A stretch of 35,619 bases of DNA from Anaerolineae bacterium (GTDB lineage: Bacteria > Chloroflexota > Anaerolineae > 4572-78 > J111), in the NCBI GenBank assembly GCA_016931895.1, contig JAFGDY010000220.1:1-35619 (forward strand), in the 5' to 3' direction. Below are positions 1-35,619 of this stretch, one piece after another (within the stretch, counting starts at the first letter, position 1; the number at the start of each line of letters is the position of its first letter). Position numbers and translations under genes: made by a program. Below the pieces are notes generated by a model that saw only the letters and a program-made list of their open reading frames with translations, was not told the origin of the DNA and did not search any database.

Positions 1-150
1 CTGGTTGGCGGCGTACCGGTCACAGTTGGCGTAACCTGTGAGGGTGTAGGCGTACTGGTTGGCGGCGTACCGGTCACAGTTGGCGTACTCGTTGGCGGCG
101 TGCCAGTCATGGTTGGCGTCGGCGTTGACGGGGTGGGGGTAGGCGTGGAG
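1..150 (-). repeat. Thr/Pro-coding tandem repeat array 3 (continues off window)
   Basis: On the minus strand the DNA encodes repeated TPTVTGTPPTS-type units of 11 residues (33 bp) within the surface-protein gene. It is the most regular of the three arrays, with near-identical copies, and is cut by the left window edge. It probably forms an extended, possibly glycosylated, spacer between folded domains. Confidence 0.85.
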
Positions 151-2858
151 GTCAGCGGGGGCAGGGCAAAATCACGCTCCGGTTGGGCGCGCAAGTCCGC
201 TACCGAGACGGGGAGTGACACTGTTTCATGGCCGGTCGCCCAGGCCTCTATAGTAACCTGCGTACAGGCATCAAGATATATACCCGGCAGCAAGAGGCTG
301 TAACGCCCATCCGTGCCCGTTTGGGTTTGATAACGACGAGGCTGGCACAAAAGTACAGATACCGTTGCCTCCGGGATGATCTGAGTTGGGCCACCCGTCG
401 CGTCATACACTAAACCCGTCATCATCAGGTCGCCGGCCGGAGTGCTGGTGGGAGTGGGGGTAGGTGTTGGCGGGATGCTGGTCATGGTGGGGGTAGGTGT
501 TGGCGGCGTGCCGGTAACAGTTGGGGTAGAAGTTGATGGCGGCATGGTTGGCGTTGGCGGCTGGCCGGTGACGGTTGGCGTGGAAGTTGGCGGTTGACCG
601 GTCACGGTCGGTGTGGCCGTCGGCGGCTGGCTGGTGACAGTTGGCGTGGCCGTTGACGGAGTGCTTGTAACAGTAGGCTGAGGTTGAATGGAAACAGAGT
701 AATCATGGCTAATGAGGTCAAAGGGGGTGGCCATAGGATCACCGATTCTTTCATTGGCAAAGGTAAACGTGACTTCACCTGCTGTGCCAATGGCGGTTGC
801 CTCAAACGTAAGCAGGGGGACGTTGCCCATTAAACCCGCCACTTGCCCCTGCCGGGTAGCCAGAAAAGAAATCTGGCCTATCTCGTTATGGATATTTTGC
901 AAAATCACAAAGGGCAGATCAGGATTGATCTGCAAATTGCCAGCCGAGATTAGAGAGGGGTTATAATTTATTTCAAATTGCGCGCCGTAAAGGCCTAAAC
1001 CACCCACATCCAAAGCCTGCACGGTCACGCTGAAGGTGTCCCCGGAAATCACTGAAGCAGGCCCATTAAAGACCAAGTTTAGCGGGGGTACTGGTGTAGC
1101 CGTTGGCGGCGTGCCGGTGACGGTGGGGGTGGCTGTGGGAGGTGTGCCGGTGATAGTAGGCGTAGCTGTTGGTGGTGTTCCGGTGGCGGTAGGTGTTTCG
1201 GTGGGCGGCGTGCCGGTCACGGTGGGCGTTGGCGTGGGGGTAACATCTGGAATGTCTTCAAAAATCAAAACAGCGCCACCAACCTGATCACTGGCAGGGT
1301 AATCGCTCCAGCAGCGGTCGGGTACATAAACTTTGTTATTGTTGGGGTTGAGGGCAATTTCAAAGGGATTGCGCCACTGGAGGTTATCGGCAACATAGGG
1401 GGGATTGCCCACAACTTGACCGGGAAATTTCCAAACATCAGCAGTGACGCCGGGGAGTAAATTGCCTTCCCGGTCGGTGGCGTAGGTTCCGCCCCGGGCC
1501 GGATGATTACAGGCGGCTTCGTCGCCCCCATTATCAACATAGGCAAAACCGGCGTAAGTGCCAAGCATGCGGTGGGTAGCCGGATTGTAGACCAGGCCCA
1601 CTTCGGCATAGTCGCCTACTTCAATCTCGGCTCTGGACAAGGTCACGTTCTCTGGATTAAGCAGAGAAAGATTGTAAACCAGCAATTTATTTGGATTGGG
1701 GAAAACGCCGCTCAGTTGGCGAGTATCATCGGCATAAGTTATAAACAGGTGCGCTTCGTCAACGCCCTCGTCCTGCCAAAGGCCAACCGCGTGGGGGATG
1801 CCGCTCCGTTGTCCACCCGGTGTGTCAAACAAGATGTCGTAATAAGTTTTGGAAATAGTGGCCGTATTGAATCCCAAAAATTTGAGAGGTTCCGAGTTAA
1901 TGGCATTACGCATGCTCAAAAAGTTGTGGCCCTGCAAACTCCGGGCAATGACGGTTTCAAATGGCCCGTGGCTGGAGGGAAAATTATTGGCATTGACCAG
2001 GGTGAGGATGGGCGAGATTGGGAAAGAGGCCGGATCATCATTAAGAATGATCACCCGCCCCCCCTCGTGGTCAGGAAAATGGACCCGTCCGGTAATGGGG
2101 TTGACCGCAGCGGAGGTTGGCTGGAAGGGAGCACCTGGGCTAACATTGGTAATGACCGTATCCGTATCAGGATTGATGGCGGTAATGATCCCATCGCCAA
2201 AGGAGCCAACGTAAACAAATTTGCCGTTGCCGGATACGCCTACGCCCCACGGCTCCCGCCCAATGCCCATCCCGTTGGGCGCGCCCGGCGCCGAACCATT
2301 CTCGCCGCCGGGAATGGTGCGCAGCACTTCGTCGGTTTCGCCATCAATCACCGCCACAAAGGGGTAAGGCTTAAGGCCGTCAACTATGGGTCCCTGGAAA
2401 GCCACATAGACCTTGTTGAGTTGGGCATGAACCGCCACACCTTTAGGGTGAACCGGATACACCGCGCCCAGGGTCACCGTGGCCGACTCGTCGGCAGCCA
2501 GGGTCACCGGGGTGCGGGCAGTGGTGGGATAGTAACCCTGCGTTGAGCCGGCGAAGCGGAGAAAAGGAGCATAATCACCGGCGGGCAAGCCGGCAAAGGT
2601 AGCCGGCACCGGCTGGCAGGAGGTTTCATCATTCAAGCAGGCTTCTGCGCCCAACAGTGGTTCCTCGCCGGCAGCACAAATCCCATCAGCGTTCTGATCC
2701 TGGCAGGCATTGACCGTAATTTGGCCTGCTTGCGCGCCGGCCGTGCCGGTCAACAAAAGCAACAGGATGATGGCCGTCAACAAGGCGCTACCCCGAAACG
2801 TCATTACCCTCCAAAAGCTTATATCTCCTCTGAAGATTCTTCCGGTATCAAGAATCAT
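1..2858 (-). CDS. Secreted multidomain surface protein: propeller, cohesin-like domain, Thr/Pro linkers (C-terminus off window)
   Basis: I translated the minus strand from the ATG at 2858 and found one open frame to the window edge (about 952 residues, no stop). A signal peptide lies at about residues 19-44 (hydrophobic LLTAIILLLLL then AQA). A short SdrD_B-like stretch follows (about 46-110, DQNADG...GEEPLLGA). Residues about 110-535 contain YVTN/SMP-type propeller phrases such as GKFVYVGSFGDG and NNNKVYVPD. Next are a Thr/Pro linker, a cohesin-like beta domain (about 591-723, starting NLVFNGPASVISGDTFSV), a second linker, a carboxypeptidase-regulatory-like domain (about 808-899, GTDGRYSLLLPG) and a third linker. 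The start at 2858 has AAGGGAG six bases upstream; an in-frame ATG at 2804 is the alternative. The protein is probably exported and displayed on or released from the cell; ligand unknown. Domain names are from pattern recognition only. Confidence 0.85.
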   Translation of the reverse strand, partial: MILDTGRIFRGDISFWRVMTFRGSALLTAIILLLLLTGTAGAQAGQITVNACQDQNADGICAAGEEPLLGAEACLNDETSCQPVPATFAGLPAGDYAPFLRFAGSTQGYYPTTARTPVTLAADESATVTLGAVYPVHPKGVAVHAQLNKVYVAFQGPIVDGLKPYPFVAVIDGETDEVLRTIPGGENGSAPGAPNGMGIGREPWGVGVSGNGKFVYVGSFGDGIITAINPDTDTVITNVSPGAPFQPTSAAVNPITGRVHFPDHEGGRVIILNDDPASFPISPILTLVNANNFPSSHGPFETVIARSLQGHNFLSMRNAINSEPLKFLGFNTATISKTYYDILFDTPGGQRSGIPHAVGLWQDEGVDEAHLFITYADDTRQLSGVFPNPNKLLVYNLSLLNPENVTLSRAEIEVGDYAEVGLVYNPATHRMLGTYAGFAYVDNGGDEAACNHPARGGTYATDREGNLLPGVTADVWKFPGQVVGNPPYVADNLQWRNPFEIALNPNNNKVYVPDRCWSDYPASDQVGGAVLIFEDIPDVTPTPTPTVTGTPPTETPTATGTPPTATPTITGTPPTATPTVTGTPPTATPVPPLNLVFNGPASVISGDTFSVTVQALDVGGLGLYGAQFEINYNPSLISAGNLQINPDLPFVILQNIHNEIGQISFLATRQGQVAGLMGNVPLLTFEATAIGTAGEVTFTFANERIGDPMATPFDLISHDYSVSIQPQPTVTSTPSTATPTVTSQPPTATPTVTGQPPTSTPTVTGQPPTPTMPPSTSTPTVTGTPPTPTPTMTSIPPTPTPTPTSTPAGDLMMTGLVYDATGGPTQIIPEATVSVLLCQPRRYQTQTGTDGRYSLLLPGIYLDACTQVTIEAWATGHETVSLPVSVADLRAQPERDFALPPLTSTPTPTPSTPTPTMTGTPPTSTPTVTGTPPTSTPTPSQVTPTVTGTPPT
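440..682 (-). repeat. Thr/Pro-coding tandem repeat array 2
   Basis: Minus-strand codons give TPTVTGQPPT and TPTVTGTPPT variants between the cohesin-like domain and the carboxypeptidase-regulatory-like domain. Units are more diverged than in the array at 1-150 (TGQ, TSQ and TSI forms). Confidence 0.85.
1091..1242 (-). repeat. Thr/Pro-coding tandem repeat array 1
   Basis: Four to five 33-bp units encoding TPT(V/A/I)TGTPPT(A/E) join the propeller region to the cohesin-like domain of the surface protein. Confidence 0.85.
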
Positions 2859-2964
2859 GATCGGCTCCCTTCTTAATTTATTCCGCCAACTTAAAACAGC
2901 CTGAGTGACCAGCAAAAATTTGAGCATCCCCAACGCGCATCTGGCTTAAGGCAAAGCAGGGGGG

Positions 2965-3023
2965 TAAAAAACAAAAAACCGCTCATCGTGGCGATGTCTG
3001 CTATCGCCACAGCCTGCGGTTTT
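2965..3023 (-). terminator. Strong intrinsic-terminator-like hairpin in the leader of the surface-protein gene
   Basis: Two nested inverted repeats are visible: AAAACCGC (2975-2982) with GCGGTTTT (3016-3023), and GTGGCGAT (2988-2995) with ATCGCCAC (3003-3010), with a 7-base loop and five-base internal loops on each side. Read on the minus strand, the stem ends in TTTTTTGTTTTTT, as in a Rho-independent terminator. No convincing gene lies just upstream on that strand, so it may be an attenuator for the gene starting at 2858. Confidence 0.7.
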
Positions 3024-3224
3024 GAATATACATGCTAAATCCAGACGAGTTGCCGGCGCACCCCGCCCTGCTCTGAAGCAATCACTCATACTGTCAAGTC
3101 GGCAAAAGAAGAATTTTGTTGTAAAGGTACAAATAATACTCTGTAAGTTTAACATACATAATAGGTTAATAACAATGGGAGTTCCTTCCTACCTCGGCTC
3201 TTTTCGCAAATTTTCCCTTTTTAC

Positions 3225-3253
3225 TTGGCCAGTTGTTCAGCCTATGGTATCCT
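3225..3253 (+). promoter_or_regulatory. Possible promoter of yigZ
   Basis: TTGGCC, a 17-base spacer and TATCCT are followed only seven bases later by the ATG at 3261. Both hexamers match the sigma70 consensus at four of six positions. If used, the transcript would start at or within a base or two of the ATG. Confidence 0.4.
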
Positions 3254-3260
3254 TGGCCTT

Positions 3261-3869
3261 ATGAGCAAACAATACCCAATTCCGGCCGGTGAATCACGCA
3301 TTGAATTACGGGTAAAAAACTCCCGGTTCATTGGCCGGGCCGGATACACGCCCAGCGTGAAAACGGCCAAAGCCTTCATCGAAAAAGTAAAAACTGAAGA
3401 ACCCAAATGTTCGCATGCTGTTTATGCTTTTGCCATAGGGTACGGCGCTTCGGTAACGCACGGGATGAGTGACGCCGGGGAGCCAAGCGGTACCGCCGGC
3501 CGGCCCGCTCTGGCGGTAGTCAAAGGAAGCGGGTTGGGTGACGTGACCGTGGTCATCATCCGGTATTTTGGCGGCGCCAAGTTAGGCACGGGCGGCCTGG
3601 TTAAAGCCTACACTGAGGCAACTCAACTGGCCCTGGCCGAACTCCCTATCACCGAAAAAGTAGAACGGTTATCGGTGCAAGTGACCCTCCCCTATAACTT
3701 TTATGAACAGGGCAAACGTCTGATTGAAACGCATCACGGCCAGATTGAGGCCGAGGAGTTTGCCGCTGAGATAACGCTTCACCTTATTTTTATTGTTGAC
3801 GAACTCCCGGCCTTTGAATCTGCTCTGGCCGAAATGACCAGCGGGCAAGCCGGTGTAATTTTGGATTAA
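3261..3869 (+). CDS. yigZ: YigZ/IMPACT family protein (UPF0029)
   Basis: The 202-residue product has the IMPACT-family core: KNSRFIGRAG near the N-terminus, CSHAVYAFAIG, DAGEPSGTAGRP and IIRYFGGAKLGTGGLVKAY, followed by a smaller C-terminal domain of the DUF1949 type. In bacteria the family is conserved but its biochemical role is not firmly settled; RNA-related and translation-linked functions have been proposed. The length is typical. I chose the ATG at 3261, because the family begins with MSKQY-like sequence; the frame is open further upstream from a TTG at 3225, but that segment overlaps the likely promoter. No clear Shine-Dalgarno sequence precedes the ATG. It is transcribed divergently from the surface-protein gene. 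Confidence 0.93.
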   Translation: MSKQYPIPAGESRIELRVKNSRFIGRAGYTPSVKTAKAFIEKVKTEEPKCSHAVYAFAIGYGASVTHGMSDAGEPSGTAGRPALAVVKGSGLGDVTVVIIRYFGGAKLGTGGLVKAYTEATQLALAELPITEKVERLSVQVTLPYNFYEQGKRLIETHHGQIEAEEFAAEITLHLIFIVDELPAFESALAEMTSGQAGVILD

Positions 3870-3885
3870 CGAGTTGCCACTGGAG

Positions 3886-3981
3886 GGTCTGTCCGACATT
3901 TTAGGAGGACCGGGGGGCGCAGGGGGTATCCCCCCGAATTCCTCCTGGTGTGTTCAGATTGTCTAAAATTCTGGACACACC
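3886..3981. repeat. Long imperfect inverted repeat between yigZ and glyS
   Basis: The outer arms GGTCTGTCCGACATTTTAG (from 3886) and the reverse complement of the segment ending at 3981 (GGTGTGTCCAGAATTTTAG) agree at 15 of 19 positions. Inner arms are AGGAGG-acc-GGGGGG and CCCCCC-gaatt-CCTCCT around an 11-12 base centre. About 96 bp in all and no coding sequence, so it resembles a miniature inverted-repeat element or a large structured 3' UTR. Confidence 0.65.
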
Positions 3982-3998
3982 CGTAAAACACCTATCCT

Positions 3999-4027
3999 TT
4001 GACAACCACTCCCACCTGCATTATCAT
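3999..4027 (+). promoter_or_regulatory. Sigma70-type promoter of glyS
   Basis: A perfect TTGACA (3999-4004), a 17-base spacer and TATCAT (4022-4027). The predicted transcript starts near 4034, giving a leader of about 26 bases that contains AGGA at 4047-4050 ahead of the glyS ATG. Confidence 0.8.
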
Positions 4028-4059
4028 AAGCCGATGAAATAACCATAGGATAACCCCGC

Positions 4060-5535
4060 ATGCCTGAGCACAAGGATTTAATGGAAAAACTAACCTCACT
4101 CTGTAAACGACGTGGTTTCATTTTTCAATCCAGCGAGATTTACGGCGGGATTGGCGGCTTCTGGGATTACGGCCCGTTGGGCGTGGAGCTGAAACGGAAT
4201 ATCAGAGAAGCCTGGTGGCGAGATATGGTTACCGGGCACGACGACCTGACCGTGCCATCCGGCGCCCCTGCCGCTTATGCCATGGTCGGTCTTGACTGTA
4301 GCATTATCATGCATCCCCAGGTATGGAAGGTAAGCGGTCACTATGATATGTTTCACGATATGCTGGTAGACTGCCGTACCAAAGGTTGCAAGGCCAGGTT
4401 TCGGGCCGACCACCTGACCACCAGTCAATGCCCCCTCAAACCCAGCAAACAGCCGGGCCAGCATAATCAATGTAACCTGACCGAACCCCGCGAATTCAAT
4501 CTTATGTTCAAAACCAACGTAGGCGCGCTGTTTGACCCATCGTCTGAAGCGTTCCTGCGGCCCGAAACCGCCCAGGGAATTTTTATAAACTTCAAGAATG
4601 TACTGGATACAACCCGCCTTAAAATACCCTTTGGCATTGCTCAAATAGGAAAAAGTTTTCGGAATGAAATCACTCCCAGGAACTACACCTTCCGTTCCCG
4701 AGAGTTTGAGCAGATGGAGATAGAATTTTTTTGCCGGCCCGACCAATCTCCTCAATGGTACACCTACTGGCGAGACCGGCGATTTGCCTGGTATACGGCC
4801 TTGGGCCTGAAAAGCGAAAAACTGCGCCTGCGCGACCATGACCCGGCTGAACTGAGCCACTACAGTTGCGGCACCGCCGACATTGAATATGCCTTTCCAT
4901 TTCTACCGCCAGGCGAATTTGGGGAATTGGAGGGCATTGCTCACAGAGGTGATTTTGATTTAAGAAGCCACATGGAAGGAAAATTGGTGCGTCAAGGTGA
5001 TGATTTTATCGTTGAACGCGACGAGCAGGGTCGTCCCCGCTACCCTGGCAGCGGCAAAGATTTGAGCTATTTTGATGACCAGGCCAAAGAACGATTTATT
5101 CCCCATGTAATTGAACCCTCAGCCGGGGCCGACCGGGCCGCGCTGGCCTTTTTGTGCGAGGCGTATACGGAAGATGCAATTGAAGATAGCCAGGGTAAGC
5201 CTCAGCCGCGGGTGGTTATGAAACTCCATCCCCGCCTGGCGCCCATAAAGGTGGCCGTTTTGCCTTTGGTGAAACGAGACGGGATGCCGGAAATTGCCCA
5301 GGATATTTATCGAGCCTTAAAACGGCGTTGGAATGTGTTTTATGATGAAACAAGTTCCGTTGGCCGGCGTTATCGCCGTCAGGACGAATCCGGCACGCCT
5401 TTTTGCGTTACCGTAGACAGCCAAACCTTAGTTAATCAAACCGTGACCCTGCGCGAACGCGATACCACGCGGCAGGAGCGGGTCGCCATTAACGATTTAG
5501 AGGGCATTATCCACAAGCAGATCGAAGCAGATTGA
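4060..5535 (+). CDS. glyS: Glycyl-tRNA synthetase, dimeric (archaeal/eukaryotic-type) class II
   Basis: The 491-residue enzyme charges tRNA-Gly with glycine. It is the single-chain alpha2 type, not the bacterial alpha2beta2 GlyQ/GlyS. The N-terminus has the family signature RRGFIFQSSEIYGG and FWDYGPLG. Class II motif 2 is FRNE at residues 200-203 followed by TPR and REFEQMEIEFF; motif 3 is EPSAGADRAALAF from residue 352. The C-terminal anticodon-binding domain begins near LHPRLAPIKVAVLPL. An insertion with Cys residues (CRTKGCKARF, SQCPLKP) lies between motifs 1 and 2. Length matches family members of about 460-510 residues. It has its own promoter and an AGGA ribosome site nine bases before ATG. 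The small gene at 5579 follows 43 bases downstream and may be co-transcribed. Confidence 0.97.
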   Translation: MPEHKDLMEKLTSLCKRRGFIFQSSEIYGGIGGFWDYGPLGVELKRNIREAWWRDMVTGHDDLTVPSGAPAAYAMVGLDCSIIMHPQVWKVSGHYDMFHDMLVDCRTKGCKARFRADHLTTSQCPLKPSKQPGQHNQCNLTEPREFNLMFKTNVGALFDPSSEAFLRPETAQGIFINFKNVLDTTRLKIPFGIAQIGKSFRNEITPRNYTFRSREFEQMEIEFFCRPDQSPQWYTYWRDRRFAWYTALGLKSEKLRLRDHDPAELSHYSCGTADIEYAFPFLPPGEFGELEGIAHRGDFDLRSHMEGKLVRQGDDFIVERDEQGRPRYPGSGKDLSYFDDQAKERFIPHVIEPSAGADRAALAFLCEAYTEDAIEDSQGKPQPRVVMKLHPRLAPIKVAVLPLVKRDGMPEIAQDIYRALKRRWNVFYDETSSVGRRYRRQDESGTPFCVTVDSQTLVNQTVTLRERDTTRQERVAINDLEGIIHKQIEAD

Positions 5536-5578
5536 AGTTTGCGCTCAAGCAAAAGATTTTTTGCGGAGAAATCAAGCA

Positions 5579-5791
5579 ATGAGTGAAGAAAAAATAACCA
5601 TTACCATCAAACGTCGAGACCGGACGATGGTCTTTCCGGTGAGCGAGCGGGACAAATTACGCGACATCTTAAAAGATCGCATTTGGTGGGACCGCCGCAG
5701 TAATCGCTGGGCCGGGCGAGGAGATATTGACGAATTGAAACAAACTTTAGAAGCGCATGGCTATCAAGTTAAATTAACCGGGCCAAGGTGA
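5579..5791 (+). CDS. Small conserved-looking hypothetical protein, 70 residues
   Basis: I chose the ATG at 5579, with GGAG about ten bases upstream; the frame also opens at a TTG at 5561. The protein is soluble and basic: beta-rich start (KITITIKRRDRTMVFPV), then RDILKDRIWWDRRSNRWAG and a helix ending LEAHGYQVKL. The pattern of a helix, W-D-R...W and a terminal helix followed by G-(Y/F) resembles a small domain sometimes attached to DNA helicases of superfamily 2 (the R-W-D...W motif), but this is a weak analogy. It follows glyS in the same direction and ends before a strong bidirectional terminator, so it may share the glyS transcript. Function unknown. Confidence 0.75.
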   Translation: MSEEKITITIKRRDRTMVFPVSERDKLRDILKDRIWWDRRSNRWAGRGDIDELKQTLEAHGYQVKLTGPR

Positions 5792-5864
5792 CCCCATCAT
5801 CATAAACATCCAAAAGATATTGACCTGTCCACAACCCGCCGCACTTGATGGTCCGGTGAACAAT

Positions 5865-5896
5865 AAAAAAACCGGGAATTGCAGCCCGGTTTTTTT
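5865..5896. terminator. Bidirectional intrinsic terminator
   Basis: AAAAAAACCGGG (5865-5876) pairs with CCCGGTTTTTTT (5885-5896) around an eight-base loop. The A and T tracts make it work in both directions, ending the glyS/small-gene transcript from the left and the L25 transcript from the right. Confidence 0.9.
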
Positions 5897-5921
5897 AGCC
5901 AATGTTTAATTCCAAACTCTA

Positions 5922-5992
5922 ATTTTCTCGTTCTCAAACTCCAGTTTGGGGCCAAACAAGTTTGGGGCCAACAGATTTGGAAACGAGAAAAT
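5922..5992. repeat. Small palindromic repeat with CGTT(C/T)(C/T)CAAAC-type core
   Basis: ATTTTCTCGTT (5922-5932) is the perfect inverted copy of AACGAGAAAAT (5982-5992). Between them lie CTCAAACTCCAGTTTGG and a direct repeat of AGTTTGGGGCCAA-like sequence. It sits between the terminator and the end of the L25 gene and resembles the palindrome at 20301-20339. Confidence 0.6.
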
Positions 5993-6021
5993 CTTTATTG
6001 TCCGTATAAGCCGGCAGGAGA

Positions 6022-6678
6022 TTATTCCTCTTCTTCCACTTTTTCCCTGGTCTCGCCAATCACTTCCGGTTCGGCGCTAACTTCGGTGATTTCCTCTTCC
6101 TCTTCTTCCTCTAACCGCGGCGGTTCAATCTTAACCACCATTGAGTCGGGATCAGACAGGATAGTGACAGAACTGGGTACCACCAAATCGGCCACGGTCA
6201 GGGTTTCGTTATACTCGGTTAAGCCGTCTATGTTAACGGAAATAGCCGAGAGCAGGTCTGAGGGCAGACATTCAATTTCAATTTCATCCAGACCCTGGGT
6301 CAAAACCCCACCTTTTTCCTTCACCGCCGGCGCAATCCCTTCTAGAATCAACGGCACCTGGGCTGTGACCTTTTCGTCCATTTTCACGGCATAAAAGTCA
6401 ACGTGTAAGTAATGATGTTTAATAATGTCTCGTTGAATATCCCGGGCCAGAGTCATCAGGGGTTTATGCTTGCCCACCTGCAACGAAATGAGTTGGTGCG
6501 TACCGGCCTCTTTTAAAACCTTGCCCAGCGCTTTTGCTTCAATTTGCAGCAAAGTGGCAGCCGTGTCTCGACCATATAGAACAGCAGGCACCAACCCATC
6601 CCGGCGCAAATGCTTAACATGGCTGCCGCTTATCTCACGTACTTCTGCCTTTAACTCAAGAGATTCCATAATTTTCAT
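6022..6678 (-). CDS. rplY: 50S ribosomal protein L25 / general stress protein Ctc
   Basis: The 218-residue product has the long (TL5/Ctc) form: an N-terminal 5S-rRNA-binding L25 domain (about 1-95, with VPAVLYGRD and HVDFYAV) and a C-terminal beta domain (about 100-190, with VPLILEG, EIEIECLPSDLL and VTILSDPDSMVVKI). It binds 5S rRNA in the large ribosomal subunit. The last 30 residues are a very acidic tail (EEEEEEE and EKVEEEE), common in this family. The ATG at 6678 follows GGGAG closely (three bases); an in-frame ATG at 6669 has the same motif at a longer distance. A possible promoter at 6785-6812 would place a terminator-like hairpin inside the leader. Confidence 0.93.
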   Translation of the reverse strand: MKIMESLELKAEVREISGSHVKHLRRDGLVPAVLYGRDTAATLLQIEAKALGKVLKEAGTHQLISLQVGKHKPLMTLARDIQRDIIKHHYLHVDFYAVKMDEKVTAQVPLILEGIAPAVKEKGGVLTQGLDEIEIECLPSDLLSAISVNIDGLTEYNETLTVADLVVPSSVTILSDPDSMVVKIEPPRLEEEEEEEITEVSAEPEVIGETREKVEEEE

Positions 6679-6740
6679 TCACTCCCTTAATTGCCCTTCC
6701 CGCCCTGTCCGGGGCAAGGCAACCAGTTTATATTCTTGAC

Positions 6741-6764
6741 AAAGAAAAATCGCCTACCGGCGAT
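6741..6764 (-). terminator. Intrinsic terminator after the 105-residue protein gene
   Basis: On the minus strand ATCGCC-GGTA-GGCGAT is followed by TTTTTCTTT. It lies 83 bases beyond the stop codon of the gene at 6847-7164 and upstream of the L25 gene, so it either ends that transcript or acts in the L25 leader. Confidence 0.75.
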
Positions 6765-6784
6765 CAACTAAAAACAACTCTACT

Positions 6785-6812
6785 ATTTTATTGATAACAA
6801 CGTTTTCGTCAA
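6785..6812 (-). promoter_or_regulatory. Possible promoter for the L25 gene
   Basis: TTGACG (6812-6807), a 16-base spacer and TAAAAT (6790-6785) on the minus strand. A transcript from here would start near 6778 and run through the hairpin at 6764-6749 before reaching the L25 start, so attenuation is possible. Confidence 0.4.
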
Positions 6813-6846
6813 ATTTATTATCTACAAATTTTGAAATTCTTAAAGG

Positions 6847-7164
6847 TCAGTCGCTTTGGGGCTGGACGGCCTCATATTCTTCAGCCGTAATGAACTCGCC
6901 GTGGTTGATTTCTCGCTTGACAAGCCGGCGATTATCGTCAAAATAGAGCGTTACCTCAATGCGTTGAAAACAGAGTTGGTTGCCCATGAGGGTTTTGTTG
7001 ACTACATAGCCCCCCTGGTCGCCGGCGCTGAGGCTGTTTCGCAGATCAAGGCGAGTTTTGATCACCTCGCCGCAACGGCCACAGCGCACATAAAGCCAAT
7101 ACCCCCCGGCATCTCCTCCCCTCCCTCCGGCAAACAGTGATTTTAGTGAATCCAGAAAACTCAT
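6847..7164 (-). CDS. Uncharacterised protein with a CxxC motif, 105 residues
   Basis: I do not recognise a named family. The protein starts with a hydrophilic-amphipathic segment (MSFLDSLKSLFAGG) and a glycine stretch, then a compact domain with YVRCGRCGEVIKTRLDL, a further Cys at QLCFQRIEV and the ending FITAEEYEAV. The CxxC pair could bind zinc, but only three Cys are visible, so an intact ribbon would need another ligand or a dimer. Start at ATG 7164 is well supported by GGAAGGG six bases upstream and a good promoter at 7204-7232. It is a single-gene unit on the minus strand, ended by the hairpin at 6741-6764. Confidence 0.8.
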   Translation of the reverse strand: MSFLDSLKSLFAGGRGGDAGGYWLYVRCGRCGEVIKTRLDLRNSLSAGDQGGYVVNKTLMGNQLCFQRIEVTLYFDDNRRLVKREINHGEFITAEEYEAVQPQSD

Positions 7165-7203
7165 TTTTACCCTTCCCTGTTTGAATAATTTTTGAGAACC
7201 TTA

Positions 7204-7232
7204 ATCATATCTCAGGAAACGCGATTCGGCAA
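7204..7232 (-). promoter_or_regulatory. Sigma70-type promoter of the 105-residue protein gene
   Basis: TTGCCG (7232-7227), a 17-base spacer and TATGAT (7209-7204) on the minus strand. Transcription would start near 7197, about 33 bases before the ATG at 7164. Confidence 0.7.
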
Positions 7233-7239
7233 TATTCTG

Positions 7240-7665
7240 TTAACGGCTGTAATGATAAATGAAAAGCACCACCGCCAAAAAAATGGTTTCCTTAAGAAAC
7301 CGGATAGGTTTGAGTTTCAACCGTCCCTGGTAAAAATGATACGGCCGCACCGGAAAAAGCCAGGGCACGCGCCTGATATCATCGGCCAGGAGATGACCCA
7401 GATGGCCTACAAACCAGGCCAGCCCCACGGTTTTGCCCCACACCAGGGCCACCGCCAAAGAGAGGCCTATCACGCTAAAAATGTTGTGGGCATAATGCCG
7501 GCCGTTGGGCATCAGGTGAAACACGTAACCAATGGCTTTGTCTACCAGGTCCGGGAAAACACTGGCGATCAGTAAAGGTTTGAGCATAACCTGTTCATCC
7601 TGGCCCTGCAAAACCAGAAAACGATGTTCAACCAGGGCTACGGCGATGTGTCCGGGAATATGCAT
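7240..7665 (-). CDS. YdjM-like membrane protein (putative metal-dependent hydrolase family)
   Basis: The 141-residue product shows the His/Asp pattern of the YdjM/DUF457 group of inner-membrane putative hydrolases: an early HIPGHIAVAL, FPDLVDKA, GRHYAHNIF and GHLGHLLADDI. Hydrophobic segments at about residues 65-90 and 120-137 suggest membrane insertion. The biochemical activity of the family is not established. I chose the ATG at 7665; it lies two bases after the stop codon of the upstream aminotransferase gene (TGATTATG), so translation is probably coupled. It is the last gene of a three-gene minus-strand operon. Confidence 0.75.
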   Translation of the reverse strand: MHIPGHIAVALVEHRFLVLQGQDEQVMLKPLLIASVFPDLVDKAIGYVFHLMPNGRHYAHNIFSVIGLSLAVALVWGKTVGLAWFVGHLGHLLADDIRRVPWLFPVRPYHFYQGRLKLKPIRFLKETIFLAVVLFIYHYSR

Positions 7666-7667
7666 AA

Positions 7668-8504
7668 TCAACCGGCAATCAGGTCCATGGTCTGGCGATA
7701 GTGGGCGGCAAACCGCTCCATCACTATTTGGGTAACCGGCCCTACCCGGCCATCGCCCACCGGCTGCCCCTCAATTTGGGTAACGGGTATCACGTGCATG
7801 CTGGTGCTGCTGATAAATAACTCGTCGTACAAGGATACCTCTACCGGAACCGATGTTTCAACCACCGGCCAGGCCGAGTCCGCCATCACCTGTAAAATCA
7901 CATCACGGGTAATGCCGGAAAGCACCGTTGCGGACGGCGGCGTCATCAGTTGCCCCTGGCAAACGGCAAAGATATTGCTGCGCGCGCCTTCGGTCAGATG
8001 ACCGTCGTGGTAAAGCAGCCCCTCCAAGGCCCCAACCCGGACGGCGGCGCGACGAGCCAAATAATTGACCAGCGTATTCAGGCTTTTGCAAGCGGGGATG
8101 GCTCGCCGGCCTTGATACAAAATAGCGGCTGAGCCTTCACGGTAAAGTGAAGCAGGGTAAATGGGTAAAGGTTCCGGCCACATGCCAATAATTGGACCGA
8201 CGCCATCCCCAACATCACCCAGGGCCAGGACCCGCATCGTCCAGGTAGCCTGGGGATCCGTGCGGAGCAAGGTCCGAAACCAGCCGGCCAGGGTATCAAC
8301 TTCAACGCCCAAATCCAATTCGATCATCCGGGCTGAATTGAACAAACGGCAGAGGTACTCCTCCAGATAAAAAGGGCGGCCCCGGTCAACCTTCACCGTT
8401 TCATAAACCCCAAAGCTGGAAAACAGGGCCTTGTTGAAAATGGGAATTTGAGCCTGGCCAACCGGCAAGAGTGCGCCGTTGAGGATAGCGTAGTCAAAAA
8501 TCAT
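7668..8504 (-). CDS. Class IV aminotransferase (PLP-dependent; branched-chain/D-amino-acid aminotransferase or ADC-lyase-like)
   Basis: The 278-residue product has the fold-type IV signatures: FGVYETVKVDRGRPFYLEEY near residues 31-50, the PLP-binding lysine K140 in ACKSLNTLVNY, and LTEGARSNIFA with the conserved Glu at 172. The family covers branched-chain aminotransferase (IlvE), D-amino-acid aminotransferase and 4-amino-4-deoxychorismate lyase; I cannot decide between them from sequence alone. Length is normal. The ATG at 8504 overlaps the stop codon of the upstream SDR gene in an ATGA arrangement; the frame is open a further four codons to a TTG at 8516. Context of an SDR and a membrane protein does not settle the substrate. 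Confidence 0.9.
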   Translation of the reverse strand: MIFDYAILNGALLPVGQAQIPIFNKALFSSFGVYETVKVDRGRPFYLEEYLCRLFNSARMIELDLGVEVDTLAGWFRTLLRTDPQATWTMRVLALGDVGDGVGPIIGMWPEPLPIYPASLYREGSAAILYQGRRAIPACKSLNTLVNYLARRAAVRVGALEGLLYHDGHLTEGARSNIFAVCQGQLMTPPSATVLSGITRDVILQVMADSAWPVVETSVPVEVSLYDELFISSTSMHVIPVTQIEGQPVGDGRVGPVTQIVMERFAAHYRQTMDLIAG

Positions 8505-9286
8505 GAGCCAACCCAACGTCTACTCAATAGCCGGTCCATCAGCCCCGGCCAAAACAGACTGGCCGCGACAAACGTCCGGTCAAACAAAGTAATAAACACG
8601 TCGCGCTGCTCGCGGCGAATGGTTTTTAAAATGGCCCGGGCTACCCGCTCCGGGGGCACACCCGACATGCGTCCTCGCCCGGCCTGGCTGCTTCCCAACG
8701 AATGGTCGTTAAAGCTAGTGGCCGTAACACCAGGGTATACCGTGCTGACCCGGACGTTGTCCGCCTTTAGCTCGACCCGCAGGCTTTCGGCCATTTTTTC
8801 CAGCGCGGCTTTGCTGGCGCAATAGCCCGCGATACCCGGCATGGCCCGTCGCCCCACAATGGACGAAATATTGATGATCAGGCCGCCCCGGGAATTAGCT
8901 TTGAGGTAAGGCAAAGCGGCCCGAATCAAGGCCAGCGGGCCAAAGTAGTTCACGTCCATCACCCGGCGAGCCTCTTCTTCCCGGAAATCAAGTACGCTAT
9001 CGCGCACGCCAATGGCCGCATTATTAATAACCACGTCAATTCCGCCAAAAGCCGCTGCTGTTTTGGAGGCCAAAGCGGCAGCCTGGGTCGGGTCGCCCAT
9101 ATCGGTGGGGATGGGGATGGCCGGTCGGCCGGCCGCAGCCAATTCCGCCGCCAATTCTTGCAACACCGCCCCATCGCGAGCGGCCAGCGCCAGCTTACAA
9201 CCGGCCCCGGCCAGCACATAAGCCGCAGCTCGACCTATACCTTGGGTAGCGCCGGTAAGGATAACCACCCGATTTTCAGGAGTCAT
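8501..9286 (-). CDS. Short-chain dehydrogenase/reductase
   Basis: The 261-residue protein is a classical SDR that uses NAD(P)H on an unidentified alcohol or ketone. Visible motifs are the cofactor glycine motif TGATQGIG (residues 11-18), NNAA (88-91), the structural Asn 113, the catalytic Ser 142 in NISS, and YCASK with Tyr 155 and Lys 159. R37 in AARDG after the second strand suggests NADP preference. The C-terminal segment (VAASLFWPGLMDRLLSRRW) is hydrophobic and may touch the membrane, as in some DltE/YqjQ-like SDRs. It is first in an operon with the aminotransferase. The ATG lies seven bases after a -10 box, so its mRNA may have no leader. Confidence 0.92.
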   Translation of the reverse strand: MTPENRVVILTGATQGIGRAAAYVLAGAGCKLALAARDGAVLQELAAELAAAGRPAIPIPTDMGDPTQAAALASKTAAAFGGIDVVINNAAIGVRDSVLDFREEEARRVMDVNYFGPLALIRAALPYLKANSRGGLIINISSIVGRRAMPGIAGYCASKAALEKMAESLRVELKADNVRVSTVYPGVTATSFNDHSLGSSQAGRGRMSGVPPERVARAILKTIRREQRDVFITLFDRTFVAASLFWPGLMDRLLSRRWVGS

Positions 9287-9293
9287 AAATGGG

Positions 9294-9321
9294 ATTGTAC
9301 GCTAAAGTGAGCAGGGCGCAA
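9294..9321 (-). promoter_or_regulatory. Promoter of the SDR operon, predicted leaderless start
   Basis: TTGCGC (9321-9316), a 16-base spacer and TACAAT (9299-9294) on the minus strand. Only seven bases separate the -10 box from the ATG at 9286, so the transcription start falls at or next to the start codon. No Shine-Dalgarno sequence is present. Confidence 0.6.
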
Positions 9322-9334
9322 AAGTGAAAAGGGG

Positions 9335-11521
9335 TTAACAGTCACTTTTTTTGTGGTTTGCAGGCCGGGCTTGAGTTTGCGCGTAACCCAACCCCGCCAT
9401 CCGGCGAACAGCCACCAGCACCAATAACATCAGGCTCATCAGCACAATCAGCCCGGCGCTGAGAAAACGAAGCACGGCCAGCCGGGTTTCGTGGGCATTT
9501 CGGGCAGCAATGGTTTCTGGGGAAAGAGGGGATGCCTGTTCCGGTTGAACAATTTCAGGCCTATCTGCGGCCACCTCCTCTGTGGCCAAAGATACGCTTT
9601 CAGGGGCACGAGCAGGGGTTGCCTGTGCTGGAGAAACTGCTTCGGACGCAGGCGCGTTGTTGGCGGCGGCCCCGGGGGTTGGCGATTTTAGCTGAGAAGC
9701 AGCGTTTGATTCAGGGGCTTGGGAGATTTCAACAGCGGCAGGTTGGGCCAGGGGTTGTCCCTTAATAATTTCCAAGCTATGCTGACCGCCAGGCCCAACC
9801 AACACGGTGTACGTATCGTGGCCAATGGTTTCAGGCTCAAACTCAACCGGATGGCCGTCAATAGTGACCTGCCTGACCTGCTCCGACCGCAATTTTAAGA
9901 CCTTGATCATCACTGCGCCGTTGGCATTGGTGCCATAATCAATTCTGGTAATATCCTGGCCCCAATCGTAGCTATAGGCCGCATAACGGTCGGTGGCGGC
10001 TTGATAAACGCGAATAAAGCCGTCGTTAAGGCCCAAACGAGGTTGCAGGGTTAAACCGCGACCATCCAATTCAACGCCAAACAACCCTTCAATGATGGCG
10101 CTGCCCATTGTTCCGGCGGCGGCGCTGTAATAGTGGCTGCCTTCAAGCCGCCGGTCGGTGGTGGAATGCCACTCAATGATGTTGCCGGGATGTTTTTGCC
10201 ACTCATTGGCCACTTGCAACAAATGCGCGCGCCCGGCGTCGGCAAAGCCGGTCAGAAATTCGGCCTTGATCTGCACGCCGCCCCACCAGTCCCACACGCC
10301 GCCATTCTGATAATTACCGTAGCCCATCCCGGGGTAGTCAAAAAAACGGTCGGGCCACCGATTAGGATAAAAGGGATAAAGGGAAAGGCCGGGTTTTTTG
10401 GCGCCAACGGCCAGACGCGCCTGTTCCAGATTGTCAAAAATGGCTTTGTTTTGGCGGAAGTCGGTTAGGCCGGCATAAACGGCCAGGGCGTTAGAAATAC
10501 TAATCATGCCCGACTCATCAAAATTATGCTCCAGGGGGGTAACGTGAGCGTGGGTCAGATAAAAGCCTTTATCAGCCTGCCAGAGCAAAACATTGGTTTT
10601 TTCTTTCAAAACTTCAGCCCTGTTCTGCCACTGGTCGGCGCGAGCGGTATTGCCTGCGGCGGCGTTCATTTTAGCCAGTTCAATCAGGGCCATATAGGCC
10701 AGGGCTTGATCATAAATAGAGGCGGTAAGATGGTCCTGGGCGGGGTTGTAATCGGTATAGCCGGGGCCTTTTTCAACTTTGACATCTCCCCAATCGGTGG
10801 TATGGCCTCGCCAGAGCAACTGTAAGTCAGGGTCAAGGCGGCGGGCATAGACCCAATCAGCGGCCAGGTTAAGGCGTTCAATGATGGGCAAGCCGTTGAT
10901 ATTGCTTTGCAGCCAGCCGGTGTTGTAGGCCAGGTTGTAATAAAGATAAGCGGCGTGGATCAGGCTGGTTTCTTCGTCGGTGGTGATGGTTTGTTTGTTA
11001 CTGCGGCCATCCGGGGTAATGATGCCGCCAATGGCGCCGGCCCCGGCCACAACGCCAAAATCGCCGTCGAGGCTGCGGCTGTTGGCCGTGTATTGCCGGC
11101 GCAGGTAGGCTTCAATCGGTTCGCGCAGGTAGGCGTCGGGATAGTAGTATTGGGCCGTTTCCATGCCCCAGGCAATGTCCCGCACGTACATTTCGGGGTA
11201 AACCTTACCCGGACGAAAGCCGTGAATAACTTCGTTGCCAATTTGGAAAATGGCTTCGCCGTGCGAGAAGTTATGGGGAATGTAACCGGCGGTGGCGCTC
11301 AAATCCGGCAAACCGGGCAGCAGCCAGGTGGTCTCTGTATTGTAAGATAAATCTGTGGGTAAAGCCCGATTAGCCCGGGCCGGTTGAGCCGGAGTGGCCA
11401 GCAAACCCAGCACCAGGAGCAGACAGGCGGCAGACAAAATAAAGAACAGCGGCCTTGGCCCAAAGAAGCGAGGCCCTAAAAATGGTTGGGGTTTTTCTCT
11501 TGCGCGCGCCGGGTGTTTCAT
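9335..11521 (-). CDS. Membrane-anchored six-hairpin-glycosidase-like protein
   Basis: The 728-residue protein has a signal or anchor helix at about 26-44 (LFFILSAACLLLVLGLL then TPAQPARA), a catalytic-like (alpha/alpha)6 region at about 60-500, a small beta region to about 590, a Pro/Ala/Glu-rich linker (about 595-680), a transmembrane helix (about 682-705) and a short basic tail. Phrases typical of six-hairpin glycosidases (amylo-1,6-glucosidase, GH63 or MGH1-like groups) include YVRDIAWGMETAQYY, DYNPAQDHLTASIYDQALAY, NGGVWDWWGGVQIKAEF and NIIEWHS. The likely role is cleavage of an oligosaccharide outside the membrane; substrate unknown. I cannot assign a GH family or the catalytic acids with certainty. 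It has its own promoter at 11566-11594 and stands alone on the minus strand. Confidence 0.8.
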   Translation of the reverse strand: MKHPARAREKPQPFLGPRFFGPRPLFFILSAACLLLVLGLLATPAQPARANRALPTDLSYNTETTWLLPGLPDLSATAGYIPHNFSHGEAIFQIGNEVIHGFRPGKVYPEMYVRDIAWGMETAQYYYPDAYLREPIEAYLRRQYTANSRSLDGDFGVVAGAGAIGGIITPDGRSNKQTITTDEETSLIHAAYLYYNLAYNTGWLQSNINGLPIIERLNLAADWVYARRLDPDLQLLWRGHTTDWGDVKVEKGPGYTDYNPAQDHLTASIYDQALAYMALIELAKMNAAAGNTARADQWQNRAEVLKEKTNVLLWQADKGFYLTHAHVTPLEHNFDESGMISISNALAVYAGLTDFRQNKAIFDNLEQARLAVGAKKPGLSLYPFYPNRWPDRFFDYPGMGYGNYQNGGVWDWWGGVQIKAEFLTGFADAGRAHLLQVANEWQKHPGNIIEWHSTTDRRLEGSHYYSAAAGTMGSAIIEGLFGVELDGRGLTLQPRLGLNDGFIRVYQAATDRYAAYSYDWGQDITRIDYGTNANGAVMIKVLKLRSEQVRQVTIDGHPVEFEPETIGHDTYTVLVGPGGQHSLEIIKGQPLAQPAAVEISQAPESNAASQLKSPTPGAAANNAPASEAVSPAQATPARAPESVSLATEEVAADRPEIVQPEQASPLSPETIAARNAHETRLAVLRFLSAGLIVLMSLMLLVLVAVRRMAGLGYAQTQARPANHKKSDC

Positions 11522-11565
11522 TAATTTGTCTCACGGTGAGCAGGTCAAACCAATTAGACATAATA

Positions 11566-11594
11566 AGTATACATAATATCAAGGGACTTGGCAA
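11566..11594 (-). promoter_or_regulatory. Sigma70-type promoter of the glycosidase-like gene
   Basis: TTGCCA (11594-11589), a 17-base spacer and TATACT (11571-11566) on the minus strand. The transcript would start near 11559, leaving a leader of about 38 bases with only a weak GTGAG ribosome site. Confidence 0.7.
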
Positions 11595-11632
11595 GTCACA
11601 AAAAGGCCATAGCTTGAGCCTATGCTTCCCCA

Positions 11633-12640
11633 TCAACCCCTGACTTTGTCCATAGTAATGGTATTTTTACACTCGCAGTTTTGCTCAAATTCGGTGATGT
11701 TGTTTAAGGTGGTTTGGGCAATATTGTAGAGCGCCCGGTCGGTTAAAAAAGCCTGGTGGCCCGTGACCAACACGTTGGGGAAGGTCAACAAGCGGGCAAA
11801 CACATCGTCGGTGACAATTTCGTTAGACAGGTCGCGGAAGAACAAGTCGCTTTCAACTTCGTAAACGTCAATGGCCAGATAGCCGATTTTGCCGGATTTT
11901 AACCCCTCGATCACGGCTTTGGTATCCAGCAAAGCGCCGCGGCTGGTATTGACAATGAACACCCCATCTTTAAGATATTGCATTGTTTCGGCGTTAATGA
12001 TGTGGTAGGTATCCGGGGTGAGGGGCATGTGGAAGGTGAGAATATCGGCCTGCCTGATCATGTCCAGGGGGTCGTCCACGTATTCGGCCAAATTCTCCAC
12101 CTCCGAGTTTTGATAAACATCGTAGGCCAAAATCCGGCAGCCAAAGCCGCTCAGGTTTTTGATAACAGCCGCGCCAATTCTGCCCGTGCCAAAAACGCCC
12201 ACGGTTTTTTCACGTAGTTCAAACCCGCGCAAGCCTTCCAATTCAAAATTATTATCGCGGACGCGATTATAGGCCCGGTGGATCTGGCGGCCCAGGGTTA
12301 GAATCAAACCTATGGTAAACTCGGACACCGCGCTGGGCGAGTAGGCCGGCACGCGCACCACACAAATGTCTAACGCTTCGGCCGCTTCCAGGTCAATGTG
12401 ATTGTAGCCCGCGCTGCGGGTGGCAATAACTTTGACCCCACCGGCGGCCAATTTTTGAACGGCGGCCTCATTCACCTCGTCATTGACAAATACGCAGACC
12501 GCCTGATGCCCTTCGGCCAACGAGGCGGTATCGGGCGTTAAACGCGGCTCAAAAAAGGTCAGTTCGTGACCAAATTTATGGTTCACTTCTTCAAATGAGC
12601 GCCGGTCGTAACCTTTGGTGCTGAACATAGCCACTTTCAT
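11633..12640 (-). CDS. ldhA: D-lactate dehydrogenase-type 2-hydroxyacid dehydrogenase
   Basis: The 335-residue protein belongs to the D-2-hydroxyacid dehydrogenase family and is closest in pattern to NAD-dependent D-lactate dehydrogenase, which interconverts pyruvate and D-lactate in the cytoplasm. The NAD motif is GVFGTGRIG (148-156). The catalytic triad fits the D-LDH spacing: Arg 234 in NTSRG, Glu 263 in DVYEVE and His 295 in VTGHQAF. The LFFRDLSNE and TDRALYNIAQTTLNNI stretches are typical of fermentative LdhA. Start at ATG 12640 has AAAGGAAG six bases upstream. Its stop is 112 bases upstream of the glycosidase-like gene on the same strand. Substrate could be another 2-keto acid; the LdhA assignment is likely but not proven. 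Confidence 0.9.
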   Translation of the reverse strand: MKVAMFSTKGYDRRSFEEVNHKFGHELTFFEPRLTPDTASLAEGHQAVCVFVNDEVNEAAVQKLAAGGVKVIATRSAGYNHIDLEAAEALDICVVRVPAYSPSAVSEFTIGLILTLGRQIHRAYNRVRDNNFELEGLRGFELREKTVGVFGTGRIGAAVIKNLSGFGCRILAYDVYQNSEVENLAEYVDDPLDMIRQADILTFHMPLTPDTYHIINAETMQYLKDGVFIVNTSRGALLDTKAVIEGLKSGKIGYLAIDVYEVESDLFFRDLSNEIVTDDVFARLLTFPNVLVTGHQAFLTDRALYNIAQTTLNNITEFEQNCECKNTITMDKVRG

Positions 12641-12773
12641 TTTTGCTTCCTTTCATTGTAAACTAAAACGTATGTCAAAATTGTACTTTTTCCGGTTCAA
12701 AAAGAAAATACGCCCGAGTATTTTAAATAGGACTTACGCACGTTCCAAAAGAATATGGCAAGCCGTAGAACTA

Positions 12774-12782
12774 TGTTATAAT
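12774..12782 (+). promoter_or_regulatory. Extended -10 promoter of the CYTH gene, predicted leaderless start
   Basis: TGT followed by a perfect TATAAT (12777-12782); the -35 region is weak (TATGGC at 12754-12759). The ATG at 12789 begins just six bases after the -10 box, with no ribosome site, so transcription would start on the start codon. Confidence 0.65.
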
Positions 12783-12788
12783 GCCAGC

Positions 12789-13412
12789 ATGGCTACCAAA
12801 AATATAGAAACAGAAGCAAAATTCATTATTCCTGATTGGGCCACCTTTGCGGCGCTCCAGCAATTAAACAAACTGGGTGATTTCTCAATAAACCCTATTG
12901 GGGTCAAGGAGGTTGTTGATCGTTATCTGGACACGGCGGATAAACGAATCTACCAGGCCGGTTTTACCTGCCGGATCAGGGAGGCAAAAGGCCGGCAGCT
13001 TTTGAGTTTAAAATCGCTGGCAAGGGCCAGGGGTGAGCTTCATCGCCGGCAGGAAATAGAGATGGAAGTGGACACCGATCAACCCCGGTGCTGGGCTGAG
13101 GGTGAGGCTAAAAGTTTGGTCTGGGGCATTATCGGCGACGCCCCCCTGCAAACGCTGTTTACCCTGTATCAAGTACGACACAAATTTCACGTCTATTGCC
13201 AACAGCAACTCGTCATCGAGCTAAGTTTGGATAAGGTGTCGTTGCCCCAGGCGGCCCTTGATTACCTGGGGTTGGAAGCGGAACTCATTGAGGCCGGCAC
13301 AGAAGCCAATTTGGCCCGCTTTACCAAAATGCTGCAAGCGCGCTGGCCCTTAGCAGCCGATGCGCAAAGTAAGTTTGAACGCGCGCTGGCTACCCTGCCC
13401 CCAGGCAAATGA
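12789..13412 (+). CDS. CYTH domain protein (adenylate cyclase class IV / triphosphatase family)
   Basis: The 207-residue protein begins with the ETEAKF signature (ExExK) of the CYTH triphosphate tunnel family. Other tunnel residues fit: VVDRYLDTADKR, FTCRIREAKG, LLSLKSLARARG, RRQEIEMEV, IELSLDKVSL and GLEAELIEAG. Members hydrolyse inorganic tripolyphosphate or thiamine triphosphate, or make cAMP; sequence alone does not distinguish these, and stand-alone bacterial members are often tripolyphosphatases. I chose ATG 12789, since the frame upstream is in the promoter and lacks the family sequence. It is a single-gene unit, convergent with the S1-domain gene. Confidence 0.88.
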   Translation: MATKNIETEAKFIIPDWATFAALQQLNKLGDFSINPIGVKEVVDRYLDTADKRIYQAGFTCRIREAKGRQLLSLKSLARARGELHRRQEIEMEVDTDQPRCWAEGEAKSLVWGIIGDAPLQTLFTLYQVRHKFHVYCQQQLVIELSLDKVSLPQAALDYLGLEAELIEAGTEANLARFTKMLQARWPLAADAQSKFERALATLPPGK

Positions 13413-13417
13413 CCCTC

Positions 13418-13452
13418 CAAAAATCAAAAAGCCGATCCGGTTGATCGGCTTT
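13418..13452. terminator. Intrinsic terminator between CYTH and S1-domain genes
   Basis: AAAGCCGATC (13428-13437) pairs with GATCGGCTTT (13443-13452) around a five-base loop. On the minus strand the stem is followed by TTTTTGATTTTT, a good terminator for the S1-domain gene; on the plus strand the T-run is short, but it may also end the CYTH transcript. Confidence 0.85.
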
Positions 13453-13475
13453 GAGATGATTGGCTGATAGGCCTA

Positions 13476-14378
13476 CTACCCGCGATTGGCCAGGGTGCGC
13501 GAGATAATTTCATCCATTTCACTTTGCGGCTGTTTGCTTTTGACAGCCGTTTTTTTGCCTTCCTCTTTGGTGGATCGTTGCTTATCTTGTAAGGCCGTGT
13601 AAGCAATAGCCATTGCCGTGAGCGAGGGTTCGTCCGCTGCTTCGGCTGGCACTTCCTCTACCACTTCAACCACCGGCTCCGGCTCTTTTATTTTTTCTGG
13701 CGGAGGCGCCAAGAGGGCCTTAATGGACAGGTCAACCTGTCGTTTTTTGCGGTCCACCTTTAAAACCTGGACGGTTACTTGGTTGTCAACGGCCAATACT
13801 TCTTCAGGATGTTTAATGTAGTCGTGGCTAATCTGAGAAATATGCACCAAGCCTTCCCGTTCACTGCCAATATCAATAAACGCGCCGTAAGGTTCAAGCC
13901 GGGCCACTCTACCCTCTAATTGGTCGCCTTCTTTTATGTCTCGCAATCTAAGGGAAACGGGCTTAATCATGGTCAGGCTAAGACGACCCCGTTTTTTATC
14001 CACTTTTTTAACCCACACTTCCACCTCTTGGCCCTGGCTAACGACATCGGTCACCTTCTCCACTTTCCACTTGGCCAGTTTGGAAATGTGAACGAGGCCA
14101 TCTTGGGGAATCCCAACGTCAACAAAAGCTCCAAAATCGGTAATGTTTTTGACCGTGCCTACCAGGCGTTGGCCTATGCGCAACGTGTCAATCGTCAGCA
14201 ACTCAGTAGTTGTCTGTTCAGTTGATGGTGCGGCTGTTGCCTCTACTGCCGCCGCAGGAGCCGCCTCTTGTCCTGTTTCTTCAACTTCTGTTACCACCTC
14301 AGGATCAACAGAGGCTGCAGAGGATACAGCCGTGGCGTCAGTTGTCTCCTCTGTTAAAATCATCTCTTGGTCACTCAT
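13476..14378 (-). CDS. S1 RNA-binding domain protein, two S1 domains
   Basis: The 300-residue protein has an acidic, Ala/Thr/Glu-rich N-terminal stretch (about 1-60), two S1 domains and a charged C-terminal region (about 230-300). Domain 1 is about 67-140 (GQRLVGTVKNITDFGAFVDV, DGLVHISKLA); domain 2 is about 152-226 (GDQLEGRVARLEPYGAFIDI, EGLVHISQIS). The core is that of ribosomal protein S1, but only two of its usual four to six domains are present, so it is either a short S1-like protein or a separate RNA-binding factor acting on mRNA or ribosomes. ATG 14378 has GGAG ten bases upstream. A strong promoter at 14495-14523 gives a leader of about 110 bases, long enough for autoregulation. Confidence 0.9.
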   Translation of the reverse strand: MSDQEMILTEETTDATAVSSAASVDPEVVTEVEETGQEAAPAAAVEATAAPSTEQTTTELLTIDTLRIGQRLVGTVKNITDFGAFVDVGIPQDGLVHISKLAKWKVEKVTDVVSQGQEVEVWVKKVDKKRGRLSLTMIKPVSLRLRDIKEGDQLEGRVARLEPYGAFIDIGSEREGLVHISQISHDYIKHPEEVLAVDNQVTVQVLKVDRKKRQVDLSIKALLAPPPEKIKEPEPVVEVVEEVPAEAADEPSLTAMAIAYTALQDKQRSTKEEGKKTAVKSKQPQSEMDEIISRTLANRG

Positions 14379-14494
14379 TATACTTTTCTCCTATCTCACC
14401 CAACGCCTTACCAATTGGGCCGGACAAGGCGCTATGCTACCAAAACTAAACGCCCAACAAATGGCGCAAATTGTACCAATTATAACAAGGCGCG

Positions 14495-14523
14495 ATTATA
14501 CCATTTCTACCAGAGGCTGGCAA
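14495..14523 (-). promoter_or_regulatory. Strong promoter of the S1-domain gene
   Basis: TTGCCA (14523-14518), a 17-base spacer and a perfect TATAAT (14500-14495) with an extended TGG just before it. A second TG-T-TATAAT lies 16 bases downstream (14484-14479) and could be an alternative start. Confidence 0.8.
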
Positions 14524-14554
14524 ATAGGAGAATCTGCCAATTGACAGATGAGCG

Positions 14555-14594
14555 GCATAATAAAAGGGGCGACTCAAACTTGAGTCGCCCCTTT
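14555..14594 (-). terminator. Intrinsic terminator after the lipoprotein gene
   Basis: A perfect 15-bp inverted repeat, AAAGGGGCGACTCAA (14563-14577) with TTGAGTCGCCCCTTT (14580-14594). On the minus strand it is followed by TTTTATTATG. It ends the gene at 14623-15996 just upstream of the S1-domain promoter. Confidence 0.85.
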
Positions 14595-14622
14595 CCTGGC
14601 AAAATCAATACATTCATCCAAG

Positions 14623-15996
14623 CTACTGCCAAGTAAAGGTCAAAACTTGACCCTCCAGGATATTGATTGTGGCTTCACCCTTGGAAGGGACACCGGCAAT
14701 AGAGGCCTTAAGAATATACTCACCGGGATCTAAGAAGAGAGGATCACCTGCTTTACAATCCTCGCCTGTCTTTGGACCAAGTTCTTGGAAAATACCGGCT
14801 GGAATTACATCTACATTAATCACGTCGCCCCGGCAGTTAAGCATAATCAAGGCACCTTTACCGGCTGGAATAGAGGGGCCTGAAGGTGGAGGTGGTTCCG
14901 TTGGGGTGGGCGGAAGCGGAACCGGCGTCGGCGTGTCAGCCGGCGCCGGAGACGAGGCAGGCGCAGCGGCTTTGGCTGCGGCCACATCGGTGTCATAAGT
15001 ATCAATCAAGGCAAACCAGGTGGGCTGCATCGCCTCGTAGTCAGTGGCAATAAAGTTTAAAACATACAGCACCGTATCTTGCTGGACAAAAAAGAAATCG
15101 GCAATAACGTCTACGCCCACTAACTCAAAAGCAACCTGAACGTAGACATTGCCTTCGTCCTGGTCTGAGGCCAAAACCTCGTAAGCTTCACCGCCGGTGA
15201 AGGCTTCCACCAACTGCTCGCTGAATTCCTCCATCTCCGCTTGATCAAGCGTGCGGCCGGCATCCATGAACATTGAGCTGAAGTTAGCAATGGTGTCAAC
15301 GCTGCGCACCGTAACGCCCGTATCGTCTTCTGAGCTAACTTCCCACCCCTCGGGGAGGCCAAACGTAAAAGCGCCGGACGGATGGACATAAGGCTCTTCC
15401 TGAAAAGGCAGTGGTTCCGCTTCTTCGGCAGGCGTTTCGGTTGACTTGGCTATGGTATCACCAACGGAGTCGCTACTTTCACCTATGGCCGGTTTGGTTG
15501 GAGTGGCAGCCGGTTCGGGGGTGTCGGTTGGCTCGGGGGTAGGCGTTGGTTCCGGGGTGTCGGTTGGCTCAGGCGTAGGTTCTTCGGCTACGGCCTCCCC
15601 TTCCACGTTGAACTCCAACGACCGGTCCAATTCGTCATTAAGGTACAGGTCCACCTTGTACTTACCCGCCGGCCAAAGCTGGTCTTCGGCATTGCTCAAA
15701 CTGAAGGTAAGGGTACCGCCGCCCTCAAGTTCCTTCTCGCCAATCACAAAATTGGGGTCCACGCCGTCGGCTGCAACAGCGATCCAGATGGCTTTGACTT
15801 TGGTATCGTCGGGGGCGTTGGCCACCTTCACTACCGCATAAAAGGCATCGTCTTGAGCAAAAACGCTGGTAGCCTGCTGGCCGTCAGCGTCTTTGGTCAT
15901 TTTGGCCTCGGAAATATTGGCCGTACTTACGTTAAAGCCACAGGCCAGCATTGTGGCCACTACCAAAAAAATCACAAAATACATTGTTTTTCGCAT
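14623..15996 (-). CDS. Lipoprotein with TPEP stalk and PsbP-like module, 457 residues
   Basis: The N-terminus is a type II signal peptide with lipobox MLAC (Cys 19). A first beta domain (about 20-130, AIWIAV, GKYKVDLYLND) is followed by a Glu/Pro/Thr repeat stalk (about 137-170), a linker, a PsbP-like module (about 203-345, YVHPSGAFTFGLPEGWEV), a Pro-rich spacer and a C-terminal domain with two Cys (CRGDVINV, GEDCKAGD). The middle module recurs in the lipoprotein at 18319. Function unknown; it is anchored on the outer face of the membrane. ATG 15996 has AAGGAG about 12 bases upstream. Strong promoter and terminator make it a single-gene unit, divergent from the MazG fusion gene. Confidence 0.85.
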   Translation of the reverse strand: MRKTMYFVIFLVVATMLACGFNVSTANISEAKMTKDADGQQATSVFAQDDAFYAVVKVANAPDDTKVKAIWIAVAADGVDPNFVIGEKELEGGGTLTFSLSNAEDQLWPAGKYKVDLYLNDELDRSLEFNVEGEAVAEEPTPEPTDTPEPTPTPEPTDTPEPAATPTKPAIGESSDSVGDTIAKSTETPAEEAEPLPFQEEPYVHPSGAFTFGLPEGWEVSSEDDTGVTVRSVDTIANFSSMFMDAGRTLDQAEMEEFSEQLVEAFTGGEAYEVLASDQDEGNVYVQVAFELVGVDVIADFFFVQQDTVLYVLNFIATDYEAMQPTWFALIDTYDTDVAAAKAAAPASSPAPADTPTPVPLPPTPTEPPPPSGPSIPAGKGALIMLNCRGDVINVDVIPAGIFQELGPKTGEDCKAGDPLFLDPGEYILKASIAGVPSKGEATINILEGQVLTFTWQ

Positions 15997-16047
15997 GATG
16001 GGCTTGCTCTCCTTTGGCTAGGCTGATGAGTACACAACAATATTTTC

Positions 16048-16076
16048 ATTATAAAAGCTAAACAACCAAAAGTCAA
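16048..16076 (-). promoter_or_regulatory. Strong promoter of the 457-residue lipoprotein gene
   Basis: TTGACT (16076-16071), a 17-base spacer and a perfect TATAAT (16053-16048) on the minus strand. The start would be near 16041, about 45 bases before the ATG. Confidence 0.85.
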
Positions 16077-16101
16077 CGCCATTTTCTCCATTAACCAGAC
16101 C

Positions 16102-16130
16102 TTTTCAAAAGAGACAGGGACGAGTATAAT
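16102..16130 (+). promoter_or_regulatory. Promoter of the MazG fusion gene
   Basis: TTTTCA (16102-16107), a 17-base spacer and TATAAT (16125-16130). Transcription would start near 16137; GGAG precedes the ATG at 16161 by about six bases, so this gene has a normal short leader. Confidence 0.75.
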
Positions 16131-16160
16131 GCCCAGCATTAACTCATAACGGAGAAGAAC

Positions 16161-17693
16161 ATGCCCGCTGGTATTATCATTGTTGGATTAGGGCCTGGTG
16201 ACAGCCAGCATTGGACCCAGGCCGCTGCGACCATTTTACATCAGGCCGATAAAATTTACCTACGCACCAGCCATCATCCCAGCCTGGCCAACATCACGGC
16301 CCAAACTCACAGTTTTGATGACCTATTCGGAGAAAAGGATTTTGATCAAACCCTCAATCAAATTGCCGCCGAAATTGTGCGGCAAGGGCAGCGTGACGGA
16401 GCAGTTGTTTACGCTGTGCCCGGCCACCCAGAGATAGACGAGCCAAGCGTACCCCATATCCTCGCTCTGGCCAAAACCAAGCAAATCCCCGTGACCGTTG
16501 TCCCCGGCTTGAGTTTACTCGACGCTGCTCGCGCCGTTTTGAAGTTGCCGGGCCGCTTACAGATTGTTGAGGCAGCAGAAGTGGCCCGGTTACACCATCC
16601 GCCCCTGGCTCCTGACCACCCGGCCTTGATCATGCGCTTGCACCGGCCCAGCCTGGCAGTAAAAGTTAAGCAGACGCTGCTGAATGTTTATCCTGACGAT
16701 CTGGTCGTCACTCTGATCCAATTCACAGGCGCCCAGGCCGGGCAGAAACAACCCCTGGAGTTGGTCAAAAACAACTCCTCGGCCTTGTCCGCGTCTGACA
16801 AACCCCAAGAGCAGAATTATCTCCACACAAGATCCCTGCCCCTGGCCGAATTGGAGCGGCACATTCCATTTGACGGCCAAACTATTCTCTACCTGCCGGC
16901 CGACGCGGCCAACGCCAGTTTCACCACTTTACAAGAGACCGTTGCCCATCTCCGCGCCCCAGAGGAGGGGTGTCCCTGGGATCAAAAACAAACACACCAA
17001 AGCCTGCGCCCCTTTTTGCTGGAAGAAACCTACGAAGTTTTGGAAACGCTGGACGCGAACGAGCCAATGGCCCTGGCCGAAGAATTGGGCGATCTGCTTT
17101 TGCAGATTATGCTGCATACTCAAATTGCCACCGACACAGGCGAGTTCAAAATGGGGACGGTGATTGACCACATTAATTGCAAATTGGTGCGACGCCATCC
17201 GCATGTTTTTGGCCGGGTGGTGGTGAAGGGGGCGGAGGAGGTGGCCGTCAATTGGGAAGCCATCAAACAGGCCGAAAAAAATGCCAAAGGCCAGCCGGCT
17301 CAAGCCCCTTCCGCTTTGGACGGCGTTCCCCCCGCCTTGCCGGCCCTGACCCAGGCCCTTTCCATTTCCAAACGGGCGGTGCGGGCCGGTTTTGAGTGGC
17401 CCAACATTGAAGGCGTGCTGGAGCATCTCATTGAGGAAGCCAGGGAAGTTACGGAAGCCAACAACCCCATTCACCTTGAGGCAGAAATTGGCGATTTGCT
17501 GTTCAGCCTGGTCAACCTGGCCCGCTGGCGGAACATTGACCCCGAGAGCGCCCTGCGCGGCACGAACGCCCGTTTCACCCGCCGGTTTAAAAAAATGGAA
17601 GCCCTGGCCGCCGAAAAAGATAAAAACCTGCCCGATCTATCACCGACAGAAATGCAAACCCTGTGGAATGAGGCCAAACGTTATGAATCATAA
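16161..17693 (+). CDS. mazG: Tetrapyrrole-methylase / MazG nucleotide pyrophosphohydrolase fusion (YabN-like)
   Basis: The 510-residue protein joins a SAM-dependent tetrapyrrole-methylase-like domain (about 1-245, GLGPGD at 9-14, AVPGHPEIDEPS) to a MazG domain pair (about 255-505). MazG hydrolyses nucleoside triphosphates to monophosphates, which clears non-canonical or damaged nucleotides. The first MazG unit has CPWDQKQTH (271-279) and the metal-binding set EETYE (288-292) and EELGD (307-311); the second has EEAREVTE and EAEIGDLLFSL. The same fusion is known as YabN in Bacillus, where the methylase part has no proven activity. Strong promoter and GGAG site. The lipoprotein gene at 17683 overlaps its last 11 bases. 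Confidence 0.93.
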   Translation: MPAGIIIVGLGPGDSQHWTQAAATILHQADKIYLRTSHHPSLANITAQTHSFDDLFGEKDFDQTLNQIAAEIVRQGQRDGAVVYAVPGHPEIDEPSVPHILALAKTKQIPVTVVPGLSLLDAARAVLKLPGRLQIVEAAEVARLHHPPLAPDHPALIMRLHRPSLAVKVKQTLLNVYPDDLVVTLIQFTGAQAGQKQPLELVKNNSSALSASDKPQEQNYLHTRSLPLAELERHIPFDGQTILYLPADAANASFTTLQETVAHLRAPEEGCPWDQKQTHQSLRPFLLEETYEVLETLDANEPMALAEELGDLLLQIMLHTQIATDTGEFKMGTVIDHINCKLVRRHPHVFGRVVVKGAEEVAVNWEAIKQAEKNAKGQPAQAPSALDGVPPALPALTQALSISKRAVRAGFEWPNIEGVLEHLIEEAREVTEANNPIHLEAEIGDLLFSLVNLARWRNIDPESALRGTNARFTRRFKKMEALAAEKDKNLPDLSPTEMQTLWNEAKRYES

Positions 17694-18189
17694 ATATTAC
17701 TTTTGCGGATTACATAGCTGGCCCAAGAGGCTGCTTAACTCATGTTTTCGGATGGGGGGTCTCCTGCTTATTCTGATGTTACCCGCTCTGGCTTGTGGTT
17801 TTGTCAACGCCCGGTATGAAACAAATAATGAGGTAAGATTAGCAGTTTATCAATACGAGCGAGAGACACGCGGCCCAACCGACGACCTGGTGCTTGATTT
17901 TGAGCGCGACGAGCCGCGTCTCAGGTTTGAGGGGCAAGCGGAGAATGGCGGGCGAACGGTCTGGCTCTACCGGCTGGGGGCAAAAGAATTCTTTGCCCTG
18001 CGCCCGCCTGAAAAAACTTATCTTTACCTGCAAAACATTGCCTACAATGATGACCGCAGCATGGCCACGGTTACAGTTTTCCGGGGCAACGGCGCAGGCT
18101 ACGAGGAACGAGAATTAACCCTCCAACGCGACCCCACCGGCCACTGGTCTGTTATTAAGGACGACTTGAAGGGGAAAAGCTCGAATTAG
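17683..18189 (+). CDS. Small lipoprotein, 168 residues
   Basis: The start ATG at 17683 lies inside the end of the MazG fusion gene, giving an 11-base overlap and probable co-translation. The N-terminus has a basic region (WPKRLLNSCFR), a hydrophobic stretch (GGLLLILMLPALA) and a lipobox LALAC, so Cys 38 would be lipidated. An ATG at 17752 would give a very short signal peptide without basic residues and is less likely. The mature part is a compact beta-rich domain (TDDLVLDFERDEPRLRFEG, KTYLYLQNIAYNDD, ATVTVFRGNG, GHWSVIKDDL). I do not recognise the family. It could be a periplasmic or cell-surface accessory protein; no link to MazG function is evident. Confidence 0.75.
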   Translation: MNHKYYFCGLHSWPKRLLNSCFRMGGLLLILMLPALACGFVNARYETNNEVRLAVYQYERETRGPTDDLVLDFERDEPRLRFEGQAENGGRTVWLYRLGAKEFFALRPPEKTYLYLQNIAYNDDRSMATVTVFRGNGAGYEERELTLQRDPTGHWSVIKDDLKGKSSN

Positions 18190-18220
18190 TTCCTTAACGG
18201 TAAGAAGTTTGACGACGGTA

Positions 18221-18290
18221 GAAATTAGAGGTTAGAAGGAGACGGTTTCTCGACATTCATCCCAAACCTCTCACTTCTCATTTCTAATTC
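18221..18290. repeat. Imperfect inverted repeat between convergent lipoprotein genes
   Basis: GAAATTAGAGGTTAGAAG (18221-18238) pairs with CTTCTCATTTCTAATTC (18274-18290) with one gap and three mismatches, around a 35-base centre. It lies where the two convergent genes end and could act as a weak bidirectional terminator or be a mobile-repeat remnant. Confidence 0.45.
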
Positions 18291-18318
18291 CGGTTTATCC
18301 GGGTTAGGCTTAAAAAGC

Positions 18319-19446
18319 TTATTCCCGAATCAATTCTTCGGGCGAGAGGATTTTAAAACTTTTATACATTGGGTTAAACCATTGTAGGGCGAATTCATAA
18401 AATTGAGCCGGGGCGGTAAATACTATCCGATACATTTTACCCTCACTGGCCGCCGTAATTACCGAACCGGCCATCGCCGTATCTTTCTGAGTGGTGTAAA
18501 GAAAATCAATTGTGGCCCCGGCGGTAATGGTATCCAGCGGAAATTCAGCAGGCGGTAAACTTTCAACATCTGTATATTTTTTTGAAATATTGGTCAAATA
18601 AGCCTGAACCGCCTTTTCCGCCGCTGCGGGGTCATCATCAGCGCCGGGCCAGGCAAAAACGCCGGCTTCAAAAACAATCTCGCTGTTGGGCATGGCCACC
18701 GCCACCTCGTTTTCTTCCTGGCGCAAAATTTGCCAATCGCTGGGGTAAAAAAAGGCAAATTGATTGCTGGCCGGCCCCACCAAAATCCAGACCGGCGGCT
18801 CTTCAGTGGGAGAGGCATCTACCGGCGGCGTTGTATCGAGAGGGATCAAGGACTTGGCCAGGCTTTGTAACTTAACTTCAGAAATCTCCCACTGCTCCTG
18901 AGTAGTGCTGATCAAAACCACAAAAACAATTGTATCGGCCTGCAATACCTGAACTTCATTGACCATTTGTCCTAATTTGGGATCAAGCGTGGTAAATTGC
19001 GCCTGGGGCGTATCGTTCACCTCTTTTTCCTGGCCAATCACCGAAAAGCCCGATCCTTTATTAATAAAATTCTCGGCCACAAACGTCACCAGATACTGTT
19101 TGAGTTCTGAGGCAGAATAACTTTGTCCCACGTCGGTAAAGAATACACTATACCCGCCTTGATCGCCTGGCTCTACAAAAACTACGCCATCCGGCCGTTC
19201 GGAAAATTGCCAGTTCGCCGGATAATCTATGCTAAATTGGCCGGTAGGATGGGTGTAGCTATCAACAACCACCTGGTCCGATACAATAGAGGTAGGGGTG
19301 GGTAGATAATTGGGGCCAGGGCTGGCCGCAGGCGTTGAGGTGGGATCGGGCCGGACCGAAACAGGCGTTGTAGAGGGGGTAGCCTGGCAGGCCGGCAAGA
19401 GCAAAATGACAATCGCCGGCCATAGAAAATAAGGATTTTTCTTCAC
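18319..19446 (-). CDS. Lipoprotein with two PsbP-like modules, 375 residues
   Basis: I chose the GTG at 19446, with GGAG six bases upstream. It gives a short basic start (MKKNPYF), a hydrophobic core and a lipobox LLPAC (Cys 20). A Pro/Thr/Ser stalk follows (about 22-55). Two PsbP-like modules come next: the first begins SYTHPTGQFSIDYPANWQF, the second begins GPASNQFAFFYPSDWQIL. The first closely resembles the module in the lipoprotein at 14623, for example YxHPxGxF followed by aromatic and W at the same spacing. Function unknown; likely anchored outside the membrane. An in-frame TTG at 19557 lies upstream of the terminator of the neighbouring gene and was rejected. A terminator lies just before its start, so its promoter must lie within about 30 bases or it depends on read-through. 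Confidence 0.83.
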   Translation of the reverse strand: MKKNPYFLWPAIVILLLPACQATPSTTPVSVRPDPTSTPAASPGPNYLPTPTSIVSDQVVVDSYTHPTGQFSIDYPANWQFSERPDGVVFVEPGDQGGYSVFFTDVGQSYSASELKQYLVTFVAENFINKGSGFSVIGQEKEVNDTPQAQFTTLDPKLGQMVNEVQVLQADTIVFVVLISTTQEQWEISEVKLQSLAKSLIPLDTTPPVDASPTEEPPVWILVGPASNQFAFFYPSDWQILRQEENEVAVAMPNSEIVFEAGVFAWPGADDDPAAAEKAVQAYLTNISKKYTDVESLPPAEFPLDTITAGATIDFLYTTQKDTAMAGSVITAASEGKMYRIVFTAPAQFYEFALQWFNPMYKSFKILSPEELIRE

Positions 19447-19470
19447 CGGGGTCTCCAAAAATGGTGTACT

Positions 19471-19498
19471 TAAAGAAAAAGCACCGGCAACGGTGCTT
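19471..19498 (-). terminator. Intrinsic terminator after the response-regulator gene
   Basis: AAGCACCG (19479-19486), a GCAA loop and CGGTGCTT (19491-19498); on the minus strand the stem runs into TTTTTCTTT. It lies 27 bases beyond the stop codon of the regulator gene at 19526. Confidence 0.9.
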
Positions 19499-19525
19499 CT
19501 TTTACCAAACCGTGAAAATCTGTTC

Positions 19526-20191
19526 TTATTCAGGATGCACAATAAGGCGATACCCAATCCCGCGAATGGTCACCAGATATTGGGGACGGCTGGGATTTTC
19601 TTCAATCTTCTCCCGCAGCCAACGAATATGAACATCAAGGGTGCGCGTGTCGCCCATATAATCTGTTTCCCACACTTCTTTCATGATCGTTTTACGGCTT
19701 AAATCCTGGTTCTGATATTCAATCAACAAATGCAGCAGCTTAAGTTCTTTGGGGGTCAGGTGATGTCTCTTGTTGTCACACAGAATCTGTCGCCGCTGAC
19801 AATCAACAATAAGTTTGGGAAAACGAATAAAACGGTCCTTTTGCCCGGCAGCGGCTTTTTCAATTCCCCTGGCCAATTGATCAGGATTGCCGGGCGCAAC
19901 AAAAATTGAGGCAACGGTTGTTTTGGTAAACGCCTGGTCTTCATCACCGACAATAATGTAGGGGATATTCAGGTTAACTTTATCTATGGCATTTTGAAAG
20001 CTGGAAAGTCTTTGGCGACAATTGGTCGGATTGAAAACAATGAGATTTGGCCATAGGGTGTCCACCTTTTTGGCTGCCGTTTCAGGGGTATGCGCCACAA
20101 CTATCTGGCAAGCTTGGTTTTCCAACACTGAAACCAAAGACTCGGCCTGATTCAAATTATTGTTTTCAATAAGCAGAATATGCATGCTCAT
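19526..20191 (-). CDS. OmpR/PhoB-type transcription regulator with degenerate receiver domain
   Basis: The 221-residue protein has a receiver-like N-terminal domain (about 3-115) and a winged-helix DNA-binding domain (about 126-221: LTPKELKLLHLLIEY, TRTLDVHIRWLREKI, YLVTIRGIGYRL). The phosphorylation machinery is lost: the acid pocket reads LIENNN, the phospho-acceptor position is Asn 54 in LIVFNPTN, and the conserved Lys is replaced in FVAPG. So it probably works without phosphotransfer. No histidine kinase gene is next to it. The DNA-binding half looks intact. Start at ATG 20191, with a second in-frame ATG at 20185; a GGAGG lies 15 bases upstream, further than usual. A TATAAT at 20244-20239 is the probable -10 box. 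Confidence 0.92.
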   Translation of the reverse strand: MSMHILLIENNNLNQAESLVSVLENQACQIVVAHTPETAAKKVDTLWPNLIVFNPTNCRQRLSSFQNAIDKVNLNIPYIIVGDEDQAFTKTTVASIFVAPGNPDQLARGIEKAAAGQKDRFIRFPKLIVDCQRRQILCDNKRHHLTPKELKLLHLLIEYQNQDLSRKTIMKEVWETDYMGDTRTLDVHIRWLREKIEENPSRPQYLVTIRGIGYRLIVHPE

Positions 20192-20238
20192 TATTTAATG
20201 ATACTTCCTCCAAGCATAGCCTGACCTTGAAGTTATTC

Positions 20239-20244
20239 ATTATA
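20239..20244 (-). promoter_or_regulatory. -10 box (TATAAT) of the pseudo-receiver regulator gene
   Basis: A perfect TATAAT on the minus strand at 20244-20239, about 48 bases before the ATG. The -35 region is weak (TGGCTA at 17 bases spacing), which would fit a promoter that needs an activator. Confidence 0.55.
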
Positions 20245-20289
20245 CTCTAACCTGGCGTGTCTAGCCAATCCAGGATGTAATTTTTGTCC

Positions 20290-20350
20290 AAAGCTCAAGT
20301 TGTTTCGTTCCCAAACCAAATCAGCCTGGGAACGCGACAAAAGCTCAAGT
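20290..20350. repeat. Small palindromic element flanked by 11-bp direct repeat
   Basis: An 11-bp direct repeat AAAGCTCAAGT occurs at 20290-20300 and 20340-20350. Between them (20301-20339) is a 39-base palindrome with ends TGT...ACA and arms CGTTCCCA and TGGGAACG. The layout looks like a small insertion with a target-site duplication. It lies between the regulator gene and the end of tilS. Confidence 0.6.
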
Positions 20351-20359
20351 GCAGGTGCC

Positions 20360-21868
20360 TCAAACCGGCTCAAATTTTAGGTACAAAACACGCGGCGTGG
20401 CAGCCTGCACCCGCGCCCGTTCGTCGGGGCGGTAACCACAGACCCAAAGAATCTGGTTATTGGCAACCAATAACGGGATATAGTCGCGCCGGTCGGCGGG
20501 GATTTTCTCATTGATCATAAATTCATTGAGTTTTTGATGACTTCCTCCCAAACCCAGCGGGCAGAAAATGTCACCGGGCCGGCGAGGGCGCAAAACGGGC
20601 TGCCGGCTCACTACATCGGCGTCCAGATAAGCCTCCCACGGCCCGCTCTGGTGAATACGCTGAAAATTGATCTTTTCACCAACCAACAATTCAGCCTTTA
20701 ATTGCCAATTGCTCAAGGTTAAACGGGTAACGCCGGGTATTTGTAAAGGAAATACTTCATTCCGGGCCAGATAAGGTTGGTCAAAAAAAAGAGAAGAGGG
20801 TCTGTTTGTGTCAGCAACGGTAAAGCTATGAGCGCCAACCGTTAGCATCAGTCCCTGGGGCAAGGTAGCTTTTGCCCCGGTTTGGCCTGCTTCAACAATG
20901 ACCAGAGCGGTTTCAATATGCTCAAAATTTATATTGCGCAACCCCCGACGCAGAATTTGAACCGCCCGGCGCAAAGTGGCCCGTTTTAGGGCCAGGGGTA
21001 AGGCCAACCAATTGGCTAAATCTATCTCAATTTTTCCGGTCTCTACCGGATCAAGTGAGCCGCTTTTAATAATATGTTGCCAGGCTTCCTCAACGTGCGC
21101 CTGCAAAAACTCAACCTCAGCCGCCACCACTTTGGCCGTCCGCTGAAGCACGGCGCGGATATTGGGATTATAAGCCTCCAATAAAGGAATGAGTTCATGC
21201 CGCAGGCGATTGCGAAAGAAGGTTGTATCCTGATTTGAAAGGTCCCGGCGCGGCAAGAGATTGTGCGCGTGGCAATAAGCTTCAACCTCTCCCCGCGTCG
21301 TTTCCAATAAGGGCCGGATCAGCACGGGCGCGGGCAAAGATGGTTTATCTGGAATGTCGCCGCCGGGCAGGCGCAAGCCGGATATGTCCATCGCCGGTAA
21401 CATGCCCCGCAGCCCGGGCAGACCGGCGCCTCGCAAAAAATGCATGAGCACGGTTTCCACCTGGTCGTCGGCATTGTGCCCCACCGCAATTTTATTGGCC
21501 CCTACCCGTTCGGCCACCCTCCATAAAAAAGCATACCGCGCCTGCCGCGCCGCTTCCTCAATGGACTGGTGGCGTTGGGCCGCCAAATGGGCCACAGGGC
21601 AAGTTTCCACAAAAATGGGCAATTGCCAGCGGGCGGCTATTTCTCGCACAAATTCTTCGTCGGCTTGGGACTGGTTGGCGCGGAGTTGGTGATTAAGATG
21701 GGCAATAGTGAGGGTTAATTTTAAAGCAGACGATAGGTTTTGCAGCAGGTGAAACAGGCATAACGAGTCGGGGCCGCCGGATACGCCAATAACAATTTTA
21801 TCTTTTTGGCCCAGGAGGTCGTTTTTTTGGCAAAATTGGGCTATTTTTTCGGCCAGGGAAGCAGTCAC
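20360..21868 (-). CDS. tilS: tRNA(Ile)-lysidine synthase
   Basis: The 502-residue enzyme modifies C34 of the tRNA-Ile CAU anticodon to lysidine, using ATP and lysine, so that it reads AUA; it is normally essential. The N-terminal N-type PP-loop is clear: SGGPDS at 30-35, followed by LTIAHLNHQLR, EEAARQARYAFL, VGHNADDQVETVLMHFLRG and the NRLRHELIPLL helix. The central helical and C-terminal regions include the TilS C-terminal domain (RPRRPGDIFCPLGLGGSHQKLNEFMINEKIPADRRD in overlapping pieces), which recognises the tRNA. Longer than the E. coli enzyme but within family range. Start is the GTG at 21868 with GGAG ten bases upstream, just 23 bases after the cyclase gene, so the two are probably one operon. 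Confidence 0.96.
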   Translation of the reverse strand: MTASLAEKIAQFCQKNDLLGQKDKIVIGVSGGPDSLCLFHLLQNLSSALKLTLTIAHLNHQLRANQSQADEEFVREIAARWQLPIFVETCPVAHLAAQRHQSIEEAARQARYAFLWRVAERVGANKIAVGHNADDQVETVLMHFLRGAGLPGLRGMLPAMDISGLRLPGGDIPDKPSLPAPVLIRPLLETTRGEVEAYCHAHNLLPRRDLSNQDTTFFRNRLRHELIPLLEAYNPNIRAVLQRTAKVVAAEVEFLQAHVEEAWQHIIKSGSLDPVETGKIEIDLANWLALPLALKRATLRRAVQILRRGLRNINFEHIETALVIVEAGQTGAKATLPQGLMLTVGAHSFTVADTNRPSSLFFDQPYLARNEVFPLQIPGVTRLTLSNWQLKAELLVGEKINFQRIHQSGPWEAYLDADVVSRQPVLRPRRPGDIFCPLGLGGSHQKLNEFMINEKIPADRRDYIPLLVANNQILWVCGYRPDERARVQAATPRVLYLKFEPV

Positions 21869-21891
21869 CAGACATCATCTCCAGCGCGATG

Positions 21892-24800
21892 TTATAAGTT
21901 GGCCTGACTTTCGGCAAAAGCCCGGTCGGTTTCTTCCAGGTGGCGAGCGTGATAATTATTCAAAAAAACTTGTTGCAAGGTTTCGTCTTGCAAACTATCG
22001 GCCAATCTTTTTTGGAGTTTTTGGGCGTAAGCAACGGCGTCTCTTGAGGCAGGGCTATTGCCCGTCATACGATACACATACGCCTTTTGGGTCTGGATCA
22101 AATATTGGCTCAGGCGACTATCAATTTTTTCAGCCGTTTCCGAAGCTTTAAGTAATATCTCCAGGGCCGGATTGTAACGCTGATGACGAATATCAATGAT
22201 TGACTGCAACCATTGCCCCCGGATGAGAAACTCTTTCATATCACTGGCCGAGGCCAATACTAACAGGTTTCGGGTAGTCTCGGTGGCTTGATCCCATTGA
22301 TTGGCCTCTATGTAAGCCCGGGTCAATTGATAGAGGATCATTACTTCATCAAGCGCCAGGCCCATTCTCCGCGCCACCGCCCGAACACCTTCCAACTCCT
22401 GGATGGCCTCATCCAGACGCTGCACGTGGCGATAGGCCGCGCCCAACATGGATTGCGCCCGCATCAAGTAGAAAGGAGAGCCAAGCTCCCGGGCAATATG
22501 CGTGCTTTGTTCCGCTTGTTGCAGGCCATCATTATTGAGGCCCAAATTCAAATAATAATAGCTCAGCCAGGCCATCCCCAAAACCTGGGCAGATTTTTGC
22601 CTTTGTTGGTGGGCCAGCCGCAGGCCCTCTTTTAAGTTTTCGCCGGCTGCGCCCAATTCGCCCTCGTGCAGCAGGCCAAATGCCCGATAGTATTTAATAA
22701 AAGAAACCTGGTACAAGTCGCCCGACCCCTGGTGCAGTTCAAGCGCTTCTTCGGCGGTTTGGTTGGCATTTTTGTAATCGGCCGTGAAGGTTTGGGCCAT
22801 CAGGATCGAAGTCAGGGAAGTCATCAAGCCGGTGCGGTATCCCAAACGACGCCGCGTTTTAATGATTTCTTCCTGATAACGTTCCAGGCTGGCTGCAATT
22901 TCACCCTGCTCCAACATTATTCTGGCCAAACCATCTTCCGCCTCGATCCGGCGCGCCTCATCTTTCAGGGCAATGCTGATTTCGCTGGCCTCGCGGTAAC
23001 ATTCGGTGGCCTCTTTCAATTGGCCCATGTGGTAATGGAAGTTGCCTAATTGATTCAAGGTATCGGCAATACCCTCTTTTTCGCCAATCCGCCGGGCCAC
23101 AGACAGCGCGTCTTCCAAAAAACTCAGCGCCAGCGATGAATCATAATGGCTGGCGTGAAGCGACCCCAAGCCATTGAGCGCCCGCATTTCGGCCAGGTCA
23201 TCATTGAGTTCTTGGGCCTTGTCCAAAATTGTTTCATAATCGGCAATTGCTTTTTGGGGTTCACCCAGGCGGGTGAGAATGTTGGCCCGGCCCTGGTAAA
23301 GGGCCAGCAGGGTGGCCTGATCCAGTTCTTCCGGGGCGATGAGTTTAGACACTTCCAGAGCGCGGCTATAAAATTCAACCGCTTCCTGGTTGGCAAAAGA
23401 TTGCACGGCGGCTTCGGCAGCGCGGTGCAGGTAGCGCATGGCCCTGGGCCAGGTTTCACTTTTGTAATAGTGCTCGGCCACAATGGGCGCGTACTCCTCG
23501 CCCAACATCCAGAAGAGATTAAAGGCCATATAATCGGCAATTTGTTTGTGCATCACCTTCCGCTGTTCGTGCAGCAAGCTGTTGTAGGCTGTTTCATGAG
23601 TCAGCACATGCTTGAACATGTATTCCGGTTCGGGGTCGCGGGTGCGGACTTCAATCAAATCGGCTGCTTCCAATTGGTTCAACGCCTTTTCCAGAACGTC
23701 GGGTTCATTGATAATGGGGGCCAGCACCGAGCGGGAAAAGTAGCGGCCAATCACTGCCGCCACCTGCAAAACCCGTTTGACTTCCTCCTCCAGGCGGTCA
23801 ATACGAGCGGTGAGCACGCCTTGCAGGGTGTGGGGAATATCAACTTCGGTGATGGAACGCGCAATTTTCCAGTGACCATCGGCGTGTTCAATGGCCCCTT
23901 CTTCAATCAGGCTGCGCAACACTTCTTCCAAAAAGAGGGGGTTGCCTTCGGCGCGGCTGAGCAGCAGGTGCTCCAGCGTTTCAGGCATCTGGTCAATTTT
24001 TAGCAGATATTTGATAACCCGGCGACTTTCCGCGTCGGTGAGCGGCCAGAGGGGGAGTTCAATAAAACGGTCGGGATAATCCTGGGCAATGCGAGTTTTG
24101 ACCTGCCAAAAAGCAGCTTCTCTTTCGGGGCGACTGACACAAATCATCAAGATAGAGTTATAGACGGTCAGGGTTGATAAAAACTGGATCAGGTCTACCG
24201 AACTTGGGTCGGCCCAATGCAGGTCTTCAAAAACCATCAGCACCGGCTGTTGGGAGACCAGCGCCTCAACCCACTGGCCCATGGCCAGGAAGGTGCGCTG
24301 CTGTAAAACCTGCGGGTCGTTGAGCGGCAGGTTAGCGGCCAGTTCCTCGTCCAGGCTAATACCCAGCATAGTGGCCAGGTAGGGCGTAAATTCGTCTTTA
24401 CGCCGGCCAAATAATTTTTCGCCCATCTCCTCCAGGCGCAGCTTAACCAGGGTATCGTCGGGGTTTTCGGGAAGATCCAAATAACTGTAGAGAATGTCAA
24501 CAAAAAGACGGTTTTTGAAAGACTGCCGGTAAGAGAGGCCGCGCCCAAAAAGCCACAACGGGCTAAGACCATTGACCTGTTCTTCATCCACCTGTTTTTG
24601 AAATTCGGAGATGAGGCGTGATTTCCCCAGGCCAGCATCGCCGGTGACCACCACAATGCCGCCGCCCTGGTTGGTGGACAATTTTTTGTATTCAGCCACC
24701 AGGGTTTCCAGTTCATACTCGCGGCCAATAATAGGCGCTTCGGGTGGTTTGGGGCGGGAGCCGCCAACGCCCAATAACTGGTAAATCTTGAGCGGTTCGC

Positions 24801-25473
24801 GTTTGCCTTTAACCGTAACCGGCTCCTGTTGTTCAAACATAAACAGGTGGCGGGTGAGATTGTAAGTGGTTTCACTGACCAGGAATTCGCCACGCTCAGA
24901 AACGCTTTCCAAGCGAGAGGCCACATTTACGGCATCGCCCATCACCGTATAAGAACGTTTGCGGTCGGTGCCAACCATGCCCGCAATCACCGTGCCGGTG
25001 TTAATACCAATATGCATGCCCAGCGGTTCGGGCAGCGGCATAGGCGGAGACTGGTTGAAATCGTCAAGGCGTTCCTGCATGCTCAAGGCGGCCCGCAGTG
25101 CCCGTTCCGGGTCATCCTCGTGGGCGCGAGGAGCGCCAAACACGGCCATAATGGCGTCGCCAATATATTTGTCAATATAGCCGTCAAATTCGTAGATGGC
25201 TTCACTGAGTTCTTGCAAACACAAGTTGATGAGCCGCACCACCTGTTCAACTTCGGCGGGGCTTTTGGCCGCATCGTTGAGCGCGGTAAACCCGGAAATA
25301 TCGGCAAAGATGATGGTTACTTGCTTGCGCTCACCCTCAATAGTGGCATTAATGATGGAAGTGTCTTCCCTGGCCTCCCGTCCCATGACCAGGCCATTGC
25401 CACAACGGCCGCAATAGAGATGTATGGTTGGGTTTTCAAACCCGCAAATATTACACTTAATGCTTTGACTCAT
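21892..25473 (-). CDS. Zinc-ribbon, class III nucleotide cyclase, AAA ATPase and TPR signalling protein, 1193 residues
   Basis: From the ATG at 25473 the order is: zinc ribbon (Cys 7, 10, 21, 24), class III cyclase domain (about 48-235), AAA/STAND-type ATPase (about 248-560; Walker A GDAGLGKS at 278-285, Walker B VLMVFEDLHWAD), a helical region and tetratricopeptide repeats to the end. Cyclase residues look active: metal Asp 58 (FADIS) and Asp 106 (GDAIMA), Lys 102, and Asn 183 and Arg 187 (GDAVNVASR). Lys 102 favours ATP, so cAMP is the likely product. The protein probably senses a protein or ligand by its TPR part. A perfect TTGACA-17-TATTAT promoter lies over the first codons of the longer frame from 25548, so the start is the ATG at 25473. 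No transmembrane segment seen; cytoplasmic. Confidence 0.9.
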   Translation of the reverse strand: MSQSIKCNICGFENPTIHLYCGRCGNGLVMGREAREDTSIINATIEGERKQVTIIFADISGFTALNDAAKSPAEVEQVVRLINLCLQELSEAIYEFDGYIDKYIGDAIMAVFGAPRAHEDDPERALRAALSMQERLDDFNQSPPMPLPEPLGMHIGINTGTVIAGMVGTDRKRSYTVMGDAVNVASRLESVSERGEFLVSETTYNLTRHLFMFEQQEPVTVKGKREPLKIYQLLGVGGSRPKPPEAPIIGREYELETLVAEYKKLSTNQGGGIVVVTGDAGLGKSRLISEFQKQVDEEQVNGLSPLWLFGRGLSYRQSFKNRLFVDILYSYLDLPENPDDTLVKLRLEEMGEKLFGRRKDEFTPYLATMLGISLDEELAANLPLNDPQVLQQRTFLAMGQWVEALVSQQPVLMVFEDLHWADPSSVDLIQFLSTLTVYNSILMICVSRPEREAAFWQVKTRIAQDYPDRFIELPLWPLTDAESRRVIKYLLKIDQMPETLEHLLLSRAEGNPLFLEEVLRSLIEEGAIEHADGHWKIARSITEVDIPHTLQGVLTARIDRLEEEVKRVLQVAAVIGRYFSRSVLAPIINEPDVLEKALNQLEAADLIEVRTRDPEPEYMFKHVLTHETAYNSLLHEQRKVMHKQIADYMAFNLFWMLGEEYAPIVAEHYYKSETWPRAMRYLHRAAEAAVQSFANQEAVEFYSRALEVSKLIAPEELDQATLLALYQGRANILTRLGEPQKAIADYETILDKAQELNDDLAEMRALNGLGSLHASHYDSSLALSFLEDALSVARRIGEKEGIADTLNQLGNFHYHMGQLKEATECYREASEISIALKDEARRIEAEDGLARIMLEQGEIAASLERYQEEIIKTRRRLGYRTGLMTSLTSILMAQTFTADYKNANQTAEEALELHQGSGDLYQVSFIKYYRAFGLLHEGELGAAGENLKEGLRLAHQQRQKSAQVLGMAWLSYYYLNLGLNNDGLQQAEQSTHIARELGSPFYLMRAQSMLGAAYRHVQRLDEAIQELEGVRAVARRMGLALDEVMILYQLTRAYIEANQWDQATETTRNLLVLASASDMKEFLIRGQWLQSIIDIRHQRYNPALEILLKASETAEKIDSRLSQYLIQTQKAYVYRMTGNSPASRDAVAYAQKLQKRLADSLQDETLQQVFLNNYHARHLEETDRAFAESQANL

Positions 25474-25536
25474 AATCGATGGGGTTATCTGTACGGCATG
25501 TCGGCCAGTAGATTTTTTAACATATCCTACGCCCTG

Positions 25537-25565
25537 ATAATAGTACATTCCCCGTTATCTGTCAA
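25537..25565 (-). promoter_or_regulatory. Strong promoter of the cyclase-ATPase gene
   Basis: TTGACA (25565-25560), a 17-base spacer and TATTAT (25542-25537) on the minus strand. It overlaps the upstream open frame and thus decides that translation starts at 25473, with a leader of about 57 bases. Confidence 0.85.
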
Positions 25566-25601
25566 CGGCCCATTTTTACTAATCTTGACCACGCTATTTG
25601 T

Positions 25602-25629
25602 TTGTGCAACGCAGTGATTGTGGTATAAT
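25602..25629 (+). promoter_or_regulatory. Promoter of the mre-min-rodA cluster
   Basis: TTGTGC (25602-25607), a 16-base spacer and a perfect TATAAT (25624-25629) preceded by TGG, an extended -10. The start would be near 25636. It lies in the divergent region with the cyclase promoter, about 37 bases away. Confidence 0.75.
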
Positions 25630-25638
25630 TCAATCAAG

Positions 25639-25675
25639 ATAGGCAGGCGATGCGGTGCGTTGTGAGCCTGTCTAT
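25639..25675 (+). promoter_or_regulatory. 5' hairpin in the mreB leader
   Basis: ATAGGCAGGC (25639-25648) pairs with GCCTGTCTAT (25666-25675) with one G-U pair and a 17-base loop. It begins about three bases after the predicted transcription start and ends 26 bases before the GTG start, leaving the ribosome site GGAAGGAG free. Confidence 0.6.
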
Positions 25676-25701
25676 TATTATGTTGGAAGGAGATCTTTTA
25701 C

Positions 25702-26775
25702 GTGGCAGGCCCTTTAGACGCATTATTTGGGCTTTTTTCTGTTGACGTTGGCATTGACCTGGGAACGGCCAATACGTTGGTATATGTCAGAGGAAAAGGC
25801 ATTGTGATCAATGAGCCTTCCGTGGTGGCCATTGACAAACGATCCAAAAAACCCCTGGCCATTGGCGTTGATGCCAAAGAGATGGTTGGTCGCACCCCGG
25901 CTAACATTGTGGCGGTGCGGCCCCTGCGCGATGGCGTCATTTCGGAGTTTGAAATTACCGAGGCGATGCTGCGCTATTTTATCAAAAAGGTGCACGAGCA
26001 AACCCTTATCCCCACCCCCTTTTACGCCCCCCGCGTGGTAGTCGGTATCCCCAGCGGCGTAACCGAAGTTGAAAAAAGAGCGGTGTACGACGCCGCCCGC
26101 AACGCCCGCGCCCGCGACGCCATGATCATTGAAGAACCCGTAGCGGCAGCCATTGGCGTGGGCCTGCCCATTACCGAACCGCTGGGCAGCATGATCATTG
26201 ACATTGGCGGCGGCACCACCGAAGTGGCGGTATTTTCCCTGGGCGGCATTGTGGTCAGCCGTTCTATCCGGGTGGCCGGTGATGAAATGGACGAGGCCAT
26301 TATCAATTACGCGCGCCAAAAATACAATTTGTTGATTGGTCAGCGTATGGCCGAACGCGCCAAAATCACCATTGGTTCGGCTTATCCCCTGCCGGAGGAA
26401 CAAACCATTGCCCTGCGGGGCAGAAACTTGATTACCGGCCTGCCCGAATCCGTTGAAGTGTCCAGCATTGAAATCAGAGAATCGCTCAACGATGCGGTAG
26501 CGGTGATTGTGGATGCTATTCGAGATACGCTTGATGAGACGCCGCCCGAGTTGATTGCTGACCTGATGGAGGGCGGCATTGCCCTGGCCGGCGGCGGCGG
26601 GCTGCTGCAAGGTTTGGCCGAACGCCTTTCCGAAGAAACCAGAATGCGGGTTTACATCGCCGACGATCCCTTGACCTGCGTGGCGCGCGGGGCGGGCCAG
26701 GTTTTGGAAAGTTACGATAAGTTTGCCAAAGTGCTCACTTCCCTCCAGCGCGGCAGCACCAACCATCGCTTTTAG
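25702..26775 (+). CDS. mreB: Rod shape-determining protein MreB
   Basis: The 357-residue actin-family ATPase forms filaments beneath the membrane and steers the elongation machinery. Motifs visible: phosphate 1 DLGTANTLVYVRGKG (residues about 16-30), VVGIPSGVTEVEKRAV, IIEEPVAAAIGVGLP, phosphate 2 IIDIGGGTTEVAVFS and the adenosine motif near ALAGGGGLLQGL. The start is GTG with GGAAGGAG about nine bases upstream. Length is typical (about 340-360). It is first in the cluster, with a promoter, and is followed by mreC after nine bases. An expected membrane-binding N-terminal helix may be formed by GPLDALFGLFS. Confidence 0.97.
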   Translation: MAGPLDALFGLFSVDVGIDLGTANTLVYVRGKGIVINEPSVVAIDKRSKKPLAIGVDAKEMVGRTPANIVAVRPLRDGVISEFEITEAMLRYFIKKVHEQTLIPTPFYAPRVVVGIPSGVTEVEKRAVYDAARNARARDAMIIEEPVAAAIGVGLPITEPLGSMIIDIGGGTTEVAVFSLGGIVVSRSIRVAGDEMDEAIINYARQKYNLLIGQRMAERAKITIGSAYPLPEEQTIALRGRNLITGLPESVEVSSIEIRESLNDAVAVIVDAIRDTLDETPPELIADLMEGGIALAGGGGLLQGLAERLSEETRMRVYIADDPLTCVARGAGQVLESYDKFAKVLTSLQRGSTNHRF

Positions 26776-26784
26776 CAGTGAGCC

Positions 26785-27651
26785 ATGATGGCCACAAGAA
26801 ACAAGCGGCTTTATTTTGGCATTATTCTGGCGTTACTCTTGCTGGGGTTTGCCCTGGACCGATTAGGCTACATGCAGCCCGTACGGGCTTATGTGCAAAC
26901 CGTTCTGGTCCCTCTCCAGCAAACAATAACCTCCACCGGCCAAGAAATCAACCGCTCGGTTGAACAAACCGAAAACATTCAAGCCCTGCAAGCTCGCAAT
27001 GCAGAGCTAGAAACCCTCACCGATAAATTGATGGTGGAGAATGTCCGGCTCCGAGAAGTAGAGCGCGAGAATGAACTACTCCGCCAACTGCTCAACTACA
27101 CCCGCACCAATCCCCAATTCAGTTACCAACCCACCACCGTTAAGGGGCACAGTATTGGCGTTGATCCTACCAATCTGCTTTATTTTGTTTACGTGGATAT
27201 TGGCGTCCGCGACGGGATTGCCAGAAACATGCCGGTCATCACGGAGCGGGGCTTGGTGGGGCGGGTAACGGCCGTCGGTCCTAACTCGGCCCAGGTATTG
27301 ATGCTCATTGATCCGGCCAGCGCGGTCAATGCCATCATTCAAAATAGTCGTGCCACCGGTCTGGTGCGGGGCAATATTGATGGCACCCTGCTGATGGAAC
27401 GCATTCCTCAAAACGAAACCGTCAACCAGGGCGACATTGTGTTGACCTCCGGCCTGGGCGGCCACTTCCCTGATAAACTGGTCATCGGCCAGGTTACCGA
27501 AGTGCTTCAGCGCGATCAGGACATGTTTCAATCGGCCCGTATCCGCCCTACCGTTGACTTTGGCAAGTTAGAAACCATGCTCGTTATCACCTCGTTTGAG
27601 CCGGTGGATTTTGAGGCGGAGATCATCGAAGCGCAAGAAGCAGGCCCATAA
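26785..27651 (+). CDS. mreC: Rod shape-determining protein MreC
   Basis: The 288-residue protein has a short cytoplasmic start, one transmembrane helix (about 9-25, LYFGIILALLLLGFALD), a periplasmic coiled coil (about 55-105, rich in E, L, R heptads) and the two-beta-domain MreC core (DIGVRDGIARNMPVITERGLVGRVTAVG, VLTSGLGGHFPDKLVIGQV). It links MreB-MreD to PBP2 and RodA in the elongasome. The first of two tandem ATG codons is used here; the second (26788) is equally possible. It lies nine bases after mreB and two before mreD. Confidence 0.95.
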   Translation: MMATRNKRLYFGIILALLLLGFALDRLGYMQPVRAYVQTVLVPLQQTITSTGQEINRSVEQTENIQALQARNAELETLTDKLMVENVRLREVERENELLRQLLNYTRTNPQFSYQPTTVKGHSIGVDPTNLLYFVYVDIGVRDGIARNMPVITERGLVGRVTAVGPNSAQVLMLIDPASAVNAIIQNSRATGLVRGNIDGTLLMERIPQNETVNQGDIVLTSGLGGHFPDKLVIGQVTEVLQRDQDMFQSARIRPTVDFGKLETMLVITSFEPVDFEAEIIEAQEAGP

Positions 27652-27653
27652 GC

Positions 27654-28154
27654 ATGTCTACCCTGATCCCCTTTGTCATTTTGATCAGCGCCGCTCTAGC
27701 TCAAACCACGCTAGCCCCCTACCTCAAAATTAGCGGTGTTCACCCCGATTTGGTATTTGTGCTGGTTATTGGTTGGATCACCCTGCGCGGCCTGGAAGAG
27801 GGATTTTTCTGGGCTTTAATCGGTGGGCTGAGTTTAGACTTTCTCTCTGGAGCGCCCTTTGGCCTGTTTACTTTAACTATGCTCCTGGTCGCTCTGGTAA
27901 CCAACCTGTTCCACGGACGGCTTTTTGGCAGCAGCATTGTATTGCCCCTGGGCCTCACCTTCCCCTTGAGTTTGCTCTTCAACGGCCTGGCCTTGCTTTT
28001 TTTAACCCTGTTAGGGCGACACATTATGTGGGACGTTGCTTTTTTCAGTAAACTCCTGCCTGTTTCCATTTTTAATACCATGGTGATGATGCTGGCCTTT
28101 CCCCTCTTGTATCTCCTCAATCGTTTTTTGACGCCCCGGCAGCTTTCATTTTAG
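27654..28154 (+). CDS. mreD: Rod shape-determining protein MreD
   Basis: The 166-residue integral membrane protein has about five to six hydrophobic segments and the family pattern SGVHPDLVFVLVIGWITLRGLEEGFFWALIGGLSLDFLSGAPFG. It acts with MreC and RodA-PBP2 in cell-wall elongation. It starts two bases after the stop of mreC and is probably translationally coupled. A 54-base gap with a promoter-like element separates it from mrdA. Confidence 0.92.
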   Translation: MSTLIPFVILISAALAQTTLAPYLKISGVHPDLVFVLVIGWITLRGLEEGFFWALIGGLSLDFLSGAPFGLFTLTMLLVALVTNLFHGRLFGSSIVLPLGLTFPLSLLFNGLALLFLTLLGRHIMWDVAFFSKLLPVSIFNTMVMMLAFPLLYLLNRFLTPRQLSF

Positions 28155-28194
28155 GCAACTGTTGTTGCATATTTCTAAATTTTTACTTCTAAGG

Positions 28195-28200
28195 TATAAT
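28195..28200 (+). promoter_or_regulatory. -10 box (TATAAT) directly before mrdA
   Basis: A perfect TATAAT at 28195-28200 in an AT-rich stretch, with a weak -35 (TTTCTA at 28172-28177, 17-base spacing). The ATG of mrdA follows after eight bases and there is no ribosome site, so a leaderless transcript is predicted in addition to read-through from mreB. Confidence 0.55.
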
Positions 28201-28208
28201 TCATCTTC

Positions 28209-30620
28209 ATGACCGAGTTTCAAATTCGCGCGCGTAACAATATATTTAGGGCGCTGGTTTTGTTCACCTTTGCCGTTCTGGCCACGCAACTATGGAACTT
28301 GCAGGTGGTGCAGGGCGAGAAATACGAGGAACTGGCCGACGCCAACCGCTTCCGGCTCATCCAGGTGCCGGCGGCCCGCGGCGTCATGTACGACCGTAAC
28401 GGCGAACTGCTGGTCCGCAATCGGCCCATTTACAACGTCATCATTATTCCGGCTTACCTTCCCGACGAAGCCACCGCCGAGGCCAAAATATTTGCCCGCC
28501 TGGCCGAGTTGTTGGATTTGCCCATCACCACCCAGGTTGAGCCAACGCTTGGCCACGATAACGGCTATTTTCAAGCCATCACCCATCACCAATATAATCG
28601 CCAACTGCGGCGGCAAATCGTTAACCCGCGCAGCCGCCAATACGCCAAAGCGCCGTTGGGAATTCGGGACGCGGCCAATCAAAACCGGGTCTTTGCCCCA
28701 TTTTTGGCAGTAACCATTGCCACCGACGTTGACCCGGCCACGGTTTCAAAAATAGAAGAAGAACGGATTGACCTGCCCGGCGTATTCATTGAAGTTGAGC
28801 CGTCCCGCCAATATTTGGCCGGCCCCCTGGCCAGCCACCTGTTAGGCTATACCGGCCCCATCCCGGCGGAGCGGTTTGATGCGTACGACATCAAGGGGTA
28901 TGACCTGACCGATGAAATTGGCCTGGCCGGCTTGGAAGCCGAATACGAGGATTGGCTGCATGGCGTCAAGGGGCTGGAAAGCATTGAGGTTGACGTAACC
29001 GGCCGAAAAGTAAGAACCGTCAGCCGGATCATCCAAACCCGCCCCGGCCACAATTTGCGCCTCACCCTTGACCTGGGGCTTCAAGAAGCCGCCACCAAAG
29101 CCCTTCAGGATAAAATGGACGAGGTGGGTTCAAAACAAGGAGTGGCCATTGCCATGGATCCCCGCACCGGGGAAATCCTGGCCATGGTTTCCCTGCCCAG
29201 TTATGATAATAATATCTTTTCCCGGGGCATTACGCCGCGGGAGTTGTCGCTGTTGAGCGAAGACCCGCAGACTCCGCTGGTCAACCATGCCATTGCCGGC
29301 CTTTATCCGCCCGGCTCTACCTTTAAGATCATCCCGGCCGCCGGGGCCTTGCAGGAACGAACCGTTTTCCCGGAAACAACCTTTTACGCCGAGGGTATAC
29401 TTTATCTGCCCAACAAATTTGAACCCGATAACCCCGACCTGGCCCAGCCTTTTTACTGCTGGCTGCGCACCGGCCACGGCGAAGTGAATATGCTGGCCGG
29501 GCTGGCCTACTCTTGCGACGTTTATTTTTACCAGGTGGGCGGCGGCTACGAGCCGGCCGAATACGAGGGCCTGGGTTTGGAACGCATGGCCAAATACGCC
29601 GAAATGTTTGGCCTGGGCACGCCCACCGGCCTTGATTTGCCCGGCGAACTCGGCGGCCTGGTGCCTAACAAAAAATGGAAACGCCTGAATTACGCCGAAA
29701 CCTGGCTGACCGGAGACACCTACAACATGAGCATTGGCCAGGGTTTTGTGCTGGCCACGCCTTTGCAAGTGCTCAATGCCACGGCGGCCATTGCCAACAG
29801 CGGTACGCTTTACCGGCCCTATTTGGTCAAAGAGATTCTGGATGCCGACGGCAACGTGGTTGAAGTGACCGAACCGGAGGTCATCCGCCAGCTTGCGGTT
29901 GAACCTCAATTCATTCAGCTAATCCAACAAGGACTGCGGGCAGTGGTAGAATGGCCCCAGGGTACAGCGCACGAAGATTTTGACGTGCCCGGAGTGATGG
30001 CGTCCGGCAAAACCGGCACCGCCGAATTCTGCGACGAGTATCCCCAATGCCTTGACAGTGAGGGGAGAGTCAAAACCAGTCACGCTTGGTTTACGGCTTA
30101 CGCGCCCAGCCACAATCCAGAAATTGCCACGGTGGTTTTTGTGTACGGCGGCGATGAAGGCTCAAAAGTCGCCGTGCCGGTGGCCAACAAGATATTGCGG
30201 CATTACTTTGGGATTGAGGATGAGGGGGAGGAAGAAGAGCCAGAAGAATCTTCTTCTGCCCCGGAGGCAGAGCCGGCAACAGCGCCGCCGCCCGAGACGA
30301 TCTTTATGGCTCGCTTGTTGGGCACAGACACCGCACCCCAAAATGAGGCCAGCGTATCCGGGTTTGTGCTGGATGAAAACGGCCGGGGCTTCAGCGAGGC
30401 AACCATTGATCTGATGGCCAACGGCGAGGTTGTGGCCCAGCTTGTTTCCGGCCCAACCGGCCAATTTGATTATAATGCCCTGGACCCCACCATTGCCGTA
30501 AGCTGGCAGTTGCGCCTGCCCGATTATCCCAACGCGCCGCTCTTGCCCCTGGAAGTTGCAAAGGGGCTGCGTTATCTGGTAGAATTCAAGGCGCAAGCGG
30601 CAGAAACATCAAACGAATAA
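28209..30620 (+). CDS. mrdA: Penicillin-binding protein 2 (elongation transpeptidase) with C-terminal beta-domain extension
   Basis: The 803-residue class B PBP cross-links peptidoglycan during elongation. It has an N-terminal membrane helix (about 12-32), a PBP dimerisation/pedestal domain (about 50-260) and a transpeptidase domain (about 290-665) with the catalytic S370-T-F-K373, S435-C-D and K601-T-G motifs. Family members are about 600-680 residues; here about 137 more follow FGI at 667. This extension is an acidic/Pro linker (EEEEPEESSS...) and a beta domain (about 715-800, SVSGFVLDENGRGFSEATIDL, GPTGQFDYNAL) like carboxypeptidase-regulatory or CnaB-type folds. The gene sits between mreD and minC; minC starts 14 bases downstream. 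No ribosome site; a -10 box lies eight bases before ATG. Confidence 0.95.
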   Translation: MTEFQIRARNNIFRALVLFTFAVLATQLWNLQVVQGEKYEELADANRFRLIQVPAARGVMYDRNGELLVRNRPIYNVIIIPAYLPDEATAEAKIFARLAELLDLPITTQVEPTLGHDNGYFQAITHHQYNRQLRRQIVNPRSRQYAKAPLGIRDAANQNRVFAPFLAVTIATDVDPATVSKIEEERIDLPGVFIEVEPSRQYLAGPLASHLLGYTGPIPAERFDAYDIKGYDLTDEIGLAGLEAEYEDWLHGVKGLESIEVDVTGRKVRTVSRIIQTRPGHNLRLTLDLGLQEAATKALQDKMDEVGSKQGVAIAMDPRTGEILAMVSLPSYDNNIFSRGITPRELSLLSEDPQTPLVNHAIAGLYPPGSTFKIIPAAGALQERTVFPETTFYAEGILYLPNKFEPDNPDLAQPFYCWLRTGHGEVNMLAGLAYSCDVYFYQVGGGYEPAEYEGLGLERMAKYAEMFGLGTPTGLDLPGELGGLVPNKKWKRLNYAETWLTGDTYNMSIGQGFVLATPLQVLNATAAIANSGTLYRPYLVKEILDADGNVVEVTEPEVIRQLAVEPQFIQLIQQGLRAVVEWPQGTAHEDFDVPGVMASGKTGTAEFCDEYPQCLDSEGRVKTSHAWFTAYAPSHNPEIATVVFVYGGDEGSKVAVPVANKILRHYFGIEDEGEEEEPEESSSAPEAEPATAPPPETIFMARLLGTDTAPQNEASVSGFVLDENGRGFSEATIDLMANGEVVAQLVSGPTGQFDYNALDPTIAVSWQLRLPDYPNAPLLPLEVAKGLRYLVEFKAQAAETSNE

Positions 30621-30634
30621 TCTACGCCATAACC

Positions 30635-31309
30635 ATGTCTAACGAGCGCATCACCATCAAAGGCACAAGCGACGGCCTGATCATTACCGTTGGCGCAGGC
30701 GCGTGGCCGGGGCTGACCGACGAATTGAACCGGCATCTGGGCCAACGTGCCTCCTTTTTTAAAGGAGGACGGGTAGCCCTCCGGGTTGGCCCGCGCCAAC
30801 TGACCCGCCTGCAATTGGAATCGGTGGGGCAAATTTTAAACCGGCATAATGTGAGCCTGTGGGCCGTGGAAAGCGATTCGCCGGGCACGCGGCAAGCGGC
30901 GACCCAACTGGGCCTGGAAACCGACTTAGCCCCCCGGCCCACGCCGGCCACGCCCGAGCCGCTTGCCGCCGAAGAAAGTTCCATTGTGGTGCAGCGCACC
31001 TTGCGTTCCGGGCAAGTCATCAACCATCCGGGGCACGTAGTGGTTATTGGCGATGTGAACCCGGGAGCCGAGATCAAGGCCGGCGGCAGCGTGATTGTTT
31101 GGGGCCGGCTGCGCGGCGCGGTGCACGCCGGCGTGGGCGATGAAGGGCTTGGCGAAAGGGCCGTGGTCTGCGCCTTGCAGCTATTGCCCGCCTTGCTGCG
31201 GATTGGCGAGTACATCACCCGCTCGCCCGGCAATGAAACAGACGAAGACATCATCCCGGAAATGGCCTCGGTTCAGGATGGTCAAATCATCGCCGAACCG
31301 TGGAAATGA
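30635..31309 (+). CDS. minC: Septum site-determining protein MinC
   Basis: The 224-residue protein inhibits FtsZ assembly away from mid-cell. It has the MinC N-terminal domain (about 3-100, KGTSDGLIITV) and a C-terminal beta-helix domain (about 115-224) with the signature RSGQVINHPGHVVVIGDVNPGAEIKAGGSVIVWGRLRG in overlapping pieces. Residues 100-115 form a Pro-rich hinge (PRPTPATPEP). The C-terminal domain binds MinD, encoded 26 bases downstream. Start ATG 30635 follows mrdA by 14 bases with no strong ribosome site, so it is probably coupled to mrdA translation. Confidence 0.95.
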   Translation: MSNERITIKGTSDGLIITVGAGAWPGLTDELNRHLGQRASFFKGGRVALRVGPRQLTRLQLESVGQILNRHNVSLWAVESDSPGTRQAATQLGLETDLAPRPTPATPEPLAAEESSIVVQRTLRSGQVINHPGHVVVIGDVNPGAEIKAGGSVIVWGRLRGAVHAGVGDEGLGERAVVCALQLLPALLRIGEYITRSPGNETDEDIIPEMASVQDGQIIAEPWK

Positions 31310-31335
31310 GACAGCAGAAAAAGTGAGGGTTGACT

Positions 31336-32130
31336 ATGAGCGCGACCGTTATTACCATCACCTCCGGCAAAGGCGGCGTTGGCAAAACAACTACCACGGC
31401 CAATTTAGGCGCGGCCCTGGCGGCGCAGGGCAAAAAAGTGGTCACCATTGACGCCGATATTGGCCTGCGTAATCTTGACGTGGTGATGGGCCTGGAAAAC
31501 CGGATTGTTTACGATCTGGTGGACGTGGTTGAAGGAACCTGCCGTTTGCGGCAAGCAATGATAAAGGATAAACGTTTGGCCGAGCTTTACCTGATTCCGG
31601 CAGCCCAATCCCGCGATAAAACGGCCGTTACCCCGGGCGATATGATTGAGTTGACCAACCAACTGCGAGATGAATTTGATTTTGTTTTGGTCGACTCCCC
31701 GGCGGGCATTGAACAGGGCTTCAAAAATGCCATTGCCCCCGCTGACAGGGTATTAATTATCACCACCCCGGAAGTTTCCGCCGTGCGCGACGCCGACCGC
31801 ATCATCGGCCTGATTGAGGCCGAAGAAAAGGGGCCGGGTGATCTGATCGTCAACCGTCTCCGGCTGGATATGATCAAACGCGGCGATATGCTTGATACGG
31901 ATGATGTGATAGATATTCTGGCCGTCAACCTGATTGGGATTGTGCCCGAAGACGAGGCCATTATTACGTCCACCAATACGGGTCGGCCGGTGGCCATGGA
32001 AAATAACTCCCATGCCGGGCAGGCTTTTAGAAATATTGCCCGGCGTTTGCTGGGCGAAGAAGTGCCCCTGATGAATCTTGAACAAAACGACTCTTTTAGA
32101 AAATGGGTTTCCAAATTTTTTAAGCCGTGA
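31336..32130 (+). CDS. minD: Septum site-determining ATPase MinD
   Basis: The 264-residue ATPase binds the membrane when ATP-bound, recruits MinC and is released by MinE. The deviant Walker A motif GKGGVGKTT is at about residues 11-19; switch I and II sequences IDADIGLRNLDVVMGLE and FVLVDSPAGIEQGF are present. The C-terminal amphipathic helix NDSFRKWVSKFFKP is the membrane-targeting sequence. I chose ATG 31336, with GAGGG six to seven bases upstream; the frame also opens at TTG 31330. Length is typical. Confidence 0.97.
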   Translation: MSATVITITSGKGGVGKTTTTANLGAALAAQGKKVVTIDADIGLRNLDVVMGLENRIVYDLVDVVEGTCRLRQAMIKDKRLAELYLIPAAQSRDKTAVTPGDMIELTNQLRDEFDFVLVDSPAGIEQGFKNAIAPADRVLIITTPEVSAVRDADRIIGLIEAEEKGPGDLIVNRLRLDMIKRGDMLDTDDVIDILAVNLIGIVPEDEAIITSTNTGRPVAMENNSHAGQAFRNIARRLLGEEVPLMNLEQNDSFRKWVSKFFKP

Positions 32131-32148
32131 TGATATTGAGGGAAGCTT

Positions 32149-32409
32149 ATGAACGCACTCCAGCGGCTCATCGGCCGCAAACAGTCAACCAGTCGAGAAA
32201 TAGCCAAGAATCGTTTACAATTGGTTTTGGTTCAAGACCGGGTCAATCTATCGGCCGGAAAAATGAATCAACTGAAGGACGAATTGATTCAGGTTATCTC
32301 AAAATACGTAGAGATTGATCAAGATGGCATTGAGATTTCTCTCACCGGCAACGGGCGGCAGCATCGTTTAACGGCCAATATTCCCGTTATCGGCGCGCGT
32401 CATCAGTAA
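32149..32409 (+). CDS. minE: Cell-division topological specificity factor MinE
   Basis: The 86-residue protein has an N-terminal MinD-activating helix region (about 13-32, SREIAKNRLQLVLVQDRVNL, matching the KxRLqlvLaxDR family pattern) and a C-terminal topological-specificity domain (about 40-82, MNQLKDELIQVISKYVEID, IEISLTGNG). It stimulates MinD ATPase and drives oscillation or localisation of the Min system. GAGGGAAG lies five to six bases before the ATG. Gap to minD is 18 bases. Confidence 0.94.
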   Translation: MNALQRLIGRKQSTSREIAKNRLQLVLVQDRVNLSAGKMNQLKDELIQVISKYVEIDQDGIEISLTGNGRQHRLTANIPVIGARHQ

Positions 32410-32453
32410 CCCTCTTTTGTTCATTTGTTTCATTCACTGGGCATTGAGTTAGC

Positions 32454-33554
32454 ATGGATCGTAGAATTTGGCGACAATTTGATCCGGTTCTGGTTGGCCT
32501 TGTTGCTTTATTAATTTTATATGGCGTTATTATGATCTTCAGCGCCAATCAAAACCAGGAAGACCTGAAAGACCTGTGGCGGGTTCAATTAACCCGGGCC
32601 GCAATTGGCCTGGTTTTGATGGTGATGGTGGCAGCGGTTGATTATCGTTATTATGCTGCTGTTTATAAATTTCTTTACGTGGTCATGCTGGTGCTGCTGG
32701 CGATTCTCTTTATTGCCGCCGAACTCACCGCCGGCACGCTGCGTTGGTTGGACTTTCGGCTTTTCCCGGTCCAACCCAGCGAGATTGCCAAAATAATTGT
32801 TATCATCACCACGGCCAAAATCCTGGCCGACCGGGACGGCGAAATGCACAAGTTGCACAACCTGCTGTTTTCGCTGCTGCTGCTAGCGCCCCCGCTGCTG
32901 TTGATCTATCTTCAGCCTGATCTGGGCACAACGGTGATCATGGCCGTGGTCTGGTTGATCATGGCTTTAATGGCCGGCACGCACCTGTTCCATGTAGGCC
33001 TGTTGGCCGTTGGCGCGATTCTGGTCAGCCCCATTGTTTGGCTCACCCTGGCCGATTACCAGCGGGAGCGGGTAATGCTATTTTTAAACCCGCAAAGCAA
33101 CCCCGCCGCTTACTACAATGTGGAACAAGCCCTGATCAGCATTGGCTCCGGCGGCGTTGTGGGCAAAGGTTTTGGCATTGGCACCCAAAACCAGCTCCAC
33201 TTCTTGCGCGTGCGGCACACCGACTTTATCTTCTCGGTGATAGGCGAGGAACTGGGTTTGTTGGGCGGGTTGCTGCTTTTCATTTTAATTGTGGCCCTGG
33301 TTTGGCGCATTATGCGCGCCGCCGATTTGACCGGCGATAATTTTGGCCGGTTGATCTGTATTGGCGTGGCGGCCCTGATCTTCTTTCAATCTTTTGTTAA
33401 TCTGGGCGTCAATATTGGCCTTTTGCCGGTAACGGGCACGCCCCTGCCTTTTATCAGTTACGGCGGCAGTTCTTTGATTGCCTTTTTAATTTCTATTGGC
33501 CTGGTGCAAAGCGTGCTCATGCGCCGCAAAACGCTTGATTTTGAACAGGTTTAA
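32454..33554 (+). CDS. rodA: RodA, SEDS-family peptidoglycan glycosyltransferase
   Basis: The 366-residue membrane protein polymerises lipid II in the elongasome with PBP2. It has about ten hydrophobic segments and SEDS signatures: LDFRLFPVQPSEIAKI, LQPDLGTTVI, ERVMLFLNPQSNP, ALISIGSGGVVGKGFG, RHTDFIFSVIGEELG, and PFISYGGSSLIAF with the conserved Gly residues. It is the RodA branch by context (next to mreBCD and mrdA). Unusually, minCDE separates it from mrdA. Start ATG 32454 is 44 bases after minE; no strong ribosome site. Confidence 0.95.
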   Translation: MDRRIWRQFDPVLVGLVALLILYGVIMIFSANQNQEDLKDLWRVQLTRAAIGLVLMVMVAAVDYRYYAAVYKFLYVVMLVLLAILFIAAELTAGTLRWLDFRLFPVQPSEIAKIIVIITTAKILADRDGEMHKLHNLLFSLLLLAPPLLLIYLQPDLGTTVIMAVVWLIMALMAGTHLFHVGLLAVGAILVSPIVWLTLADYQRERVMLFLNPQSNPAAYYNVEQALISIGSGGVVGKGFGIGTQNQLHFLRVRHTDFIFSVIGEELGLLGGLLLFILIVALVWRIMRAADLTGDNFGRLICIGVAALIFFQSFVNLGVNIGLLPVTGTPLPFISYGGSSLIAFLISIGLVQSVLMRRKTLDFEQV

Positions 33555-33579
33555 CCCAAATACCGGGGACCTTCTATCA

Positions 33580-34041
33580 ATGAGCATATCTGACAAAGTT
33601 CAATTCAGAACCTGGGGAATTATTATTTTGGCGTTGTGGGCATTAGTGCTGGCATTGTTGGCCCTGGCCAATATCTTGTTTTTATCTACCGTGGTCCAAT
33701 TTTTTACCCGGGAGGATATGCCCAATTTAACCCAACTTTGGCTGGTGTTTATCCTGAACATTATCTTTTTGATTGGATTTTCCGGAAGCGCCTACGGCCT
33801 GCTGAAGCGACATAATTGGGGGCGGATTCTTTTTGTGGGGTTCATTATGGTTTGGTCGGGTTTTAATTTAATGGCCCTGTTCACCCCTTCATTCTCCGCT
33901 CAAGATTATAAAACCAGAGCCTACGTATTGAACGGCATTTACTACCTTGGCGGCCTGCTGTTGCCCCTGTGGTACTTAAACCTGCCCCGGGTCAAGGCGG
34001 ATTTTCAAGGTTTATCAGAAAATTCTACAACCGAGGATTGA
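33580..34041 (+). CDS. Four-helix membrane protein of unknown function, 153 residues
   Basis: I chose ATG 33580, since the frame upstream overlaps rodA out of frame. The protein has four hydrophobic segments (about 13-37, 55-75, 80-102, 115-138) with a charged loop (KRHNWGR) between helices 2 and 3 and a hydrophilic C-tail. No family is recognised. It lies 25 bases after rodA and seven bases before gltX, so it is probably in the same transcript. No clear ribosome site (only GGGGACC-like). It may be an accessory of the cell-envelope cluster, but there is no direct evidence. Confidence 0.75.
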   Translation: MSISDKVQFRTWGIIILALWALVLALLALANILFLSTVVQFFTREDMPNLTQLWLVFILNIIFLIGFSGSAYGLLKRHNWGRILFVGFIMVWSGFNLMALFTPSFSAQDYKTRAYVLNGIYYLGGLLLPLWYLNLPRVKADFQGLSENSTTED

Positions 34042-34048
34042 ATCAACA

Positions 34049-35533
34049 ATGACCACCCCCACTAAAGCGGTGCGGGTCCGCTATGCGCCCAGTCCAACGG
34101 GCGATTTTCATGTTGGCGGCGCGCGGACCGCCCTTTTTGACTATCTTTTTGCCCGGCAGCATGGGGGCAAATTTATTTTACGCATTGAGGATACAGACCA
34201 AAAGCGTTACCAGCCCGCAGCCTTGACCCGCCTTTTAGAAGGCTTACGTTACCTGAAGCTTGATTGGGATGAAGGCCCGGAAGTAGGAGGCGATTATGGC
34301 CCCTATATCCAAACTCAGCGCCTGGACCTCTACCAAAAATATTGCCGCCAACTTCTTGACACCGGCCACGCCTACCGCTGTTTTTGCCCGCCCCAACGCT
34401 TAACGGCGCTACGCCAAGAGCGTCAAAATAAAAAACTGCCCGGCAGCTACGACCGTTATTGCCGCAACATTTCTTCAGACGAGGCCGCTGAACGGGCCGC
34501 CCGGGGCGAATCTCACACCGTCAGGCTAAAATTACCCCTTGACGGCGAAATAACCGTACACGACGTGATCCGGGGCGATATTACGTTTCAATATGCCCAA
34601 CTGGAAGACGCCATTCTGATGAAGTCGGACGGTATTCCTACTTATCACCTGGCGGTGGTGGTTGATGACTATTTAATGGAAATCAGCCACGTTTTTCGCG
34701 GCGACGAGTGGCTGAACAGTTTGCCCCTGCATATTTATCTATACCACGCTTTTGGCTGGGAGCCGCCGGTGATGGCCCACCTGCCCCTCATTCTCAATCC
34801 CACCGGCCAGGGCAAAATGAGCAAACGTGAAGGCCGGGCGCCGGATGGCACGGTGCTGCCGGTATTTGTTCGTACTTTTAAAGAGTTAGGCTACTTGCCG
34901 GAAGCTATGGTCAATTACCTGGCCCTGTTGGGTTGGAGTTACGACGACAAAACCGAAATCATGACCCGGCAGGAACTCATTGAACGATTCAGCCTGGAGC
35001 GGGTCAATGCCTCGCCGGCCACTTGGAATTACCAAAAGCTGAACCACCTTAACGGCCACTACATCCGGCAGCTTTCAGTAGAGGATTTGACCGACCGCCT
35101 GCTGCCTTATTTATCAAACGCCGGTTTGGCCATGAGCCGGGAAAAGCTGCGGCAAATTACCCCCCTGATCCAGGAACGGCTGGAAACATTGGGAGAAGCT
35201 GCGGCCAAATTCAGCTTCTTCTTTGTTGACGAACTGCCCGACTACGACCGGGCCGAACTCATCCCCAAAAAGGGGGATGCGGCTATGGCCCTGCTTGTTT
35301 TGCAGCGGGCCGCCCAAACGCTTGCCGCCGTTGATTTTTCGCATGAGGCGTTGGAAACCGCGCTAAGAGCCAATGCCGACGCTTTGGGCCTTAAAGCAGG
35401 TCAGATGTTCCAGCCTGTGCGGGTGGCGGTGTGCGGGCAAAAAGCAGCCCCGCCTCTGTTTGAAACGTTAGCCGTGTTGGGCCAGGAGATTTGTTTGAAA
35501 CGGATTAAAAAAGCAATAGAGAAGTTGCAGTAG
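34049..35533 (+). CDS. gltX: Glutamyl-tRNA synthetase
   Basis: The 494-residue class I synthetase attaches glutamate to tRNA-Glu. The HIGH-type motif is HVGG in APSPTGDFHVGGARTALF; the KMSKS-type motif is KMSKR in GQGKMSKREG. The catalytic domain contains RIEDTD, the YRCFCPPQRL and YDRYCRN region of the zinc-binding zone (C-x-C, Y-x3-C), ILMKSDGIPTYHLAVVVDDYLMEISHVFRGDEWL and LLGWSYDDKTEI. The C-terminal anticodon-binding domain starts near about residue 320. Length is typical. GAGG lies about 12 bases before the ATG, and the upstream gene ends seven bases before it. Whether it is discriminating cannot be read from sequence. Confidence 0.96.
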   Translation: MTTPTKAVRVRYAPSPTGDFHVGGARTALFDYLFARQHGGKFILRIEDTDQKRYQPAALTRLLEGLRYLKLDWDEGPEVGGDYGPYIQTQRLDLYQKYCRQLLDTGHAYRCFCPPQRLTALRQERQNKKLPGSYDRYCRNISSDEAAERAARGESHTVRLKLPLDGEITVHDVIRGDITFQYAQLEDAILMKSDGIPTYHLAVVVDDYLMEISHVFRGDEWLNSLPLHIYLYHAFGWEPPVMAHLPLILNPTGQGKMSKREGRAPDGTVLPVFVRTFKELGYLPEAMVNYLALLGWSYDDKTEIMTRQELIERFSLERVNASPATWNYQKLNHLNGHYIRQLSVEDLTDRLLPYLSNAGLAMSREKLRQITPLIQERLETLGEAAAKFSFFFVDELPDYDRAELIPKKGDAAMALLVLQRAAQTLAAVDFSHEALETALRANADALGLKAGQMFQPVRVAVCGQKAAPPLFETLAVLGQEICLKRIKKAIEKLQ

Positions 35534-35619
35534 ACATAATTAACCTGTCCCCAAACAAGTCTGGGCACAAGCCAGGTTGTATGGTAACCAGGTGGGGAAA
35601 AATTAATTTACTCTTAATC
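35534..35619. other. Intergenic tail after gltX
   Basis: The 86 bases after gltX contain TGTCCCCA and TGGGCACA (35548-35571), a small palindrome similar in style to the ones at 5922-5992 and 20301-20339. I saw no clear terminator or gene; the region is cut by the window edge. Confidence 0.4.

Follow-up and report, generated by a model that had tools for sequence, protein, structure and literature searches.

Cohesin and dockerin modules are familiar chiefly as the parts that hold cellulosomes together, and a 2009 paper, to go by its title, reportedly deals with cohesin and dockerin outside them. Among the scaffoldin structures 2b59, 4wi0 and 4u3s, chains 4wi0_B and 2b59_B consist of an X-module plus a type II dockerin. 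The solved surface-layer protein 1l0q is from Methanosarcina. For freshwater Planctomycetes, the hypothetical planctosome has been put forward, in which a cohesin anchor, an adaptor that combines a signal peptide with a dockerin and a cohesin, and docked peptidases are proposed (PMC6461901). There the anchor has a lamin tail domain and the adaptor an HYR domain (PMC6461901).

The protein described here, from an Anaerolineae bacterium, probably serves as a link in a protein assembly on the cell surface, of a kind known mainly from bacteria that digest cellulose but bearing no sign of such a role here.

The gene at the contig edge and its modules

The window, i.e., the whole of contig C220 (35,619 bases) of a 6.06-Mb genome in 320 contigs (G000), carries a minus-strand gene for a propeller-cohesin-dockerin protein that starts at an ATG at 2858 (or a TTG at 2933) and whose open frame leaves the left end. 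The coding sequence of this candidate adaptor occupies 3..2858, with 952 codons in the window and 313 more on contig C52. Its modules and their order are read from the sequence. A hydrophobic N-terminal signal peptide (residues 19-44; 2727..2804), placed by eye and by a hydropathy peak, precedes a beta domain (2460..2726) that aligns with homologues and is SdrD_B-like at best (E 0.12, weak). There follow, all on the minus strand, a YVTN/S-layer-type beta-propeller (residues 134-541; 1236..2459), Thr/Pro linker 1 (1092..1235; 73% T+P), a group A cohesin domain (residues 590-725; 684..1091), Thr/Pro linker 2 (432..683), a carboxypeptidase-regulatory-like domain (192..419) and Thr/Pro linker 3 (3..191), which leaves the contig.

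The preliminary description had proposed a long propeller, a cohesin-like module at around 683-1087, Thr/Pro linkers and a regulatory-like domain, and each of these reappears in our analysis. The linkers are evident in the sequence. The propeller is recognized by a profile built from eight homologues (A2), which matches 1l0q (chain 1l0q_A) at E 5.4e-23; the window protein itself scores below the cut-offs of Pfam NHL (12.9 bits) and of the NCBIfam YVTN repeat TIGR02276 (19.7 bits versus 27.85). The cohesin matches PF00963 over residues 604-699 with 26.6 bits against a curated cut-off of 24.1 (29.4 bits in the genome-wide search), and the profile search suggested earlier thus found a cohesin rather than none. 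Its profile also matches solved cohesins such as 5lxv_A (E 6.7e-5, covering the first third of the domain only). Single-sequence structure predictions of the cohesin (mean pLDDT 43.9) and of the N-terminus plus propeller (mean pLDDT 32.6) were too low to use. The regulatory-like domain appears only when its segment is scanned alone (PF13620, 26.5 bits, E 8.2e-6, under the cut-off of 32.3), and by eye a counterpart is absent at the same place in the same-genus orthologue.

Extending the gene to the left, as had been advised, led to its missing end. A DNA search with window positions 1-250 hit the terminal part of contig C52, which carries the same linker in a 329-residue open frame with a dockerin as its last domain. 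Window positions 1..51 recur exactly as the final 51 bases of C52, this 51-mer occurs once in each of both contigs, and the frame continues across it, adding 313 residues and a stop. By overlap, frame and Pfam, the stretch on C52 (G000:C52:6846-7835, minus strand) encodes the rest of the linker, an X-module-like domain and the C-terminal dockerin. A same-genus orthologue of 1171 aa on contig C3 of G001 (Anaerolineae isolate Zod_Metabat.569, whose 9872-base locus L078 is identical within that contig) holds propeller, cohesin (26.6 bits with PF00963), X-module-like domain and dockerin in one frame. Two stretches of the window gene match it, at 73.6% (488 residues) and 65.9% (132 residues), and the C52 frame matches the final 156 residues of the orthologue (1016-1171) at 67.9%. 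Synteny extends to both sides in BLAST comparisons: the order of six further consecutive window genes (3225 to 11521) is kept on G001:C3, with matches at 72-84%, and on the other flank the C52 gene at 3022-3777 matches a gene beyond the orthologue at 75%. Exact overlap in frame, orthologue and synteny thus agree in indicating that C52 completes the window gene. The linker being repetitive, the join between C52 and C220 may have lost copies by collapse; with none lost, the full protein measures about 1265 aa.

The C52 dockerin scores just above the PF00404 cut-off (23.0 versus 22.9 bits) and has two calcium-loop motifs; that of the orthologue reaches 18.9 bits in hmmscan, below the cut-off, and 23.5 bits with its neighbours in the genome search. 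The domain directly before the C52 dockerin is carboxypeptidase-regulatory or X-module-like (PF13620, 29.4 bits versus a cut-off of 32.3). On its own, the C52 segment matches scaffoldin chain 4wi0_B at 2.6e-5 over residues 10-120 of 129, spanning both modules, and a profile of 19 rows built from pairs of this kind matches both modules of 4wi0_B (7.9e-14) and 2b59_B (1.7e-13). To judge from these profile matches, the C-terminus resembles the X-module plus dockerin of cellulosome scaffoldins. With a cohesin in the window and an X-module-like/dockerin pair on C52, the protein is best described, by its predicted domains, as an adaptor with one cohesin and one dockerin rather than an isolated cohesin. 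The idea of a cohesin without a partner was dropped because the same protein carries a dockerin.

Cohesins and dockerins in the genome and its relatives

The same genome contains further cohesins and dockerins. PF00963 gives 16 matches at E <=1, 11 of them above cut-off (one only with its neighbours in frame), and PF00404 gives 14 matches, with eight rows in seven frames above cut-off. The recommended search for dockerin-bearing partners turned up 14 dockerin proteins, among them a subtilase, amidase-like proteins and propellers, and several cohesins sit on membrane, lipoprotein or LysM anchors. Contig C36 harbors a cluster of seven minus-strand genes with one short opposite-strand gene among them. 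By Pfam and profiles, it includes a cohesin + X + dockerin protein (C36:34402-35493) and, by profile and hydropathy, an anchor cohesin of the type termed B1, with a C-terminal hydrophobic helix (C36:33518-34432), adjoined by a subtilase recognized by Pfam (C36:31524-33371). A dockerin-bearing peptidase and a cohesin-bearing anchor are hence both present in G000. The remaining cluster members are two dockerin proteins whose cohesin matches stay under the Pfam cut-off (C36:29172-30263 and C36:27519-29165) and two amidase-like proteins with cohesin, the first at C36:24855-27515 with a cohesin below the hmmscan cut-off. The subtilase dockerin scores 13 bits in Pfam, below cut-off, and 67.4 bits (E 5.5e-18) with our alpha dockerin profile A3; those of the two amidase-like proteins, none above the Pfam cut-off, score 67.2 and 75.5 bits with A3, whose rows exclude all three.

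Elsewhere, profile and hydropathy identify a second B1 anchor cohesin with a hydrophobic tail helix (C154:5490-6332), and anchored cohesins with lipoboxes seen by eye occur on C125 and at C315:39156-40334, the latter with two LysM stretches. A paralogue of the window gene at C315:30277-33036 is 56% identical and has the same layout, with a cohesin of 44.3 bits and a YVTN repeat match above cut-off (TIGR02276, 28.7 bits versus 27.85). Its dockerin scores 17.8 bits in Pfam, below cut-off, and 203.5 bits with A3, which includes it as a row. A glycoside hydrolase domain was found by Pfam at E 0.1 in 0 of the 14 G000 dockerin proteins, a set that excludes a fifteenth, very weak match on C41 (12.7 bits). 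A search of G000 for GH48 gave no match, which shows little because the control genomes were silent too. The earlier placement of the cohesin outside any cellulosome context therefore holds insofar as no cellulase link was found, and misleads if taken to mean a solitary module, since the genome has many cohesins and dockerins and the protein its own C-terminal X-module-like + dockerin pair.

Cohesin and dockerin also travel together among relatives. In a Pfam survey at E 0.001 of 41 genomes (G000 plus 40 relatives), cohesin was present in 28 and dockerin in 25; 25 genomes had both, three only cohesin (G016, G030 and G036), none only dockerin, and 13 neither (Fisher 3.2e-8, uncorrected for ancestry). 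Among 14 control genomes, one had a cohesin match and two a dockerin match. A more sensitive dockerin profile built here finds dockerins in G036, and with the B1 profile a truncated cohesin comes up in G007, one of the genomes with neither by Pfam. A scan of viral contigs for cohesin relatives found none.

Docking partners and competing readings

To sort the modules into groups, we kept for trees cohesin domains scoring at least 45 over at least 110 residues and dockerin domains scoring at least 40, i.e., 120 of 184 cohesin domains (among the matches listed) and 112 of 130 dockerin domains; 75 of these cohesins and 80 of these dockerins come from 11 family genomes. Loci were taken from the Pfam matches listed, and some weaker cohesins fall outside the set. 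Most seeds of the cohesin and dockerin profiles built here came from G000, whose sequences therefore score high by construction. Within the 11 family genomes, the window cohesin belongs to clade A (31 of 75 cohesins among the matches listed; support 0.985) and the C52 dockerin to clade alpha (23 of 80 dockerins; support 0.992), the cohesin tree being midpoint-rooted and B a leftover group rather than a clade. Among the matches listed, the 39 proteins in which both modules pass the filters comprise 20 A+alpha, 19 B+beta and no crossed combination, and the window gene joined to C52 would be the 21st A+alpha protein. This association may reflect binding specificity or shared descent.

The heads of A+alpha proteins vary. 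A Laminin_G_3 domain is found in G005:C560, a DUF5060 with a galactose-binding-like domain in G005:C446, and an AAA_35 ATPase with a hydrophobic helix in G001:C136; G010:C3:754913 and G006:C1 have just a short N-terminus ahead of the cohesin. Judging from these architectures, the propeller appears to be one among several exchangeable heads. Locus L077, an Anammoxibacter record, carries a YVTN-like protein.

We lean toward the reading that the protein is a secreted adaptor scaffoldin in a non-cellulosomal surface assembly, whose dockerin would engage a B1 anchor and whose own cohesin would hold a second dockerin protein. Under this scheme, the C-terminal X-module-like + alpha dockerin would plug into a B1 cohesin anchored by a single membrane pass (such as C36:33518-34432 or C154:5490-6332), the group A cohesin of the adaptor would then hold the second dockerin protein, and the propeller would face outward as a functional or adhesive head. 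Binding itself, partner choice between cohesins and dockerins, and a propeller ligand are what we infer here. Docking to B1 anchors is favored because the cohesins that B1 resembles are partners of the very dockerin chains to which alpha is similar: the B1 profile matches the scaffoldin cohesins 3l8q_A (2.3e-16) and 4u3s_A (1.8e-5), and 4u3s_A has the same sequence as a chain in 4wi0, so that a single solved entry contains both the chain matched by the alpha profile and the one matched by the B1 profile. The structures matched by alpha are also matched by beta-type dockerins, however; this resemblance therefore leaves the pairing undecided, and B1 docking is a preference.

Genome distribution points in the same direction. 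In 12 family genomes, profile A3 finds 24 alpha pairs at 149.8 bits or more (next match 89.5) and the B1 profile nine anchors at 215 bits or more (next 135), score gaps that are partly built in, as all nine B1 matches and 19 of the 24 alpha matches are themselves profile rows. The same seven of the 12 genomes hold both alpha pairs and B1 membrane-anchor cohesins (Fisher 0.0013). Six of the nine B1 genes adjoin a gene for a cohesin-A + alpha-dockerin protein, so linkage explains part of this co-occurrence, which also reflects ancestry. The contig-end-cut cohesin of G007 (81 bits with the B1 profile) has B1 anchors as its best BLAST matches, at 34-42% identity, and its genome has no alpha; counting it as B1 leaves seven genomes with both, one with B1 only and four with neither. 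Family genomes without alpha are 55-87% complete.

A possible but less probable alternative is that group A cohesins are the partners of the alpha dockerin and that propeller proteins and their paralogues would thereby chain head to tail into a homotypic polymer forming a surface layer or fibre. The strict pairing of A with alpha and of B with beta in single proteins and the S-layer type of the propeller are in keeping with such chains, but fused A+alpha pairs may simply share descent, alpha follows the B1 anchors across the 12 family genomes (G007 being a doubtful exception), and alpha dockerins are missing from three genomes with group A cohesins (G003, G008 and G011), albeit genomes of 74-87% completeness.

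That the protein is a stand-alone adhesin, with the propeller doing the work and cohesin and dockerin as mere spacers or relics, strikes us as unlikely. The propeller and linkers do make up most of the protein, and the cohesin match is modest at 26.6 bits, but cohesin, X-module and calcium-loop residues are conserved among homologues of several genera, and the two modules co-occur across genomes. Of the two roles offered by the preliminary description, the scaffold for attaching proteins to the surface is thus backed by the sequence, whereas an adaptor link fits better than a self-sufficient adhesin; adhesion by the propeller is possible.

Also unlikely is the idea that the cohesin-dockerin lattice of this Anaerolineae family, besides being a scaffold, serves for sensing, with the pairs as outside-in receptors. 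Adaptor docking on transmembrane cohesins would then be read inside the cell, by way of anchors that carry TPR tails or a recurring RPSAFK tail, of a histidine kinase gene located near B1 anchors, or through fusions to EAD7/TRADD-like or AAA_35 modules. A true cellulosome component is highly improbable and was dropped, since Pfam scans showed no glycoside hydrolase domain in the 14 dockerin proteins, even if the dockerin pair and the cohesins are scaffoldin-like and the two G005 A+alpha proteins have carbohydrate-related heads (DUF5060 plus an agarase-type galactose-binding domain; Laminin_G_3, of the lectin/glucanase superfamily).

Comparison with known systems

The Anaerolineae family has dockerins of two groups, a cohesin group that can be separated from the rest, and cohesins on several types of anchor; its cargo would comprise a protease, amidase-like proteins and S-layer-type propellers. 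Should the pairs bind, the family would have a surface-assembly system of a non-cellulosomal kind that offers candidate orthogonal pairs, and the role of non-cellulosomal cohesins would become directly testable. Titles and abstract openings on cohesin or dockerin in Chloroflexi, Anaerolineae and Herpetosiphon, and on YVTN repeats with dockerin, mention no such system, which may still be published.

The likeness to the surface layer protein 1l0q lies in the YVTN propeller repeat type and is limited to the propeller. With the cellulosome scaffoldins of 2b59, 4wi0 and 4u3s, the locus shares the C-terminal domain pair, related cohesins on cell anchors, and cohesin plus dockerin in one adaptor; it differs from them in its single cohesin, its propeller head and the lack of any cellulase seen on its dockerin proteins. 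The lamin-tail anchor and HYR adaptor families were absent from Pfam scans of G000 anchors and adaptors, which have other domains there. The closest published idea that we found is the hypothetical planctosome, and the present system would work in a like manner: both have a cohesin anchor, an adaptor combining dockerin and cohesin, and a peptidase, with no cellulose link in either, whereas the Anaerolineae version belongs to another phylum and relies on single-pass, lipoprotein or LysM anchors and on an adaptor with a YVTN propeller and an X-module-like domain.

Genes next to membrane-anchored cohesins and their C-terminal tails

Of the five genes tested near the single-pass B1 anchor cohesins, the favoured partners of alpha dockerins, four encode HisKA_3 histidine kinases (L186, G005:C786; L194, G006:C3; L114, G009:C7; L119, G010:C3); the fifth, on G000:C154, encodes a carboxyl transferase. 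The kinase gene directly adjoins that of the anchor cohesin, except in G009, where one ORF separates them. An RPSAFK motif lies close to the C-terminus of B1 anchors (6/9). We also found a second kind of membrane-anchored cohesin (L114:10986-12002, i.e., G009:C7:448985-450001, plus four relatives), in which the helix is followed by a TPR tail, identified by Pfam in the G009 member and by eye in the four relatives.

Cohesins fused to ATPase or receptor-like modules, and a cyclase-ATPase fusion in the window

In the same-genus genome G001, a single protein (L089:1711-4821, contig C136) combines an AAA_35 ATPase, TPR, a cohesin of group A (the clade of the window cohesin) and an alpha dockerin, with a hydrophobic helix at 372. 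In the window itself, a minus-strand gene (21892-25548) specifies an AAA ATPase and TPR repeats joined to an adenylate/guanylate cyclase catalytic domain.

The plus-strand gene at 9105-10700 of L074 (G000:C291) encodes EAD7 and TRADD-like_N domains, a linker of Thr/Pro type and, at the C-terminal end, a cohesin of group A. With a hydrophobic helix around residue 210, this product looks like a transmembrane receptor. Full-length matches were confined to G000 among the 61 genomes searched (E 1e-10).

A possible deletion scar on the dockerin contig

On G000:C52, which carries the C-terminal dockerin of the gene under study, residues 1-43 of a short ORF (L079:3781-4191) match the start of one gene neighbouring the orthologous locus, and its final 50 residues match the end of the next neighbour. 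This ORF resembles a deletion scar. Next to it are a histidine-kinase-like gene and a receiver-like gene, both named by eye.

Candidate multi-cohesin frames in a class-level relative

The custom cohesin profile detected five cohesin-like domains in one G031 frame (L162, C223) and three in another (L166, C178), all weak at 24-41 bits each; the latter frame also contains a dockerin. Both might specify multivalent scaffolds.
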